A stretch of 64,000 nucleotides of DNA from an uncultured bacterium (GCA_902780525.1 CACZFL010000009.1:1-64000); one strand, 5' to 3'. Positions 1 through 64,000 are shown, counted from the first letter of the stretch. Numbers and translations are program-made. Notes: generated by a model not told the origin, from the sequence alone.

Positions 1-225
1 ATGCTTTTTGAATCCTTGAGGACTAATTACATTTGAATTAGCTCTAATTGCACGTTCTGTGTCATAGATTTGGAATGCTTCTTTGTTGAATTCAAAGATA
101 TCGATTTTTTCCAAATCAGAGTGTATTGTAGGAAACAGATTCTCGGCAATAAATGAGTTATTGCTGTAACCACGTGCAACCTCGGATAAATAGGCATTAA
201 TGCGTAATTCTTCTAAGCGACCCAT
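1..225 (-). CDS. Major capsid protein, 5' part only (Mu-like/E-type phage coat)
   Basis: The gene begins at 225 on the minus strand with ATG behind a GGAGG site (complement of 231-235) and runs off the window edge, so 75 residues are visible. They read as the N-terminal arm of a phage major capsid protein: an opening MGRLEELR, then a SEVARGYSN segment, a LFPTI stretch and a YDTERAIR-like stretch, an arrangement I recall from E-type coat proteins. The start abuts the stop of the protease/scaffold gene at 226, the usual order in Mu-like phages, where protease and scaffold precede the coat protein. The family call is from memory of the pattern; the C-terminal fold is not visible. Confidence 0.6.
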   Translation of the reverse strand, partial: MGRLEELRINAYLSEVARGYSNNSFIAENLFPTIHSDLEKIDIFEFNKEAFQIYDTERAIRANSNVISPQGFKKH

Positions 226-1200
226 TTATACCTCCTTAATCTTTAATAGTGCTTCACGAAATGAGATATTTTCTTCTTTTGCAATTGTTTGTGCCTGATT
301 AAATATCTCAAGACTTTCTTCATCTGCATCAGCATATTTTAGTTCTTCATCTGATTTCTTTTTTGCATTTTTTTGTGCAATTTCATCAAATTCAACTTGT
401 TTCGGTAATGCAGAGATAAAGTTTTTAAACTGGTCAATGCTGTTAGAGGACTCGTCAAATTTTTTCACATTGTCCAAGTCCTGTAAAATAGATAAAACAG
501 CATCTTTATTCGCAGGTGTTAAAATACCGGCAGAGATTTGAGAATCAATAAACTCATTGAAGTCTTTATCTCTAATAGTTGTTTTTAGTTCCTGCAATTC
601 TTTTGCAATTTCGTCTTTGTTAGCTGCTTCATCTTTGAATTTAGCAAGCTCAACATTTAGATTCTTAACCTGATTTTTTAAATCTTTTATGGTTTCTTTG
701 TTTTGAGCCTTTTCTTTAAAATCAGCAACTTGTTTTTTCAAATCTTGAATAGTATTTTTCAACTCTTCAATATTTTCAGTATCATCTTCCTCTTCGGTTT
801 GTGTTTCAAAGATATAGACTTCTGATTCGCCCTCTTTGAATTCAACCGGCTGCATTCCTTTAACTTGCGGAATGCTTGCTCCCAAGAAAGAAACAGCCTT
901 TAAATATGGCTTTTTACCTTCAAGTTCTCTGTATATTTCAACAGATATCTTTTTGTATTTGCCTTGGTTAACAAATTCTTTTAAATCATCTGATAAATCT
1001 TTAAAAGATGCTTTTAAAGTGCCGTCTTCTTCTTTTAATTTATCAACCCATCCATAAGCAGGTCCCTTTTGCTCATGGTCTAATGTAATAGGAGCTTCGC
1101 AAAAACTCGGATCATAATTTTTAGCAAGTTCTTGGATTTCCTCTTTTGTAAATTTGCCTTGTGGGTAGTTCCCGGCTTTAAATACCTCAAAATATTTCAT
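226..1200 (-). CDS. Mu I-like prohead protease with scaffold tail
   Basis: 324 residues resembling the Mu gpI family: an N-terminal maturation protease followed by a coiled-coil scaffold. The N-terminal 120 residues hold the enzyme part, with D41-H42 in LDHEQKGPAYGW and the SFLGASIPQVKG segment near residues 104-115. Residues about 130-220 are rich in E, K and heptad leucines and should form the coiled-coil scaffold. In the family the protease processes the prohead and the scaffold guides shell assembly. The start has an AAAGGA site. It is followed without a gap by the capsid gene. The odd point is direction: it is transcribed away from the terminase-portal operon, whereas in Mu all these genes share one strand. 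Confidence 0.8.
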   Translation of the reverse strand: MKYFEVFKAGNYPQGKFTKEEIQELAKNYDPSFCEAPITLDHEQKGPAYGWVDKLKEEDGTLKASFKDLSDDLKEFVNQGKYKKISVEIYRELEGKKPYLKAVSFLGASIPQVKGMQPVEFKEGESEVYIFETQTEEEDDTENIEELKNTIQDLKKQVADFKEKAQNKETIKDLKNQVKNLNVELAKFKDEAANKDEIAKELQELKTTIRDKDFNEFIDSQISAGILTPANKDAVLSILQDLDNVKKFDESSNSIDQFKNFISALPKQVEFDEIAQKNAKKKSDEELKYADADEESLEIFNQAQTIAKEENISFREALLKIKEV

Positions 1201-1221
1201 AAAAACAAAATCCTTTCTCTA

Positions 1222-1240
1222 TGGGGTAATATGTTTTTCT
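1222..1240 (-). promoter_or_regulatory. Putative -10 region of the protease/capsid operon
   Basis: On the minus strand CATATTACCCCA lies about 20 bp before the protease start codon. The same ATATTACCCCA string occurs at the same distance before the Mor-like gene (21809-21819). No good -35 box is seen, as expected of activator-dependent Mu middle and late promoters. Promoter function is inferred. Confidence 0.4.
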
Positions 1241-1275
1241 CTTTGCAGTATAAGATGGTTTTTTGTTCCGTATCA

Positions 1276-1316
1276 ACTTGCAATAGCAAGTGATTTTTTC
1301 ACTTGCTGTCGCAAGT
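1276..1316. promoter_or_regulatory. Tandem 16-bp dyads between divergent phage operons
   Basis: Two copies of the palindrome ACTTGC-N4-GCAAGT lie at 1276-1291 and 1301-1316, with centres 25 bp apart. The flanking bases also pair, so 1274-1318 could fold into one long hairpin with a TTTTT loop. The position between the leftward protease/capsid genes and the rightward terminase genes suits an operator for a dimeric regulator acting on both promoters. The regulator is unknown. Confidence 0.55.
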
Positions 1317-1351
1317 TGAATTAGCATAAAAAAACGAGTTATCTTAAAAAA

Positions 1352-1376
1352 GAAAAAGGCATTTGCCTCTTTTTTC
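1352..1376 (+). terminator. T-tailed small hairpin in the leader of the rightward phage operon
   Basis: An AGGCA/TGCCT stem is flanked by A-rich and T-rich tracts and followed by a run of T, just 25 bp before the first rightward gene. It could be a weak terminator or attenuator that insulates the operon, or simply part of the leader. The stem is short. Confidence 0.3.
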
Positions 1377-1399
1377 TTTCCAACAAGAAAGGATTACAA

Positions 1400-1648
1400 A
1401 TGGAAATATCATTACTATTAAAATTATTTGAGAGTATTGGTTTCCCTGCTGTCATTTTTATTATTTGGTACATCTATCACAATGCTCAAGTTAAAACTTT
1501 TGAAAATATTATTGCTAATAACTTTGAGATATTAAAGGATTTAGTTGAAACCAATCAATATAATGCAACAGTTATGTCTCGTATTGAAAGCAAAATCGAT
1601 GGCAACCTTTGGTGTCCGATTTTAAAAAAGGAGATTAAAACTGCATGA
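1400..1648 (+). CDS. Small one-TM phage protein, possible BhlA-type holin
   Basis: 82 residues: a short N-terminus, one hydrophobic segment at about residues 11-26 (FPAVIFIIWYIYH), then a charged helical tail. This layout resembles the BhlA/UviB holin-like family, one membrane helix followed by a coiled tail. It opens the rightward phage operon, where Mu keeps its lysis genes, just upstream of the terminase genes. AAAGGA lies before the ATG. Its stop overlaps the next start (ATGA). No endolysin is seen beside it. Function is inferred from position and topology only. Confidence 0.45.
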   Translation: MEISLLLKLFESIGFPAVIFIIWYIYHNAQVKTFENIIANNFEILKDLVETNQYNATVMSRIESKIDGNLWCPILKKEIKTA

Positions 1649-1890
1649 ATATTGAACGAATACAACTAAAAGGACAGTTAGCGGAAGCAAAGTCTAAATT
1701 CAAACAACTGGACACAGAAGCTGCCGGATTAATAATATTAATTCGTTCATTATTAAACCCCTTTGAAGATGATAATTCAAAAATCGATATTGAAAAGGTA
1801 ACTGTGCAAACTGCAAGACTTCAAAATATCGTATTTGAGCTTCGTTCCCTCAAGAACAAAATAGAAAATCTGGAGGAATATTTTGGTTAA
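1645..1890 (+). CDS. Small coiled-coil phage protein (Mu gp25/26-position)
   Basis: 81 residues, almost entirely helical by composition, with two heptad-like segments (about 1-30 and 50-80) around a short FEDDNS loop. No catalytic motif or membrane segment. It overlaps the holin-like gene by ATGA and the small-terminase-like gene by 8 bp, so translation is probably coupled. In Mu-like phages the same slot, between lysis genes and gp27, is held by small helical proteins of unknown role. I do not recognise the family. Confidence 0.5.
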   Translation: MNIERIQLKGQLAEAKSKFKQLDTEAAGLIILIRSLLNPFEDDNSKIDIEKVTVQTARLQNIVFELRSLKNKIENLEEYFG

Positions 1891-2308
1891 AAATGAAATA
1901 ATACTTGCCAATGCCGAAAGGTTTTACGTTCTTGAGAGAATGACTGTAAAAGAAGTCGCCGAACAAATTGGTGTAAACGAAAGAACAGTCAGGCGTTGGA
2001 AAAAAGAACACAACTGGGATGTAAAAAAAGACCAATATTACAGTACCACCTCTCTCTTTCACAAAGAAATGTATAATTTTGCAAGAAAATTAATGAATTC
2101 TATTGAATACGATATGGACAATGGAAATGAAATTAATTCTAGCAGATTATACACTTTCACAAAAATGCTTCCGCTTATAACCAAAATTAAAGACTACGAA
2201 GAAAATGTCAAAAATGATAATAAAACTAGTGAACATCAAGGAATTACACCGGACTTCGTTAAATTAATTGAAACTGAAATATTAGGTATGAAACCAAGTG
2301 AAGAATAG
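1883..2308 (+). CDS. Mu gp27-like protein (DUF1804), likely small terminase subunit
   Basis: 141 residues starting with TTG at 1883, chosen because GGAGG (1872-1876) sits at proper distance and the next in-frame starts are much later. Residues 17-45 form a helix-turn-helix (MTVKEVAEQIGVNERTVRRW) typical of DUF1804 and of terminase small subunits, which recognise phage DNA for packaging. The rest is helical and polar. The gene overlaps the large terminase by 11 bp, supporting a shared packaging role. Assignment as small terminase is by analogy with Mu-like phages. Confidence 0.75.
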   Translation: MVKNEIILANAERFYVLERMTVKEVAEQIGVNERTVRRWKKEHNWDVKKDQYYSTTSLFHKEMYNFARKLMNSIEYDMDNGNEINSSRLYTFTKMLPLITKIKDYEENVKNDNKTSEHQGITPDFVKLIETEILGMKPSEE

Positions 2309-3635
2309 TTACTTTTTACCCTACCAACAACGATGGCTTGATGATAAGTCAAAAATAAAAATTTGGGAAAAGTCGAGACGTATCGGTGCGACTTACGTTC
2401 AAAGCTACGAAGATGTCAGGGATTGTGTAAACAGACAAGTCCCTGCCGTTTGGTTTTCATCAGCAGATGAATCTGCTGCTAGAGAATATATAGATTATTG
2501 TGAGATGTGGGTAAAAATATTCCACGCATCGGCAAAAAGAATTGGCGAAATGATTATTGATAACGATAAAGACATAAAAGCCTATGTTATTCAGTTTTCA
2601 AACGGCACACGCATCCACGCATTATCATCAAATCCAAAAGGATTCCGTTCAAAAGGCGGAAAAGTTGTTTTGGATGAATTTGCTTTTCATAATAATCCGG
2701 AAGAACTTTGGAAAGCAGCTCGCCCATGTATCACTTGGGGATATCCATTAAGAATTTTATCAACTCATAACGGGCAGAATTGTTTATATTACAGATTTAT
2801 CGACCAAGTCACAAAAGGTAAGCTGAAATGGAGTCACCATAAAACTCCGATTCAGCTTGCTGTGGCTGAAGGTCTTGTTGATAGAATTTATCATAGAGAA
2901 ACAACAAAAGAAGAACAGCAAGCTTGGATGGATAATGAAGAGCAGAACTGCTTTGATGAGTACACTTGGCAACAAGAATATTGTTGTGTAGCCGTAGACG
3001 AAGCAACTGCATTTTTACCTTATGATTTAATCTCAACCTGCGAATTAGATGATATTCTTCGCTCGTTATCCGAAGTTACAAATGATTTATATGTCGGAGT
3101 GGATGTTGGAAGAAGAAAAGATTTAACAGTAATTTGGGTATTAGAAAAAATTGAAAATATACTTTATACCCGCAGTGTTATTGAACTAAACAAGATGCCA
3201 TTTCATAAACAGGAAGAAATACTCTCCGGAGTTTTATCTAATAAAAGATTTCGCAGATGTTGTCCTGATTCTACAGGAATTGGAATGCAATTATCTGAAA
3301 ATGCCCAGATAAAATTCGGTAAATATCGTGTTGAGCCGATTATGTTTACTAACAAAATCAAAGAGGAGTTGGCTTATGGATTAAGAACCCACTTTGAAGA
3401 CAGAACAGTTTTTATTCCGAAAAAGCACGAAATCCGAGAAGATTTACACTCGGTCAGGAGAATTACAACAACTGCAAACAATATCCGCTTTGATGCTGAA
3501 CATTCAGACAACGGACACGCAGACAGATTTTGGGCATTAGCACTTGCTTTGCATGCTGCCGGAAATGGTTCGGGAGAGATTCATATTTCTACCCGACAAA
3601 AAATGGAAACATTAAAACTTGTAGGAGGCTTCTAA
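2298..3635 (+). CDS. Terminase large subunit (Mu gp28-like)
   Basis: 445 residues from a GTG start at 2298. It is the motor that cuts and pumps phage DNA into proheads. An adenine-binding Q10 motif precedes a Walker A-like EKSRRIGAT at residues 24-32, the variant P-loop of Mu-type terminases. Walker B is KVVLDE at 122-127. A C-terminal nuclease domain begins near residue 265 with YVGVDVGRRKDLT, the first acidic residue of the RNase H-like site, and further acids follow (PDSTG, HADRF). Length is a little shorter than Mu gp28. It looks intact, unlike the portal gene downstream. Confidence 0.9.
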   Translation: MKNSYFLPYQQRWLDDKSKIKIWEKSRRIGATYVQSYEDVRDCVNRQVPAVWFSSADESAAREYIDYCEMWVKIFHASAKRIGEMIIDNDKDIKAYVIQFSNGTRIHALSSNPKGFRSKGGKVVLDEFAFHNNPEELWKAARPCITWGYPLRILSTHNGQNCLYYRFIDQVTKGKLKWSHHKTPIQLAVAEGLVDRIYHRETTKEEQQAWMDNEEQNCFDEYTWQQEYCCVAVDEATAFLPYDLISTCELDDILRSLSEVTNDLYVGVDVGRRKDLTVIWVLEKIENILYTRSVIELNKMPFHKQEEILSGVLSNKRFRRCCPDSTGIGMQLSENAQIKFGKYRVEPIMFTNKIKEELAYGLRTHFEDRTVFIPKKHEIREDLHSVRRITTTANNIRFDAEHSDNGHADRFWALALALHAAGNGSGEIHISTRQKMETLKLVGGF

Positions 3636-3750
3636 AATGTCCAAATTTAAAATTCGGCTATAAGTTATCGAAACAACCCCTAAAAATTAAAATTAAAAGC
3701 CGTTAAAAGGCTCTCGTGAAGAAAAATAATTAAATGAAAAAGAGAAAATT

Positions 3751-5107
3751 ATGGTTAAAAAATTATCAGATGAAATTGCAACTCGAAAAAGAAGTATAAA
3801 TTTTTACTCCCTAGGTTCATATTTACCCGATCCTGATTCAATCACGAAAATCAGGAGTTTTGTCTCTTGAATGGGATATAAACAGAGGCTTGGATAAAAC
3901 AAAAGATGCCGAATTAATTGAGGATTTACTCAAAAAACTCGACATTCATAAACTTATAAATGACATATTAGATGCGACTTTATTCGGTTTTCAACCAATA
4001 GAGATAATATGGAAAAAGGTAGGAAGTTATGTTTTACCGGCAGAATTAAAAGCTAAACCTCCAGAATGGTTTTGTTTTGATGAAGAGAATCAACTTAAAT
4101 TCAGAACAAAAGAACACTATTGGGGAGAAGAGCTTCCACCTAAAAAGTTCCTGTGTCCTCAAAATAACCCAAGCTACGATAATCCTTATGGAGAAAGAGT
4201 GCTTTCTCGTGTCTTTTGGTCTGTAACATTTAAAAAAGGTGGATTAAAGTTTTGGGTAATATTTACTGAAAAATACGGAATTCCACACCTTATTGGTAAG
4301 CACCCACGTGGTGCAACAAAGGAAGAGACAGATAATCTTGCTGATTTATTAGAAGAAATGATACAGGATGCAATTGCTGTAATTCCTGATGATTCATCTG
4401 TTGAGATTCAAGAAGCAAATAAATCTTCCTCTGCTGAAGTATTTGAAAAGCTTATAGATAAGATGAATTCCGAGATTTCAAAGGCAATTCTTGGACAAAC
4501 TTTAACTACTGAGATTGGTGCAACAGGAAGTTATGCAGCAGCCAATACGCACATGGCTGTCCGTCAGGATATTATTGATGCCGATAAAAAACTTGTTGAA
4601 AAGACCATAAATCAGCTGATTCAATGGATATATGAAATTAATTTTTCAAATACAGAAGTCCCAAAATTTGAATTGTTTGAACCTGAAGATGTGGATTTAA
4701 CACTAGCACAGAGAGATAAAATCCTGTCTGAATCAGGTGTTAAATTCACTAAAGAGTACTTTATAAAGGCTTATGGCTTGGAGGAAGAAGATTTTGATAT
4801 TAGAGAAGATATTATCCCAACTCAAAATCCACAGTTTAGTGAATTCAAAGAACAAGAAGAAACTGCACCTCTCGGTCAAGAACAGCTTGAGGATTTATTC
4901 AAATTTCTAGCAGAAAACGAATTAACAAATCAGGCACAAAAAATGTTATCCCCGTTAATCAGTTTATTAGAAAACTGCGAAACCTTTGACGAGGCTTATG
5001 AACTACTAACGGATAAGAATTTAAAAAGCAAGAAGTTTGAACAATGTTTACAAAAGGCTCTCTTCTTAAGTGAACTGCAAGGAAGGAGCGATGGCTTAGA
5101 TGAATAA
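3751..5107 (+). pseudogene. Portal protein (Mu gp29-like, DUF935), broken by internal deletion and frameshift
   Basis: The gene reads in two frames. From ATG 3751 the first frame gives a normal portal N-terminus (KRSINFYSLGSYLPDPD) and stops at 3870. The second frame carries IQSRKSGVLSLEW from 3836 and continues to 5107. In family members roughly 20-30 residues separate the PDPD and QSRKS segments; here they touch at about 3830-3838 in different frames. So a short internal segment is missing and the frame is lost. A late TTG at 3860 could start a 415-residue product lacking the N-terminus. The body (residues after DINRGLDKT) looks normal. The portal is the dodecameric DNA channel, so its loss should leave the virion block defective unless this is an assembly error. 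Confidence 0.75.
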
Positions 5108-6221
5108 ACTGACTTTTATGGACTTCTTCTCAGGAATAGGAGGTTTTAGAATCGGACTTGAACGTGCCGGTTTTGAATGTGTAGGGTATTGTGACAATGA
5201 CGAATATGCGAACAAATTGTACAGAAACTATTTTAATACTGAAAAGGAGCATTTTTTCTATGACATCACAACAATTAACACATCCGAACTCCCCGATTTC
5301 GATATCTTTTGTGGCGGATTTCCTTGCCAGTCTTTTAGCATTGCAGGAAAAAGACTGGGATTTGAAGACACAAGAGGCACAATGTTTTTTGAAGTCGCAC
5401 GGATTTTGCGAGACAAAAAACCGAGGTATTTTATTCTCGAAAACGTTAAAGGCTTACTTAATCACGATGGAGGAAAAACTTTCCAAACAATTCTTAAAAT
5501 TCTCTCCGACCTTGGGTATCAAACTCAATGGCAGCTACTTAATTCTAAGTTCTTTGGAGTTCCTCAAAACAGGGAAAGAGTGTACATTGTTGGATGTTAT
5601 GGAACAGAATGTACCGGAAAAATATTTCCTCTCTCCGGAAGCGGTTCAGAGAATACTAAAGAAAACAGTATAAGGCAACTGCAAGAAACAGATGGAAATT
5701 CTCAAGGAAATCGTGTTTATACAACTGATGGTATAAGTAGCTGCTTAACATCAAGCGGTGGCGGTCAAGGTGGTAAAATCGGTTTATATTTTATCAATAA
5801 ACCTCGATATGATGAATATAAACCATCAGATATAGTAGAAACATTAAAAGTTGCCGGTGATACACCACTTATGAGAGTTAGAAACGGAACAAAAAAGGGT
5901 TATGACGAAGCAGGTCCCGGAGACGGAATAAATCTTGCATTTCCTAAATCTAAAACAAGAAGAGGGCGTGTCGGTAAAGGTTGTTCACAAACACTTGATA
6001 CAGCTTGCAATATGGGTACTATCGATAATTATCGTATCAGACGATTAACTCCACTAGAATGCTTTAGATTACAGGGATTCCCTGATGATATGGTAAAAAC
6101 TGCAAAAGAACTTGGTCTTGCTGATGTGCATCTATACAAAATGGCAGGTAATGCTGTAACAGTGAATGTTATAGAAGCTGTTGCTCGTAAACTTGCGGAG
6201 GTTGTTTATGGTGCAACTTAA
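5100..6221 (+). CDS. DNA (cytosine-5-)-methyltransferase, phage-borne
   Basis: 373 residues with the m5C methyltransferase motifs in order: motif I DFFSGIGGF (8-16) binding AdoMet, motif IV GGFPCQSFS with catalytic C76, motif VI ENV at 114-116, motif VIII NRERVYIVG, then the target-recognition region, motif IX RRLTPLECFRLQGFPDD, and motif X MAGNAVTV near the C-terminus. All key residues are present, so it should be active. It overlaps the portal gene by 8 bp and the next head gene by 14 bp, hence it travels with the virion operon. No restriction enzyme is seen nearby, so it is an orphan, probably protecting phage DNA from host restriction. Confidence 0.92.
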   Translation: MNKLTFMDFFSGIGGFRIGLERAGFECVGYCDNDEYANKLYRNYFNTEKEHFFYDITTINTSELPDFDIFCGGFPCQSFSIAGKRLGFEDTRGTMFFEVARILRDKKPRYFILENVKGLLNHDGGKTFQTILKILSDLGYQTQWQLLNSKFFGVPQNRERVYIVGCYGTECTGKIFPLSGSGSENTKENSIRQLQETDGNSQGNRVYTTDGISSCLTSSGGGQGGKIGLYFINKPRYDEYKPSDIVETLKVAGDTPLMRVRNGTKKGYDEAGPGDGINLAFPKSKTRRGRVGKGCSQTLDTACNMGTIDNYRIRRLTPLECFRLQGFPDDMVKTAKELGLADVHLYKMAGNAVTVNVIEAVARKLAEVVYGAT

Positions 6222-6966
6222 GACACTTTTTAAATTATCTCCGGCACTTGCAATTAAATACTTTACCAAGAAAAACAATAAACTAACTTGGGATTGGTAT
6301 GAAATATGGCAAGATGCACATAAAAAGACATTTACTGTTGCAAAAGTCGTGCAAGAAAAAATCCTGAATGACATCCGAGAGGCTTTAGATAAAGCACTTC
6401 AAGAGGGTAAAACTTTCAAAGATTTTTCAAAAGAATTAAAACCGACTCTCCAAAAACGTGGTTGGTGGGGAGAACAGATTATAGTCGACAGTAAAGGAAA
6501 TGCCGAAAAAGTTCAGCTTGGTTCAATGTATCGGCTTAAAACTATTTACAGAGTTAATATGCAAACTTCATATATGACCGGAAGGTATGCAACTCAAATG
6601 GACAATGTTGATAATCGACCATATTGGGAATATGTCGCAGTTATGGATTCCTCAACAAGACCTGAACACGCAATGCTTAACGGATTGGTTTACAGATATG
6701 ACGATCCCTTTTGGAAGAGTTTTTACCCACCGAATGGTTGGAACTGCCGGTGCAGAGTTAATGCACTTTCAGAATACAAATTAAAAAAGAAAAAACTTCC
6801 TGTTTATGATTCAGACGGACATTTATCTGAAGAGATGCGACTTGTTTCCAAAAAATCCGGAGAATATAAGCCGGTTACAGTTTATACAGACCCCTTAACA
6901 GGAAAACGCATCGCTCCTGATGTCGGTTGGAGCTATAACCCTGCAAGCGGTTTAAATGACGATTAA
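6208..6966 (+). CDS. Mu gp30/gpF-like minor head protein (SPP1 gp7 family)
   Basis: Start taken at ATG 6208, which has GCGGAGG at 6195-6201; this gives 252 residues. The C-terminal half holds the signature of the family, FYPPNGWNCRCRV, preceded by DSSTRPEHAMLNG. An earlier stretch (YRVNMQTSYMTGRY) also fits. Family members are minor capsid or head-morphogenesis proteins made next to the portal and needed for head assembly. The start lies inside the methyltransferase 3' end (14-bp overlap), so translation is coupled. The gene looks intact. Confidence 0.85.
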   Translation: MVQLKTLFKLSPALAIKYFTKKNNKLTWDWYEIWQDAHKKTFTVAKVVQEKILNDIREALDKALQEGKTFKDFSKELKPTLQKRGWWGEQIIVDSKGNAEKVQLGSMYRLKTIYRVNMQTSYMTGRYATQMDNVDNRPYWEYVAVMDSSTRPEHAMLNGLVYRYDDPFWKSFYPPNGWNCRCRVNALSEYKLKKKKLPVYDSDGHLSEEMRLVSKKSGEYKPVTVYTDPLTGKRIAPDVGWSYNPASGLNDD

Positions 6967-6990
6967 TTACTTTTTAAAAGGAGTTTAAAT

Positions 6991-7824
6991 ATGACAACAG
7001 ACAAAAAATGCTTAATTAATTGGGTTGGTGGCAAACGCTTGCTACGTAAAACTATTGCACCATTAATCCCACAAGATATAAAATCCTACATCGAACCATT
7101 TGGCGGAGGTGCGTGGGTATTATTTTATAAAGACAAATGGGCTGATTTAGAGATTTATAACGACTTGGACAGCCGTCTTGTAAACCTTTTCCGCATAGTT
7201 AAATATCACCCGAATGCTTTTAAAGAAGAGGTCAAATATTTGCTTGGTTCACGTGAGATGTTCTTCCAATTCTTAAACGGAACATTCTTTACTGATATTC
7301 AAAAGGCTGTGCAGTTCTATTTTTTAATAACACGTTCTTTTGGTGGCAAAGGATCCTCTTTTGGAACTGTTAAAAAATCCTCCGGAGGTGCAAGCAAATC
7401 TCAAAAGAATGTGTTAGAGAAAGTTGATGCAATACACGAAAGGCTTGATAAAGTTATGATTGAAAATCGTGACTTTGAAACTCTAATAAAACAATACGAT
7501 TTTGAAGATGCATTTTTCTATTGTGATCCTCCGTACTCACAAGGCTGTGGTTATGATGTAACGACTACAAAAGACTTTGACCACGAAAGGTTAAGAGAAA
7601 TACTAGGGAATATAAAAGGAAGATTTTTATTGTCCTATGATGATTCACCCAAAATCAGAGAATTATACAAAGGCTTTGAAATGATTGAAGTTGAAAGATT
7701 AAACGGAATTAATAACCGCTCTGATGTAGAAAATCGTAAAAAGATTTTTAAAGAGCTTTTAATTGCCAATTACCCAATTAAGGAATTACATGAGCGACAA
7801 ACCAATAGAAATAAAACTCGATAA
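6991..7824 (+). CDS. DNA adenine methylase (Dam/D12 class), phage-borne
   Basis: 277 residues. AdoMet-binding motif region is WVGGKRLL (11-18) with IEPFGGGAW (34-42), and the catalytic motif is DPPY at 179-182. This order is the alpha-class (D12) N6-adenine methyltransferase typical of Dam and of phage orphan methylases. A Shine-Dalgarno AAAAGGAG precedes the ATG. It lies between the minor head gene and the gpG-like gene, overlapping the latter by 35 bp, so it is part of the late transcript. Target site cannot be read from sequence, though many family members methylate GATC. No partner endonuclease is visible. Confidence 0.9.
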   Translation: MTTDKKCLINWVGGKRLLRKTIAPLIPQDIKSYIEPFGGGAWVLFYKDKWADLEIYNDLDSRLVNLFRIVKYHPNAFKEEVKYLLGSREMFFQFLNGTFFTDIQKAVQFYFLITRSFGGKGSSFGTVKKSSGGASKSQKNVLEKVDAIHERLDKVMIENRDFETLIKQYDFEDAFFYCDPPYSQGCGYDVTTTKDFDHERLREILGNIKGRFLLSYDDSPKIRELYKGFEMIEVERLNGINNRSDVENRKKIFKELLIANYPIKELHERQTNRNKTR

Positions 7825-8248
7825 TAAAGAAGTTGAACAAAAGCTGCAAGAACTTGCAAAAAAAAGTTCTAGCCTTAAACCCCTTATGAAAAATATTGCT
7901 GGGATCTTTGCTTCTGCTGCGGAAGACAACTTTGCAGAAGAGGGGAGACCTGATAAATGGATTGACTTATCTGAAGCTACAAAAAAACAAAGAAAAAGAA
8001 TAGGAAAATTTCCCGGTCAAATATTGCAAGTTACAGGTCAGCTTGCATCATCAGTTAATACATATTATGACGAAGATTCAGCAATAATCGGAAGTAATTT
8101 GGCTTATGCCGCAATACATCAATTGGGAGGACAAGCCGGTAAGAATGAAAAAGTAACAATACCAGCAAGACCATATTTAAAATTGACAACCAATAATATT
8201 AATGAATTATTGAAAATTCTTCAAAAACATCTATCCCTTTTGCTTTAA
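7790..8248 (+). CDS. Mu gpG-like phage virion morphogenesis protein
   Basis: The likely start is ATG 7790 (152 residues), inside the end of the adenine methylase gene. Features of the family are visible: RPDKWIDLSEATKKQRK, then GQILQVTGQLASSV, a SNLAYAAIHQLGG stretch and the near-terminal PARPYLKLT. In Mu, gpG is a late morphogenesis factor encoded just before gpI. Here gpI is not next: the gene ends 18 bp inside a convergent polysaccharide flippase gene, which marks the edge of the phage block. The protein end looks natural, though its last residues may come from the junction. Confidence 0.8.
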   Translation: MSDKPIEIKLDNKEVEQKLQELAKKSSSLKPLMKNIAGIFASAAEDNFAEEGRPDKWIDLSEATKKQRKRIGKFPGQILQVTGQLASSVNTYYDEDSAIIGSNLAYAAIHQLGGQAGKNEKVTIPARPYLKLTTNNINELLKILQKHLSLLL

Positions 8249-9445
8249 CCAATTATCAGAAAAGTTCTTGTACCTGATAACCATGTATATCATAGTAATT
8301 AATACAGAGGTAGCAGCACCATAAATTCCAAATTTACTGAATAAAAATAATGTTGATATTGAACAAATAATTAATTCAATCTGCATAGGAATTTTTACTG
8401 CTTGATTCCCGCTTGCTGTTATGTGAATAGAATAATTTGCGGCTATACCATATAAAATATTTCCTAGCATTAACATCAGTAGTATTAAATAGGCATTTTC
8501 ATAATATTTTTGCCCATAGAAAAGCACTAATACTAATTTGCCGAATATTGCCATGAGTAATAACATTAATCCTGTTATAGACACAATAAATATAAGGTTT
8601 TTTTTCATTATCCTTTTTATTTCATCAACATTTGCTTTAATTAACAATGGTGTAACTTTTTGATTTTGAGCATTAATTAATAAACTCGGAATTGTTGCAA
8701 TAGTATACCCGGCAAAAAATAACGCAGCTTGCTCTTTTGGAAGCATTGTTGATACAAATAATGCAGGTAGCGGAGTATAAAGATTTACAGTAATAGAACT
8801 CCCTATATATCCCCATATTTTCTTGTCCAAAAGTTGAACATATTTCTTTATTTTTAAAATAACACCCAAATAATCAATTTTTATATAATATGAACACTGA
8901 ATAAAGTTTGTTAATCCAAGGATTATGTTAAGAATTAAAAACTTAACAAGTGAGAGTTTGAATATGAAAGAAATAATTGCAATTATAGAAATCCCAACCG
9001 CATAAAATACATTTATCCAACCTATAGTAGTAAATTTTTTAGTTGCTTGGAAATATGGGAGAATCAAGCTAAAAAATACTCCATCAAAGAATGTTCTTGC
9101 AACAACAAGCATAAATAGGAAATGGTTTTCCAAAGGACAACAATTCGATATAAGGCAATAAGAAACCCCTAACAATATTGCATGAATCAAAAATAAAGCT
9201 GTTTTTTGTCTGACTTTTGTTGGTTCAGCTTTTGTTGAGACAAGAATATAATCATTGTAATTAAGATTTGCTAGCACAAAACAATATGCTGCAATATTCT
9301 TGTAACTTGAAAAAAGTCCGAAATCATATATGGTTAGATACCTTGCTATTAAAAACAGAACAACAGTTCCCGCAATTTGCCTTGCGTATAAAGATATCGG
9401 ATAAATTGATTCTTTTGCAATATTTAATAGTTTATTATATATCAT
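8231..9445 (-). CDS. wzx: Polysaccharide flippase, Wzx/MOP family
   Basis: 404 residues, about 12 hydrophobic segments spread over the whole length and the opening RQIAGTVVLFLIARYLTIYDFGLFSSY typical of polysaccharide-biosynthesis flippases, in shortened form from residue 22. It would move the lipid-linked repeat unit across the inner membrane. It is the last gene of the leftward operon, 6 bp after ugd, with a weak ribosome site. Its stop (TAG, complement of 8231-8233) lies inside the phage gpG-like gene, so its last few residues may be altered by the junction. Confidence 0.85.
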   Translation of the reverse strand: MIYNKLLNIAKESIYPISLYARQIAGTVVLFLIARYLTIYDFGLFSSYKNIAAYCFVLANLNYNDYILVSTKAEPTKVRQKTALFLIHAILLGVSYCLISNCCPLENHFLFMLVVARTFFDGVFFSLILPYFQATKKFTTIGWINVFYAVGISIIAIISFIFKLSLVKFLILNIILGLTNFIQCSYYIKIDYLGVILKIKKYVQLLDKKIWGYIGSSITVNLYTPLPALFVSTMLPKEQAALFFAGYTIATIPSLLINAQNQKVTPLLIKANVDEIKRIMKKNLIFIVSITGLMLLLMAIFGKLVLVLFYGQKYYENAYLILLMLMLGNILYGIAANYSIHITASGNQAVKIPMQIELIICSISTLFLFSKFGIYGAATSVLITMIYMVIRYKNFSDNWLKQKG

Positions 9446-9451
9446 TTAGCT

Positions 9452-10753
9452 TTACACATGACCTATACAAATATATTCAAAGCCTTTTTCCTGCATTCTG
9501 TCAGAATTATATTGATTTCTTCCGTCAAAAATAACAGGATTTTTCATTAATGACTTAATGCGTTCAAAATCTGGACGTCTGAATTCATTCCATTCCGTTA
9601 AAAGAAGCATTGCATCAGCATTTTCTAAAGTATCATAAGATTTTGAACAGTATTGTATTTTATCTCCAAAAATGTATTTAGCTGATTCTACTGCTTTAGG
9701 ATCACATGCTTTGACTTTTGCTCCCATTTCTAACAAAGCATTAATAATTGTAATTGCGGGAGCTTCTCTCATATCATTTGTTTTTGGTTTGAATGCCAAT
9801 CCCCAAACTGCAAAAGTTTTTCCGCTTAAATTCTTACCAAACATGTCAGTAATTTTTTCTATAAACAGTTTTCTCTGTTTCTTATTAGCTTCATCGGCAC
9901 ATTTTATTATACTCATATCCATACCATATTCTCTACCTGTTTTGATAAGAGCCTTGACATCTTTAGGAAAGCAGCTTCCTCCATATCCAAGACCCGGGAA
10001 TAAGAATTTGTTACCTATTCTTGAATCAGTTGACATACCAACACGAACCATTTCAGCATTTGCTCCAACTTTTTCGCAAAGATTAGCAATTTCATTCATA
10101 AATGAAATTTTTGTAGCTAAGAAAGAATTTGCCGCATATTTGGTCATCTCTGCGGATTTTACATCCATTACAATAACTCTATTTCCGGTTCTAAAGAAAG
10201 GAGAATAAAGCTCTTGCATAATTTGTGTTGCTTTTTCTGAATTTGAACCGATTACTACTCTATCCGGAAGTAGAAAATCATCTACTGCATTCCCTTGTTT
10301 CAAAAATTCAGGATTTGAAACTACATCGAATGGGTAAACAGTATTATTTTTAATAATCTCTGTCACCTTTTCAGCAGTTCCGACAGGAACGGTTGATTTA
10401 TCAACAATAACTTTGTATCCGTTCATTGCTTTTGCGATAGATTCAGCTACTGCCATAACATATTGAAGGTCTGCAGAACCATCTTCTCCTTGAGGTGTTC
10501 CGACAGCAATAAAGCAAATTTGAGATTGCTTAACTGCATTATCAATATCAGTAGAAAACTCTAAACGATTTTCTATAACATTCGATTTAACAAGTTCTTC
10601 TAGTCCGGGTTCGTAGATTGGAATAACACCATTTTTTAGTTGCTCAATTTTTTCTTTATTATTATCAATACATATAACATCATTACCCATATCAGCAAAA
10701 CACGCACCGGCAACAAGTCCTACATATCCTGTTCCTATAACAGTTACTTTCAT
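9452..10753 (-). CDS. ugd: UDP-glucose 6-dehydrogenase
   Basis: 433 residues. It oxidises UDP-glucose to UDP-glucuronate with two NAD+. The N-terminal Rossmann motif is GTGYVGL (7-13), the catalytic cysteine is C261 in GYGGSCFPKD, and K205 and N209 in the AEMTKYAANSF helix match active-site residues of the family. The C-terminal UDP-binding domain follows (VWGLAFKPKTNDMREAP). Length is normal. The start overlaps the stop of the upstream gene (TAATG). With the epimerase at 12213 it can provide UDP-galacturonate. Confidence 0.95.
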   Translation of the reverse strand: MKVTVIGTGYVGLVAGACFADMGNDVICIDNNKEKIEQLKNGVIPIYEPGLEELVKSNVIENRLEFSTDIDNAVKQSQICFIAVGTPQGEDGSADLQYVMAVAESIAKAMNGYKVIVDKSTVPVGTAEKVTEIIKNNTVYPFDVVSNPEFLKQGNAVDDFLLPDRVVIGSNSEKATQIMQELYSPFFRTGNRVIVMDVKSAEMTKYAANSFLATKISFMNEIANLCEKVGANAEMVRVGMSTDSRIGNKFLFPGLGYGGSCFPKDVKALIKTGREYGMDMSIIKCADEANKKQRKLFIEKITDMFGKNLSGKTFAVWGLAFKPKTNDMREAPAITIINALLEMGAKVKACDPKAVESAKYIFGDKIQYCSKSYDTLENADAMLLLTEWNEFRRPDFERIKSLMKNPVIFDGRNQYNSDRMQEKGFEYICIGHV

Positions 10754-11676
10754 TATTTATTTTCTCCTTTCATTAAAGGTTCTAAATCTATCATATCACC
10801 AAGTTTATAATCCCATTCAACTGGTTCAAATGGCTCGAATCCACCGCCAGGATAAAAAGTCATTTCACCAAAATAAATTTTATCATTTACTGAATAAAAA
10901 TCTACTCTTACAAAAGGTAAACCTTCTGCAAGTTTTTCTGCAAGTTCTACCATTTTTTCATAGTTAGCCGGTTTTTCAATTCCATTTGGTGAATTATTAT
11001 AAAGTCTTTTGAATGGTAATCGATTGTATTCTCTATCATAAAAATCAAAGTATTTTTTATTAAACCTATCAGATACAATGAATAAATTTTTAACTTTACC
11101 TCCATATACTAAAAATTTATAATCATATAAATCTCCATCAAGCTGTTGCATATATTCTTCTGCTATAATTTTAGGCGGAATGTCCTTATAGCACCATTCG
11201 ATACCTCCGTAATAATGGTTATTCTCCGGTTTTAACCAATTCCTTAATTTTTCTTTTGCTTCATTTATATTTAATTTAGATTTATCTTTAACAATAATAT
11301 TCTGTCCGCTTCCCCAATTAACTTTAAGTACAAACCGGCTTGGTAAAGAATCAAAATCGATTTCATCAGGATTATCCCAAACTCCAAGCAGAGGTATAAG
11401 ATATTCTTCACCTATTTTTTCTTTTACGTATTCTCTTACTGCGTATTTGTCTGCACATTTTGTCAATAGAGGATTCCGATAATTAAATTTGAGCCACTGT
11501 ATTTTTTCATTAAAAGATTTTGGGTTTTCTAAATTTAATTTATAACCAATTAACCATTTAAACTGTTTCTTTAAAATATATTTTTGCTGCTTTTCAGTAA
11601 GCCCTTTAAATCTATTCCAATAGAGAAAATAGTATTTCATATTGAACAAAAATTTAAATATTTTTCTTAGTTTCAT
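10753..11676 (-). CDS. TupA-like ATP-grasp protein
   Basis: 307 residues resembling the TupA-like ATP-grasp family found in polysaccharide clusters. Visible landmarks are NPKSFNEKIQWLK (about 52-64), the CADKYAVREYV segment, a KVNWGSGQNI nucleotide-loop region, a EEYMQQLDGDLYDYKF stretch, and the C-terminal RVDFYSVNDKIYFGEMTFYP that carries metal and ATP ligands. Family members attach amino acids or related groups to uronic acids or act on glycans; the substrate here is unknown. It overlaps the acetyltransferase gene by 23 bp and ugd by 1 bp, which would fit modification of the uronate made by Ugd. Confidence 0.8.
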   Translation of the reverse strand: MKLRKIFKFLFNMKYYFLYWNRFKGLTEKQQKYILKKQFKWLIGYKLNLENPKSFNEKIQWLKFNYRNPLLTKCADKYAVREYVKEKIGEEYLIPLLGVWDNPDEIDFDSLPSRFVLKVNWGSGQNIIVKDKSKLNINEAKEKLRNWLKPENNHYYGGIEWCYKDIPPKIIAEEYMQQLDGDLYDYKFLVYGGKVKNLFIVSDRFNKKYFDFYDREYNRLPFKRLYNNSPNGIEKPANYEKMVELAEKLAEGLPFVRVDFYSVNDKIYFGEMTFYPGGGFEPFEPVEWDYKLGDMIDLEPLMKGENK

Positions 11677-12226
11677 TATTAGCCTTTCCGATTTTAGATA
11701 TATCTAATGCATAAAAAGTGTTGTCCATATTTTCTTTGTAAATTATTCTACTAGGTTGGCTTACAACAATTGAATTATCAGGAACATCTTTAACAACAAC
11801 CGCATTTGCTCCTATTCTGCAATTATTACCAACTTCTACATTTCCGATAATTTTAGCACCTGCTCCTATAAATACATTATCTCCAATAATAGGGCAACCT
11901 TTATTTTTAGAATCTGTTAAATTATTTGAGCCAATTGTTACTTGATGAAAGATTACGCAATTCTTTCCGATTTTTGCTCCGTTTGATATAAATATTCCGT
12001 AAAATTTGTGTGGAAAAGTAGGAATGTTTTCAAAATAACTATGTTCACCAATCCAACAATTAAAATCATGCATTACTTTGTTATAACACGAAGCCCATAT
12101 TCCACCCGAACCGTTTTTTACCACTTCTTTGATTGCGAATAAATTGTCCGCATTAAAATTACTTCCTTTTCCTATTAAATATTTAAATAGAACAAACCAC
12201 TTACTATTTTTTTTAAACATGTTCAT
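11654..12226 (-). CDS. Serine-acetyltransferase-like hexapeptide acyltransferase
   Basis: Start set at ATG 12226 behind GGAGAGAGA; a TTG at 12244 is less likely. About 190 residues. The C-terminal half is a left-handed beta helix made of hexapeptide turns (IGKNCVIFHQVTIG, IGDNVFIGAGAKIIG, IGANAVVVKDVP), with the H of FHQVTIG as probable catalytic histidine. It resembles CysE and the sugar O-acetyltransferases of capsule clusters. Because it lies within the polysaccharide operon, overlapping genes on both sides, O-acetylation of the glycan is more likely than cysteine synthesis. Confidence 0.8.
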   Translation of the reverse strand: MNMFKKNSKWFVLFKYLIGKGSNFNADNLFAIKEVVKNGSGGIWASCYNKVMHDFNCWIGEHSYFENIPTFPHKFYGIFISNGAKIGKNCVIFHQVTIGSNNLTDSKNKGCPIIGDNVFIGAGAKIIGNVEVGNNCRIGANAVVVKDVPDNSIVVSQPSRIIYKENMDNTFYALDISKIGKANNETKKNI

Positions 12227-13166
12227 TCTCTCTCCACTTGGCAAACTTTCTTATTCCTTCTTTGAAGCTTGTTTTTGGTTTGTATCCCAAAAGATTTTTA
12301 GCTTTTGTAATATCGCTCACGGTTTTATTAACATCACCTAGCTGCAGGGGTAAATAATTCTTTTTTGCAGTTTTTCCCAAAACTTCTTCAATAGTTGAAA
12401 TCATTTCGTTCAACGTTACAGGAGAACCGCCACCCAGATTAATTATTTCATAAGGAGTTTTATCGTAATCTATTGCTGCACAAATCCCATTAATAATATC
12501 TTCTATAAATGTATAATCCCTCATTGTTGTACCATCACCATAAACAGGAATCGGTTTATCTTGTTCAATTAATTCTATAAATTTTCTTATTGCTAAATCA
12601 GGTCTTTGTTTCGGACCATAAACAGTAAAGAATCGCAAACAAACAGTATTGATTCCGTATAACTTGGAATAAGTATAAAGAATCTGTTCGCAAGCGGACT
12701 TTGTAGCCGCATAAGGAGAAATCGGTTCTGTCACTTTTAAATCTTCAGAGAATTTATCAGCTTTGCAATTACCGTAAACAGAACTTGAAGACGCAAAAAC
12801 GATTTTCTTAACATCATGCGCTTTCATCTTTTCTAAAATGTTTACGGTACCTTCAATGTTGCTTCTTACGTATTCAAGAGGGTTTTCTAAAGATGGACGC
12901 ACTCCCGCACGAGCTGCAATATGAACGACTTTATCAATATTATTTTCACTAAAAACCTTTTCCGTTAGTTCTCTGTCACAAATATCCCCGCGATAAAGTT
13001 TGTATTTTGGATTATTTAAATTTACCCCAACATTTTGTTCTTTGAGTTTTACATCATAATAATCATTGAAATTATCAAGAACAGTAATTTTATTTCCTTC
13101 GTTCAATAATTTATCCGCAAGAGTCGACCCTATAAATCCTGCTCCGCCTGTTATTAATATATTCAT
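12213..13166 (-). CDS. NAD-dependent epimerase, probably UDP-glucuronate 4-epimerase
   Basis: 317 residues of the extended SDR family. GGAGFIGS at 7-14 binds NAD, SSSSVYG lies near residue 125, and YAATK carries the catalytic Tyr and Lys. The N-terminal DNFNDYYDVKLKEQN loop is typical of UDP-glucuronate 4-epimerases. With Ugd in the same operon it would convert UDP-glucuronate to UDP-galacturonate. It overlaps the DUF616 gene by 4 bp (ATGA) and the acyltransferase by 14 bp. Substrate is inferred; other UDP-hexose epimerases share the motifs. Confidence 0.85.
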   Translation of the reverse strand: MNILITGGAGFIGSTLADKLLNEGNKITVLDNFNDYYDVKLKEQNVGVNLNNPKYKLYRGDICDRELTEKVFSENNIDKVVHIAARAGVRPSLENPLEYVRSNIEGTVNILEKMKAHDVKKIVFASSSSVYGNCKADKFSEDLKVTEPISPYAATKSACEQILYTYSKLYGINTVCLRFFTVYGPKQRPDLAIRKFIELIEQDKPIPVYGDGTTMRDYTFIEDIINGICAAIDYDKTPYEIINLGGGSPVTLNEMISTIEEVLGKTAKKNYLPLQLGDVNKTVSDITKAKNLLGYKPKTSFKEGIRKFAKWRENEHV

Positions 13167-14062
13167 AATAAATTTCCTTTCTTATCTTTTTTATGGCTTA
13201 TAACGAAAAAGTTTTTACAATCTAATCTTGAGTTTTTAAATGTAATCTTTTTTATATCAAAACCATATTTCCATAAAAGATAACTTAATGATAACTGGTC
13301 TCTTTTTGAATAATTCTGAACCATATACCACCATTCTTCATCAATTTTCTTTATAATATCAATATTATGGCGTCGATAAAGAATATTGTTCTCAGGGAAA
13401 CCCCAATTATGTGGCATTCCAGAGTTTATTATTAAATTTCTTTCCTTTTTTATGAGGTTTTCATCATCTAATCCTAATTTTAAAATATCATAGTATTCTT
13501 TATATATGCAATTGTTTTTGTAGTGTTTTGGCAAGACAAAACATGAATTTTTTTTCTTGATTATATTAAATAAATAAGGAGTTAAAATATTTATATTTGA
13601 ATCTATATAAATACTTTCTTCATATTCCGGAAACAAAATATGAGGATGTAGTTTATGCCATCTGTTGTTTCTGGTATTGTCAAGTGTCGTGAATTGTAAT
13701 GGTCTGATTTCCCAGATACCTACATGTCCTTTTGTTATATGGTCATTATTATCAGTAAAACAAATATAATCCCAATCCTTGTTTATATATTTTAAAGCAT
13801 CTATTTCTTCTATATCATCATAATCATTAATGACACAAGTATACATAACACTTTTTGCTTTTCTGCTTTTTTGATATTCTATATATTTTTGGATATTGGT
13901 TTCATCTTCAGAGCTTTTATACCAGTTAAAGGTATGTCTTTTAAATTTAATCTTAATTCCAGCGAATTCTATTATACGAATTCGGTTATTATCCGTACTA
14001 TATACCTTAAATAAAAAATTCATTGTATTCCAAAACATTTTATGTAATATCATTTTCCACAT
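13163..14062 (-). CDS. DUF616-type glycosyltransferase
   Basis: 299 residues. From residue 72 on, the family pattern is readable: SVMYTCVINDYDD, then DWDYICFTDN, then NRWHKLHPHILFPEYEESIYIDSNI with the DxD-like metal site, and NSGMPHNWGFPENNILYRRH. DUF616 proteins are glycosyltransferases (plant TOD1/MUCI70 relatives) common in bacterial polysaccharide loci. The N-terminus overlaps the Wzy gene by 23 bp. Donor and acceptor are unknown. Confidence 0.75.
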   Translation of the reverse strand: MWKMILHKMFWNTMNFLFKVYSTDNNRIRIIEFAGIKIKFKRHTFNWYKSSEDETNIQKYIEYQKSRKAKSVMYTCVINDYDDIEEIDALKYINKDWDYICFTDNNDHITKGHVGIWEIRPLQFTTLDNTRNNRWHKLHPHILFPEYEESIYIDSNINILTPYLFNIIKKKNSCFVLPKHYKNNCIYKEYYDILKLGLDDENLIKKERNLIINSGMPHNWGFPENNILYRRHNIDIIKKIDEEWWYMVQNYSKRDQLSLSYLLWKYGFDIKKITFKNSRLDCKNFFVISHKKDKKGNLL

Positions 14063-15482
14063 ATTTTTTCTCCATTTTGTATTTTTTGACTTGATTTTTG
14101 TATAAAAATATGAAAGAATTTAGAATTCCAAAGATAAACCACATCATGGGATAAATATCTATTGACCAATAAAAGGATATTATAATATAGTTTATTGCAA
14201 TTAAAATAGCTGTTTCTAACAATACTCGTTCTTGTTTTATAAAATAAAATTTTATTTTATTTGCTGTAATTAGGGACTTTATAAAGTATAAATATAATAA
14301 AAATGTGCCTATAAATCCTGTTTGAAGAAGGTAACTCCAAAATATATTAGGAGAAGCAAAACACATACCAGTCCACATACTTCTTAAAATTTCATATGTT
14401 AGTGGAGTGTTCGTGTTTGAATATTGTTTGTACATAGTTTCTTTCGTATTTCCATAGCCTACGCCAACAAGAGGATGTTTCTTAACAGCTTGAAATGTAT
14501 TAACTGTACTAATAATTCTTGTTGCCAAAGAAGGCTCAACAACAACTAAAGATTCCAAATCTCCAAAGCTACGTATTGTATGTTCTACTCTAACAATTAC
14601 AGGGTTATTGCTTATTGAACTTTCAGGATTTATGCTTAAAAAACCGATAGGCAGGAGAAAAAATAAAAGAATTAATATAAAGACATATTTCTTAAGAAAT
14701 TTTATGACATTCTTATAGAAAAAAATTGGAATATAAACAAAACTAAGTATTATATATATAGGAGATTTTGTTAAAAATAAAGCAATCCAGCTAATTACAA
14801 TTAAATAAATTTTAAAAAATTTATCTACAGTTAAATCATTTAAAATCTTTAAATTTGAGCGATACAACACATAACAAAAAGGGATGAATAAAAATATAAA
14901 GGTTGCAAAAAAGCTTGGTTCAAAAAATATTGAGCTGGCTCTTTCTAAAAGTTCACTACTCAGATTTACAGAATACCCTAATACATGTGAATAATAGTTT
15001 CTTGAACAAATAATACTGTATAGTGGGGCCTTTGTTCTAAATAAAATTCTACATAAAAAATCGAGAATCCCATAATAAATAATGAGTTGGTATGCATAAA
15101 TAAAAAAATGTAATAATTTTTTATATGAAAAATATTTTGGGAAAATGTATATAGCAAACAGAATCGCAGGAATGACAGTTAATCCATATATTAGAATAAT
15201 TCTTGAAATAATCATTGTTGTTACACCAATATTAAATAATACTACAGATGTGAAAAACATAAACAATATAAAAAAGACCAAATATTTAAAAGGAGTGTAT
15301 TTATATATATCTAAAAGCTTAATTAGAAAATATTTTGGTTTTACAAAAAATAAAACAAGCAACACTGTTACAATAAAGAAAGGTGCAATCAGCAACTGCT
15401 GTGTTCCAATAAGAAGAATACAGTCTTGTAAAAATATAAATATTAAAGTTAATAATATTAATATTTGAAAAATTCTCAACAT
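14040..15482 (-). CDS. wzy: O-antigen/capsule polymerase (Wzy-like)
   Basis: 480 residues, very hydrophobic, about 10-12 membrane segments, with one large periplasmic loop (about residues 300-380) holding EPSLATRIISTVNTF and HPLVGVGYGNTK, the arrangement of O-antigen ligase/polymerase (Wzy_C) proteins. It would join repeat units on the periplasmic side using lipid-linked substrates. As usual for Wzy, similarity is by topology rather than strict motifs, so ligase function (WaaL) is an alternative. It lies 12 bp downstream of the WbsX-like gene. Confidence 0.75.
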   Translation of the reverse strand: MLRIFQILILLTLIFIFLQDCILLIGTQQLLIAPFFIVTVLLVLFFVKPKYFLIKLLDIYKYTPFKYLVFFILFMFFTSVVLFNIGVTTMIISRIILIYGLTVIPAILFAIYIFPKYFSYKKLLHFFIYAYQLIIYYGILDFLCRILFRTKAPLYSIICSRNYYSHVLGYSVNLSSELLERASSIFFEPSFFATFIFLFIPFCYVLYRSNLKILNDLTVDKFFKIYLIVISWIALFLTKSPIYIILSFVYIPIFFYKNVIKFLKKYVFILILLFFLLPIGFLSINPESSISNNPVIVRVEHTIRSFGDLESLVVVEPSLATRIISTVNTFQAVKKHPLVGVGYGNTKETMYKQYSNTNTPLTYEILRSMWTGMCFASPNIFWSYLLQTGFIGTFLLYLYFIKSLITANKIKFYFIKQERVLLETAILIAINYIIISFYWSIDIYPMMWFIFGILNSFIFLYKNQVKKYKMEKKYVENDIT

Positions 15483-15494
15483 AAAATCTTGCTT

Positions 15495-16775
15495 TTATTC
15501 TACTTCTTCTAAAACCTCTTTAACAATCTGTAAGTTTGCGTATCCGTACTCCTGATCCGGCTCTAGGTGTGCTCCTTCTGCCCACTCGTTCCAAGCCATT
15601 ATAAATACAAATTGTTCTTCCTTGGAAAGATTCTTTTTTGTCCAATTTATTGCATCTTTCAACCATTTTTTAAAATCTAATGGAGTCATATTAAAAACCC
15701 AACATTTAGAGGCATACGCTTTACGTGCAGTATTATCCCAACAAGGGAAAACACATCTGAAAGTTTTATATGGATTGTTATATAAGTGATAACCTTCTTT
15801 TAAACCACGTTTTATGTCTACAATTTTCCCCTTAAAATTTGGATTTATATACACATTTTTCATGTCTGCTTGATATTTGGTAATTGGTAAATTTTCATGT
15901 AAAAAATCTACAATGCCATCAATTCCAAGCCCTTCAACATCTATTTCTGGATAACCAGCATTTGTCGTTAGAAAGGTTATACCATCAAAACCTTCTTCCA
16001 TTACTCTTCTTCGTAAATTTTTTAAGAATGCTTTGAACTTTTTGTTCTCAAAAATATGTGATAAAAATATGAGCAATAATGGTTTATTATTTACTTTAAT
16101 ATATCGTTCATCTTTAAACATTTTGATGGCGTCATCAGCAAATTTATCAAAATCTTCATCAAGTAATTCTTGTTTTCTTATAACTTCCTGCTTGCCATTC
16201 CCCCAAATACTTGTCCAAGTTTCATTTGTCCACATTATACAAAAGGGTATTTTTAAATTTTTATTCTCTAAAAAATTTTTTATTGGTTTTTCTAATAATA
16301 TTTCACCAGAAAACCAATAATAATAAAAACAAAATCCATATATGCCATATTTTTTTGCCAATTCTATTTGGCGATACATAATATCATCATGTGTTAAATC
16401 ATAAAAGCCGACATCTATCGGAAGTTGCGGTTGGTGGTGCCCTGTAAATTGTGGAATTGCATGAGCAACTTTGTACCATTCCATAAAACCTTTTCCAAAG
16501 TATTTATTATTAACATCATTTTCATGAAATTGTGGCAAATAAAATGCTAGTAGCTTGGTTTGTTCTTCTTTTAAATTTATTGAATCTTCACATATTGGAA
16601 CAAAATTATCAGAAACTTTTTGCTGATTTCTTGACATTAACCAATTAAGGTACTCCAATTTAAGATTTTCTGAATTATGAAAAAGATGATGTTTTATTCC
16701 TGTAAAAGAAAAAGAAATTTCTCGTAGTAAATTTCTACAAAATTTATAAGTTTTAGATAAAAATATAGGTATCAT
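15495..16775 (-). CDS. WbsX-like glycosyltransferase (GH99-like fold)
   Basis: 426 residues. After an N-terminal region of about 75 residues the WbsX pattern begins: LLAFYLPQFHENDVNN, GKGFMEWYKV, GHHQPQLPIDVGFYDL, YGIYGFCFYYYWFSG and MWTNETWTSIWG, and near the C-terminus FIMAWNEWAEGAHLEPD. WbsX proteins occur in O-antigen and rhamnan clusters and share the GH99-like barrel; they are thought to be transferases, though an endo-acting role is possible. The gene lies 2 bp after the preceding glycosyltransferase. Confidence 0.85.
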   Translation of the reverse strand: MIPIFLSKTYKFCRNLLREISFSFTGIKHHLFHNSENLKLEYLNWLMSRNQQKVSDNFVPICEDSINLKEEQTKLLAFYLPQFHENDVNNKYFGKGFMEWYKVAHAIPQFTGHHQPQLPIDVGFYDLTHDDIMYRQIELAKKYGIYGFCFYYYWFSGEILLEKPIKNFLENKNLKIPFCIMWTNETWTSIWGNGKQEVIRKQELLDEDFDKFADDAIKMFKDERYIKVNNKPLLLIFLSHIFENKKFKAFLKNLRRRVMEEGFDGITFLTTNAGYPEIDVEGLGIDGIVDFLHENLPITKYQADMKNVYINPNFKGKIVDIKRGLKEGYHLYNNPYKTFRCVFPCWDNTARKAYASKCWVFNMTPLDFKKWLKDAINWTKKNLSKEEQFVFIMAWNEWAEGAHLEPDQEYGYANLQIVKEVLEEVE

Positions 16776-16777
16776 TT

Positions 16778-17947
16778 CTAACTCCTCAATATATCTTTAT
16801 AAATTGCGACTATATCGTTTGCTATATTATTCCAAGAATAGTGTGCTAATCTTTCTTTCTGTTTTGATAGCATATATTCTTTCTGAGTATTATCAGAAAG
16901 AACTTTATATATTACTTCTGCTGCATTATTTTCATCATCAGGGTTAAAATAGGCACAACCTTCTCCGCCAACTTCTGGAAGTGATGCAGCTTGTGAACAA
17001 GCAATTGGAATATTGTACATCATAGCCTCTATTATTGGTGTACCAAATCCCTCATATTTTGTAGCTGTAGCATAGATATCCGCATTTTTAAACAATGCTG
17101 CTAAGTCTTCATTAGAAGTATATCCAAGATATTTAATATCTTTTTTATAGGGACTGTTATTAATTTCTTCTAAAAAATCATTTTTTTCTAAACCATGCAT
17201 TTCAAGCCCCATTCCTCCACAAATGACCAATTGATGTGGAATTTTAAATTTTCTTTTTAACAAATTAAATGTTCTTATTAAAAATGGGTAATTTTTATGT
17301 GGTCTTATTATTGAAACACTTAAGATATATGGTCTAATTATTTGTTTACCTTCTAATACATGTTCATTACTTGTTGTTCTATCTTTTCTAGGATCAGGTG
17401 CCATGCCAGTTGTAACCAATAAACTATCATCAATATTTCTATAATATTTATGAATTTCTGAACGGGTAAAATCTGAAACAAGAATTATTTTTTTTGTGTG
17501 TGAAAGTGTGTATTTTACGTTACGTTTTAAGTAATTATAATATTTTGTCATTACTTTTGTGTGTGGTAAATTTTCATAAAAATAAAATCCTGATAAATCG
17601 TGCAACGTGGTAACAGATTTTGTCGGACAAAATCTAGGCATATATTGTATCATGTGATGTACTAAATTGATCCTTTGGCAGATTATTCCAAGCGCCATTA
17701 GTGTGTGTTCAGTTATTACCCTTATCGTTGAATTATTTGTATTTATAGGATAAACGATTATTTTTAGATTCTTATACTTTTTTAAAGAGTCAAAGACATC
17801 TGCTGTACTTTTGCCTGCAAAAATATAATATTGATTTTCAGTATCAATATCTAGAATAGATTTTATTACGCCATATATATAAGCTTCAATACCGCCTGAA
17901 TTTTTTTTCATTCCTAATGCATTGAATGCGATTCTATATTTCTTCAT
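16778..17947 (-). CDS. GT4-family glycosyltransferase
   Basis: 389 residues with the GT-B fold. The C-terminal donor-binding domain shows ILSVSIIRPHKNYPFLIRTF, then YLGYTSNEDLAALFKNADIYATATKYEGFGTPIIEAM, where E-x7-E of EGFGTPIIE is the GT4 signature. The opening RIAFNALGMKKNSGGIEAYI places the acceptor domain at the N-terminus. It overlaps the next upstream transferase by 14 bp. It should add one sugar of the repeat unit on the cytoplasmic face; the sugar is unknown. Confidence 0.9.
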   Translation of the reverse strand: MKKYRIAFNALGMKKNSGGIEAYIYGVIKSILDIDTENQYYIFAGKSTADVFDSLKKYKNLKIIVYPINTNNSTIRVITEHTLMALGIICQRINLVHHMIQYMPRFCPTKSVTTLHDLSGFYFYENLPHTKVMTKYYNYLKRNVKYTLSHTKKIILVSDFTRSEIHKYYRNIDDSLLVTTGMAPDPRKDRTTSNEHVLEGKQIIRPYILSVSIIRPHKNYPFLIRTFNLLKRKFKIPHQLVICGGMGLEMHGLEKNDFLEEINNSPYKKDIKYLGYTSNEDLAALFKNADIYATATKYEGFGTPIIEAMMYNIPIACSQAASLPEVGGEGCAYFNPDDENNAAEVIYKVLSDNTQKEYMLSKQKERLAHYSWNNIANDIVAIYKDILRS

Positions 17948-19046
17948 AAAGCTCCTTATATTGTTTTCTTACTTTCTCTATACCAAATGAGTTTATGACT
18001 CTTTTTCTTGCATTTCTGCCGTATTCAAAACGAAGTTCATCATTATTAATAAGCTCTTTTATTGCATTAGTTAATTGTTCGACATTTTTAGGTTCAACAG
18101 TTAAACCTGTTTCTTTATCTAATGAAACATAATTTACACCATTTTGTAGCCAAGTATTTATAACAGGTTTAGAATGACGCATCGCTTCTATTTGCACAAT
18201 CCCAAATGCTTCAACACGTGTTATTGATGGCATCAAATAAATATCACTCGCTTCATAATAATTATTTAACTCTTCATCTTTTAGTCGACCAAGCAAAATA
18301 ACTTTTTTCTGTAAGTTATTGTCTTCTACATATTGTCTATAACTTTCTGTTAAAGGTCCAGAACCGGCTAATATATAAACCGCATTCTCAACTTTTTTCA
18401 TTGCTTCAAGAGCATAAATAAATCCTTTATATTTAACATGCCTTCCAAGAGAAAATAAAATCTTTTTATCCTTATATTTACCTTTTATTTCATTTACTTT
18501 CTCCTGATTAACTTCATAATCTAAAGAAATTCCTTGAGGAACAACAATACATTTATTTGCAAATTCTTCCAGTATTTGCGAGTTGTGTATTATGTTTGGT
18601 GAAAGTACATGAATCTTATCTGCTTTTCTCAAAAATATTCTATATAACCACCATAAATATTTCATATATTTATCAAATCCGATAATATCGCTATGATAAG
18701 AAACATAGAGTTTTTTATACTTTGGTCTTGCAATAAAAAATGCAATCATTCCAAATATAAATGGCATATGCATGTGTAAAATATCTGTTTTTACTCGTGA
18801 TAGGTTCCAAATCAATTGCGGAGAAATATTATTTGAAGCAAACTCAAACAAATACTTTGCTCTTGTATATTTAACTCCATTTTCAACTGATGATTTATCT
18901 GTATTAGAGCAACACAAAACTTCTTTTTCAAATTCTTCGTTTGGTAAACAACTGTTAATCTGATTCATCACAGTTTCAATACCGCCAATATGAGGATAAG
19001 CATATCTAAAAACATGTGTAACTTTTATTTTTTTTCTATCTTGCAT
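17934..19046 (-). CDS. GT4-family glycosyltransferase
   Basis: 370 residues, GT-B fold. N-terminal KVTHVFRYAYPHIGGIETVM holds the glycine-rich acceptor-side loop; SLGRHVKYKGFIYALEAMKKV and the ASDIYLMPSITRVEAFGIVQIEAM segment with EAFGIVQIE form the donor site. It is a typical cytoplasmic retaining transferase of capsule and O-antigen clusters. Start has no strong ribosome site visible but lies 6 bp after the acyltransferase stop, so coupling is likely. Specificity unknown. Confidence 0.9.
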   Translation of the reverse strand: MQDRKKIKVTHVFRYAYPHIGGIETVMNQINSCLPNEEFEKEVLCCSNTDKSSVENGVKYTRAKYLFEFASNNISPQLIWNLSRVKTDILHMHMPFIFGMIAFFIARPKYKKLYVSYHSDIIGFDKYMKYLWWLYRIFLRKADKIHVLSPNIIHNSQILEEFANKCIVVPQGISLDYEVNQEKVNEIKGKYKDKKILFSLGRHVKYKGFIYALEAMKKVENAVYILAGSGPLTESYRQYVEDNNLQKKVILLGRLKDEELNNYYEASDIYLMPSITRVEAFGIVQIEAMRHSKPVINTWLQNGVNYVSLDKETGLTVEPKNVEQLTNAIKELINNDELRFEYGRNARKRVINSFGIEKVRKQYKELYEEI

Positions 19047-19052
19047 TTTTTC

Positions 19053-20039
19053 CTACAATCCTATAAATACTTTTAGCCTCGGGAGGTATCTTGAAATTGA
19101 ATTGGATAACACAATTGATAAGGCAATTCCCCCAAAAAGCATAGCGATTACAGCGGTTAAATAGTTAATCAAGTTTAATTGATAAAACACTCTTAAACCC
19201 GTCTGACCAAACCAACTTAGTAAATATATTTGATAATACTTACCGTCTAATATTCCGAATAAAAATTTTTGTTTGTTTGAATCACAAATAAGTGCAACAC
19301 CAAAAGAAATAATAATCCCCAATATTGCAATTAAAATTTTTATGATTAGATAATTTTTTAAATAAAAATTTAAAACTAAAAATAATATTAATGAACAAAA
19401 TATCAAATAAATATTTGAAAAAACTCTAAATAATGTTTGTCTATATATATAAACACAGCTACCAAAAATAAAATAAAAAATATTGTATAAAACAGTTTTA
19501 AAAAAATGTATAGGTATGTATTTGACAAAAAACAATATTATAAAAGAAATTGTAAATAATTTTAGAATATTTATTCTTTTTATGAAAAATGCAATTACAA
19601 AAATTACAAAAATTACAGGCAAAAACCACAAATATTTATCAGGATTATTTTCTGGTGCAAACATTGATGATAAATAAAAAGATAATGATGGTTGACTTGG
19701 CCTATATGCAAAACTATTAAAAATAAATGTTTTTAATAGATATGCTATTGTTCCAATAGAAAAATATGGAATAATTAATTTTTTTAATTTCTTTTGTATA
19801 AAATCTTTAAATTCTATATTATAGTTCTTTGATTCCATTGAATATATGAACAAAAAACCTGCAATTGCAAAAAATAAGGGCATGTGAAAAGAATAAAGAA
19901 TATTATGAATAATCCCAAAAACTAATGGAAATTCACCAGTTGCATTATCAAGAGGCAAAGAATGCCCAATACAGACTAAAAACACCGCAAATGATTGTAA
20001 AAAAGTTATATATGGTATTTTTTTAGTTTTCATCCCCAT
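19053..20039 (-). CDS. Acyltransferase 3 family membrane protein
   Basis: 328 residues with about ten membrane helices. The opening PYITFLQSFAVFLVCIGHSLP carries the catalytic histidine motif of the family, followed by SFHMPLFFAIAGFLF. Members O-acylate sugars (for example OafA-type O-antigen acetylases). The start overlaps the stop of the sugar transferase gene (TAATG), so both are co-translated. With the hexapeptide acyltransferase at 11654, the glycan likely carries acyl decorations. Confidence 0.85.
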   Translation of the reverse strand: MGMKTKKIPYITFLQSFAVFLVCIGHSLPLDNATGEFPLVFGIIHNILYSFHMPLFFAIAGFLFIYSMESKNYNIEFKDFIQKKLKKLIIPYFSIGTIAYLLKTFIFNSFAYRPSQPSLSFYLSSMFAPENNPDKYLWFLPVIFVIFVIAFFIKRINILKLFTISFIILFFVKYIPIHFFKTVLYNIFYFIFGSCVYIYRQTLFRVFSNIYLIFCSLILFLVLNFYLKNYLIIKILIAILGIIISFGVALICDSNKQKFLFGILDGKYYQIYLLSWFGQTGLRVFYQLNLINYLTAVIAMLFGGIALSIVLSNSISRYLPRLKVFIGL

Positions 20040-21388
20040 TACTTATGTCTACCTCCCAAAGCAAGAAACACCGCCTTAACCAAAATAAAAATTTCCCACA
20101 AAATATTTCTGTGTTTTATATAGTACAAGTCATATTCCAAACGTTCACGCTCTTCGTCAACAGTAAAAACAGGGTCCATATTAATATGTGACCATCCTGT
20201 CCAACCTGTTTTTACCCACATTCTTCCCGAATAATAAGGAATATTTTTCTTAAAAATTTCAGCCTCTTCTTTCCATTCTGCCCTCGGACCAACAATTGAC
20301 ATTTCACCTTTTAGAATATTTATCATTTGCGGGATTTCATCAAAACGGGCTTTTCTAACAAATCTACAAAACGGAATAATTCGGTCATCACCTTTTATTG
20401 ATTCAGCATACTTTACATCTTCGCCATCTTTTGGCACATAGTCATTAACATACATCGTACGGAGTTTGTAACATTCAAATGTTTTACCGTTTTTACCAAC
20501 TCTGGTTTGAGTAAAGAACGGACTTGCTCCATCTGTCAGCTTCACCCTTATTGCTATATATCCGGTAATAGGGAGTGTTACAGTCAGAATAATTATTGCT
20601 GCAATAATGTCATAAACACGTTTGCAAAAATCATAAATAACAGAACGATGAGTTGCGTACTGATAAAACAACTCCGTAATAGTTTTTTCGTCAACATAAT
20701 ATTTGCCGGTAATCATTTCATAAAATTCCGGCATTTTGTATATTTTTATTCCGACAGGAATGGTTAATATTAATTCAGTCGGTTGAGCTATAACAACAAC
20801 GTTAATGTTATTTTGCTTAATTAGGGTTCTTAAATTTTCAGGTTCTGTAAAAATAGGTACTTTTGAATCATTTATTACTTCTTCCGAGAACTGTCCCTGA
20901 ACAAATCCTGCGATTTTCATTTTTAGCGCTGCTTTGTTTTGGATTTCTTCTGCAATAATTCTTGCTCTCTCATCGGTTCCGAGAATTAAAATATTTTTTT
21001 CTTTTTTTATATTAAACAAATAAAAATGGAAAATATCACGATATGTCTTTAAAAGTAAAAATATAGTTACTGTGTTTACTGCTAAAAATTTTAAAGCAGA
21101 TGTAAAAGATGCTGCAAAAATCATTAAATACACCGCCGGAGGAACGTGAGTCATAACAATACCTTCAAAAAGAAGATATGAGGCTTTAAGATTTATGTTA
21201 AACTCACGAATTTTATAATTGCCTTTAAGAAAAAGAACAATAAGTCCTATTGTAATAACCATAAAACACAATAAAGCTACTGCCTTGTGCGAATAATTAA
21301 AAAATTTTGACCATAAAAATGTAGACAGAAACAGTATAATAAAATCAAAACAAAACATAATAAATGTAGATTTTGATAGGCTTTTCAT
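20039..21388 (-). CDS. Initiating sugar-phosphate transferase (WbaP/WcaJ-like)
   Basis: 449 residues. Four N-terminal membrane helices (about 8-115), a central Rossmann-like region (NILILGTDERARIIAEEI near 130), then a fifth hydrophobic segment (YDIIAAIIILTVTLPITGYI) and the catalytic bacterial sugar transferase domain: FTQTRVGKNGKTFECYKLRTM, RKARFDEIPQMINILKGEMSIVGPR. It loads the first sugar phosphate onto undecaprenyl phosphate and so starts the repeat unit. Good AAGGAG site before the ATG. It should be first gene of the leftward operon here, since the Mu-like early block separates it from its usual partner, the Wzz gene at 27117. A truncated paralogue lies at 31612. Confidence 0.93.
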   Translation of the reverse strand: MKSLSKSTFIMFCFDFIILFLSTFLWSKFFNYSHKAVALLCFMVITIGLIVLFLKGNYKIREFNINLKASYLLFEGIVMTHVPPAVYLMIFAASFTSALKFLAVNTVTIFLLLKTYRDIFHFYLFNIKKEKNILILGTDERARIIAEEIQNKAALKMKIAGFVQGQFSEEVINDSKVPIFTEPENLRTLIKQNNINVVVIAQPTELILTIPVGIKIYKMPEFYEMITGKYYVDEKTITELFYQYATHRSVIYDFCKRVYDIIAAIIILTVTLPITGYIAIRVKLTDGASPFFTQTRVGKNGKTFECYKLRTMYVNDYVPKDGEDVKYAESIKGDDRIIPFCRFVRKARFDEIPQMINILKGEMSIVGPRAEWKEEAEIFKKNIPYYSGRMWVKTGWTGWSHINMDPVFTVDEERERLEYDLYYIKHRNILWEIFILVKAVFLALGGRHK

Positions 21389-21501
21389 TTCGACTCCTTC
21401 TTATAATCTACCTATACCATGAACAATGTTATAATTCTACTCGGATGTTAACAATGTTAAGTTTGAAATGCTTTCCACTAGAGTTTGTCCATCATTTTAG
21501 T

Positions 21502-21789
21502 TTATGTAATATTCAACCTTGAACTTGCAATTTTATAAATATCATTTTCAGAAAAATTACAAATTCTACACAAGTATAGACGAGAACTTTTTGAACCATC
21601 ATAATGTCTTTTTACATATTCTCTTCTAGCTCTTAATGTTGCATTCTTTGGAACTGTATATGTAGAACCTTGATAATTACACATCAAATAAATTATTGGT
21701 GAAAGACCAACTATTGATGCAAGAAATTTTAAATCTTCATTAGGTAATGTTTCCATAGTGATAAGCTCAGTCCATGGTGGATTTGACAT
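21502..21789 (-). CDS. Mor/C-type phage transcription activator
   Basis: 95 residues. LPNEDLKFLASIVGLSPIIYL (residues 15-35), then NYQGSTYTVPK, and a C-terminal helix-turn-helix with ARREYVKRHYDG and FSENDIYKI. This is the layout of Mor/C activators of Mu, which bind dyads upstream of middle or late promoters lacking a -35 box. It is the last gene of the early block, where Mu keeps mor after gemA. It has its own putative promoter with two dyads upstream (21834-21880). A GGAGAGA ribosome site precedes the ATG. Confidence 0.75.
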   Translation of the reverse strand: MSNPPWTELITMETLPNEDLKFLASIVGLSPIIYLMCNYQGSTYTVPKNATLRARREYVKRHYDGSKSSRLYLCRICNFSENDIYKIASSRLNIT

Positions 21790-21808
21790 AGGAATCTCTC
21801 CTTGATTT

Positions 21809-21880
21809 TGGGGTAATATATGGTCATCATCAGTTAACGCATCACGTTAAGACAGTCGGCTTGCACCGATAGCCGACTGT
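21809..21880 (-). promoter_or_regulatory. Upstream control region of the Mor-like gene
   Basis: On the minus strand a TATATT -10-like box (complement of 21815-21820) continues into ATTACCCCA, the string shared with the capsid-protease promoter. Upstream lie a short dyad TTAACG-N5-CGTTAA (21834-21850) near the -35 position and a longer perfect dyad ACAGTCGGCT/AGCCGACTGT (21852-21880). The long dyad lacks a T-run on either strand, so an operator is more likely than a terminator. Confidence 0.45.
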
Positions 21881-21890
21881 TTCGACCTGT

Positions 21891-22154
21891 TTATAACTTT
21901 GCTGAAGCAAGCATTGGAGCTTGTGGTCCGAACATTTCTGATATTCTATTAATCATCTTGTTCATCAATTTGACTTTAGCTTCGCAGATATTGCATTTAT
22001 CTTGTTGTTCAAAGTATTCTGCATAATCTTCTTGAGATTTATTCTTATTTCTAGAAGCTTTTCCTAAATCTTTTAAAGCATCTTCAAATTCAACCTGCAA
22101 CACCTCCAATTGATTGTTCATCATGTTCATAATTGTGTCTTGAGTCATTTCCAT
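21891..22154 (-). CDS. Small helical phage protein with CxxC, unknown
   Basis: 87 residues, methionine- and charge-rich, predicted all helical, with a single CNIC motif at about residues 54-57 that might bind metal only as a dimer. It starts behind GAAAGGAAAA and follows gemA by 44 bp in the early operon. I do not recognise the family. In Mu the segment between gemA and mor holds short genes of poorly known function, so this is a position-based guess at an accessory early gene. Confidence 0.5.
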   Translation of the reverse strand: MEMTQDTIMNMMNNQLEVLQVEFEDALKDLGKASRNKNKSQEDYAEYFEQQDKCNICEAKVKLMNKMINRISEMFGPQAPMLASAKL

Positions 22155-22198
22155 AACTGTTTTTCCTTTCTTTTTCTTATCTACCTCTTAAAAGCCAT

Positions 22199-22615
22199 TT
22201 AAACAGCTTTTAATATCTTTTTTTCCATAATTCCTATAATCTTTCCGGCACGTTCTTTGGTTAAGAACCTAATGTCGTTAATATGAAAGTGCAAGGATAA
22301 ATATCTTCTTAGTGATTTGTAACGATGTTTTTTTGCTTTATTTTTACAAATAGATTTCCAAACAACTTCCATTTTTCTTAACTGCAAAGGTGTTGCCATA
22401 TCTTCATCTCGCCCAATAAAACCATCGTATTTTTTTAAGTTGAGTATCCTAACCTTTGCATCAAGAATACTTATTAAAATATCTGCCTCTGCTTCAGTTA
22501 GTGTTTTTGAGCTTACTGAGTCGAAACTGTGCAGGAGTTTTCTATACACTTCATCACTCATGCAAAGCAAACTTTTTAATGTATGTATTTTTCTAATTTG
22601 TTGTAATGTACTCAT
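22199..22615 (-). CDS. GemA-like protein (Mu gp16, DUF1018)
   Basis: Start set at ATG 22615 behind GGCAGGAA, giving 138 residues. The DUF1018 pattern is visible: QQIRKIHTLKSLLCMSDEVYRKLLHSF near the start, SVSSKTLTEAEADILI, MATPLQLRKMEVVWK, and a KERAGKIIGIMEKKI end. GemA modulates host gene expression and DNA topology in Mu. It lies between the B-like gene and the mor-like gene, as in Mu. The start lies inside a small membrane-protein gene (23-bp overlap). Confidence 0.82.
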   Translation of the reverse strand: MSTLQQIRKIHTLKSLLCMSDEVYRKLLHSFDSVSSKTLTEAEADILISILDAKVRILNLKKYDGFIGRDEDMATPLQLRKMEVVWKSICKNKAKKHRYKSLRRYLSLHFHINDIRFLTKERAGKIIGIMEKKILKAV

Positions 22616-22739
22616 AGTATTCCTGCCTTTGTAATTCTCTTCCATGAGCAATTCCTATCTGTACTCCTGTAATAAATATTGCAAGAGCAATGAGGAATAT
22701 GTAAAAGATTTTGTTTGGTAATTCGGTGATTTCTTCCAT
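22593..22739 (-). CDS. 48-residue single-TM protein between muB and gemA
   Basis: A short reading frame with AAAGGGAAA before its ATG (22739) encodes a polar N-terminus (MEEITELPNK), one hydrophobic helix of about 18 residues (FYIFLIALAIFITGVQIGIA), and a charged tail. It begins 11 bp after the MuB-like gene and overlaps the gemA start by 23 bp, tight spacing typical of a real operon member. No homologue is known to me. It could be a membrane-active early protein (superinfection exclusion or lysis control), which is speculation. Confidence 0.55.
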   Translation of the reverse strand: MEEITELPNKIFYIFLIALAIFITGVQIGIAHGRELQRQEYYEYITTN

Positions 22740-22749
22740 TATTTTCCCT

Positions 22750-23628
22750 TTAAAAGATTAACTGTCTCATACTTGCTTGTATTACATCTTCATCCATATC
22801 TCTGTCATTTAGTTGTGCAATACGGTGTGCTCTGACCAAAAGCTTGGTCAGAACTCTCGTATTGCCGCCACAATAGACGGAGATTTTGGGGTAAATGCTA
22901 TCAACCTCAGGAGTCACTGTTGATATAATGGCTTTAATATCTTCTTCAGATAAAGATTCTAATAAAGAAGTAATACCTACTCTTGAATAAAGCTGTGCAT
23001 ATTGTCCTTTTTCGCCTTTTAAATTATTAAAAAGTTTTGGCATTCCTACAAGCAATATTCCAACATTAGCTTTATCATATATTCTGCGAAGTAGTTCTAA
23101 TGCTTTATATGGCAAATTTTCAGCTTCATCAACGATAATTAATCTGCCCGATGATTTTAATTTTTGCACAATGTCTAAAAGCATTGTATGAATTGTTCCG
23201 CAGCCATCAAAACCTAAGTTTTTGTGTATTTCAGAAAACAATACTTTTGGGGTATAACCAAAATCTGCTTCTATCAATATGACTTCAGGATTTTCTTCTG
23301 CATATTGTCTGACTGCAACAGTTTTTCCAAGTCCTGCCGGTCCACAACATACCCCGATAGTATTTTCTATACTGCAAGTTTTTGCAATATCAAACACATC
23401 AACAACAACAGATGTATTAATAAATCCAACTTCTATTCTGCGATCACGTAGTTCTTCCAGTTCTAAAAATTTTTTTACAGCTTCGTCAATTTTTTCTACA
23501 TTTCCGGTATATTTATTGTTTAACCACAAATTTAATCTTGAAATTGATACATTTGTCGATTTTTTAACGTGTGATAAAGAATAACCCTTTTCATTCATTC
23601 GTTGTCTTAATTTTGCTACTAAAGTCAT
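22750..23628 (-). CDS. MuB-like transposition ATPase
   Basis: 292 residues. An N-terminal helix-turn-helix (about 1-55, with GYSLSHVKKSTNVSISRLNLWL) precedes the AAA+ core: Walker A GPAGLGKT at 96-103, Walker B LIIVDEAE at 163-170 and a GMPKLF sensor-1 region. MuB coats target DNA in its ATP form and delivers it to the transposase, giving target immunity. It starts 10 bp after the MuA-like gene. All ATPase residues are present, so it should be functional. Confidence 0.9.
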   Translation of the reverse strand: MTLVAKLRQRMNEKGYSLSHVKKSTNVSISRLNLWLNNKYTGNVEKIDEAVKKFLELEELRDRRIEVGFINTSVVVDVFDIAKTCSIENTIGVCCGPAGLGKTVAVRQYAEENPEVILIEADFGYTPKVLFSEIHKNLGFDGCGTIHTMLLDIVQKLKSSGRLIIVDEAENLPYKALELLRRIYDKANVGILLVGMPKLFNNLKGEKGQYAQLYSRVGITSLLESLSEEDIKAIISTVTPEVDSIYPKISVYCGGNTRVLTKLLVRAHRIAQLNDRDMDEDVIQASMRQLIF

Positions 23629-23638
23629 AATTCCCCCT

Positions 23639-25591
23639 CTATATTGCCTGTTGTTTTAATAATTTTTCTTGTTTTGCTAATTCTCTATTCCTTTCTGCTT
23701 CGGTAAGGTATAGCTTTTTCTTTGGCAATAATTTTGTAACGTATTTTTCAGGCTTAATATTCATCTTTTTGTCTTCTTGTATTACCTGATCCATTTTTGT
23801 ATTAGAAAGCTGAATGACTGTCGGATTACTTTCATAATCCTGATTTAACGTTAATTTTGTACGTTCAATATGTTCTGTGACTCCTGCAACATTTTTAACA
23901 GTAGCAATATACGATTTAAGAACTTTTTGTTCTTTTCGTTTCTTAGTAATTGCATTTTTTAGCTGCGATTTTTCAATGTTGGTTTTTGCGAGGAACGATG
24001 TCTCGTAGAATATATTTGCTTTACCCAAATATTGCTCTGTTTCAGCATCAAAAACCCAAGCTTCTTGGTAAGCATTAATATCTCTGCGAATAAATACTCT
24101 CCGACCTTTTTCTGTAACCATCCAATCTGCCCAATATGTGACATTTAAGGTAGAGTCATTTACTCCGTTTCTTCCGATTTTTACAGGTTTCGAAGTCCGC
24201 ATACAAAACAGTTTTAATGCATCTTTAGAAATAACCTTTTTAACTGCAAATTCTTCAGCCCAAGCTTCATCCGGACACCTTCCATTAAGATTTTTGCCGC
24301 TAGATGGTGTTTTATTTAAAACTGTCTCTATAAAGTCATCAAACATTAATTTAAATTCAGAAAACTCCATAATCTGATTTGTTTTAATCTCTTTTTTTAG
24401 CTTTTCTGGTCTTTCCGTTATTTTTCCACCACGATACCCAACAAACCCCTTGGAAAGAAATTCCTTAATTTTAAGAAAATCTCTTTCCACAGGTTTTGTC
24501 TGGGCATTGTAAGGCAAGGCAAAATGAACAGATACACCAAGATTCGTAATTAATGAATTTTCTTTATCTGTTAAGTTGTTAACTCTAACAGAACTTCTAC
24601 CTCCTGCAAAATCTTTGCATCTATAATCTTTTCCGTTATCAAGATATATGTCATTTGGAATGCCAAATCTTGTAACTCCATAATAAAACGCTTGAAATAT
24701 ATGGTCAGAGTTTGGAGCTTCAGCATGCAAGAACCATCCTAACCATTTTGATGTTTTAGCATCTCTGAATACAGTAACCCATGGGAAACAGATATTATCA
24801 TTTACCTTTACAGCAATATCTATCTGTGCGTGGTCAGAAACCCAGCAACTACCTGCAACAATATTTGTATAATCTCTTGGAATGTACATTGCATATTTTT
24901 TATTCCAAGCCGCTTTACCATTACGAGCCAAATAAATTGCTTGTTCCGGTAGTTCTTTTTTTATATATCTATCAAATGTTTTATAAGATGGGAAATTAAC
25001 CGGATTTATATTATCTGTTTCAATTGCATATCCTAGGGTTGCTCTCCAACAAGAATTTGCAGAAGGTCCGCCTTCTTTTAAATAAAGAGATTTGTAGTAA
25101 TCTAAATATTCTTGCTTAATAACATATCCTGAATCATAGTGTCCTTTTTTCGATAGTAGTCCTGCAAGACCAAATTGTTCATATTTCTGTCTTGCTTTAT
25201 ATAGTGAGTTGTAACAAAGTTTCTTGTTAGGATTTTTATTATTCCATACTTCCAAAAAATTTAAAGTCTCTTTATATGTCATATTTTTTGTTAATGAAAA
25301 TATTTCCATATATTTATCAGCTTGTTTTCTTGCCCATTCAGGAGCAGAAGCATATTCTTCATTCTCATCAGAATGATTTGAAACTGGAATTTTGCTTTTC
25401 ATTATTTGCAAATATTTTTCTTGGTATTCTTCAGGTAATGAAGACAAAAGAATATAGTAATTTTTAAATTTACCTTGTTTTGTAAATTTAGAAATATACT
25501 CTTCTCTCTTACATTTACGTCTAACAGTCTCTCTTTTTTCTCCAGATAAACTGCAAACTTCATCTATTGTTAACCAAGCATCTGTTTGCAT
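23639..25591 (-). CDS. MuA-like DDE transposase
   Basis: About 650 residues from ATG 25591; an in-frame TTG two codons earlier overlaps the Ner-like stop. An N-terminal winged-helix end-binding domain (AWLTIDEVCSLSGEKRETVRRK, read in parts over 5-26) is followed by a second HTH region and the RNase H-like core with the catalytic triad D253 (VSDHAQ), D318 (LDNGKD) and E369 (VERDF). The C-terminal part has the Mu-type beta barrel and a basic tail that contacts MuB. It catalyses strand transfer for phage integration and replication. It looks intact and the active site is complete, so the module may be mobile. Confidence 0.93.
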   Translation of the reverse strand: MQTDAWLTIDEVCSLSGEKRETVRRKCKREEYISKFTKQGKFKNYYILLSSLPEEYQEKYLQIMKSKIPVSNHSDENEEYASAPEWARKQADKYMEIFSLTKNMTYKETLNFLEVWNNKNPNKKLCYNSLYKARQKYEQFGLAGLLSKKGHYDSGYVIKQEYLDYYKSLYLKEGGPSANSCWRATLGYAIETDNINPVNFPSYKTFDRYIKKELPEQAIYLARNGKAAWNKKYAMYIPRDYTNIVAGSCWVSDHAQIDIAVKVNDNICFPWVTVFRDAKTSKWLGWFLHAEAPNSDHIFQAFYYGVTRFGIPNDIYLDNGKDYRCKDFAGGRSSVRVNNLTDKENSLITNLGVSVHFALPYNAQTKPVERDFLKIKEFLSKGFVGYRGGKITERPEKLKKEIKTNQIMEFSEFKLMFDDFIETVLNKTPSSGKNLNGRCPDEAWAEEFAVKKVISKDALKLFCMRTSKPVKIGRNGVNDSTLNVTYWADWMVTEKGRRVFIRRDINAYQEAWVFDAETEQYLGKANIFYETSFLAKTNIEKSQLKNAITKKRKEQKVLKSYIATVKNVAGVTEHIERTKLTLNQDYESNPTVIQLSNTKMDQVIQEDKKMNIKPEKYVTKLLPKKKLYLTEAERNRELAKQEKLLKQQAI

Positions 25592-25593
25592 TA

Positions 25594-25776
25594 TCAAGCA
25601 ACCTCATTATCCATATTTGCCAAACCTTCAATGAATTTATCGAAACGTTTGCTTTTTCTTTCACCTGAAATAAGCATACTTACATAGCTTTCGCTATAAT
25701 GTAGCATTTCTGCTACTTGTCTTTGTGTAATTCCATTTTTAATCAGTGTCATTTTGTGTAAAAATTTCTTGCTCAT
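25594..25776 (-). CDS. Ner/Cro-like small HTH regulator
   Basis: 60 residues with one helix-turn-helix (GITQRQVAEMLHYSESYVSML, residues about 15-35). It is the first gene of the leftward early operon, just upstream of the transposase, divergent from the repressor: the position of Ner in Mu, which damps early and repressor transcription. Its stop overlaps the first codons of the transposase frame. Sequence alone shows an XRE-like fold; the Ner role is inferred from position. Confidence 0.75.
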   Translation of the reverse strand: MSKKFLHKMTLIKNGITQRQVAEMLHYSESYVSMLISGERKSKRFDKFIEGLANMDNEVA

Positions 25777-26029
25777 CTACTCCTCTTTGTGTTAGTTGCA
25801 TGTCGTATATTTCATATATTAAAAAAGTCAACACATTTCGTCAATGCTTTTTGAAAAATTGTGAAGCAATTTACAACATACACATATAAACAAATATTGC
25901 TGGTATAGTTTGTATTATTTATTTTGTATACGATTTATAATGATTAAGAAATGTAACACAATATATCTAAACATCTTGAAAATATGTGTTGATTGTGAAA
26001 TACTTTACATGAAAAAAGAGGAGTTATTT
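25777..26029. promoter_or_regulatory. Divergent ner/repressor control region
   Basis: A 250-bp AT-rich gap separates the leftward early operon from the rightward repressor. It should hold the early and repressor promoters and the operators. Short related elements are seen, for example GTCGTATAT near 25803 and GTATACGAT near 25926, in inverse orientation. Boxes cannot be assigned with confidence in such AT-rich DNA. Confidence 0.4.
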
Positions 26030-26731
26030 ATGTCAAATTTACCAAGCAGATTAAAACAAATTCGTACAGAATTAGGTTTGTCATTGGAGCAAATTGCTGA
26101 AGAGTTAATATCAAAAGGTGTAAAAATCACAAGCAGGACAATATATGCTTATGAATCAACAGAAAGACCACCCGCTCTCCCATATTTACAAGCATTAATT
26201 GATTATTATGAGGTAAATCCGGAATGGCTATTATCAAATCGTGGGGAAATGTTTTATAGTGAAGTAAGTAAGAAATCTGTACCTGCAAATATTGATATAT
26301 CAAATATGATTTATATTCCGTTACTTGATATGACTACATCAGCAGGACATGGTTCATTAATTAATGATGATCGCATATTAACAAAAGAATTCATTTCATT
26401 TACAAAAACATGGCTATCAAAACTTAAATTAACAAGTGAAAAATATTTACTTGGTTTTACTGTTAAAGGCGATTCAATGCAAGGAGATATTAATGATGGC
26501 GATATTATTATTGTAAACACGCAATATACAAATCTGTCCACAGATGGCACTTTTGCTGTAAATATTGATGATCAGATGTATGTAAAAATTCTACAACGAA
26601 TGCCAGGGAATAAAGTACAAGTAATAAGTAAAAATACAAAATATGCGCCTTTTATTGTCGATTTAAGCACTGATCACTTTAAAATTATTGGTAAAGTTAT
26701 ATGGTCTGGTGGCGAAAAGGATGTTTGTTAA
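26030..26731 (+). CDS. LexA/CI-like phage repressor (XRE HTH plus S24 peptidase)
   Basis: Start set at ATG 26030 behind AGAGGAG (233 residues); a longer frame upstream lacks a ribosome site. Residues 5-70 form an XRE-type helix-turn-helix (GLSLEQIAEELISKGVKI). The C-terminal S24 domain has nucleophile S149 in VKGDSMQG and general base K186 in QMYVKIL; the likely self-cleavage A-G pair is at 105-106. Such repressors hold the lysogenic state and are inactivated by RecA-assisted self-cleavage after DNA damage. It is divergent from the Ner-like gene, as the Mu c repressor is. All catalytic residues are present. Confidence 0.9.
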   Translation: MSNLPSRLKQIRTELGLSLEQIAEELISKGVKITSRTIYAYESTERPPALPYLQALIDYYEVNPEWLLSNRGEMFYSEVSKKSVPANIDISNMIYIPLLDMTTSAGHGSLINDDRILTKEFISFTKTWLSKLKLTSEKYLLGFTVKGDSMQGDINDGDIIIVNTQYTNLSTDGTFAVNIDDQMYVKILQRMPGNKVQVISKNTKYAPFIVDLSTDHFKIIGKVIWSGGEKDVC

Positions 26732-26774
26732 AACCAATTTATTTTATGATACAATGTTAGTTGAAAGGCACAAA

Positions 26775-27071
26775 ATGGAAGAAGATAATACAATAAACTC
26801 TAAAAGAATTATATATTTAAAACGCAAACCAAAACAATATGCACAGTTATTATTTAATCTCTTTATGGTTGCTACAGTATCATTTTTGTTTATGCAAAAT
26901 ATTCACATAAAAAAAGAATTACAAGTTTGCAAAGCAAATGAATTTAGACTGTTTAATGAAGTAAATAAATTAGAAAATGATGTCTATGGCTTAAAAGAAA
27001 GTGTTGTCGGGTTAGAAAAAATCAAATTAGATAAAAATATAAAAACTGGCAAACAACAAAATAAGAAATAA
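26775..27071 (+). CDS. Small membrane-anchored coiled-coil protein, unknown
   Basis: Start set at ATG 26775 because GAAAGG lies 6 bp before it; 98 residues. A basic N-terminus is followed by one membrane helix (YAQLLFNLFMVATVSFLFMQ) and a coiled-coil segment (KANEFRLFNEVNKLENDVYGL) ending in a lysine-rich tail. It follows the repressor by 43 bp and is the outermost gene of the Mu-like early block, the usual slot for genes expressed from the prophage, such as superinfection exclusion. No family recognised. Confidence 0.5.
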   Translation: MEEDNTINSKRIIYLKRKPKQYAQLLFNLFMVATVSFLFMQNIHIKKELQVCKANEFRLFNEVNKLENDVYGLKESVVGLEKIKLDKNIKTGKQQNKK

Positions 27072-27074
27072 AAT

Positions 27075-27109
27075 GAAACGGATAAAATTAATCCGCTTCT
27101 TTCTTTTTA
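27075..27109 (+). terminator. Terminator after the repressor operon
   Basis: GAAACGGAT and ATCCGCTTC pair across a 7-nt loop with one mismatch and are followed by TTTCTTTTT. It closes the rightward transcript and separates it from the convergent Wzz gene. It also lies close to the expected edge of the mobile module. Confidence 0.65.
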
Positions 27110-27116
27110 ACTATAG

Positions 27117-28478
27117 CTATATTAAAATATCATAGATAATATCTTTTTGCTGATTTTTTATTGTTTCTCGTACAAACTTATATGGTGCTGCATCTGTGAT
27201 ACCCCATTTTTCAAGCAATATAATTTTGTCACTTTTATTGATTTTATCCATGTAGTCTCTTGTCCCGTTGTAATACGCCAAATTAATATTTGATACATTT
27301 TGCAAAGAGTTTATTATTGTACTTGGGATTTGAACAAATGATAATATTAAAACATTTTTAGGATTATAACTGTAGCATATATCTCCAATCAGATTAGGAT
27401 TTTTCAATCCGTCAAAAATTATGTTATTAGTCAGCATTGAATATGTCAATTTTTCAGATTTTTGTTCTGCATATACCAATGCAAGAAGCGATGCTAAACC
27501 TCCAAATATGCAACCTAAGATAATATTTATTAATAGCTTTGGTGAGGATTTTTCAAAAGGTCTTAATTGTTTTGGTTCTTTTAAAATTAAAACTTTTGAA
27601 GAATCTGACATTTGTTCAACCATTTTTGCCCATTCTAATTTTGTAGCAAGTTGAGCTAATTTTTGACTTTCTTCTGATACTGCAATCTGAGACTTCTCAC
27701 CTGCAATGTATTGACCTCTTATATTGCTTATAGCAGAAGATGCCGAACGAGAAAATGCACTCATTGCTGATAAATTGCCAATACCTGTCATTGTTTGTGC
27801 AGGTAAACCACTTGCTTGATTTATTTTCTTATCTAAATCGTCTTTTATCTTTGAGTATTCTGATTCTAATAACTTTTTATCTGCTTTCGATTTCTCTGTA
27901 TTTAATTCTTTATGAAGTTTAATATAGTTTGTAATTAGAGAAGAAACAACTCCATATGCAAGTTCTGGTTTTGTAGATTTATATTCGATTGTTATAACAT
28001 TTGTATTTTTTGTGTTATCAATTTTTAATACTTTACCTTTTTTATAGAAGGCTTCTGCTGTCAAGAACTCTCCTTCTTTCCGATTAGGAATGATACCAAA
28101 CTTTTTCTTATAAACAATATTATTATCTCTTATAACTTTATCTAAAACTAGTTCTGATTTTATAAGTTCAATTTCATTATTAATAGTTTTATCCACTCCC
28201 ATAGAAATGGATGGACCAGTTGCTTCATCTAAAACATATGGGTTCACTTCTAGCATATTTGAATTATTTGATTTATTGATATATAAGTCAGCCGTTACTT
28301 TATATTTTTTAGGCATTACAAATGTAAGTAATATAAAAAATGCCAAAACAGAACAAAATACTTTGATTAATAATTTTCGTCTGCTCCATATTGTTTTCCA
28401 CAATTTTTCAAAGTTTATATTTAAATCTTCATCTAATTCATCCATTGGGTTATAATATGCCATATTACCTTGTTGCAT
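27117..28478 (-). CDS. Wzz-type chain-length determinant, copy 1
   Basis: 453 residues of the polysaccharide co-polymerase family. TM1 at about 38-58 (KVFCSVLAFFILLTFVMP), a large periplasmic helical part, then a PFEKSSPK motif before TM2 (LLINIILGCIFGGLASLLAL). About 110 cytoplasmic residues follow TM2 and look like a shortened Rossmann domain of tyrosine-kinase type without a Walker A motif. It sets polymer length with Wzy. AAGGAGTCACATAA precedes the ATG. A close paralogue is at 32002. In copy 2 the sugar transferase gene follows directly; here the Mu-like block intervenes. Confidence 0.88.
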   Translation of the reverse strand: MQQGNMAYYNPMDELDEDLNINFEKLWKTIWSRRKLLIKVFCSVLAFFILLTFVMPKKYKVTADLYINKSNNSNMLEVNPYVLDEATGPSISMGVDKTINNEIELIKSELVLDKVIRDNNIVYKKKFGIIPNRKEGEFLTAEAFYKKGKVLKIDNTKNTNVITIEYKSTKPELAYGVVSSLITNYIKLHKELNTEKSKADKKLLESEYSKIKDDLDKKINQASGLPAQTMTGIGNLSAMSAFSRSASSAISNIRGQYIAGEKSQIAVSEESQKLAQLATKLEWAKMVEQMSDSSKVLILKEPKQLRPFEKSSPKLLINIILGCIFGGLASLLALVYAEQKSEKLTYSMLTNNIIFDGLKNPNLIGDICYSYNPKNVLILSFVQIPSTIINSLQNVSNINLAYYNGTRDYMDKINKSDKIILLEKWGITDAAPYKFVRETIKNQQKDIIYDILI

Positions 28479-28584
28479 TTATGTGACTCCTTATTAATTC
28501 CTCTTATGTGTATATTGTAATATAAACATGAAAATTTCGTCCAGAAATGTTATAATATAATTTAGCATTTAATTAAAGGGAAAG
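28479..28584. promoter_or_regulatory. Divergent promoter region Wzz copy 1 / TM-PIN operon
   Basis: The 106-bp gap holds TATAAT at 28551-28556 toward the rightward gene and TACAAT (complement of 28514-28519) toward Wzz. The -35 boxes are poor. Function inferred from the divergent layout. Confidence 0.4.
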
Positions 28585-29358
28585 ATGTTTACTATAAATA
28601 TTTCAAAAGACGGATGGGATATATTTAACATAATAATTACTGTTATACTAACTGTATGTTCACTTGTTTTAATTTATAAATGCAGTTCTATAGAGGCTGA
28701 AAAGAAAAGGGTGCAAAAAGAAGAAAAAGCTGCATTAGATTATCTATTAATTGCTATTCGTAGATTCCTTTCATATATGTTAAGTATTAAAGGTGCAATT
28801 CGTTCAAAAATAAATTATATAAATCAATTTTTAGAAGATCCTACAAATACAGAAAAACGGAAGTATGCCTTTTGTTTGTTATACTTAATTCCAAATTTTC
28901 AACTTGACCTTGCTAAATATGATTTTACAGTTAGTACACAACCATCCATCGTAGATGATATTATTTTGTACCAAGAAATATATCAAGATATATGTGCCGG
29001 AGTTGATAGAGTAAATTACATATCATCACAATCGATTAATATAAATGAACCTATAGAAATTACTATAAGAACAGCGGAAGAATTAATAACAAGAGGCAGA
29101 GAATTAGATACATTGGAAATTTTAGCATCAGAAATAATTGTTTTTTTAAATAGAATATATGAAAGCATACTTAGGTGCAAAAAGGTACACAACTACACAG
29201 ATTCTTTTGATAGAACAATGGATGACAACATAATAGAGGAAGTTCAAAAAAGCATAGGTATTTTAATTGAAACCAAGCAAACTCGTTGGCTACATCAATT
29301 GAATGACATAGAACCTAAAAAAAAGAGTTTTTGGTTTTGGAATAAAAAGAACAAATGA
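28585..29358 (+). CDS. Membrane-anchored helical protein, partner of the PIN gene; unknown
   Basis: 257 residues. A single N-terminal membrane helix (about 12-32, IFNIIITVILTVCSLVLIYK) is followed by a charged coiled stretch and a mostly helical cytoplasmic domain, ending with a lysine- and tryptophan-rich tail (KKKSFWFWNKKNK). No catalytic motif recognised. Its stop overlaps the PIN start (ATGA), so the two products are probably made in fixed ratio. A membrane sensor or anchor for the nuclease is plausible, but the function is unknown. AAAGGGAAAG gives a good ribosome site. Confidence 0.6.
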   Translation: MFTINISKDGWDIFNIIITVILTVCSLVLIYKCSSIEAEKKRVQKEEKAALDYLLIAIRRFLSYMLSIKGAIRSKINYINQFLEDPTNTEKRKYAFCLLYLIPNFQLDLAKYDFTVSTQPSIVDDIILYQEIYQDICAGVDRVNYISSQSININEPIEITIRTAEELITRGRELDTLEILASEIIVFLNRIYESILRCKKVHNYTDSFDRTMDDNIIEEVQKSIGILIETKQTRWLHQLNDIEPKKKSFWFWNKKNK

Positions 29359-30485
29359 CAACTATAATTCTTGATACATGTGTAATAGAAGGCAAGCAGG
29401 ATTTATTTTTTAAAAATCCTACTTTACGCTTAATTCGAGAAATTGAAGGAAATGAAATTTATATTCCAGAAATTGTTATAGATGAAATAAATTCTCATTT
29501 ATTTGATAAAATTAAATCTTTTGAGAATAAAGTAGAGTCTTCTAGAAAAAAATTAAGTGAAATTGTTGAAAAAATAAAAATATACAATATCGATTCAATA
29601 AAGACTCCGGATATTGTTTATAATAAACAACTATTAGATAAACAATCACAATGTTTTAAAAGTAATTATACATCTCATCTTAAGCGAATGCATATTAATA
29701 TTGCAAATTGCCCTAGTAATGTATCAGTGAATGATGTCCTGCAACATATTTTTAATCGAGATTTCCCATTTAAAGAAGGTTCAGATAAGGGCATAAAAGA
29801 TTTTTTAATATGGAAAACGATAGTAAATATTATTGCTGATATAAGGTACAAAGATGTTATTTTTATAACTAATAATAAAAAAGATTTTTTACTAGAAAAT
29901 AATGAATTGCCCATTAATTACAAAGAAGATTTAAATAATATACTTTGTTCTCCAGAATGTCTTAAAATTATGACATTACCTGAATATATAAATAGCATTA
30001 CAGAGATTCAACCTGCCGAAATATATGATACTATAATCAAACAATTTATTGATAGAATACCATTTGAAAAATATACACAGTATGGTAGAGCTATGTGTTT
30101 TGATGAATTTGTATTTGAAGATTTTAAACATATGAGTGTTTTAGGTCATTCCCCTTGCTTTAACTTTGATTATGATTATGAACTTGAAAAATCATTTGAA
30201 ATTGATGAAGATTCAATAAAATGTATTGGAATAAATGAAGAAGATATCTTTTTTAATTTTAAAGTAAAATCTCAAATTGGAGTTTATATTTTAGATCAAT
30301 ATGCTGATTCTTGTGATTGTATATTGTCAATTTCAGCAACATATAACAAAGATTCTGACACAATAACAAGACAAGAAATTTCTGATGTAATTTCTTTTAG
30401 AGAAAATATTGATACTTATAAAATAGAACAAGCAGAAATAGCTGCTAATATGAATATAGTAAGTTGTGATCTTGAAAAATACTAA
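29355..30485 (+). CDS. PIN-domain ribonuclease-like protein (DUF4935 type)
   Basis: 376 residues. The N-terminal 185 residues form a PIN domain with the expected acidic residues D7 (ILDTCV), E44 (VIDEINS), D149 (GIKDFLIW) and D177 (NNKKDFLL), inserted by a long helical segment at about 55-120. This is the PIN/DUF4935 layout. The C-terminal 190 residues are an unrecognised beta-rich domain. PIN proteins are metal-dependent RNases often used in toxin or abortive-infection roles. It overlaps the membrane-protein gene and meets the DUF2971 gene end to end at 30485/30486. Confidence 0.8.
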   Translation: MTTIILDTCVIEGKQDLFFKNPTLRLIREIEGNEIYIPEIVIDEINSHLFDKIKSFENKVESSRKKLSEIVEKIKIYNIDSIKTPDIVYNKQLLDKQSQCFKSNYTSHLKRMHINIANCPSNVSVNDVLQHIFNRDFPFKEGSDKGIKDFLIWKTIVNIIADIRYKDVIFITNNKKDFLLENNELPINYKEDLNNILCSPECLKIMTLPEYINSITEIQPAEIYDTIIKQFIDRIPFEKYTQYGRAMCFDEFVFEDFKHMSVLGHSPCFNFDYDYELEKSFEIDEDSIKCIGINEEDIFFNFKVKSQIGVYILDQYADSCDCILSISATYNKDSDTITRQEISDVISFRENIDTYKIEQAEIAANMNIVSCDLEKY

Positions 30486-31388
30486 TTAATACCGTATAGG
30501 AATTTTAGAAGCAATAACTCTATGTCTAATACCATGATCTTTAAGAAATTGTTCAACTCCGTCGCAAAGACTTGTGTCTACAAGTGGTGATGCCGTAATT
30601 TTTTTAATTATATCTGTTGTAAAATCCATTTCTATATATGGAATAAAAATACCATTCTGAGTTCTGTATTTTACGGAAAACTTTGACTCTCTTTCACTTT
30701 GTGTGATAATTAGGCGGTATTCTTTTTCAGATTCAAAAGCCTTATGTTTAAAAAATAAAGATAATATTTCAATAAAATCCATAAATAAATCTATTAAATA
30801 CATTTGTTCATCATAATCCTTGGTATCTATAAAGTTATTTTGATATTTAAATAGTGCATCTCTTATTTTTTCTTCTTGAATTCGTTTATTATAAATCACT
30901 TTTCCACAATAGCCATGTCTAAAAGCATTAGGCCCACTAAATTTTTCTATAAAGAAGTTTGTTTTAAAACCAATATTGTAACCGTATTTTTTATCAGATT
31001 TAGTGTAGTAATTCCACAAAGATAACTCATCACTTGCATGTGAAAAACTTGCTACAAAAATATTTTGACTCGGCTTTCTATCTATTTTAAAAGGTCTGCT
31101 GTATATATGGCTTTGAATATAAGTTTCCAACGATTTTTTAAATTCTGGAACTATGTCTTTAGTTTTTTCCAAAATTTTTGAAAGTAAATTATAAGTATAA
31201 ATTATCTCAGATTTGTCATTTAAATAATGTATTTCAGAGAACCATATTTTATTTGTCTCTACTATGCTTTTAAGTCCTTCTGGAGACGTATAATGATATA
31301 ATATATCAGCATCCGTTAGCTGTAACTCGTGAGCGACAGTATCCAAAAAATAATAAAAAGGTCTGAATTTTTGATGTTTATTCATCAT
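30486..31388 (-). CDS. DUF2971 protein
   Basis: 300 residues. The family signature is clear at the N-terminus: ILYHYTSPEGLKSIVETNKIWFS, then HYLNDKSEI, and later FVASFSHASDELSLWNYYTKSDKKYGYNIGF. A FKHKAFESEKEYRLI motif completes the pattern. DUF2971 proteins are frequent in defence islands and near phage genes; their biochemical activity is not settled. It is convergent with the PIN gene, with stop codons touching, and has GGAGGA before its start. It probably belongs to the same acquired cassette. Confidence 0.8.
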   Translation of the reverse strand: MMNKHQKFRPFYYFLDTVAHELQLTDADILYHYTSPEGLKSIVETNKIWFSEIHYLNDKSEIIYTYNLLSKILEKTKDIVPEFKKSLETYIQSHIYSRPFKIDRKPSQNIFVASFSHASDELSLWNYYTKSDKKYGYNIGFKTNFFIEKFSGPNAFRHGYCGKVIYNKRIQEEKIRDALFKYQNNFIDTKDYDEQMYLIDLFMDFIEILSLFFKHKAFESEKEYRLIITQSERESKFSVKYRTQNGIFIPYIEMDFTTDIIKKITASPLVDTSLCDGVEQFLKDHGIRHRVIASKIPIRY

Positions 31389-31512
31389 TCTCCTCCAACC
31401 ATTATTAGAATATTATAGCACATTTACGCAATTTTAATATCTTTTAACATAAAGACATAATAAGACACATAAATTAATATAAAAATTATCAGTCAGTTTT
31501 GAAATAATTATC

Positions 31513-31621
31513 TTTTTAATTTGAAATGTCTGACTCTTGAAATTAAAAATTTTTCCGACTAACTAGGCACAGTTTTCAAATATTTTAATTTCGTGTCCGA
31601 CATTTTTAATTTCAGCTGTCC
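31513..31621. repeat. Short repeat cluster resembling insertion-sequence ends
   Basis: Three direct copies of a TTTTAATTT...TGTCCGAC-like unit lie at 31513-31534, 31582-31601 and 31602-31621. A 13-bp core TGAAATTAAAAAT at 31538-31550 is exactly inverted at 31602-31614. The cluster sits at the point where the second sugar transferase gene is cut off. Multiple short repeats at termini recall IS21-type ends, so it may be a leftover of an insertion. Confidence 0.5.
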
Positions 31622-31914
31622 AATGATATTATCGATGCTGCGAAAATCAATAAATATAGAGCCGGAACAACGTGAATCATAACAACACCTTCAAAAAGAA
31701 GATATATGTTTTTTAGGCTTATCTTAAAGTCACGAATCTTATAGTTGCCTTTTAAAAATAAAACTATAAGCCCTATGGAAACAACTAAGAAACAAAGAAT
31801 TCCAATGGCTTTGGTGGTATAGCAAAAAAAACTTGACCAGAAGTACGTTGACAGACAAAAAATCACCAAATCAAACAAAAACATTATTGTTATAGATTTT
31901 GATAAATTTTTCAT
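31612..31914 (-). pseudogene. Truncated second initiating sugar transferase (N-terminal fragment)
   Basis: 100 residues matching the first hundred of the transferase at 20039-21388: four-helix membrane start, LIVLFLKGNYKIRDF, NIYLLFEGVVMIHV. After LIFAAS the match stops, three junk residues follow, and the frame ends inside the repeat cluster at 31602-31621. The catalytic domain is absent, so it cannot transfer sugar phosphate. The leader before the ATG (AAAAGGAG, and upstream GAATTAT) also resembles that of the intact copy. It follows Wzz copy 2, showing the ancestral order Wzz then transferase. Confidence 0.85.
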
Positions 31915-32001
31915 TTAAAGCTCCTTTTTATAATGCATATATATCATGAAAAGCCTAATAATTCCAATTTTTAATTAATATGTTCAGATGTTTCATTAAT
32001 T

Positions 32002-33339
32002 TTAAATTAAGACATCGTATATTATTTCTTTTTGTTGGTTTTTAACGACTTCTCTTACAATTTTATACGAATCGGCATTTGTTATTCCAACTTTTGAAAA
32101 CAGAATAACTTTATCTGCGGCACTAATTTTATCTATAAAATCTCTTGTTTCATCATAGTAAGCTATGTTTACGTTTGGAGTATTTTGCAGTTTACTTATT
32201 AATGAATTTGGCAACTGGACAAAAGACAAACATAATACTTTTTGGGGATTAAAACTATAACATTTGGTCTCCACCAAGTTTTGTTTTTCTATGCCATCAA
32301 ATATTATGTTATTGGTTAACATAGAATATGTTAAATTTTTAGAGCATACTTCTTTATAAATCAGCGTACTTAATGCAGTTAAATAGCCAAATACACAACC
32401 CAATATGATATTTATCAAAAGTTTTGGCGAAGAGTTTTCAAAAGGTCTTAGCAGTTTTGGTTCTTTTAGAACAAGTACCTTAGATGAATCGGAAATTTGT
32501 TCTACCAATTTTGCCCACTCGAATTTTGCAGCAAGTTCGGCTAATTTCTTGTTTTCTTCAGTGATTGCAATTTGTGACTTTTCTCCGGCTATATACTGAC
32601 TTTTAAGATTACTCATTGCAGAAGAAGCTGTTTTTGAATAAGCACTTATTGCTGGCAAATTGCCAATGCTTGTCATATGAGATGGTAAACCCGAAGCTTG
32701 GCTGACTTTCTTATTTAGAATCTCCTTTGTTTTTAGATATTCTGATTCAATAATCTTTTTATCTGATTTTGCTTTTTCTGTATTAATTTCTTTATGAAGT
32801 TCAATATAATTTGTTATCAAAGAAGAAATAATGCCATAAGCTAGTTTTGGATCTTTATTCTTGTATTTTACGGTTATTACATTTGTATTTTTTACATTAT
32901 CTATTTTTAAAACTTTTCCTTTCCTGTAAAAATCTTCTGCAATCAAATATTCGCCCTTTTTCTTTCCTTTTTGATATCTTATATTATTCTCTCGGATAAC
33001 TTTATCAAGAACTAATTCTGATTTCATAAGTTCTATTTCATTATTAATAGTTTTATCTATCCCCATAGAAAGGGTAGGCGATGAGGCTTCGTCTATAACA
33101 TATGGATTAACTTCCAGCATATTAGAGCTGTTTGATTTATTGACATATAAATCAGCTGTTACAGTATATTTTTTAGGCAATATAAATGTAAGTAATATAA
33201 AAAATACTAAAACTGAACAAAATATTTTAATTAATAGAGTTTTTCTACTCCAAATAGCTTTCCAATATTTTTGGAAATTTATGTCCAAATCATCACCTTC
33301 ATCAACAGAATTATAAAAAACAACATTTTCTTGTGCCAT
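32002..33339 (-). CDS. Wzz-type chain-length determinant, copy 2
   Basis: 445 residues, nearly collinear with copy 1: TM1 at about 34-54, periplasmic helices, RPFENSSPK before TM2, and the same 110-residue cytoplasmic tail ending in IIYDVLI. By eye most positions match copy 1; copy 2 lacks about four residues near residue 118 (copy 1 has FGIIPNRKEGE). Both should be functional co-polymerases. Two different Wzz genes could give two chain-length modes. Transcribed leftward into the transferase fragment. Confidence 0.88.
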   Translation of the reverse strand: MAQENVVFYNSVDEGDDLDINFQKYWKAIWSRKTLLIKIFCSVLVFFILLTFILPKKYTVTADLYVNKSNSSNMLEVNPYVIDEASSPTLSMGIDKTINNEIELMKSELVLDKVIRENNIRYQKGKKKGEYLIAEDFYRKGKVLKIDNVKNTNVITVKYKNKDPKLAYGIISSLITNYIELHKEINTEKAKSDKKIIESEYLKTKEILNKKVSQASGLPSHMTSIGNLPAISAYSKTASSAMSNLKSQYIAGEKSQIAITEENKKLAELAAKFEWAKLVEQISDSSKVLVLKEPKLLRPFENSSPKLLINIILGCVFGYLTALSTLIYKEVCSKNLTYSMLTNNIIFDGIEKQNLVETKCYSFNPQKVLCLSFVQLPNSLISKLQNTPNVNIAYYDETRDFIDKISAADKVILFSKVGITNADSYKIVREVVKNQQKEIIYDVLI

Positions 33340-33420
33340 TAATGTGACTCCTTATTAAATACTCTTACAAAACATTATACTCTAAACATAAAATATTAAC
33401 CACACAAAATTTATTGTGTG
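33340..33420 (-). promoter_or_regulatory. Promoter and dyad upstream of Wzz copy 2
   Basis: On the minus strand TATAAT (complement of 33375-33380) is preceded 17 bp upstream by TGGTTA. A perfect dyad CACACAA-N6-TTGTGTG at 33401-33420 lies just upstream and could be an operator or a small terminator for the preceding gene. Confidence 0.5.
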
Positions 33421-33480
33421 TAGTATACATAGTATTTTTTCTGATTTAAAAATAAGGCTAGTTTTAAACTTTTTTATATT

Positions 33481-34824
33481 TTATCCCCGTCTTACATCTA
33501 TAACCTGACCGGTAAGGTCGGAAAGCAAGGTTTTTAAAGATGCTTCTGCAACCGTTTGGGCATCAAGCAGGGTTCCTTCCGGTTCTTTACCAAACGCATT
33601 AAATCTCATCGCGGTCGCCGTACGTTCAGGGTTCATAGTATTTATTCTTATGCCATCTGAAATAAGTTCTTCGGAAAGTGCCTGAACAAGATTAACAACA
33701 GCCGCTTTTGTTGATGAATATGTTGAATACAATGCTCTTCCTCTTGTATATGAACTTGATGCAAACATCAGCATACACCCTTTTGTTTCTTTAAGATAAG
33801 GAATACTTGCTTTTGCAACATTAATCGAGCCTATATAATTAACATTAATTTCCTGCTTTATATCGTCAACATCTCGGTCTGTGAGTTTACCCATTTTTAA
33901 AACTCCTGCTGTATTGATTACATAATCAATTCTGCCGGTTTTTTCATTTACGCCTTTCAAAAACTGTTCAACTTCATTATAAGACGTAACGTCAACTCCT
34001 GTTTTATCAGAGGATACAAAAACCTTTGCACCAAATTTTTCTGCCAGCAAAGAAATACTCTCACCTATCCCGCTTGTGCCGCCAAATATTACAACAACTT
34101 TATCCTTTAAATCCGATAAATTGTTCTCATTCGGACTATCCGCCGTTCTTACCTGAAACAGCCGGTCTGCCATATAAATATCCGAAGGATATGTTATTTT
34201 GATATTTTCGTTTTCGCCTTCTACAACATAAACCTCGGATAAATTATACTTAACAACAAGTCCGCAGTCATCGGTAAAATTCATATCTTTTTTAGCAAGT
34301 TCGTGTGCTTTTTTAATAACCGAAAGCCTGAAACATTGCGGAGTCTGCCCCCGCATAAGATATTTTCTTTCCGGAATATTTTCTATAATTTCATCTTTTA
34401 CTTTAATAATTGTATCAGCAGAGGGAATAGCGACGTCAACAGCATCAAATTTTTTAAGAGCCTCTGCACAGTCTTTCAGTATTCTTTCCGTCAAAAACGG
34501 TCTTGCACAATCGTGAATAATTACATAAGCATCTTCATCTTCTATTGAAGATATTCCGATACAAGAGCTGTCTTTTCTTGTTTCACCGCCGTTAAGAAGT
34601 TTTGACACCTTTGAATAATCATTTTTGAGCAAAATCTCTTCTGCCATCTCACGATACGCAGGGGTAATAACGAGGATTACGGAATCAATATATTTGCTTT
34701 TTTCAAAAACATCAAGAGTATGTTCAAGAACTGTTTTTCCGGCGATTTTTACAAATTGCTTCGGGATATCTCCGTGATATCTTGTTCCTGTTCCTGATGC
34801 AAGTATTATTCCGTATTTTTTCAA
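33481..34824 (-). CDS. Bifunctional cytidylyltransferase/SDR reductase (CDP-ribitol synthesis type)
   Basis: 447 residues in two domains. Residues 1-230 are an IspD/TarI-like cytidylyltransferase with ILASGTGTRYHGDIPKQF (7-24 region), HDCARPF, and the MRGQTPQCF motif. Residues about 240-447 are a short-chain reductase with FGGTSGIGES, NTAGV and STYSSTKAA holding the catalytic Tyr and Lys. Fusions of this type (Bcs1/Acs1 of Haemophilus) reduce ribulose 5-phosphate to ribitol 5-phosphate and make CDP-ribitol. It lies upstream of the Wzz genes on the same strand, fitting a surface glycan containing ribitol phosphate. A role in the MEP isoprenoid pathway through its IspD-like half is less likely. 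Confidence 0.85.
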   Translation of the reverse strand: MKKYGIILASGTGTRYHGDIPKQFVKIAGKTVLEHTLDVFEKSKYIDSVILVITPAYREMAEEILLKNDYSKVSKLLNGGETRKDSSCIGISSIEDEDAYVIIHDCARPFLTERILKDCAEALKKFDAVDVAIPSADTIIKVKDEIIENIPERKYLMRGQTPQCFRLSVIKKAHELAKKDMNFTDDCGLVVKYNLSEVYVVEGENENIKITYPSDIYMADRLFQVRTADSPNENNLSDLKDKVVVIFGGTSGIGESISLLAEKFGAKVFVSSDKTGVDVTSYNEVEQFLKGVNEKTGRIDYVINTAGVLKMGKLTDRDVDDIKQEINVNYIGSINVAKASIPYLKETKGCMLMFASSSYTRGRALYSTYSSTKAAVVNLVQALSEELISDGIRINTMNPERTATAMRFNAFGKEPEGTLLDAQTVAEASLKTLLSDLTGQVIDVRRG

Positions 34825-34881
34825 AATATATTCTCCTGATTTTTAATATAGTGGTCTGAACCGGTTGTGTCAAACAAAGAT

Positions 34882-35649
34882 TTACCCGTACAGATTTTCT
34901 CTGAATGACTTAATTTTTTTAGCCTCTTCTTTATAATCAGAGTCAAATAAATTATCAATATTAGCGTTAAGTATCCTTACTACATCTTTTATATTTTCTC
35001 TGTTCATAACAACCATATCATTTGCCATCTCTACATTAGACATAGCTAATCTCGTTGTATCCCTGAACCCTGATGCTGCAAGTTTTTGGGCAAGCTCATT
35101 ATCTTCAATGTTTTTACAAAGAGCCTGAGCTACAAGCATAGGAGCATGTGATATCAATGCAACAGCTTTATCGTGTTCCTGAGGTGTTGTAAGAATAGTA
35201 TTCGCACCAAGTTCTTCTATAACTGTTTTTAATACCTCAAAATCCTTCATATCGGTATCATTTTTTGGAGTAACAGCCCAGGTTGCACCTTCAAACAAGT
35301 CAGGAAATGCATATTCCCAGCCCTGGTGTTCTGTACCTGCCATAGGATGAGACGGAATAAATTTATAGTTATAGCTTTTTTTTGACACAAACTCTTTTAG
35401 AGAACAAACGTCTGTAACAATAGTTTTTTCATCTAAAATATCATTTAACTTATCCAGTATTTCAAGAGTTACATTCATAGGCGTACACACAAAAACAATG
35501 TCACATCCTTTAAGATTATTGTAATCTTTGCTTACATTAAACTCGTTGACGCTTCTTGATATCCCGACAACGCTATGTTTTTTGCCTTCAAGCAGATTCT
35601 TGAAAATAGAACCGCCAATTAAACCTAATCCTACAACACCTATATTCAT
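34882..35649 (-). CDS. tyrA: Prephenate (or arogenate) dehydrogenase
   Basis: 255 residues. NAD(P)-binding GLGLIGGS at 7-14, then VFVCTPMNVT, TDVCSLKEF, and SHPMAGTEHQGWEYA with the catalytic histidine of the TyrA family. The C-terminal helical dimer domain (FRDTTRLAMSNVEMANDMV) is complete; there is no ACT or chorismate mutase domain. It makes the tyrosine precursor. AGGGG before the ATG is part of a TAGGGGTAAA string that follows proA by a few bases, so it is translated right after proA. Confidence 0.9.
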   Translation of the reverse strand: MNIGVVGLGLIGGSIFKNLLEGKKHSVVGISRSVNEFNVSKDYNNLKGCDIVFVCTPMNVTLEILDKLNDILDEKTIVTDVCSLKEFVSKKSYNYKFIPSHPMAGTEHQGWEYAFPDLFEGATWAVTPKNDTDMKDFEVLKTVIEELGANTILTTPQEHDKAVALISHAPMLVAQALCKNIEDNELAQKLAASGFRDTTRLAMSNVEMANDMVVMNRENIKDVVRILNANIDNLFDSDYKEEAKKIKSFRENLYG

Positions 35650-35664
35650 TTTTACCCCTAATAC

Positions 35665-36918
35665 TTATAAATCTCTGTGGTGAAAAGATTTTAAACCTTC
35701 TGCATAATCTTTTACAATCTGCCCATTTCCTTCAATTGTATATTTGTATATTGTTAAACCATCAAGCCCGACAGGACCTCTTGCGTGCGTTTTGTTTGTT
35801 GAGATTCCTACCTCTGCACCAAAACCGTACCTGAAACCATCTGCAAAACGGGTTGAAACGTTGTGATAAACTCCTGCTGAGTCAACCATATTCATAAATA
35901 TTTTTGCGTTTTCGTCTTTTTCTGTAATTATTGATTCCGTATGTCCCGAAGAATATTCATTTATATGCTCAATTGCTTCTTCAAGCGAGCTTACGTATTT
36001 TAAAGAAAGCTTCTTTTCTCCATACTCTTTGTGCCAATTTCCAGGAGTTAATATAATCTCTATTCCTGCTTCTTTTAGCGACAGAATAAGCTCATCTTTT
36101 TGCGGGAAATCTTTGTGAATCAAAACAGTTTCGACAGAGTTGCATGCACTCGGATACTGTGTTTTTGCATCGATAATAATATTTTTTGCTTTCTCAAAAT
36201 CTGCCGTTTCATCAACAAAAATATGACAGATTCCGTCTGCGTGGCCTAAAACCGGAATCTTTGTATTTTCTTTTATAAACTTAACCAGCTTATTTCCGCC
36301 GCGCGGAATAATCAAATCAATGTATTTGTCCTGCTTAAGCATCTGGGCAACATCATCTCTTGTAAAAACTTGTACAAGAGCATCTTCAGGAAAACCTTTC
36401 GTCTTTTTGAGAGCTTCCTGAATAACTGACATTATCATTTTGTTAGTGTTTACTGATTCCTTGCCGCCTTTCAGGATAACCGCATTAGAAGATTTTATTG
36501 CAAGAGCTGATATCTGGGCAATTACATCAGGGCGCGCTTCAAAAATAATTCCTAAGACACCTATCGGGCAGGAGGTTTTTGTTAAAACCAAACCTTCATC
36601 AAGCTCTCGTTTCAATAAAATTTTACCAATCGGATCTTCTAACCTGACAATATCATTTACCCCCTGAACCATATCTCTCATTTTATTTTCATCAAGCTTT
36701 AAACGATTAAAGGTTGATGTCGTAATTTCACCTCTATCAACAAGCGTTTTTGCGTCTTCAAGGTCTTGCCGGTTTGCTTCAAAAATCTTGTCTTTATTTG
36801 CCGAGATATTTTCCGCTATATTTTTTAACGCCTGATTTTTAAGCTCAGACGAAAGAACTGCCATTTTTTTTGATGCAGCTTTTACATTATATGCAAGTTT
36901 AGTAAAATTATCCTCCAA
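35665..36918 (-). CDS. proA: Gamma-glutamyl phosphate reductase
   Basis: 417 residues of the aldehyde dehydrogenase superfamily. Catalytic cysteine is in YPSACNSVETVL, cofactor region in VILKGGKESVNTN, and the C-terminal VGISTNKTHARGPVGLDGLTIYKY is typical of ProA. It reduces gamma-glutamyl phosphate to the semialdehyde in proline synthesis. proB is not in view. It sits between a small unknown gene and tyrA on the same strand with short gaps. Length is normal. Confidence 0.95.
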   Translation of the reverse strand: MEDNFTKLAYNVKAASKKMAVLSSELKNQALKNIAENISANKDKIFEANRQDLEDAKTLVDRGEITTSTFNRLKLDENKMRDMVQGVNDIVRLEDPIGKILLKRELDEGLVLTKTSCPIGVLGIIFEARPDVIAQISALAIKSSNAVILKGGKESVNTNKMIMSVIQEALKKTKGFPEDALVQVFTRDDVAQMLKQDKYIDLIIPRGGNKLVKFIKENTKIPVLGHADGICHIFVDETADFEKAKNIIIDAKTQYPSACNSVETVLIHKDFPQKDELILSLKEAGIEIILTPGNWHKEYGEKKLSLKYVSSLEEAIEHINEYSSGHTESIITEKDENAKIFMNMVDSAGVYHNVSTRFADGFRYGFGAEVGISTNKTHARGPVGLDGLTIYKYTIEGNGQIVKDYAEGLKSFHHRDL

Positions 36919-36941
36919 ATTACTCCTCCCGAAAAAAATCG

Positions 36942-37169
36942 CTATTGTCCTCTTCGGCTTACTCCCTGATAAGCTTCACACATTGCACGATATTTTAGTC
37001 TTCTCAAATTAATCATAGAAACGCATCTTTTTTTTAACAATTGCTGCTTTAAAGATGTTGCGGGGCAATTTTCGACCTCAGCAGGCTGTTTTAAAACAAA
37101 ACCTGACAGGTTCATAAAAGGAACGCAATTTCTGTAATCCATAAACGGGTTTTTACCAAATGATTCCAT
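36942..37169 (-). CDS. Small basic protein of unknown function
   Basis: 75 residues, basic, with three cysteines, no membrane helix and no motif I recognise. AAGGAG lies 7 bp before the ATG and the gene ends 23 bp before proA, so it looks like a genuine first gene of the proA-tyrA unit. Coding character is supported by the ribosome site and placement only. Confidence 0.45.
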   Translation of the reverse strand: MESFGKNPFMDYRNCVPFMNLSGFVLKQPAEVENCPATSLKQQLLKKRCVSMINLRRLKYRAMCEAYQGVSRRGQ

Positions 37170-37371
37170 TTTAACTCCTTAAAAATGTATAACTGTGATA
37201 GTTCTCTCTTTCTTTTTTTATATTATATAAAACTATGTTGTTAAACAATAAAATGTAAAATAAAGTTACAACGAATTTTAGAACAAACGTTTTAGGCAAA
37301 AACAACATTTAACTTGAAAATTTTTCATGTTGTTGGTATATTCAAGGGGTAAACGATTTTACTGGTTTAGT
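37170..37371. other. Gene-free AT-rich stretch upstream of the tRNA-Arg region
   Basis: No convincing reading frame. It holds the leftward promoter of the small gene before proA and probably the rightward promoter of the tRNA. An AGGGGTAAAC string lies at 37345-37354 without a start codon nearby. Confidence 0.5.
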
Positions 37372-37393
37372 ATATGCGCCCATAGCCCAGCTG
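37372..37393 (+). repeat. Duplicated 5' end of tRNA-Arg (22-bp direct repeat)
   Basis: ATAT plus the first 18 nt of the tRNA-Arg gene are repeated exactly here and at 37526-37547. The copy breaks off after GCCCAGCTG, so it cannot form a tRNA. Together the two copies bracket a GC-rich structured element. Confidence 0.85.
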
Positions 37394-37525
37394 CCACACG
37401 GCGAGTGAATGGGCAAGCCGAGCGGACGAAGTCCGCGAAGGTGGAGGCGAGTCAACGGAGTCGTGTTGCGAGAGCAATACGAGCAGGTTGACGAGCGGAG
37501 CCGTTTTAAACTACAATTGAATAAA
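37394..37525. repeat. GC-rich structured element inserted at tRNA-Arg
   Basis: Strikingly GC-rich against its surroundings up to about 37505. It contains hairpins GCGGAC-gaa-GTCCGC (37422-37436) and a nested pair, outer GTCAAC/GTTGAC (37451-37492) around TCGTGTTGC-GAGA-GCAATACGA (37461-37482), capped by a GNRA-type tetraloop. No reading frame fits. It may be a small mobile repeat or a structured RNA. Confidence 0.55.
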
Positions 37526-37529
37526 ATAT

Positions 37530-37603
37530 GCGCCCATAGCCCAGCTGGATAGAGCGTCTGGCTACGAACCAGGAGGTCGGGGGTTCGAATCCCTCTGGGC
37601 GCG
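37530..37603 (+). tRNA. tRNA-Arg (anticodon ACG)
   Basis: Full cloverleaf: acceptor GCGCCCA/TGGGCGC, D arm with AGCTGGATAGAGC, anticodon stem CTGG/CCAG around loop CTACGAA (anticodon ACG, normally edited to ICG), T arm with GGTTCGAATCC, discriminator G. CCA is not encoded. A terminator hairpin follows at once. Confidence 0.95.
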
Positions 37604-37606
37604 TAT

Positions 37607-37640
37607 AAAAAAGATGATAACCTTTGTTATCATCTTTTTT
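37607..37640. terminator. Bidirectional terminator after tRNA-Arg
   Basis: AAAAAAGATGATAAC pairs perfectly with GTTATCATCTTTTTT over a 4-nt loop. It ends the tRNA transcript and also faces the convergent tautomerase gene. Confidence 0.9.
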
Positions 37641-37663
37641 ATTTGAGAATAAATTTTTGATTA

Positions 37664-38008
37664 TTAAAACATTGAACCGTTCCAACCCCACATATCAACA
37701 GGGTGATATGTTATATAAATATTTGAACCATCCAGACCGTAATCAGATATCAGCATCTCAAATATATCTTTTGTTGCTGCCTGACAAGGGAATTTAGATA
37801 CAGAACCCAGAGAACGAACAACAATATAGGCACCTTTTTCAACCTTATTTTCACCCATATACAAAGATTTATCGTCCTCAATATTTGTCATAATATAAGA
37901 TTTTGGTTTTGAAAAAGCTGAAGAAACAGCATCTGCTAATTTTTTCTGTAATTCATTTTTTTGATTTTCGTCTAATTTTACGCTTAATTTTGCTTCAATA
38001 TATGGCAT
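37664..38008 (-). CDS. MIF/phenylpyruvate tautomerase family protein
   Basis: 114 residues beginning MPYIEAK, so Pro2 becomes the N-terminal catalytic proline after Met removal. Later landmarks are SYIMTNIEDDKSLYMGE (invariant-lysine region), AYIVVRSLGS and NIYITYHPVDMWGWNG, matching macrophage-migration-inhibitory-factor-like tautomerases at the usual length. It interconverts keto and enol forms of aromatic pyruvates in the family; physiological role in bacteria is unclear. GGAGAG precedes the start. Monocistronic. Confidence 0.9.
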   Translation of the reverse strand: MPYIEAKLSVKLDENQKNELQKKLADAVSSAFSKPKSYIMTNIEDDKSLYMGENKVEKGAYIVVRSLGSVSKFPCQAATKDIFEMLISDYGLDGSNIYITYHPVDMWGWNGSMF

Positions 38009-38135
38009 ATAAACTCTCCTTTATTAAACTACTTCCAAAAAGTATTATACTATAATCTTCAAAATTTTAATATTAAAAAAAATATAGCCGTTTGACCGAT
38101 ATACAATCGGGTTATCTTTATAGAAAATTAGATAT

Positions 38136-38342
38136 ATGGAAAGCAAAAAGATTATGAAGAATCTACTTACTCCCAGAGAGATTGAAGTAATGGACTTGTT
38201 AATCAACGGATATAACAACTCTAAAATATCTGAAGAATTGTGTATATCTGAACACACGACAAAAGCACATATATCTTCTATTTACGAAAAATTAAAAGTT
38301 TCCAACAGAGTCCAGGCAACAGTAAAATATCTGCTGGGCTAA
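38136..38342 (+). CDS. Stand-alone LuxR-type HTH protein
   Basis: 68 residues consisting almost only of a GerE/LuxR DNA-binding domain: LTPREIEVMDLLINGYNNSKISEELCISEHTTKAHISSIYEKLKV, here spanning residues 10-55 and complete. No receiver or ligand domain is fused, unlike NarL or LuxR proteins. Ribosome site is weak; a start at the internal methionine (residue 7) is possible. Such minimal GerE proteins (compare GerE itself) act as transcription factors. Target unknown. Confidence 0.8.
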   Translation: MESKKIMKNLLTPREIEVMDLLINGYNNSKISEELCISEHTTKAHISSIYEKLKVSNRVQATVKYLLG

Positions 38343-38371
38343 ATATATTTCACATGATTTATAATATTAAT

Positions 38372-38390
38372 AAAAATCGGAACGACAGGA
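38372..38390 (-). repeat. Duplicated 3' end of tRNA-Pro (19-bp direct repeat)
   Basis: The 19-bp string covering the acceptor 3' strand of the minus-strand tRNA-Pro is repeated here and at 38483-38501. The copy lacks the rest of the tRNA. The two copies bracket a small element with a GAGA-capped hairpin. Confidence 0.8.
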
Positions 38391-38482
38391 CACGTTGAGC
38401 GTAATTTTTGCGAGAGCAAAAATAGCTCGAGGATAAAGATACAGAGGTTCAAATCCTGTCCGTTTGGCGTAAAAGTGCACAA
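38391..38482. repeat. Structured element inserted at tRNA-Pro
   Basis: Contains the hairpin GAGC-N4-TTTTTGC-GAGA-GCAAAAA-TA-GCTC (38397-38428), the same GC-GAGA-GC cap as in the tRNA-Arg element. Its right part carries a plus-strand T-arm-like string GGTTCAAATCCTGTCC (38446-38463 region), a second tRNA-derived piece. No coding frame. Confidence 0.5.
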
Positions 38483-38487
38483 AAAAA

Positions 38488-38561
38488 TCGGAACGACAGG
38501 ATTTGAACCTGCGACCCCTACCACCCCAAGGTAGTACGCTACCAAGCTGCGCCACGTCCCG
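38488..38561 (-). tRNA. tRNA-Pro (anticodon GGG)
   Basis: Read on the minus strand: acceptor CGGGACG/CGTTCCG with one G-U pair, D arm GCGCAGCTTGGTAGCG, anticodon stem CTACC/GGTAG with loop TTGGGGT (anticodon GGG), T arm GGTTCAAATCC, discriminator A. CCA not encoded. Confidence 0.94.
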
Positions 38562-38647
38562 ATTTTATTGTTATTTAATTTTCAAATATATTATAATTCG
38601 CTGAAAAATATTTTTAAAGGTCAACTACAATTCCTTTACATTTACCC

Positions 38648-38836
38648 CTAGCCCCAGAAACTTCTTTCATAACGACTAAGAATTTTATCAAGCTCCCTGC
38701 TATTCCCAAATGGATTATAAACAGAACTGCGTTTTGTAAACTGTCTTATAAGGCGTGTCGTTTTATTTTGTTCATTCATAAAATCCTGACACCATTTTCT
38801 GTGTGCAGTATTTACAACAACTTTTCCTACGTTCAT
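38648..38836 (-). CDS. Small basic protein of unknown function
   Basis: 62 residues, basic, no membrane segment, unrecognised. AAGGTGA lies 6 bp before the ATG. It starts 9 bp downstream of the uridine-kinase-like gene, so it is probably co-transcribed. Its stop codon is the first triplet of the recurring TAGGGGTAAA string. Confidence 0.5.
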   Translation of the reverse strand: MNVGKVVVNTAHRKWCQDFMNEQNKTTRLIRQFTKRSSVYNPFGNSRELDKILSRYERSFWG

Positions 38837-38845
38837 AAAATCACC

Positions 38846-39706
38846 TTATAAATAAAGTTCCTGAATTATGCCGATAATTTTGTTTAAGAAGTTTTTATAT
38901 TTTATTCTGTCAGCTGAACCTGATAGAACTATATCAGCTTTTGCCTGACAAGGTCTTATATAAACTTCAGCTTTTTCGTTGGCATTTTTGTAAATGTGTT
39001 CTGCAGAATCACCCAAACCGCGTTCATTAGCTCGAATAAAGAATCTTTCTTTTTTAATATCTTCTGCTATATCAACATAAATTTTGAAATCAAACGCATC
39101 TCTTACTTTGTCGGTGAGCGTAAATAAACCTTCCGAAATAATTACTTTGGAAGGTTTTGCAAGTGTATAATTGTCATGACGAATAGCAGTACCTGACATG
39201 TCGTATTTAGGAAGATAAGTTGTCTTACCTGAAAGAAGTTCTTTAATATGTTTGTGCATAAGTTCAAGTTCTAATGCCTGAGGTACGTCAAGGTCATAGT
39301 TTTTTGCAAACTCAGCAAAGCTTCCTGCTGTTTTTACCATTTCAGAACGGTCATAATAATAGTCGTCTGTGTTAACTCTTGTTATAGCGTCTTTGATATT
39401 AAACTCTGTTGCAAATGATTCGATTGTATCAATCAAATCCATTGTAATTGTTGATTTTCCGCTTGCCGTTTCACCTGCAATACCTATTGACGCAGGCATT
39501 TTAATTTTACCTGACAGATAGCCTGCAATTTTTTTGATTACAAACGGATTGTAACTAACAAGAATAGAACCTGACTGAGCCATCTCATTTTCAAAAATAT
39601 TTGTTATATAACGCTCTATACTATCGATTATTGAAATTGGATGAGTTACTGTTTGTGTTTGTGATTTAAACGGACTTTTTGATTTGATGTTGGATATATT
39701 TAACAT
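38846..39706 (-). CDS. Uridine kinase/phosphoribulokinase-family P-loop kinase
   Basis: 286 residues. A 70-residue N-terminal helical extension precedes the P-loop GETASGKST (78-86). Downstream are the NTDDYYYDRSEM substrate region typical of uridine kinase, YDLDVPQALELE, and ISEGLFTLTDKVRDAFDFKIYVD with lid arginines after it. The family phosphorylates uridine, cytidine or ribulose 5-phosphate. Substrate here is uncertain because of the N-terminal extension, which is longer than in Udk. Confidence 0.82.
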   Translation of the reverse strand: MLNISNIKSKSPFKSQTQTVTHPISIIDSIERYITNIFENEMAQSGSILVSYNPFVIKKIAGYLSGKIKMPASIGIAGETASGKSTITMDLIDTIESFATEFNIKDAITRVNTDDYYYDRSEMVKTAGSFAEFAKNYDLDVPQALELELMHKHIKELLSGKTTYLPKYDMSGTAIRHDNYTLAKPSKVIISEGLFTLTDKVRDAFDFKIYVDIAEDIKKERFFIRANERGLGDSAEHIYKNANEKAEVYIRPCQAKADIVLSGSADRIKYKNFLNKIIGIIQELYL

Positions 39707-39809
39707 AATTAACTATTCTTTCCTTGTTCTATTATACACAAATCAAAACTTATGAAAAGATTTTTTTGCGGAGTAAATGTGTTTTTTTTACAATTATTTA
39801 CATGTATCT

Positions 39810-42014
39810 TTACAAAATATCCAGTGGGTCAACATCAATCGCAAGCCTTATATCTTTTGGCATAGCAATTTTGCTCAAGAACTTCGATATAAAGTCGTGT
39901 CCTTTTTGCGATAATTTGTTTTTGATTAAAATTTGGAACCTGTAAAATCCGTTGATTTTTTCTATTACACAAGGTGAAGGACCCAGTACATCAACATATT
40001 CGCTGAATCCGAATTTTTCAGTCATTGTTGTCAGGCGCATACCGATTTCCATTGAAGATTTTTCCGCTCTGTATTGGTTTTCAGAAGATATTATAAGGCG
40101 CACAATCTGGCTGAACGGAGGATAATCAAACTCCTGCCTTGACTTTATTTCCGTTTCAAAAAACTTTTCGTAATTTTGTGATTTCGCAGTCTGAAAAGCG
40201 TAGTATTCAGGGTTATATGTCTGGAACAAAACTTTACCCTTAAACTCTCCTCTTCCTGCACGTCCTGCAACCTGTGTAAGAAGCTGAAACCCTCTTTCTG
40301 ATGCACGGTAGTCAGGAACGCTGAATCCTGAATCTGCGCTTAAAACACCAACAAGAGTAACATTCGGATTATCCAGACCTTTTGCTATCATCTGCGTTCC
40401 GACTAAGATATCAATTTCACCTTTCTGGAATTTAGATAAAAGTTCAATATGAGCGTTCTTCTTAGTTAAAATGTCACTGTCAATTCTTTCAACTCTTGCA
40501 TCAGGGAAAAGCTCTTTTATCAGAACTTCAATTTTTTGTGTGCCGACTCCCGATGTTGAAAGCGCATCACTTCCGCACTGAGGACAATAATCCGGGAAGG
40601 TCATCTCTTTCCCGCAGTAGTGACATTTTAATTGTTTTATACTTGCGTGCCAAATCATAGGAATAGAACAATCAGGACACTCAATAACAGTACCGCAGGC
40701 TTTACACTGAGTGTAAGTTGAATATCCTCTGCGGTTCATAAGCAAAATAACTTGCTGTCCTCTTTCAAGAGTTTCAGCAATCTCTGTCTGCAACGGTTTC
40801 GATATAATTCCTCTGTATGCAGCTTTACCATATTCCTGCATATTGATAACCTGTGGTTTTGCAAGCGGTGAATTATTAAATCTGTGTTTCATTTCAAAGA
40901 GATTGTTGTTATTCGTTGCATAATAATACGTCGAAACATCAGGAGTTGCCGAGCCTAAAATCAGCGGTGCCTGATAGAATTGTGCAAGTCTCCTTGCAAC
41001 AACTCTTGCGTCATACCTTGGAGCCGGATTTGTTTGTTTATACGCTCCTTCGTGCTCTTCGTCAATAATTATCAAACCAATATTTGAAAGCGGTGCAAAA
41101 ACTGCCGAGCGAGCTCCCGCAAGGATTCTTATCTCATTTTTATAAAGCCTTTGCCAAACATCATATTTTTCACCTTCACCGATTGAACTGTGCCATATTG
41201 CAACATCTTTTATACCGAACTTTCGTGCCAAACGTTTTGTTAACTGAGAAGCAAGCGCAATTTCAGGAGCTAAAAAAAGTACGTTTTTTCCTTCATCAAG
41301 AACATCCTGAATAAGTTTAAAATAAACTTCCGTTTTCCCTGATGCCGTAACACCATGCAAAAGTATAGGATTTGGCGATTTTAATTTACCCTTAATGCCT
41401 TCATAAGCCTCAATCTGCTCGCCCTGAAGTTCGTACAAAGGTTCTTTTTCTACATCTTTAAATATTGAGAGAGGATTTCTGTAAATATATTCTTCCTCTA
41501 TTTTTACAAAGCCCAAATCTGCAAGTTTTTTCATAGTCGCACGGGTTGTTTTTGCAACTTCTTCAAACTCAATAAGGGAGGACTTCCCACACCCTTTTAA
41601 CAATGCTAAAATCTCTTTCTGACGCTTTGTTAATCCTTCACCATCTTCTTTTAGAAGTGAAACAGCAAGCTCGACTTTTGCATTCTTTTCTATTAACCTC
41701 ATAGGAAGTGCCGTATTCAAAACTGTTACAAAATCCGTACAATAATAGTTTGCAACCCATTCAAGAAGTTTCAAATATTTTAAAGAAAAAAGCGGTGTTT
41801 CATCTAAAATCTTGTTGATTTTTTTAACCCTGAAATCCCCGGGAATATAATCAGAAAATCCGACAACAAACGCATTTATAAGTCCTTGTCTTCCAAAGGG
41901 CACCAAGACTGCCTGACCGATTTGGATAACATCCTTCATCTCATCAGGTATCAGATAACTGAAAGTCTTTACTCCCAATCCCTTAATGTTTACAAGCACC
42001 ATTGCGTATTTCAT
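39810..42014 (-). CDS. priA: Primosomal replication-restart helicase PriA
   Basis: 734 residues. N-terminal 3'-end-binding domain (about 1-110), then helicase motifs: Walker A HGVTASGKTE, DEEHEGAYKQ, GSATPDVSTY, and motifs V-VI with GTQMIAKGLDNPNV and QVAGRAGRGEFKG. The zinc-binding insert has paired cysteines (CKACG, CPDC, CHYCG, CPQCG), all eight present. PriA reloads the replisome at stalled forks. Length is normal and the gene looks intact. Confidence 0.97.
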   Translation of the reverse strand: MKYAMVLVNIKGLGVKTFSYLIPDEMKDVIQIGQAVLVPFGRQGLINAFVVGFSDYIPGDFRVKKINKILDETPLFSLKYLKLLEWVANYYCTDFVTVLNTALPMRLIEKNAKVELAVSLLKEDGEGLTKRQKEILALLKGCGKSSLIEFEEVAKTTRATMKKLADLGFVKIEEEYIYRNPLSIFKDVEKEPLYELQGEQIEAYEGIKGKLKSPNPILLHGVTASGKTEVYFKLIQDVLDEGKNVLFLAPEIALASQLTKRLARKFGIKDVAIWHSSIGEGEKYDVWQRLYKNEIRILAGARSAVFAPLSNIGLIIIDEEHEGAYKQTNPAPRYDARVVARRLAQFYQAPLILGSATPDVSTYYYATNNNNLFEMKHRFNNSPLAKPQVINMQEYGKAAYRGIISKPLQTEIAETLERGQQVILLMNRRGYSTYTQCKACGTVIECPDCSIPMIWHASIKQLKCHYCGKEMTFPDYCPQCGSDALSTSGVGTQKIEVLIKELFPDARVERIDSDILTKKNAHIELLSKFQKGEIDILVGTQMIAKGLDNPNVTLVGVLSADSGFSVPDYRASERGFQLLTQVAGRAGRGEFKGKVLFQTYNPEYYAFQTAKSQNYEKFFETEIKSRQEFDYPPFSQIVRLIISSENQYRAEKSSMEIGMRLTTMTEKFGFSEYVDVLGPSPCVIEKINGFYRFQILIKNKLSQKGHDFISKFLSKIAMPKDIRLAIDVDPLDIL

Positions 42015-42146
42015 AAAGATATTATATCAAAATATTGTTATTTTTGTAGATTTATATGTTTTTGAGATTCTTCACCCCTAAATTATTATTGGGTTCAGAA
42101 TGACGAAATTATAGTATTATTCGCTGTAAATTGTTATAGTTACCAA

Positions 42147-42296
42147 TTATTTTTCTGCTTTTTTTACTTTTAAAATTTTGTTTTCTATTTCAAGTTCAAC
42201 TTCATCATCTTCGGGATTAATGTCTAAAAGTTCAAGAATAGCCTTTTGCATCAATAAAACCCAAGCATTTCCACTTTTTATTAATTTCTTTTTCAT
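42147..42296 (-). CDS. AbrB/MazE-like small DNA-binding protein
   Basis: 49 residues: MKKKLIKSGNAWVLLMQKAILELL, here to residue 24, then DINPEDDEVELEIENKILKVKK. The N-terminal K-SGNAW-L pattern and the D-E-V-E-L-E strand are those of the swapped-hairpin AbrB/MazE fold. Usually such proteins are antitoxins or global regulators; no toxin gene is adjacent. It is divergent from the XRE-type gene at 42393, sharing a 96-bp control region. The start ATG 42296 has an AAAGGTTTTTT context, so the ribosome site is modest. Confidence 0.65.
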   Translation of the reverse strand: MKKKLIKSGNAWVLLMQKAILELLDINPEDDEVELEIENKILKVKKAEK

Positions 42297-42392
42297 AAAA
42301 AACCTTTATATTGTCTATACAAATACTTTACAAATAATAGTTATTGTTGTATATTATCCATTGTCTAATATATGTCTAATATAGGAATGATT

Positions 42393-42629
42393 ATGAATAT
42401 TGATGAAAAAGTAAAAGAAACATTGAAAAAACTGGGCATGCATATAAAAGAACTTAGAGAAGAACAAGAAATTAGCACAACAGAGCTTGCACAAAAAACA
42501 GGAATAAGAAAAGTATATTTAGAAAAAATTGAAGATGGAACCGCATACGGTGTCAGAATGGAAAAACACCTTTTGAAGATATCAAAAGGATTAGGAGTTA
42601 ATTTTTATCAATTATTCGATTTTGAATAA
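42393..42629 (+). CDS. XRE-family transcriptional regulator
   Basis: Start set at the third of three close in-frame ATGs (42393) because TAGGA lies 6 bp upstream; about 78 residues (85 if 42372 is used). An XRE helix-turn-helix fills most of it: HIKELREEQEISTTELAQKTGIRKVYLEKIEDG, in the first half, then a helical end FYQLFDFE. No effector domain. Followed by a strong terminator at 42644. Divergent from the AbrB-like gene; the two may regulate each other. Confidence 0.8.
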   Translation: MNIDEKVKETLKKLGMHIKELREEQEISTTELAQKTGIRKVYLEKIEDGTAYGVRMEKHLLKISKGLGVNFYQLFDFE

Positions 42630-42643
42630 AATAATTATAAAGA

Positions 42644-42685
42644 GCGGCGGGTTTGCTAAAAGCAAACCCGCCGCTTATCTTTTTT
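42644..42685. terminator. Strong bidirectional terminator
   Basis: GCGGCGGGTTTGC pairs perfectly with GCAAACCCGCCGC over a 5-nt loop, followed by a T-run; A-rich on the other side. It separates the XRE gene from the convergent pnp. Confidence 0.95.
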
Positions 42686-42710
42686 TAAATTAAGAGTTTT
42701 TTATTTACCC

Positions 42711-44858
42711 CTAGTTTATGCATTTTGCCTTATCTTCGTCGGTTACACCTTTGATAGTAAGGTTAATTCTGCCCTTATCGTCAATTTTGATAACCTTAAC
42801 AATTACTTCGTCGCCGATATTAACGTGAGGTTCGATTGTTTCGATTCTTTCCTGACAGATTTGAGATATGTGAACCATACCGTCTTTTCCGCCGCCAAGT
42901 TCAACAAATGCACCGATAGGAATTATACGAACAACTTTACCTTTGATAACCATTCCGACTTCAGGTTTGAAGGTTAAATCGTTAATCATTCTCTTAGCGA
43001 TTGCAGCACCTTCCTGATCGTTAGAAGTAATAGTAACTACACCGTTATCCTGAATATCGATTTCGGCACCTGAAGCATCAATAATTGCTCTGATTTGTTT
43101 TCCGCCGGGTCCGATTACTGTTCCTATATCTTCAACAGGAATGTTCATTGTAGTAATTGCAGGTGCGTATGGTGAAAGTTCCTTAGCAGGTTCTGTAATA
43201 ACTTTTCTCATCTCGCCTAAGATATGAAGTCTGCCTTCTTTAGCCTGTGCTAAAGCTCTTCTTAAAGTATCATTTGCAATACCTTTAGCCTTCATATCCA
43301 TTTGAAGAGCTGTGATACCGTCATCATTACCTGTAACTTTGAAGTCCATATCACCAAGGAAGTCTTCAATTCCCTGAATATCTGTTAATACAACAGGCTC
43401 TCTGCCGGGTTCTGTAATCATACCCATTGCAACACCGCCAATCATACACTTAACAGGAACACCTGCGTTCATAAGTGCCATAGATGAACCGCAAGTTGAA
43501 CCCATTGAAGTAGAACCGTTTGATTCTAATACATCTGATGTTACACGGATTGTATATCCAAACTCTTCCTGAGATGGAAGTGCAGGAACGTTAGCTCTTT
43601 CAGCCAAGTTACCGTGACCGACTTCTCTTCTGCCCGGTCCTCTTAGAGGTTTAACTTCTCCAACTGAGAATCCGGGGAAGATGTATTTGTGCATATAAGT
43701 TTTTTCAGTTTCAGGGTCAACGCCGTCAAGCTCCTGTTTCATACCCGGACCTGCAAGAGTTGCAACTGATAAAATCTGAGTTTGACCTCTTGTAAATACT
43801 GCTGAACCGTGAGCGCGAGGAATAACACCAACTTCGCACCAGATAGGACGAACTTCAGTTGGTTTTCTTCCGTCAGCACGAACGCCTTCGTCAAGAATCA
43901 TTGCACGCATAATGTGTTTTTCAGCGTTTTTGAACTCTTCAGCAACAAAGTCAATTCCGGTTTCTTCAATGATTTGTTTGATGTAGTGGTCATCAGGAAG
44001 AGCTTCAACTTTTTCCTTAACAAGCTTTTTAGCTTCTTCAAGTTTATTTTGTCTGTACTCTCTGTCAAAATGATGATATGCATCAAAAATCATATCGTGC
44101 GCAGTGTCTTCAATAATTTTTGCAAGTTCTGATGTGTCATAAGGATTAACGAATTCTTCCTTAACAACACCGCAAGCCTTAGCAAACTCTAACTGAGCTT
44201 CGCATTGTTTTCTGATTTCAACCTGAGCGAACTCAACAGCGTTCATAATATCGTCTTCTGTAACGAATTTGCAGCCTGCTTCAACCATGATTACGGAATC
44301 ATGTGTACCTGCTACAACGATGTCTAAGTCTGAATCATCAGCCTGTTTGTGAGTCGGGTTAGCAATAAGATTGCCGTCGGCATCTTTTGAAACTCTTACT
44401 GCACCGATAGGTCCTTCAAATGGTGCACCTGATAACATCAATGCGCAAGAAGCACCTAACATAGCCAATGTATCAGGCTGGTTTTCTTGATCATAGCTGA
44501 ATAATTGAGCTACGATTTGAATATCGTTTCTGTATCCTTTCGGGAACAGAGGTCTGATAGGTCTGTCAATCAAACGTGAAATGAGGATAGCTTTGTCGCT
44601 TGCTTTTCCTTCGGAACGGTTGTAGCCACCAGGGATACGTCCGATAGCAGACATTCTTTCTTCATAATCAATAAGTAAAGGGAAGAAGTCGATACCGACT
44701 CTTGGTTCTTTACTAACACAGCAGTGAACGAACAACATTGTGTCTCCGCATCTTACTGTTACACTACCATTAGTTGAATTTGCATACTTACCTGTTTCAA
44801 CGGTGACGGTCTTTCCGCCAATCTCTAACTGAAAACTTTTTGTTTCCGGTACTGTCAT
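42711..44858 (-). CDS. pnp: Polyribonucleotide nucleotidyltransferase (PNPase)
   Basis: 715 residues with the standard layout: two RNase PH-like domains separated by a helical domain, KH domain with VIGPGGKQI near residue 570, and S1 domain beginning MVIKGKVVRIIPIGAFVEL. GRREVGHGNLAERA and the catalytic-core stretch TSMGSTCGSSMALMNAGV are complete. It degrades RNA phosphorolytically from the 3' end. The ORF ends with TAG followed by GGGTAA. Good AAGGAA site before the ATG. Confidence 0.98.
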   Translation of the reverse strand: MTVPETKSFQLEIGGKTVTVETGKYANSTNGSVTVRCGDTMLFVHCCVSKEPRVGIDFFPLLIDYEERMSAIGRIPGGYNRSEGKASDKAILISRLIDRPIRPLFPKGYRNDIQIVAQLFSYDQENQPDTLAMLGASCALMLSGAPFEGPIGAVRVSKDADGNLIANPTHKQADDSDLDIVVAGTHDSVIMVEAGCKFVTEDDIMNAVEFAQVEIRKQCEAQLEFAKACGVVKEEFVNPYDTSELAKIIEDTAHDMIFDAYHHFDREYRQNKLEEAKKLVKEKVEALPDDHYIKQIIEETGIDFVAEEFKNAEKHIMRAMILDEGVRADGRKPTEVRPIWCEVGVIPRAHGSAVFTRGQTQILSVATLAGPGMKQELDGVDPETEKTYMHKYIFPGFSVGEVKPLRGPGRREVGHGNLAERANVPALPSQEEFGYTIRVTSDVLESNGSTSMGSTCGSSMALMNAGVPVKCMIGGVAMGMITEPGREPVVLTDIQGIEDFLGDMDFKVTGNDDGITALQMDMKAKGIANDTLRRALAQAKEGRLHILGEMRKVITEPAKELSPYAPAITTMNIPVEDIGTVIGPGGKQIRAIIDASGAEIDIQDNGVVTITSNDQEGAAIAKRMINDLTFKPEVGMVIKGKVVRIIPIGAFVELGGGKDGMVHISQICQERIETIEPHVNIGDEVIVKVIKIDDKGRINLTIKGVTDEDKAKCIN

Positions 44859-44981
44859 TTTTCCTTCTTTCTTCGGCTACTCGAAAGCCGAATGCTTCCA
44901 TTTAGTTATACTATCTTTCATGAAAAGTATAACATGAACATGTTTTATTTCTGCAAAAAAGACTAAAAAGGTTTACATTAA

Positions 44982-46316
44982 CTATTTACCGATACAGAAA
45001 TGATCAAAGATGTTGTTTAAAATATCGTCCGTAATAAGTTCACCTGTGAGTTCATCCAGCGCAAGAATAGCGGATTTTACATCAATAGAGATTAAGTCCT
45101 GAAGTTCTCTTAATTGCGATGCAAGAAGAGCCTGTTCAATAGACGCTTTTGCTTTTCTGAGACACTCCTGCTGACGGGTATTTGTTACAAAATCTAAGTT
45201 TTCGGGATTGATGTCACAGACTTGGGCAGTAAGCTTCTGTTTGAGCTCACTCACTCCTTCGCCTGTTAGAGCGGATATGTAAACAGAATCGTTATCGGAT
45301 TTTTTTTCAGCAATATCAGACTTATTTGCAATCAGGATATATTTTTTATCCTTCAAAAGTCCAAAAACTTCTTTGTCCTCTTCTGTTATTCCCTGCGAAG
45401 CATCATACACAAACAAAACCAAATCAGCCTCATCGAGTGATTGCTTGGAATATTCTATACCGATATTCTCAACCTTATTTTCACCATTTTCCCTTATCCC
45501 TGCCGTATCTATAAGCGTGACAGGAATACCTAAATCAAGAGTTTCTTTGATTACATCACGGGTAGTTCCTGCAATATCGGTTACTATGGCTCTATCCAAA
45601 CTCAAAAGCGCATTAAAAAGCGACGATTTTCCTACGTTTGGCTTCCCTATAATCGCAACAGAAGCACCCTGCCTAAATATATTTGATGTATTAGCTCCTG
45701 CTAAAACCTTGTCAATTGATGAGATTATATTCTCAAAAGAGGATATAAGATAGTCATACTCAGGTTCTTTGACGTCTTCAGGAAAATCGATTCCTGCAGT
45801 GATTTTAGAAAGAACTTCAAAAATCTGATTTCTTATATCGTTCACCCCTTCTTTTAAAACTCCCGAGAGGTTCTTTACGGAAGTTTTTGCAAACTCAGAA
45901 GTTTTTGAGTGAATAATATCAGCTACCGCTTCCGCCTGAGATAAATCCATTCTCTTATTCAAAAAAGCGCGTTTTGTGAACTCGCCTTTTTCAGCCATTC
46001 TTGCATCGTTTTTAAGTACAAGATTAAGAATGTTTTTTACTACATTAACTCCGCCGTGACACTGAATCTCAATAACATCTTCACCCGTGTAACTGTTTGG
46101 TGCAAAAAACGGAAGTACGATAACTTCGTCGATTTTTTTGCCATCATCAACTATCCAGCCGTGGTTAAATTTTCTGGGCTCAAAGTTCGGATTTGTAAAA
46201 ATCTTTTTTATAATATCAAACGCTTTGTCACCGGAAATACGAATAACACCGACACCACCCATTCCTACAGGCGTTGCAATAGCAGTTATTGTATCAAACT
46301 CGTCTTTAATATTCAT
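44982..46316 (-). CDS. mnmE: tRNA modification GTPase MnmE
   Basis: 444 residues. N-terminal folate-binding domain (to about 115, TAIATPVGMGGVGVIRISG), helical domain, and G domain with GKPNVGKSS (G1), TDIAGTTRD (G2), DTAG (G3) and NKSD (G4). It ends with FCIGK, the CxGK motif of MnmE. With MnmG it modifies U34 of certain tRNAs. Length and motifs normal. Confidence 0.97.
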   Translation of the reverse strand: MNIKDEFDTITAIATPVGMGGVGVIRISGDKAFDIIKKIFTNPNFEPRKFNHGWIVDDGKKIDEVIVLPFFAPNSYTGEDVIEIQCHGGVNVVKNILNLVLKNDARMAEKGEFTKRAFLNKRMDLSQAEAVADIIHSKTSEFAKTSVKNLSGVLKEGVNDIRNQIFEVLSKITAGIDFPEDVKEPEYDYLISSFENIISSIDKVLAGANTSNIFRQGASVAIIGKPNVGKSSLFNALLSLDRAIVTDIAGTTRDVIKETLDLGIPVTLIDTAGIRENGENKVENIGIEYSKQSLDEADLVLFVYDASQGITEEDKEVFGLLKDKKYILIANKSDIAEKKSDNDSVYISALTGEGVSELKQKLTAQVCDINPENLDFVTNTRQQECLRKAKASIEQALLASQLRELQDLISIDVKSAILALDELTGELITDDILNNIFDHFCIGK

Positions 46317-46373
46317 AAACTAATTGTATATCAAACAGATTCAAAGTATAATTATTAGCAAAAAGAGGTTTAT

Positions 46374-47696
46374 ATGAAGATAAGAGAACTTATAGAAGCC
46401 ACAAAAGGTGAAGCAACAGAGAATATTGATTTAGAGAGAGACGTAACTATATCTACTGACACAAGAACTATAAAAGAAGGGGATTTTTATCTGCCACTTA
46501 AGGGAACTTCTTTTGACGGTGAAAAGTTTATTGAGCAGGCTCTTGAAAAAGGCGCAGTAGGAAGTTTTTGTACAAAAGAGAAGGATATAAACGCTTTCTT
46601 ATTAAAAGTTCCCGATACACTTACAGCTTATCTTCAGCTTGCAAATTTTAGAAGAAACAAACTCAACCCTACCGTTGTTGCGGTTACGGGAAGCTCGGGC
46701 AAAACCACAACGAAAGAACTTGTTGCATCAGTTTTAAGTGAAAAATACAAAACCTTTAAAACACCGCTTAATCACAATAACGAAATCGGCTTTTGCCAAA
46801 CTGTTTTTGAAGCTCCGGATGACTCAGAAGTTCTCGTTCTAGAGATGGGTATGAGAGGACTGGGCGAGATTGAGCTTTTATCAAAATACGCAGAGCCTGA
46901 TATTACAATCATTGCAAACGTAGGTACAGCACACATAGGAAGGCTCGGTTCAAGAGAAAATATAGCGCGTGCCAAATGTGAAATTGTAAAATATCAGCGC
47001 GGAAAAACTTTTATTGCTCATAATGATGAACTTATTAAAAAGACAGTTGAGTTTGACGGAGAAAAAATATATTATTCACTAAATGATGTTGAAATACTTG
47101 AAAAATCGGCACATCATTCAAAATTTTCATATCAGGGGAATATATATGAGCTAAATGTCGGCGGTGATTACAATATTGAAAATGCACTTTCTGCAATAAA
47201 CACAGGGCTTAAATTAGGATTAACAACCAAACAGATACAAAATGGTTTAAAAAAATACAAACCGATTGAAAAGCGCTGGGAAGCAGTTGGAGTAAATATT
47301 AACGGTAAAACTGTTGATGTAATTAACGACAGTTACAACGCTAACCCCGAATCAATGAGAGTTTTCGTTGATACAATTTTTGAACTCTATAAAGATTATG
47401 CCCTTGTTCTCGGAGACATGGGTGAACTCGGAGAAAACGAGGTTAAATATCATTCAGATTTGGGCAGATACATAAACAACAAATCTAACCTGAATAAAAA
47501 CGCAAAAATCATCTCTATCGGAACATTATCCAAAAATATTACAGATGCAATAACAAACTGTGAAACTCATCACTTTAACACTATTGAAGAAGGGGTGAAT
47601 TATTTAAAAAATAATATTCAACCCCCTGTAACATTGTTTTTAAAAGCATCAAGAAGTATGAAATTTGAAAATATTATATCGGGATTGAACGAATAA
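46374..47696 (+). CDS. murF: UDP-MurNAc-tripeptide--D-Ala-D-Ala ligase
   Basis: 440 residues. ATP-binding TGSSGKTTTKE near 103-113, NHNNEIGFCQT, EMGMRGLGEIELLSKYAEPD, NVGTAHIGRLGS and DSYNANPESM are all MurF signatures. It adds D-Ala-D-Ala to the muramyl tripeptide, so the cell has peptidoglycan. Divergent from mnmE with a 57-bp gap; AAAGAGG precedes the ATG. Confidence 0.96.
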   Translation: MKIRELIEATKGEATENIDLERDVTISTDTRTIKEGDFYLPLKGTSFDGEKFIEQALEKGAVGSFCTKEKDINAFLLKVPDTLTAYLQLANFRRNKLNPTVVAVTGSSGKTTTKELVASVLSEKYKTFKTPLNHNNEIGFCQTVFEAPDDSEVLVLEMGMRGLGEIELLSKYAEPDITIIANVGTAHIGRLGSRENIARAKCEIVKYQRGKTFIAHNDELIKKTVEFDGEKIYYSLNDVEILEKSAHHSKFSYQGNIYELNVGGDYNIENALSAINTGLKLGLTTKQIQNGLKKYKPIEKRWEAVGVNINGKTVDVINDSYNANPESMRVFVDTIFELYKDYALVLGDMGELGENEVKYHSDLGRYINNKSNLNKNAKIISIGTLSKNITDAITNCETHHFNTIEEGVNYLKNNIQPPVTLFLKASRSMKFENIISGLNE

Positions 47697-47713
47697 AATT
47701 GCTCCCATCATAA

Positions 47714-47733
47714 TCCTCCCCCACAGGGGAGGA
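47714..47733. terminator. GC-rich hairpin between murF and ferritin genes
   Basis: TCCTCCCC pairs with GGGGAGGA over a 4-nt loop between two convergent genes. No T-run follows, so termination may be inefficient or the hairpin may be a processing signal. Confidence 0.5.
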
Positions 47734-47753
47734 AGTTGCCAAGTTTTACATTA

Positions 47754-48242
47754 TCACTCTCGCAAACCGAGTTCTTTATCCATAAGATAAAGTGCAGAGT
47801 TTTCTTCGCCGAAAAGCTCAAGACGTTTAATTATATTCTTAACCTGTTGTTCTTCTTCGACCTGCTCTTCAATAAACCACTCAATAAAGTTCAGTGTTTT
47901 TCTGTCACACTCTTCCTCTGCAAGTCTTGCTATATTCATAACAGAGTTTGTAATACATTTTTCGTGTTCGTAAAGTGTTTCAAAAACAGATTTTACCCCC
48001 TTAAACGCAAACTCGGGAGTTCTTATTTGCTTAAGTGTTACATAGCTATTTCTTTCAAGCAGGTAATCAAGCAGCTTTAAACCGTGTTCGACTTCTTCGC
48101 GTGCCTGCTCTTTTAGCCAGTGAGAAAAACCAAAAAGACCAACTTCGTGCAAATTTGCTGACATCGAAAGATATAAATAACCAGAATAAAATTCTTTATT
48201 TATCTGTTCGTTTATTATTTCATTAATTTTTTCGCTAACCAT
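47754..48242 (-). CDS. ftnA: Ferritin (non-heme, bacterial FtnA type)
   Basis: 162 residues. Four-helix ferritin with ferroxidase ligands in INKEFYSGYLYLSM (E17), EQAREEVEHG (E50, H53) and NFIEWFIEEQVEEE (E94-region, Q, E). The C-terminal ELFGEENSALYLMDKELG matches FtnA. It stores iron as ferric mineral and limits oxidative damage. It lies 10 bp downstream of the superoxide reductase gene on the same strand, so both belong to one oxygen-defence operon. AGGAGA before the ATG. Confidence 0.95.
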   Translation of the reverse strand: MVSEKINEIINEQINKEFYSGYLYLSMSANLHEVGLFGFSHWLKEQAREEVEHGLKLLDYLLERNSYVTLKQIRTPEFAFKGVKSVFETLYEHEKCITNSVMNIARLAEEECDRKTLNFIEWFIEEQVEEEQQVKNIIKRLELFGEENSALYLMDKELGLRE

Positions 48243-48252
48243 TTATTATCTC

Positions 48253-48666
48253 CTATATTGAATAATTACCGCTTTCGTTTTCTAACATTCTGTTATCACC
48301 CCAAAGGTGATGAATATTACAATATTCAACAGAGTTAAACTCATCTTTCAGAGAACTTTCCATCTCAGGAGTTTCATTCGGATAAAAGAATTTTAAATGC
48401 AGTTCATTTTTATCTTTGGAATACGTCTCAATAAATTGAATATAGTGTTCACTCGTCATTGGGTGTCCGATAACATTAACAAACTTTTTACCCTCTTTTA
48501 TCTCAATTTTAGGCGTATGTTTTTCTCCAAGTTCATTTGTGTCATACTGTATCGGCATAAGTTCCATCTCATGTCCGCAGCAGACAAGATTGCCGTCACC
48601 TTCATTCAAAACCTGAACCAGATTTCCGCAGATGTTACATTTATAAATTTGTAATTTTACTGTCAT
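48253..48666 (-). CDS. dfx: Desulfoferrodoxin (superoxide reductase, two-iron type)
   Basis: 137 residues. The N-terminal desulforedoxin part has CNICG (10-14) and the CC pair in VCCGHEMEL. The superoxide reductase centre is built from H in GEKHTPKIEI, HPMTSEHYIQF and CNIHHLWG, giving the 4-His/1-Cys iron site. It reduces superoxide to peroxide without producing O2, typical of anaerobes. Divergent from ykgJ-like gene; first gene of the dfx-ftnA operon. GGGAGG precedes the start. Confidence 0.95.
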   Translation of the reverse strand: MTVKLQIYKCNICGNLVQVLNEGDGNLVCCGHEMELMPIQYDTNELGEKHTPKIEIKEGKKFVNVIGHPMTSEHYIQFIETYSKDKNELHLKFFYPNETPEMESSLKDEFNSVEYCNIHHLWGDNRMLENESGNYSI

Positions 48667-48713
48667 AATTTAAACCTCCCTAAAGTATGTTTTCATTCCC
48701 AAGCTTTGATTAC

Positions 48714-48743
48714 ATTGCCGTAAACGGCAATTTATGATATTAT
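48714..48743 (+). promoter_or_regulatory. Promoter with overlapping dyad for the YkgJ-like gene
   Basis: TTGCCG (48715-48720), a 17-bp spacer, and TATTAT (48738-48743) form a good promoter. The -35 box is one arm of a dyad ATTGCCG-TAAA-CGGCAAT (48714-48731). The ATG is only 7 bp after the -10 box, so the transcript would be leaderless. The dyad could be the operator of a redox or metal regulator. Confidence 0.6.
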
Positions 48744-48750
48744 CCTATGT

Positions 48751-49536
48751 ATGAGTAATTTCTTTACATCAGGAGGTAACTCCGAAAATAAAAATTTGTT
48801 TTTAAAGAAGGATGAAAAACCAAAAGATAACTCGCTTGACGGTCAGTATAACGAGTTAAAAAATAATTATGAGCAGATTTTTATAGAAGCAGCCGAAAGT
48901 ATCAGGAAAGAACTTGATACAATAAAACCTGAAAATCCTTGCGAAGGCTGTACACATAAAGACTGCAAAATAGAAAAAAAAGAAATATTTGCTCCTTATC
49001 CGCCAACAGGCTGCAAACTGAGAGAATGGCAAATGCAGGCAATTACCTATCTGACAGGCGACTACAAAAACAAACTAAAAGCAGCATATAAATCCATAAT
49101 GGATAAAAAAGATAACTATGAGTGTAATAAATGTGGAGCTTGCTGCAAGCTTGCAGTGAGCGAATATTCATATCAACAATTAAAACAAAGAGCCCTGAGA
49201 GGCGATAAATTTTCGGAAGATTTTGTTTCCGTATTTGTTCCGTATGAATCGGAAGAAGAAGCACGCGCTGTTAATCCTGAATACTTTGAGCTATTAAATC
49301 GACTAGTTGAGGACGATAAAATTTACTATTACCATTGTCCTAAAGTAGGCAGTGATAATTTGTGTACAATATATGAAGACAGACCTTCAATATGCAAAGA
49401 TTATCCTCATAATCCGCTAAAGCTTATACCGTCTGAATGTTCATTCAATGAATGGAAAAACGAAGTTTCACATCAGGCAATGCTTCTTAAAGCAAAAACC
49501 GATATAATTAACTTCTACAAAGAAAAGCTGGGATAG
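48751..49536 (+). CDS. YkgJ-family Fe/Zn cysteine-cluster protein
   Basis: 261 residues. A first cysteine group CEGCTHKDCKI (near 62-72) and the core YkgJ set: CNKCGACCKL, then CPKVGSDNLCTIYEDRPSICKDYP with Pro-rich spacing, then a late C in PSECSFNEW. The family binds an iron or zinc cluster; many members are linked to protein or cofactor modification, but function is mostly unknown. No ribosome site precedes the ATG, and the promoter is 7 bp upstream, suggesting a leaderless start; an AGGAGG at codons 8-10 has no start codon at proper distance. Stop TAG leads into GGGTAAAC, the ribosome site of rlmN. Confidence 0.85.
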   Translation: MSNFFTSGGNSENKNLFLKKDEKPKDNSLDGQYNELKNNYEQIFIEAAESIRKELDTIKPENPCEGCTHKDCKIEKKEIFAPYPPTGCKLREWQMQAITYLTGDYKNKLKAAYKSIMDKKDNYECNKCGACCKLAVSEYSYQQLKQRALRGDKFSEDFVSVFVPYESEEEARAVNPEYFELLNRLVEDDKIYYYHCPKVGSDNLCTIYEDRPSICKDYPHNPLKLIPSECSFNEWKNEVSHQAMLLKAKTDIINFYKEKLG

Positions 49537-49544
49537 GGGTAAAC

Positions 49545-50561
49545 ATGATACTTGCCGGAATGACATTAGAAGAACTGGAAAATTTGATGGCTGAACTTAA
49601 GGCCACAAAGTTCAGAGCAAAGCAAATTCATAACTGGATTTACTCAAAATCTGTATCCACAATAGATGAAATGACAAATCTTTCAAAAGATTTCAGAGAA
49701 CAGTTAAAAAGCTTTGCCTCTGTCACGGATACAAAAATAAAAGTTAAACAGACAAGCAAAGACGGAACAATCAAGTATCTTGTCGAATACCCTGACGGAG
49801 AATGTGTCGAAACGGTTTTGATGAGATTTGATAACCGTGCTAATTTGACAGCCTGCGTAAGCTGTCAGGTTGGCTGCGTTGTTAACTGTTCTTTCTGTGC
49901 AACAGGGAAAGGCGGATTCAAAAGAAACCTCACCTACAAAGAAATAATTGAACAAGTCCTTACCATTCAGCGTGATACAGGATTAAAAGTTACAAATATT
50001 GTATTTATGGGGCAAGGGGAACCCCTTTTAAACCTTGATAACGTATTAAAAGCTCTTAGTATTTTTAATAACGATTTCCAAATCGGCGCAAGAAGAATCA
50101 CAATATCTACAAGCGGAATAATCCCCGGGATTAAAAAGCTTGCTGAACTTAATTTGCAATCAACACTTGCAATATCACTGCATGCACCAACGCACGAACT
50201 TAGAAAACAACTTATGCCGATTGAAGAAAAATATACAATCGACAAAGTTAAGCAAGCACTAAAAGAATATGTTGATAAAACAGGTAACAGAATTACTGTT
50301 GAATATATCTTGATACACGGATTCAACGACACTGCACCCGTTGCAAAAGAACTAGCATATTTCCTTAAAGATTTAAAATGCAACATTAATCTTATTCCAT
50401 ACAATTCGGTAATCGAAAACGACTACAAAAAACCGTCAAGTTCGGATATTATGAAGTTCAAATATCTTCTAGAACATTCCGGTAAAAAAGTTACGGTAAG
50501 ACTTGAACGCGGTGCTGATATTGATGCAGCCTGCGGTCAGCTTCGCGGCAAGAATAAGTAA
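49545..50561 (+). CDS. rlmN: Dual-specificity rRNA/tRNA adenine-C2 methyltransferase
   Basis: 338 residues, radical SAM. Cluster ligands C111, C115 and C118 (CVVNCSFC), GQGEPLLN after them, and the conserved C-terminal cysteine C330 in DAACGQLRG; the other resolving cysteine lies in CVSCQVG just before the cluster motif. It methylates A2503 of 23S rRNA and A37 of some tRNAs. AGGGGTAAAC gives its ribosome site and overlaps the end of the YkgJ-like gene region, so the two are co-translated. Confidence 0.97.
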   Translation: MILAGMTLEELENLMAELKATKFRAKQIHNWIYSKSVSTIDEMTNLSKDFREQLKSFASVTDTKIKVKQTSKDGTIKYLVEYPDGECVETVLMRFDNRANLTACVSCQVGCVVNCSFCATGKGGFKRNLTYKEIIEQVLTIQRDTGLKVTNIVFMGQGEPLLNLDNVLKALSIFNNDFQIGARRITISTSGIIPGIKKLAELNLQSTLAISLHAPTHELRKQLMPIEEKYTIDKVKQALKEYVDKTGNRITVEYILIHGFNDTAPVAKELAYFLKDLKCNINLIPYNSVIENDYKKPSSSDIMKFKYLLEHSGKKVTVRLERGADIDAACGQLRGKNK

Positions 50562-50623
50562 TAACATCCCTGCTTAGATATTAGGGTATTTACCCCCATA
50601 TATTTACACTCAGATATTTACCC

Positions 50624-51433
50624 CTAGTATCCGTTTAATAATAACAAACTTGCCCAGATTACAATGATACCTGACATTATACCTGTGATTGCATAGTGCC
50701 AGTCTCCGTATTCGTGAGAAAGCGGAAGAAGGGTGTCAAATGATATGTATATCATTATACCGACAACTGCAATTAATAGAAATCCGATAAAAGCTTCAGG
50801 CAGGAACCAGTGGAGCAGACCTAAACCTATTATTGCCCCGATAGGTTCGGTTATACCTGTCCAGAAAGAATACCATATGGCTTTTCTTTTTTTACCTGTT
50901 GCGTGATAAATAGGAAGAGCAACCGCAATACCTTCCGGAATATTATGCAGAGCAATTGCAATTGCAACAGAAGCGCCCAGTGCAAGGTTTTGTGATGAAA
51001 CAAGAAATGTTCCCAAGCCTTCCGGGAAATTATGAACAGCAATGGCAATCGCAGTAAGCAGACCTGCCCTTTTAATTTTGTGTTTTCTCTTGCAATTTTC
51101 ATCTTCCGGAGCGCAGTTTTCAGCGAAATCCTCTTCTTCAACGTGGTCAGGAATAAACTCATCAATAAGTTTTGCAACTACTACTCCTGCAATAAAACCA
51201 CAGAAAAGCATCCAGTGATATTTCACGGGGTAATAGGTTTTTAACAGATTTTCTGCCGTAGATAAAATTTCCGTAAAAGAAACAAAAATCATAACACCTG
51301 CCGAAAAACCAAGACCGAGAGACAAAACTTTAAGATTACTTTTATTCACAAAAAACGTAATAAAGCCGCCTATAACGGTTGCGAATCCTGCAAGAAATGT
51401 CATTAAAAGAGGTATTTGCCAGTGTGTAATCAT
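50624..51433 (-). CDS. zupT: ZIP-family metal transporter (ZupT-like)
   Basis: 269 residues with eight membrane helices. The metal path signatures are HNFPEGLG in helix IV and HNIPEGIA in helix V. The acidic loop between helices III and IV (DHVEEEDFAENCAPEDENCKRKHKIK, in parts) may bind metal. It imports zinc, iron or manganese. Its TAG stop starts a TAGGGGTAAA string. Convergent with rlmN. Confidence 0.92.
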   Translation of the reverse strand: MITHWQIPLLMTFLAGFATVIGGFITFFVNKSNLKVLSLGLGFSAGVMIFVSFTEILSTAENLLKTYYPVKYHWMLFCGFIAGVVVAKLIDEFIPDHVEEEDFAENCAPEDENCKRKHKIKRAGLLTAIAIAVHNFPEGLGTFLVSSQNLALGASVAIAIALHNIPEGIAVALPIYHATGKKRKAIWYSFWTGITEPIGAIIGLGLLHWFLPEAFIGFLLIAVVGIMIYISFDTLLPLSHEYGDWHYAITGIMSGIIVIWASLLLLNGY

Positions 51434-51495
51434 TTATTGTATTTTCCTTACTTTTTAATCTTATCACAAACAACTTTAAGAACAATTTTGAAAAC

Positions 51496-51867
51496 TCAGT
51501 TTAAGCTGTGTTTTACAAAAAATACACCCAGCAATACCGCAGCCGTACAGACAATTACGGTTGAAAAAATGTATATTCCTGCTCTCAGGTAATCGTCAGA
51601 ATGAATGTAGTGCAGCAGCTCTAACGATAATGCGCTAAGCGTACTCAACCCTCCACAAAAGCCCGTAATAAGAAAAACTTTATAACTCGTATTCAAATCA
51701 CTTTTCAGGGCAAAATATACAAAAATAACCGTTGCCGCAAAACAGCCAAAAAAATTTGCCACCAGCGTTGCTACCGGCAAATACGCGTGAGCAGGCATAA
51801 TCAGATAAAGTAAATATCTGACAAGAGCTCCCAAACCGCCGCCTGTGAATACTAATAAAAAGTTCAT
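51496..51867 (-). CDS. crcB: Fluoride channel Fluc/CrcB
   Basis: 123 residues, four membrane helices. GGGLGALVRYLL (9-20), ATLVANFFGCFAAT with the pore asparagine, and ITGFCGGLSTLSALSLE with the Na+-site GGL-S/T-T segment are all present. It exports toxic fluoride as a dual-topology dimer. No fluoride riboswitch was recognised upstream. Confidence 0.93.
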   Translation of the reverse strand: MNFLLVFTGGGLGALVRYLLYLIMPAHAYLPVATLVANFFGCFAATVIFVYFALKSDLNTSYKVFLITGFCGGLSTLSALSLELLHYIHSDDYLRAGIYIFSTVIVCTAAVLLGVFFVKHSLN

Positions 51868-52008
51868 GCTATTTTCTCAACTGTTCTTAAAATCTTTTCC
51901 TATACAAATATAATATCACGAAAGTATCTTTTTATCTTTTTATCTTTTCAAATCTTTAAGAAACTTTGAAATAGCACTAGCAACATCATCCACAACATTA
52001 ACGGCAGA

Positions 52009-52389
52009 TTATGTGGATTTTGTAATTCTTGAAACATGGGTAAAAATTCTTAATGCCTGGAAAACACCTACTATACATAAAGCTAAGTCAAAAATCTTAC
52101 CGCCTATTTTTTGCAGGATTAAAGTTTTACTCTCAGAATCGGTTGTTCTTGTATAATTTCTTATTTCCAAAAAGATTTCAACAACACCTTTGAGCGCACT
52201 ATAAACCGCAAAAACACCTATTAAAAACCAGGCATAAATTGCTGTCTCAGAATCAGAACAAAGATATGCAATTAAAATTACTATCAACAAAGATATTATC
52301 AAGTGTTCGAGTACAATACGGCAAAGCTGAATAAAACCGCAATTCCAGAAACCCAAAATTAAATTTTTAACAAAATCCAATATCTTCAT
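52009..52389 (-). CDS. Small membrane protein, unknown
   Basis: 126 residues with three probable membrane helices (about 22-44, 50-70, 96-116), an amphipathic start and a short basic end. No family recognised. Monocistronic between crcB and the divergent cation-efflux pseudogene. Composition and codon use match neighbouring genes, so it is probably real. Confidence 0.5.
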   Translation of the reverse strand: MKILDFVKNLILGFWNCGFIQLCRIVLEHLIISLLIVILIAYLCSDSETAIYAWFLIGVFAVYSALKGVVEIFLEIRNYTRTTDSESKTLILQKIGGKIFDLALCIVGVFQALRIFTHVSRITKST

Positions 52390-52456
52390 ACATAAATAAA
52401 ACTGTTGGTAACAATTAATTTTATGCTATTATATATAGAATAGGATTTAATTATGG

Positions 52457-53325
52457 GTGTTGAAAATAAAAAAAACAATAGCTGCAAGTTTATCTATTGT
52501 ATCTAATGGCTTAATAATATTATTCAAGTTAATCGCAGGTATTATTACCGGAAGTATGTGTATTATATCAGAAGCAATTCACTCTATGAGCGATTTTTTG
52601 GCTTCCGTCTTAACCTTTTTTGCGGTTAAACGTTCTTCCGAACCTGCTGACGAAGATCATCCGTTCGGACACGAAAAATATAAAGATGTTGCAGGTTTTG
52701 TTGAAGGAATTTTGATTCTGCTCGCTTCTTTTTATATTATTTGGGAATCCTGCAAAAAAATTATCAGTAATAACTCATTAGAGTTTCCACGCTGGGCATA
52801 GTTGTAATGTGTATTGCAATTGCTGCTAATCTTCTGGTAAGCCGTTATTTATTTGCGGTTGCAAAGAAAACTGACTCAGTTGCACTTAAAGCAGATGCAC
52901 AGCATTTGAGCACAGATATATACTCTTCTTTGGGCGTTCTGATTGGTTTAGTTTTGATAAAAATAACAGGTCTTACAATATTAGACCCGCTAATTGCAAT
53001 TTTGGTTGCATTAATAATATTAAAAGCAGGAATCTCTATCATAAAAGAAACGCTTAATGACCTTCTGGACAGAACTTTACCCGATGACGATATCAAAGTT
53101 ATAGAAAATATAATAAATGACTGCAAAAACATTTACGGATTCAAAAACCTTAAAAGTCGAAAAAGCGGCTCAACAAGAGATATTGATATTACTCTTTTAT
53201 GTGAAGAATCAATGTCAACAAAAGAATGCCACGAAATTTGCGATATACTGGAATCTAAGATTCAGGAAGTTTTGCCGAATACTTTGATTGCAATTCACTG
53301 CGAACCATATAAACAGAATATATAA
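52457..53325 (+). pseudogene. Cation diffusion facilitator transporter, frameshifted
   Basis: Two collinear pieces of a CDF protein. 52457-52801 holds TM1-TM3 with SEAIHSMSDFLASV (metal site) and DEDHPFGHEKY. 52801-53325 in another frame begins TLGIVVMCIAIAANLLVS and holds ADAQHLSTDIYSS (second metal site), helices and the cytoplasmic domain to the end. Restoring one base near 52789 (CCACG to CCNACG) rejoins them exactly as LEFP-TLGIVV. The start may also be off: ATG 52453 with AGGAT fits better but needs one base in the A-run at 52467-52475. It would export divalent metal. Either inactive, or a sequencing error, or slippage. Confidence 0.85.
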
Positions 53326-53492
53326 AAGTCCTTCTCAAAAATAAACTTATTTCCTTAGTATATTAAGTAATTTGCCCATATAAAGACTTTTTTCAATAAA
53401 AAAGATCATTTATCTGACTTTATATCTTAAGTCATAGCAAGCATTTTTAATTATGAAATCTTATTTAAATATATCGATTATATTTAAATCTA

Positions 53493-54296
53493 TTAATGCA
53501 TTTTTTTAACATTATATCTGCCGAATAAATTATTAAATAAAATAATTAACAAATCTTTATTCCCTTTAAAAAATGATATTTTTGTTGGAACTTTACCCTG
53601 TTTGGGATACTCCCTCGTAACAGGAATTTCACATGCTTTCATTCCAATTTGAGATGCTCGGACAGATAAATATGCTAATAACTCATATGTCATAAAGACA
53701 TCTCTGAATGGCTGAACTCTTTCATCTTTTAAATATCTTGACGAATAAGCTCTATATGCATTTGTTGTATCTGTAAACCATTGTTTTGCAGTTAATGAAA
53801 TTATTGGAGCATGCAAAAGCCTTACAGCTATGTATCTAATGAAAGGAGTATTTATTGCTTTTCCTCCTTTAATAAATCGAGAACCTTGGACCAAGTCATA
53901 TCCCTCTTCTAATTTTTTAATAAAATTAGGTACGTCTTCTATACTGTCTTTGTTATTACCATCAATTGTAATAATACCTTCATACCCTCTTTCAAGAGCC
54001 CACCAGAGCCCCATTCTTAATTGTGCACCCTGTCTCCCTGCATCTTGCTTGATTAACAATGTATTGACTTCCAGATTTTGCAATATGGTACTATCTGTTG
54101 AACCGTCTGTTGAACCTCCGTCACAAATAACAATATCAGCATACTCTGACACATTATTATCTTTTGCTCTTTGAAGCTCTTTGTGTATCCGGCCTCCTTC
54201 ATTAATAATAGGAATCAAGACTACATAGTTTTTAACTTTGTCCTTATACTCTTTTGCTTCAAATTTAGGAACACCCTCTTGTTTTTCATATATCAT
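53493..54296 (-). CDS. GT2 glycosyltransferase (DPM1-like)
   Basis: 267 residues, GT-A fold without C-terminal membrane helices. VVLIPIINEGGRIHKEL at 30-46 begins the nucleotide site, DIVICDGGSTDGSTD follows, and IITIDGNNKDSIEDVP holds the DxN/D metal site. QGSRFIKGG is typical of dolichol-phosphate-mannose-synthase relatives. It probably makes a polyprenyl-phosphate sugar or adds a sugar in the second glycan cluster, of which it is the last gene. Overlaps the isomerase-like gene by 4 bp. Confidence 0.88.
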   Translation of the reverse strand: MIYEKQEGVPKFEAKEYKDKVKNYVVLIPIINEGGRIHKELQRAKDNNVSEYADIVICDGGSTDGSTDSTILQNLEVNTLLIKQDAGRQGAQLRMGLWWALERGYEGIITIDGNNKDSIEDVPNFIKKLEEGYDLVQGSRFIKGGKAINTPFIRYIAVRLLHAPIISLTAKQWFTDTTNAYRAYSSRYLKDERVQPFRDVFMTYELLAYLSVRASQIGMKACEIPVTREYPKQGKVPTKISFFKGNKDLLIILFNNLFGRYNVKKMH

Positions 54297-55078
54297 ATTA
54301 GACTCCTTACATAATCTAGCGTTTTTTCTATCGTGCTAATATCATCTTGTTGTTTCATTTCTATTGAAATATATTTTTCATAATTTTCTGATTTAATTAC
54401 AGAAATTAAATCTTTATGCAAACTTTGTTCTTCAATCAGAGCCAAATATGGTTCTGATATATGAATGTGATTTATAAGTTTAACATTTCCTATTAACTCG
54501 GTTGCTAATTCGTTATTATAAATCATTGTTCCGATATCTAAATTTAGTAAAAATCCCTTTGAATTAACTTTTTTTATTAAATCAATTGCAGATTTGGTAT
54601 CATTTATGAAATTCGTATTATAAATTGTGGGATTTGCTTCCATTCCTATGCAGGTATTTTTTGAATATGCATAGTCGCCTAATTCTTTAAAAAACTCTAT
54701 TGCAATACTATAATCCGATTCTTTTTCAATATTTCTATTTTTAGGACAACCAAATACAAGATTTTTACATTCTATAACAGAAGCAAAATCGATGGCTTTT
54801 TTCGTATAGTCAATCAAAATATGTCGTTCTTCTTTTGTTTCAAATATTTTTTCACTTCTTCCATACCAAATTGATTGCATCGATGGAATAGAAAAACCAT
54901 ATTTTAAATTTAAATTTTTTGCCCAGATTTTTACATTAATCAACTCATCATACGGATTATGCGGAAATATTTTTGTCGGAGCAATTTCCAAACCAGAAAA
55001 TCCATAGTATTGCATCAGTTTATAAATTTTTTCATTGTTCTGAACATCCCATGCTATATTTGATATTGATAGTTTCAT
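54293..55078 (-). CDS. Sugar phosphate isomerase/epimerase (TIM barrel, xylose-isomerase-like)
   Basis: 261 residues. Alternating strands and helices of the AP-endonuclease-2 barrel. Likely metal ligands are E in CIGMEANP (strand 5), D in LLNLDIGT, H in NHIHISEP and E in YISIEMK at the C-terminal end. Family members isomerise or epimerise sugars or inositols; here the setting in a glycan cluster suggests precursor supply. Substrate unknown. Confidence 0.8.
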   Translation of the reverse strand: MKLSISNIAWDVQNNEKIYKLMQYYGFSGLEIAPTKIFPHNPYDELINVKIWAKNLNLKYGFSIPSMQSIWYGRSEKIFETKEERHILIDYTKKAIDFASVIECKNLVFGCPKNRNIEKESDYSIAIEFFKELGDYAYSKNTCIGMEANPTIYNTNFINDTKSAIDLIKKVNSKGFLLNLDIGTMIYNNELATELIGNVKLINHIHISEPYLALIEEQSLHKDLISVIKSENYEKYISIEMKQQDDISTIEKTLDYVRSLI

Positions 55079-55089
55079 TTATTTTACCC

Positions 55090-58000
55090 TTATTTTTGTA
55101 TGTTATCACCTTTTAATATTTTAACAGACTTAATTACAAATCGATTTTGAGATTCAAATTCAATTGTATTTATATTATACGCATACCAAAAGTAATCAGT
55201 ACTTACTCTTATTAAAAATTTATTAGAGCCTGTTGGAACTTCAAACTGATATTGATAACAGATGTCTTTTTTTAAAGAATCATAAAGCTTAACAAAAACA
55301 GATGTTTTAATTTTTGAATTATTAGTACCTTCTATCAAAATATAATTTCCATCGGTTTTGTCAACATTTTTTGAACCTGAAAACTTATAAACATTACTTC
55401 CGTCATGCTGTGCTTCTTGTAATACAGAGTTATTTTTTGCATTATATTTATCATAATTAGCCCATATAAAAGGTAATAGTTTAATATTAAAATTGTGGTT
55501 GTCTTCACCTTCTTCACCTGCACCAAAATCATAACCATAATCAATGAGTTTATTTTTGTATTTTGGCTGTTCTTTTAATAGATTATAATACTTTTCGTAA
55601 GTATTTTTGTCAGCCCAAATTGCAAAATCACTAATCGTTATAAGTGGTCTGTATTTACGGTAAATATATTCTGCTATTGTGTAATATCTTATTGTATGTT
55701 CCACTTTAGCCATTGTTCTTATAAAAAGATCGTTTTTTATGCCAATGATAACAAGTGGATGTTTATATTCTGAAATCTCTTGCAGATACAAATTTTGAGA
55801 GTGTAAATCCGTAAGCAGACTTGGGGTTTGTGCAGCATAAAATAATTTTTTTCTGCCAGTAAATTCATATAGGGAAGTTACATTTGCAAAATCTATAAAT
55901 GTTTCATCTTTTTTTAATAAAATATCAAAAATATCAATAAAATCTTGTACAAACAACCTTGTATCTTCCGATAATATAATACGCGGCTGATTATTTATTT
56001 TTTCCTTTTGAATATATCGATGGACATTCTGACAAGATTTCAATACATTTTTTAATACTATATGTCTTAAATGCACCGGAGACTTAAGTAGAATTATAGA
56101 TGAAATGGCTATTGCTGTACAGAGTGTAAATAACCAAATAAAGTATTTTTGGGCAATATTTTTGATTTTATATTTGTTTTCTAAGAATAAAAGAATACAA
56201 AGAGAAGTTGTCCATATCCAGAAGTTTAGTAAAACTCCTGAACGTCCCCCGCAAATAAATAAATTGTGATATATAATCCCTCTTGGTATAAACAATAGTT
56301 GTCCAATTGAAAAAGTAATAATAAGAGTTGTTAATAATTTATGTTCTTTTGTTTTGTAATATAAATAATACACATACATTAAAGCAAAGATCGCACAAGA
56401 CGGAACAATAAAATAACAAAATAAGAATGCTAAAGAATATGGTTTGCCCATTGTCTCCATAGCCCATGTAGGCGTAGAATTAATAGATAATGATATCCAT
56501 TCGCTTAAACGGGAAACAGCATTTATTTCATGCGTATTGCAATATATCAAATACAGGACTAATGCGCAAATTGATGTTACAAATCCGGACAATATAAATT
56601 TGCCGATGTCAGAAAATCTTTTATCTGATAATTTTAAAAGAATAAATGTAAATATACATGCTAATCCCAATAAAATCCCATTATCATATTTAAAAACTCC
56701 CCCTAATAATATTATTAGCCAAAATAAAAAATAGCTTTTTAGATTAGGTCTTTTTAGCACGTATAATAATGCCAAAATATTTATAAAATTTATACACGCA
56801 AAAATGTGTCCCGTAATTGTACTCGGACAAAATATAACAAATAAAGATGCAAATTCAATATTAAAAAGTTTGACTAAAATCACAAATAAAGCCAGTGCTG
56901 TTATTAGCCAGTTTAGATTATAGTATATTTTAGTAATATAACTGTATGCAGTATTTGGATGGGTAAACCCGTATATTAATTTTGTCCATACATCAGAAAG
57001 TGCATGTGCAGAGAAATAGTCAATGATAGGAATACTTCCATTTTGCAGAGATTTTATTGAAATTGACTCATTTGCCAACTCATAAATATTTGCATAACTT
57101 ATATATTCAATAACTTCCTGATATGGAGCAATAAAAGTATTTATAAATAAAACTCCAATTACTCCTGCTATATAACCAAATTTTTCAAAATTTTTATTTT
57201 TAAAATAAACAGCTAATAAAATGGACAATACAACGCCGATTATAATATAAACTTGTAAAATGTATTGAAAACTCTCAATATAGACTCCTTTTTGATTTAC
57301 AGAATAGAAAACTTCTATCAGAATACTCGCAGCAACTGGAATACACATTATAAAAGCCAGTGCATTTTTAGTTATAACTAAATCTTTGTCTATATTATAT
57401 TTGCAATTGATAAAACCAAAAATTTTAAATATAAAAAATACTATAATAAAACTTGGGACTATTGGAATACCAGAAAAAATCATAAAAGTACATGTTACAG
57501 ATATAAAAGCAATCAAAAAATAAATTGTATTATAAGACAATTTATTTTTTGTCAAAAACTTTAATACATTCTTATAAAGTAAATTACCAATTGTCTGTAT
57601 TTTGTTTATAACTCTTTTTACAGCATTTTCTGTTTTTATTACGAAATTTGTATATAAAATATTTTTGTACACATCGTTTTTATGTAAATATATAAAACAT
57701 GCAGATATTAAACATGAAATAAAAAAACCGATCTCGCCGTTAAAAACAACCCCTAATATTGTTGATAAAACTATAAATAATAAAAATATAAAACTGATAA
57801 AATGTTCAGAAAAATTAAATTTCTTTCCTATAACAATTAATGGTATCAGTAAAACTTGACTAATTATCAAAGATATTACAAAAAAATTATTTCTTATTTC
57901 CAAGGAACCTACGGGATACCTTAAAATATAAGAGATCAAAAGAGGGACTGACAGAACTAATGTAACATTATAAACAGAATCTAAAAATTTTTCTTTGTTT

Positions 58001-58257
58001 TTAAATAAAAAACTGATTACTAAATTTTGAAAAACAGAAAAAATCGGTAATACAAACAAAAATAAAAAATAAAAATGATTTATTCTTGCTTTTATTGAAT
58101 GTCCTGACATAAGAGCATCACAGAAAGTTCTGTCCCAGGTGGTAATACTATCATTAATTAAAGGATTTATAAAATATAACCCTGCGAATACAAAAAACAA
58201 CGTTAAGTATACAATTTTTGCATTTAAGTTTATATTGAAAAAATCCTTTATAAACAT
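55090..58257 (-). CDS. Large polytopic membrane protein, probably GT-C-like
   Basis: Start set at ATG 58257 with GAAAGG upstream (about 1055 residues). Residues 1-740 contain roughly 18-20 membrane helices; about 310 soluble residues follow, ending in a beta-rich part (FEVPTGSNKFLIRVSTDYFWY) that looks like a carbohydrate-binding or jelly-roll module. An early luminal loop with WDRTFCDALM recalls GT-C enzymes that use polyprenyl-phosphate sugars. No sure family. It lies between an epimerase and an isomerase gene, so a glycan-assembly role on the outer face of the inner membrane is likely. Confidence 0.6.
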   Translation of the reverse strand: MFIKDFFNINLNAKIVYLTLFFVFAGLYFINPLINDSITTWDRTFCDALMSGHSIKARINHFYFLFLFVLPIFSVFQNLVISFLFKNKEKFLDSVYNVTLVLSVPLLISYILRYPVGSLEIRNNFFVISLIISQVLLIPLIVIGKKFNFSEHFISFIFLLFIVLSTILGVVFNGEIGFFISCLISACFIYLHKNDVYKNILYTNFVIKTENAVKRVINKIQTIGNLLYKNVLKFLTKNKLSYNTIYFLIAFISVTCTFMIFSGIPIVPSFIIVFFIFKIFGFINCKYNIDKDLVITKNALAFIMCIPVAASILIEVFYSVNQKGVYIESFQYILQVYIIIGVVLSILLAVYFKNKNFEKFGYIAGVIGVLFINTFIAPYQEVIEYISYANIYELANESISIKSLQNGSIPIIDYFSAHALSDVWTKLIYGFTHPNTAYSYITKIYYNLNWLITALALFVILVKLFNIEFASLFVIFCPSTITGHIFACINFINILALLYVLKRPNLKSYFLFWLIILLGGVFKYDNGILLGLACIFTFILLKLSDKRFSDIGKFILSGFVTSICALVLYLIYCNTHEINAVSRLSEWISLSINSTPTWAMETMGKPYSLAFLFCYFIVPSCAIFALMYVYYLYYKTKEHKLLTTLIITFSIGQLLFIPRGIIYHNLFICGGRSGVLLNFWIWTTSLCILLFLENKYKIKNIAQKYFIWLFTLCTAIAISSIILLKSPVHLRHIVLKNVLKSCQNVHRYIQKEKINNQPRIILSEDTRLFVQDFIDIFDILLKKDETFIDFANVTSLYEFTGRKKLFYAAQTPSLLTDLHSQNLYLQEISEYKHPLVIIGIKNDLFIRTMAKVEHTIRYYTIAEYIYRKYRPLITISDFAIWADKNTYEKYYNLLKEQPKYKNKLIDYGYDFGAGEEGEDNHNFNIKLLPFIWANYDKYNAKNNSVLQEAQHDGSNVYKFSGSKNVDKTDGNYILIEGTNNSKIKTSVFVKLYDSLKKDICYQYQFEVPTGSNKFLIRVSTDYFWYAYNINTIEFESQNRFVIKSVKILKGDNIQK

Positions 58258-58268
58258 TTTATTTCCTT

Positions 58269-59186
58269 TCAATTATTAATAAAAGCTTTTATTTGATTTA
58301 TAACATCTTCCTTAGAATAAATATAGCCATTATGCCCATTAAAAACTTTATAATACATCGTTTTATATTTATAATTAAAAGGTGTTTTATTTAATTCATT
58401 ATCAAAAATTTTTCCACATAACTCGTTATAAAGCTCTTTTACAGAGATTGGCTCTGTTGCAAGGTTCAGCTTGTTTATTCCATTTTCAAGTGCAATTTCA
58501 ATATGATTCCACAAATTGCTTAAATCATAAAATTGATAAACAGAGCGACTATCAGTAAAGTTTAATGCAGAGAAACCAATAGTTTGAAAATATTCTTTTA
58601 GTGATTTTTCATCTTCTTGATTTAGATCCTTACACTTATAAAAACCATTGTCTTGCAATGAATAATAATCCTGTATAAAATCATTTTTACTAATAAGTTC
58701 ACTAAACTTACTTTCTGTTAGCAAAGCTGGTATTAAATGAATATAATCATATATAAAATTCTTTTTTAAATTTTTACCAAACAAAGCCGGAAGTCTTACA
58801 ATTAAATGATTTTTAAAATTTTCTTCTATGAATCGTTCCAATAACAGCCTGTTTTTACCATAAGTTGTAAGCTCATCAATATTGATTTTTGATTTTTCAT
58901 CGATATCAACGGGATTACTGTATACTGCTATAGTTGATATTAAAACAACAGTTTTTGGATTAATTTTTCTTATATTTTCTATTGCATTTTTTATAATTTC
59001 CAAATCTTTTTCAGGAAAATTATTTGCTAAAAACATAGCAGACGGTACTCCTGAATAAATAAGCAAGTCCGGATTTGTTCCAAAAGCTTCTTCTATATTT
59101 TTTGAGTTATATAATCCTTCAAAATTGTGCTTTTCTGCGATGTTACTTCCGACAAAACCACTGTATCCGACAAGAATATCTTTCAT
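58269..59186 (-). CDS. NAD-dependent epimerase/reductase (extended SDR)
   Basis: 305 residues. Nucleotide loop GYSGFVGSN at 8-16, STIAVYSNP near 105-113, and YGKNRLLLE carrying Tyr-x3-Arg where Tyr-x3-Lys is usual, so the catalytic Lys is replaced or displaced. Otherwise the fold pattern is that of nucleotide-sugar epimerases and 4-ketoreductases. It may be a reductase with changed chemistry or a non-catalytic relative. Lies in the middle of the second glycan operon, 8 bp after the GT2 gene. Confidence 0.78.
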   Translation of the reverse strand: MKDILVGYSGFVGSNIAEKHNFEGLYNSKNIEEAFGTNPDLLIYSGVPSAMFLANNFPEKDLEIIKNAIENIRKINPKTVVLISTIAVYSNPVDIDEKSKINIDELTTYGKNRLLLERFIEENFKNHLIVRLPALFGKNLKKNFIYDYIHLIPALLTESKFSELISKNDFIQDYYSLQDNGFYKCKDLNQEDEKSLKEYFQTIGFSALNFTDSRSVYQFYDLSNLWNHIEIALENGINKLNLATEPISVKELYNELCGKIFDNELNKTPFNYKYKTMYYKVFNGHNGYIYSKEDVINQIKAFINN

Positions 59187-59194
59187 AAAATCTC

Positions 59195-60136
59195 CTATTT
59201 TAGTTTTTCTATTGATTCAATGATGTATTTTTGTTTTCTGAAAACTATATCTAAAATTAACGAGGTATATTTTATAAGAATAGTAAGAACAGATGTTATT
59301 GCAAAGAAGCCAAAAGAGAGGAATAACATCGTGGTTGTCCAACCTTTTACCGGTTGACCAGTAATATAAATATAAACAGTATAAATCGCTGCTAAAAATG
59401 TACATAAAGCAATTATTCCTGCCATTCCCATAGCAAATTTGTATGAAATATTTGTATATAAAATCAAAGCGTTTATTGCGGTATCTTTTTGTTGTTCACG
59501 TTCTTTGGATACTGTATGTGGAATTTGTTTTAATAATATATATTCAATTCCGGCTGATTTTAAACCGCAATTTGCATAAACAGCCTTTCTATAAGGAATT
59601 GAGTCTGACATTGATTGAACTCTGTTAATTGCTCTCCTTGATAGAATTCTGAAAGCTTCTGTTTTAATCTTGTATATAGAATCAAAATTCATATTGAAAA
59701 ATTTATAAAATATTGAAGATTGTTTATGCATACTAAATTTAGGATAAGCTGATACAATATCATATCCCGTAAGACATTTATCATATACTTGTCTTAGTAT
59801 CTCTAAAGGATAAGAAATTGTTGTTGTATCAAATTCATAAACAAAATCACCAATAGAAAGATCGACACCTGCGTTCATACTTTGTTCAGTCCCTTGATAA
59901 TAACTCATATTTAAAACAGATATTATTTCCCCTTCTGATTGTGAGGCAAAATCTTTTATCAATTGAACACTGTTATCACTTGAGTCATCATTAACACAAA
60001 TAATTTCATATGACAAAAAATTATCTTTTAGGTAATTATTGATTGTTTCCAGACATTCGATAATGTTATTTTCGTTATTACGTACATAAATTACCGCAGA
60101 TATAAAATTCTTTTCTTTTAGTTGTTTATCAAGCAT
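59195..60136 (-). CDS. GT2 glycosyltransferase with C-terminal membrane hairpin
   Basis: 313 residues, GT-A catalytic part first: SAVIYVRNNENNIIECLETI, ICVNDDSSDNSVQLIKDF and VYEFDTTTISYP for the DxT metal site, then two membrane helices (about 230-255 and 265-290). This is the layout of polyprenyl-phosphate sugar transferases such as ArnC and GtrB. It would charge undecaprenyl phosphate with a sugar that the large GT-C-like protein might use. Overlaps the FAD gene by 8 bp. Confidence 0.87.
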   Translation of the reverse strand: MLDKQLKEKNFISAVIYVRNNENNIIECLETINNYLKDNFLSYEIICVNDDSSDNSVQLIKDFASQSEGEIISVLNMSYYQGTEQSMNAGVDLSIGDFVYEFDTTTISYPLEILRQVYDKCLTGYDIVSAYPKFSMHKQSSIFYKFFNMNFDSIYKIKTEAFRILSRRAINRVQSMSDSIPYRKAVYANCGLKSAGIEYILLKQIPHTVSKEREQQKDTAINALILYTNISYKFAMGMAGIIALCTFLAAIYTVYIYITGQPVKGWTTTMLFLSFGFFAITSVLTILIKYTSLILDIVFRKQKYIIESIEKLK

Positions 60137-61262
60137 TATTAAGCACCTCGTCTAAATCATATACTGTATTAATTTTTCCTGAAAGAACAGAAATATATGT
60201 TGGATTAGTAGAAAAAGTTCTTATTACGGTTGGCCTAGAATCATCTATTTCAGATGCCTTTAAAATAGGTTTCATAGAAAATAATGATTTTACGTATTCA
60301 AAAGATAAATCGTTATTCATGTATTTTCTTGCCAAATGTGACATATATTCCCATGCTGTTTTTGGTTTTGCATTGCACAGGTTACAGTTATCCAGACATT
60401 CCGGCATACATTTTTTATTTATTTTTTGACAATCAAATACTGGTATATTCTCATAACTTGTTTTATGCGGAGTAAAAGTTACAGATGTCAACGAATGATA
60501 CCCCGTTTTTCCAAACGGCATAATTGAAAAAAATGGTCCATCCATGACTGTTAATCCAGTTTCTTTTAATTTATCTGAAATATTACACAAAATTATTTCG
60601 CACAATTCATATTTAATTTTAAACGGTTCATATCCTAGCATTGAAGATATTTGATTAGTGGAAGCATATGTGGCATTTAGTATAAAATAGGTTTGTATAC
60701 AGTTATTATCATCCGTTTTAATTTCATAATAATTATCTATTCTTGATATTGATTTAATATCAGCGTTGTATTTTATTTCCACATTATTATATTTTGTCAG
60801 TTCAGATAAGAAATAATCTCTTAGAATATGAGCGTCATATGTATATTCCTCTGTTAAAAATGCACCATCAATATTTCCTTTGAAATATTTTTGGGGGTAT
60901 ATTTCTTCACATTTTATTTTGGCATTATCACAAAATTTCTTAAATTGTTCTGCATTTGTCCAGGAAAATTGAGAGCTTGTTGCATAAACTTGGTCAAATT
61001 TAGTTAGTATAGAAAAATCGTAATCCTTTAAAAACCTGTGGAAATAATGCGCAGATTTTTCTGCCGTTGAAATAGAGCGAGGATAATGATATCCCATATG
61101 TACTCTTGCCTGATTAATATATGTTGCTCTGGAGAAAGCCTCGCCGTCTTTTTCTAAAACCAAAATTTTGTTATTTGGCTTTTGTTTCGCTAAATATAAG
61201 GCTGAATATAGTCCATAAAGCCCTGCGCCAATTATTATATTATCATAACAATTCAATAACAT
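60129..61262 (-). CDS. FAD-dependent oxidoreductase (DAO family)
   Basis: 377 residues. Dinucleotide loop IIIGAGLYGLYSA at 10-22, then VLEKDGEAFSRAT, and a second nucleotide-contact strand FILNATYAS. A CLDNCNLCNAK cysteine group near residue 295-305 is unusual for simple DAO proteins. The C-terminal SGKINTVYDLDEV closes the FAD fold. It is the first gene of the leftward glycan operon; such enzymes occur beside GT2 genes and may oxidise a sugar or amino-sugar precursor. Substrate unknown. Confidence 0.83.
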   Translation of the reverse strand: MLLNCYDNIIIGAGLYGLYSALYLAKQKPNNKILVLEKDGEAFSRATYINQARVHMGYHYPRSISTAEKSAHYFHRFLKDYDFSILTKFDQVYATSSQFSWTNAEQFKKFCDNAKIKCEEIYPQKYFKGNIDGAFLTEEYTYDAHILRDYFLSELTKYNNVEIKYNADIKSISRIDNYYEIKTDDNNCIQTYFILNATYASTNQISSMLGYEPFKIKYELCEIILCNISDKLKETGLTVMDGPFFSIMPFGKTGYHSLTSVTFTPHKTSYENIPVFDCQKINKKCMPECLDNCNLCNAKPKTAWEYMSHLARKYMNNDLSFEYVKSLFSMKPILKASEIDDSRPTVIRTFSTNPTYISVLSGKINTVYDLDEVLNNA

Positions 61263-61333
61263 AACTATATAAATATCACAAAAAAATTATATATGAAATA
61301 CAAAAATAAACTGCAACTATTTTATTGAAGTAT

Positions 61334-61393
61334 ATTCAGGAAGTATTGCCTAATACTTTGATTACAATCCACTGTGAACCATATAAAAATTAA
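61334..61393 (+). pseudogene. Remnant 3' end of a second cation-efflux (CDF) gene
   Basis: Reads IQEVLPNTLITIHCEPYKN followed by a stop, matching the last residues of the frameshifted CDF gene (IQEVLPNTLIAIHCEPYKQ) on the same strand. Only about 60 bp remain. It lies at the far side of the second glycan cluster, so the cluster is flanked by two CDF 3' ends. Confidence 0.85.
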
Positions 61394-62040
61394 AAGTTAA
61401 CAATTACTCCTTCCTGAACGTTAGTTCCTTTCAGGTTATAGTCTTGTTCTTTGTGATTGACATAACTTGCTTCTGCATATAAGTTAACATTCTTAGACGG
61501 TGTATAGTATGCCCTGCCCACAATTGCGGCATACGAAGGCTGGTTAGCAGATATTAAAATCCGTTTTGCTTCTGCTTCCGCAGAGAATTTAGGTGATGTA
61601 TAAAGAGCATGTGCTGATGCAGTCAGAATATTTCCATGACCAAAAGTCACCTTGTCTTTTATGTCGGCTTCGGCGATTAACTTAGAATGTGCTCCTACGT
61701 TTTTGCTATATTTAGCACCTGCACCAAACGTTAGATGATATTTATTACTTTCTTCCTGTTGTGTGGTTGAAACTTTACCAAAAGTTGTAAACCTTAGAAT
61801 TGATTTTTCATCATTTCTTTTAAAACGTAGCTTAAGCCCTAAGCCTTCTTCAGTATCTCCGGAAATCGTTTGTGTATCAAAAAACGGGCTTAACGCTTTT
61901 GACCATTTTTTCCCATCAGGTTTTAAAGCTTTTTTTGTATCCTGATTTATTTCTGTGTCTGGTTCTGTTCCAGTTTCTGTTTCTGTTTCAACTGCAGATG
62001 TGTTTTCTGCCAAATAACATTTTATATCCACGGACAACAA
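61390..62040 (-). CDS. Outer-membrane beta-barrel-like protein with damaged N-terminus
   Basis: 216 residues from TTG 62040, the only usable start since an in-frame stop lies at 62047. After a Glu/Thr-rich linker (TETETGTEPDTE) the body is made of alternating strands ending aromatic (KYHLTFGAGAKYS, HALYTSPKFSAEAEAK, NLYAEASYVNH) and finishes ...GVIVNF, the terminal Phe of porin-like barrels. No signal peptide is in frame, but a signal-like string KNSVIVTSIVV is encoded just upstream in another frame, behind AAAGGAAAA and with ATA where ATG is expected. Likely a decayed or recently frameshifted gene. Confidence 0.6.
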   Translation of the reverse strand: MLSVDIKCYLAENTSAVETETETGTEPDTEINQDTKKALKPDGKKWSKALSPFFDTQTISGDTEEGLGLKLRFKRNDEKSILRFTTFGKVSTTQQEESNKYHLTFGAGAKYSKNVGAHSKLIAEADIKDKVTFGHGNILTASAHALYTSPKFSAEAEAKRILISANQPSYAAIVGRAYYTPSKNVNLYAEASYVNHKEQDYNLKGTNVQEGVIVNF

Positions 62041-62129
62041 TGGACGTCACGATAACACTATTTTTTATATTATATTTTCCTTTATATAAGTTGTAAAATT
62101 ATCAAAAACTGCTAATATGTTTGAGGTTT

Positions 62130-63596
62130 TTATATTGACTGTTTATTATTTTTTTGCGGTAATTTTACACTTTTTTGCATAAGACTGGCACTGTAAACTT
62201 GCTTAAATATTAATATTAAGCAACAAATAATAATTATAAATAATATATAAAAGCTTGGTGCAAAATATCTGAACTCATGAGCTTGAGTATTAATTAAAAA
62301 TGATAAATAATATGCAGTTGCTATTACTATCCAATAATACATTTTCTTACGAATATAAATATCTTTTTTCCCTGCAAACATTGCTAACAAAAAAGAAAGC
62401 ATGATTTCATAAAACGGTCTTAAAGAAATTAGTGCAATTCCGTCTGTTGTAATCCGGAAAAGCCAGCGTATTTCTTTTTGTCGCGCGTTTGAGATAGCTC
62501 CGCAAGCTTTAGTTCTTTTCTCATACGATTGAGCTACTCCTCTTACCGATGTTATAAGTCTATGTTTTATTCCCATTGTATTTTCAGCAAAATGTATTTT
62601 ATTTTTAATAAATGTTTTTGGTGTTTTAAATATTTGTTTAACATACAATTTTGTAATTTCTTTTGAATACTTGCCAGAAATATCAAATACCTTATAAGGC
62701 GGATTATCATCCCATATGATATAATTACAAAAGGGATCGCCATATCTGTTTAATGCCTCATCAATATCTCCGTATTTTCCAAGTTCACATATTAATTCTT
62801 TGTTACCGGATACATGTGCAACTCCAATAAGCTCCCATAACATTCCCAATGTGCTAGCATTATAATGTTGTGGTAAGGCAATAAAGGGAATAACTAAACC
62901 TAATATAATACCAAGTAAAACTGATAATAAATTACTAAAATTAAAGTGTTTTCTTATAATATTAATAATTATAAGGTACATTATTAGTATTAAAAATAAA
63001 ACTATGCTATTAATTCTAATACCTATGCATAATGCAATAAGAATTGATGTTAGTATAAGTTTAATTTTAGAAATTTTTTTATTGTGCAATATGTAATCAT
63101 TTAATATAACAAATATGAAAATTATTAAGATGAATACTGGTGATGAATCTGTGAGTAACAAAGGGAATACAAATACAGAAGGATATAGAATAATACATAC
63201 AGAGACAATTTGCCACAAATTAAATTCAGTATTGAATATATTTACTTTTTTATCGTTTAAAATAGATTTTATTAGTACAAATATTGCTAAATAAAACCAG
63301 AAGGCTTGTATATATGTATAAAAAGCATAGGAATTGGATAATTTATAGGTTATTGCTTGAATATACGGAATAACTGGAGATAACAATGTAGTAGTTACTA
63401 TTTCTCCGTGTTCAATTATTTCGATTGCAAGCTTCCAACGGGTTAAACCGTCTGCTAAGCCTATAAATGGATAAATTAAAAGCACTCCTATTGTTGCTAC
63501 TATTGAACAGAATAAATATGCAAAACTGTATGTTTTATAATTGTCTAATATAACATTTTTTACAAAATCTCCATTCAATACGTTTTTTGACTTCAC
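62130..63596 (-). CDS. Polytopic membrane protein, GT-C glycosyltransferase-like
   Basis: 488 residues, about 11 membrane helices. The first outer loop holds IGLADGLTRWKLAIEIIEHGEIV with acidic and basic residues, and a larger outer loop lies at about 240-330. This resembles GT-C type transferases that act on lipid-linked donors (ArnT/PMT relatives), though no firm motif is seen. Transcribed alone, away from the window end. No strong ribosome site beyond AAGGGGAAATC. Confidence 0.6.
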   Translation of the reverse strand: MKSKNVLNGDFVKNVILDNYKTYSFAYLFCSIVATIGVLLIYPFIGLADGLTRWKLAIEIIEHGEIVTTTLLSPVIPYIQAITYKLSNSYAFYTYIQAFWFYLAIFVLIKSILNDKKVNIFNTEFNLWQIVSVCIILYPSVFVFPLLLTDSSPVFILIIFIFVILNDYILHNKKISKIKLILTSILIALCIGIRINSIVLFLILIMYLIIINIIRKHFNFSNLLSVLLGIILGLVIPFIALPQHYNASTLGMLWELIGVAHVSGNKELICELGKYGDIDEALNRYGDPFCNYIIWDDNPPYKVFDISGKYSKEITKLYVKQIFKTPKTFIKNKIHFAENTMGIKHRLITSVRGVAQSYEKRTKACGAISNARQKEIRWLFRITTDGIALISLRPFYEIMLSFLLAMFAGKKDIYIRKKMYYWIVIATAYYLSFLINTQAHEFRYFAPSFYILFIIIICCLILIFKQVYSASLMQKSVKLPQKNNKQSI

Positions 63597-64000
63597 TATG
63601 ATTTCCCCTTGATAATGTTTTATTTATGTGTTCTGTCAGAATATATATGACACTAATGAGAATAGGTACAAGTGTTTTTCATAAATATTTCACAGAATTT
63701 TGTAGTTTTACTAGCTTTTCAAAATAATATTACCATAAAAATATCCTTATAAAGGATTTTTTTATATATCCTATTTCCGAATTTATATACTATATTCATT
63801 TGCTAATTGCTGTTGATGTTTCAAAATATATAGTTCGATATAAAACGCATTCTTTCCACTATCATTCAGCCATTAAAAAAGAGTTCCGATGGGGACTCTT
63901 TTTTAATGGCTGGGTTGATGACGCATGTTCATGAAAGGAACAATTGAAGACAAGCGATTTATTACTCAAATAGTCCTATCGAACATGACATATTATGACA
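63597..64000. other. Gene-free right end of the window
   Basis: About 400 bp with no convincing gene. It contains the leader of the membrane-protein gene and a long perfect hairpin at 63867-63913. A reading frame from ATG 63931 stays open to the window edge but has no ribosome site. Confidence 0.5.
63867..63913. terminator. Long hairpin, probable bidirectional terminator
   Basis: CAGCCATTAAAAAAGAGT pairs perfectly (18 bp) with ACTCTTTTTTAATGGCTG around a 10-11 nt loop. A- and T-rich flanks inside the stem allow action on both strands. The GC-containing outer end is unusual for a plain terminator. Confidence 0.6.

Follow-up and report, generated by a model that had tools for sequence, protein, structure and literature searches.

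In all likelihood the block of regulatory and transposition genes at 21440-27112 is no satellite but the early end of a Mu-like prophage with polysaccharide genes as cargo. We consider it probable that the block belongs, as the early region, to a single Mu-like transposable prophage with a contractile tail in a rumen Gastranaerophilales bacterium. The window, by which we mean the whole 64,000-nucleotide stretch that was analysed, is contig C9 of G000, a 2.09-Mb MAG of 35 contigs from a Gastranaerophilales bacterium of the gut (rumen). Relatives in GTDB are classed as Candidatus Gastranaerophilales / Melainabacteria and come from rumen and gut samples. We set the satellite reading aside in favour of one prophage because the late genes lie on the same contig and the map is fixed in contiguous relatives.

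Early and late genes of the probable prophage

The eight-gene early block is real: all of its genes are open, and PHROG and Pfam matches name mor, gemA, muB, muA, ner and the repressor (Table 1). The catalytic residues of MuA, which had been described as complete, are represented by acidic DDE candidates (D255/D260, D320 and E371) that are invariant among relatives. Comparison of G000 with G025 gives a dN/dS of 0.05 for muA and 0.10 for muB, with dS saturated or nearly so; the intact early genes are under purifying selection. In the MuA phylogeny all bay-type elements, those with the variable bay described below, are split from muA2 by a fully supported branch, and MuA is at most 28% identical to that of isolated phages.

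Table 1. Genes and elements of the probable prophage in the window, in order of position
Feature	Position	Strand	Basis
Major capsid gene, first 75 codons, cut at contig end	1..225	-	98-100% identical to G057 phage; Pfam Phage_cap_E on G057 homologue
Mu I-like prohead protease	226..1200	-	Pfam Mu-like_Pro 3.1e-9
Holin-like small membrane protein	1400..1648	+	ORF conserved in all relatives; function inferred
Small terminase-like HTH protein	1883..2308	+	Position and conservation
Large terminase	2298..3635	+	Pfam Terminase_6N 7.9e-16, Terminase_6C
Mu portal protein	3860..5107	+	Pfam Portal_Mu 4.2e-99
DNA cytosine methyltransferase	5100..6221	+	ORF conserved in phage relatives
Mu F-like head protein	6181..6966	+	Pfam Phage_Mu_F 1.9e-29
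Dam-like DNA adenine methyltransferase	6991..7824	+	ORF conserved in phage relatives
Mu G-like virion morphogenesis protein	7763..8248	+	Pfam Phage_tail_S 1.1e-29
Cargo bay	8231..21388	-	Pfam; position between G and mor as in relatives
Mor-like transcription activator	21502..21789	-	PHROG 836 late transcriptional activator 6.7e-8
Predicted type II hammerhead ribozyme, mor leader, between p87 and mor	21822..21887	-	Exact catalytic core, covarying stems
p87, small acidic protein	21891..22154	-	Conserved in G025 (69%), elsewhere by position
GemA	22199..22651	-	Pfam GemA 3.7e-11
48-aa single-TM protein	22593..22739	-	Open frame, kept in relatives
MuB-like AAA ATPase	22750..23628	-	PHROG 296 DNA transposition 3.1e-77
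MuA-like DDE transposase	23639..25597	-	PHROG 310 transposase 1.2e-91; Pfam DDE_2, Mu-transpos_C
Ner-like HTH	25594..25776	-	PHROG 1468 1.9e-9
S24-type repressor	25910..26731	+	Pfam Peptidase_S24 1.6e-20
Accessory one-TM protein, terminator-like hairpin after gene	26688..27071	+	Sequence; relatives also have variable genes past the repressor

The preliminary description of this DNA took the block for a module without virion genes. That part of it fell: Mu-type head and packaging genes occupy 1-8248 of the same contig, and tail genes are found on contigs C29 and C5. A terminase from the G015 prophage, used as a query, matched the window itself at 2298-3629. Capsid residues 209-310 open contig C29, which is filled by the rest of the capsid gene and by sheath, tube, tape-measure and baseplate genes, and C5 starts with the last tail-end genes, which abut hddA. 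The gene sets and their order on C9 can be read directly, as can the presence of a single early and a single late set in each genome and the matching map in contiguous relatives; that C9, C29 and C5 join we infer from gene order. The prophage would then start at about 27,116, extend leftwards past position 1, continue across C29 and end at about C5:3339. The ends of the three contigs share no mutual overlap, which counts against a single prophage. G000 contains one MuA of the bay-type family, one terminase and one tape-measure gene.

A DDE transposase with Mu-type domains and a MuB ATPase, the repressor, Ner, GemA and Mor are all present, and Mu-type virion genes are linked to these early genes (in the window at 1-8248, contiguously in relatives, with the tail part on other contigs), as expected of a Mu-like transposable phage. 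MuA, MuB, Ner, GemA, Mor and the repressor are shared with Mu and Mu-like transposable phages such as Bacillus phage BalMu-1 and Pseudomonas B3, and the Mu portal, F, G, I-like protease and sheath with Mu-type phages, along with a B3-like terminase (39.7%). It differs in a packaging operon that is inverted relative to that of Mu, in a large cargo bay between mor and G, and in a predicted ribozyme before mor. With phage satellites (P4-like, PICI) it has in common a compact block of regulators and mobility genes; such satellites have no virion genes of their own, however, whereas late genes are present here, both in the window and on other G000 contigs, and no helper-hijacking genes were seen.

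The portal gene of G000 is broken near its 5' end, where comparison with G057 reveals a short internal deletion and a shifted frame, and this copy of the phage is therefore probably defective. Between G000 and G057, which is another species, the tail genes have 98-99% protein identity and a dS of 0.08-0.17, and portal, terminase and G have a dS of 0.4-1.0. The low tail-gene dS points to recent movement; like live phages, the element is a mosaic with recent exchange.

A variable bay between mor and G

A single-sequence MuA search of viral contigs and genome contigs gave no match, but an alignment query did find relatives: four IMG/VR contigs and several MAG contigs, with MuA 56-64% and terminase about 83-85% identical. 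In the contiguous ones (IMG/VR 3300028571_002339, 3300004241_000313 and 3300020048_006177, and Gastranaerophilales MAG contig CALVEB010000003.1) the map is fixed, running from tails and capsid through holin, terminase, portal, methyltransferase, F, dam and G to a variable bay, and from there through mor, gemA, muB, muA and ner to the repressor. Tails and capsid are read in one direction and the holin-to-G genes in the opposite one. The bay, measured from G to mor, is 13,253 bp long in G000 and 10,755, 11,512, 11,163, 15,471 and 11,376 bp in relatives. A distant phage in which the repressor adjoins G (G064) was dropped as a standard for the map, since the closer relatives are arranged otherwise.

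The early and late sets of G000 stand in the order and spacing of these contiguous relatives. The suggestion of a split prophage, with the block as its early half, was close, in that the late genes lie 13 kb away; what parts the two is the regular cargo bay of this phage family, which polysaccharide genes fill here. Similarly, it is true as sequence that polysaccharide genes lie on both sides of the block, yet those on the transferase side fill the place that the bay takes in contiguous relatives.

By Pfam, about 12 genes in the G000 bay make up a complete polysaccharide cluster of the Wzx/Wzy type (Wzx flippase, UDP-sugar dehydrogenase, TupA-like, hexapeptide transferase, epimerase, glycosyltransferases, Wzy, WbsX, acyltransferase-like and initiating sugar transferase). 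The last codons of G overlap the wzx stop, and because G ends within wzx the edge between late genes and bay is tight. GC content is 28.9% in the bay, 27.1% in the adjoining wzz segment, and 34.8 and 31.2% in the phage arms; the sugar genes look host-like because the bay is nearer to the wzz segment than to the arms. This surface-polysaccharide cluster is nevertheless apparently viral cargo, and all 13.25 kb of it would move with the phage. In relatives, the bays contain either glycan genes or restriction and defence genes. That of G074 has GT2, GT8, aldo/keto reductase, radical SAM and nucleotidyltransferase genes, and that of viral contig G065 an MsbA-like transporter, a SIS/CBS isomerase, a nucleotidyltransferase and a radical SAM gene. 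Restriction and defence genes (type IIG, DrmD/type III-like, type I restriction) occupy the bays of G066, G067 and G072, and in G017 HsdM/S lies past mor on one contig and HsdS with an integrase beside G on another.

Phage-borne surface changes are mostly ascribed to one to three modifying genes. It is tempting to speculate, although our confidence stops a little short of an even balance, that gut Gastranaerophilales harbour a lineage of transposable phages with exchangeable 10-15 kb modules in a fixed mor-G bay, be they defence islands or whole surface-polysaccharide clusters complete with initiating transferase, polymerase and flippase, that these phages move complete coat-switching loci between species, and that a hammerhead separates the mor message from the early operon. 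If so, the fixed bay would make coat switching and phage exclusion parts of one exchangeable cassette. Serotype-converting phages also carry genes that alter surface glycans, such as gtr operons and phage O-acetyltransferases (e.g. PMC6586298). Unlike those phages, with their one to three modifying genes, G000 has a whole Wzx/Wzy-type cluster with a predicted effect on the surface. Mu-like phages with polysaccharide cargo did not appear in the literature that we searched, which took in few of the subscription journals, and the same search returned almost no publications on phages of this uncultured gut lineage.

Insertion site, element ends and competing explanations

Two other species have wzz next to the transferase with no block in between, at a spacing of 84 bp (G008) and 132 bp (G015), and in the second copy within the window the gap is 87 bp, as had been reported. 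Because the two genes adjoin elsewhere, the early block sits at the exact point where an insertion would break up a host operon. The preliminary description treated copy 2 as an empty-site control, which holds insofar as block-free pairs exist (84-132 bp); it is no proof of a simple 5.6-kb insertion, however, and the shared history is complicated. The position of the block at wzz/transferase fits both capture in place and phage delivery, and the phage itself would have entered by MuA/MuB transposition. On the repressor side, the prophage ends between the accessory one-TM gene (27071) and the wzz stop (27117). The terminal inverted repeats and 5-bp target duplication proposed as a check were not found: strict searches of G000 and G074 gave no end repeats at the prophage ends, and no TG..CA ends with a 4-6 bp duplication at either end. 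Within the transferase fragment, the end of a mobile element with many repeats (31,500-31,623) was rejected as a prophage end, its motif occurring nowhere at phage ends. The idea that one inversion would restore an uninterrupted phage was dropped because the wzz-transferase adjacency elsewhere contradicts it.

The history of the locus is also recorded in relatives. The related species G016 (MetG 93%) has the same layout in decay, with a dam/G pseudogene, capsule genes, transferase, gap and wzz in this order, and the 700-bp gap holds a mor pseudogene, a muB fragment and a MITE-like inverted repeat. In G025, mor is followed by an N-terminal fragment of the transferase. G015, with MetG 95% identical to that of G000, has an empty site, and the more distant G025 (88%) has a related block, so that the locus and the species tree disagree. 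The locus has moved horizontally, via phage or via recombination of capsule loci.

The same comparisons bear on the readings that compete with a single prophage. It is rather unlikely, though deserving of some weight, that a host polysaccharide locus lies between two independent, degraded insertions, an early remnant between wzz and the transferase and a late remnant beside wzx, which do not form one unit. Each genome has one early and one late set, whose order, orientation and spacing match those of contiguous relatives with the bay at the same place, and the same early/late pairing recurs in G016. These observations argue against two insertions, even if the block-free adjacency in G008 and G015, the tight gene-to-gene edges at G/wzx and rep/wzz, the broken portal, and the occurrence of early genes only in G025 and G058 and late genes only in G057 and G050 would all agree with them. 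A chimeric assembly that placed phage genes beside polysaccharide genes could be imagined for a MAG of 35 contigs with contig ends inside phage genes, but independent assemblies from other samples have G or mor beside glycan genes (G065, G074, G016 and G050), and we regard this as very improbable.

We give equally little credence to the first of the two interpretations offered originally, a satellite-like mini-Mu of about 5.6 kb that has no structural genes, transposes alone and borrows a helper phage. The intact early genes and their purifying selection against G025 would suit such an element. Virion genes nevertheless lie in the window at the expected place, the genome has a single early set to go with its one terminase and one tape-measure gene, ends and a target duplication around the block were not found, and the closest complete relatives are full phages. 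The search for the block without late genes did return two early-only cases, G058, where it lies between HU and an ABC transporter and no terminase was found in a genome that is 83% complete, and G025, where it lies beside the transferase fragment; both, however, are fragmentary MAGs or short contigs, and for this reason a minimal element in these two is still conceivable.

A predicted hammerhead ribozyme before mor

Conservation is 85-93% between p87 and mor, against 65-75% in coding DNA, and this stretch contains a predicted ribozyme. The element runs through the 3' strand of stem II, GAAA, stem III, NUH, stem I, CUGAUGA and the 5' strand of stem II, which is the exact type II order, and the CUGANGA / GAAA / NUH core and stems I, II and III are all present. 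Cleavage is predicted between 21851 and 21850. A second rule-based scan recovered 51 distinct sequences in relatives, and the hammerhead is present in most elements in our data that have the p87-mor region; rule-based scanning of a 2 Mb Markov control gave no match. The stems covary in 24 distinct copies. Of the 16 pairs in stems I and III, 11 show double changes; 99.5% of cells are paired, none of 500 shuffles is as high, and stem II varies in step (GGUC/GACC, AGUC/GACU, GAUC/GAUC). Rfam returned no hammerhead at its gathering threshold, and the Hammerhead_II score in one relative (L039) is 19.4 against a cut-off of 37 bits. A pseudoknot between loop I and the 3' tail, inspected by eye, was discarded as not consistent across copies.

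Perreault et al. 2011 (PMC3088659) described type II hammerheads in bacteria, as well as single or tandem hammerheads flanking prophage genes, for which processing of polycistronic phage RNA was proposed. The G000 element has the same permuted fold and core and also flanks phage genes, but it differs in its four-base-pair stem II, in an extra U after CUGAUGA in some copies, in falling below the Rfam cut-off, and in its fixed position before mor of a Mu-like phage. Because both type II hammerheads and hammerheads flanking prophage genes had been reported, we regard the predicted ribozyme as a new member in a new, fixed place. Our literature search, with most subscription journals beyond its reach, returned no Mu-like phage with a hammerhead.

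Read from the repressor end, the proposed map would be ner, muA, muB, gemA, p87, hammerhead ribozyme, mor, cargo bay and late genes, the last comprising G, F, portal, terminase and holin (read towards mor) and then protease, capsid and tail (read outward). The S24 repressor would hold the early operon off, and upon derepression MuA and MuB would transpose. The ribozyme may then cleave the early transcript upstream of mor, after which Mor would turn on the later genes. In the lysogen, the cargo would alter the cell surface or, in relatives, supply defence. A covarying predicted hammerhead before mor would thus give prophage hammerheads a concrete, testable role in processing the early transcript at a developmental switch. 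In 16 scanned loci, full phages included, two copies flank a small ORF before mor.

Transposase modules in related genomes

A MuA paralogue (44-50%) is followed, at five loci of related genomes, only by a TerS-like helix-turn-helix (HTH) gene, and no muB was found adjoining it at any of the five. This pair is a nearer approach to a genuinely compact Mu-like module, and at L043 it lies between host genes. In four genomes, modules of the second MuA/MuB type (muA2-muB2), whose last gene is TerS-like, adjoin a further wzz gene at that gene's 3' end.

Coordinates of features in loci of relatives
Feature	Locus	Position
MuA paralogue + TerS-like HTH gene	L043	10632-13257
same	L036	6553-8876
same	L034	6090-8251
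same	L040	752-3069
same	L113	2549-4872
muA2-muB2 module, TerS-like gene last, at wzz 3' end	L116	14609-17926
same	L164	2319-5644
same	L166	5855-9142
same	L033	14305-15242
Second MuA/MuB pair + winged-helix gene	L032	3959-7354
same	L042	5957-9328
same	L048	8151-11498
Repressor/muA2-side phage end at HU gene 3' end	L039	6314-6709
same	L032	8023-8439
same	L048	about 11625-11936
Hammerhead pair around small ORF before mor	L031	19185-19250 + 19546-19610
same	L042, L047, L048, L106, L107	

Gene content and ends of related phages

Immediately upstream of ner-muA, a related phage group carries a second MuA/MuB pair with a winged-helix gene; here one phage has two transposase pairs. In three phages the repressor/muA2-side end directly borders an HU gene, on that gene's 3' side. 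Full phages carry two hammerhead ribozymes, one before and one after the small ORF that lies between gemA and mor. In the relative G046 (L148 2753-4114), a wzz gene lies between phage holin-like and protease genes.

Transferase fragment, decayed copy and contig breaks

The window's transferase fragment is terminated by a repeat-rich, mobile-element-like end (31500-31623) with GACA..GAAATTAAAA repeats, and similar ends occur at about the same codon in the relatives G016 (L120) and G025 (L046 3620-3740). Between wzz1 and this fragment lie three genes (28585-31388), of which, judged by eye, the second is similar to PIN and the third to DUF2971 proteins of defence type.

Because the MAG contigs of L046 and L104 both start at the identical MuA codon (281), near-identical DNA common to the two is suggested there. 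The decayed G016 copy (L054 2848-3540) contains an inverted repeat, roughly 130 bp long, that is MITE-like.
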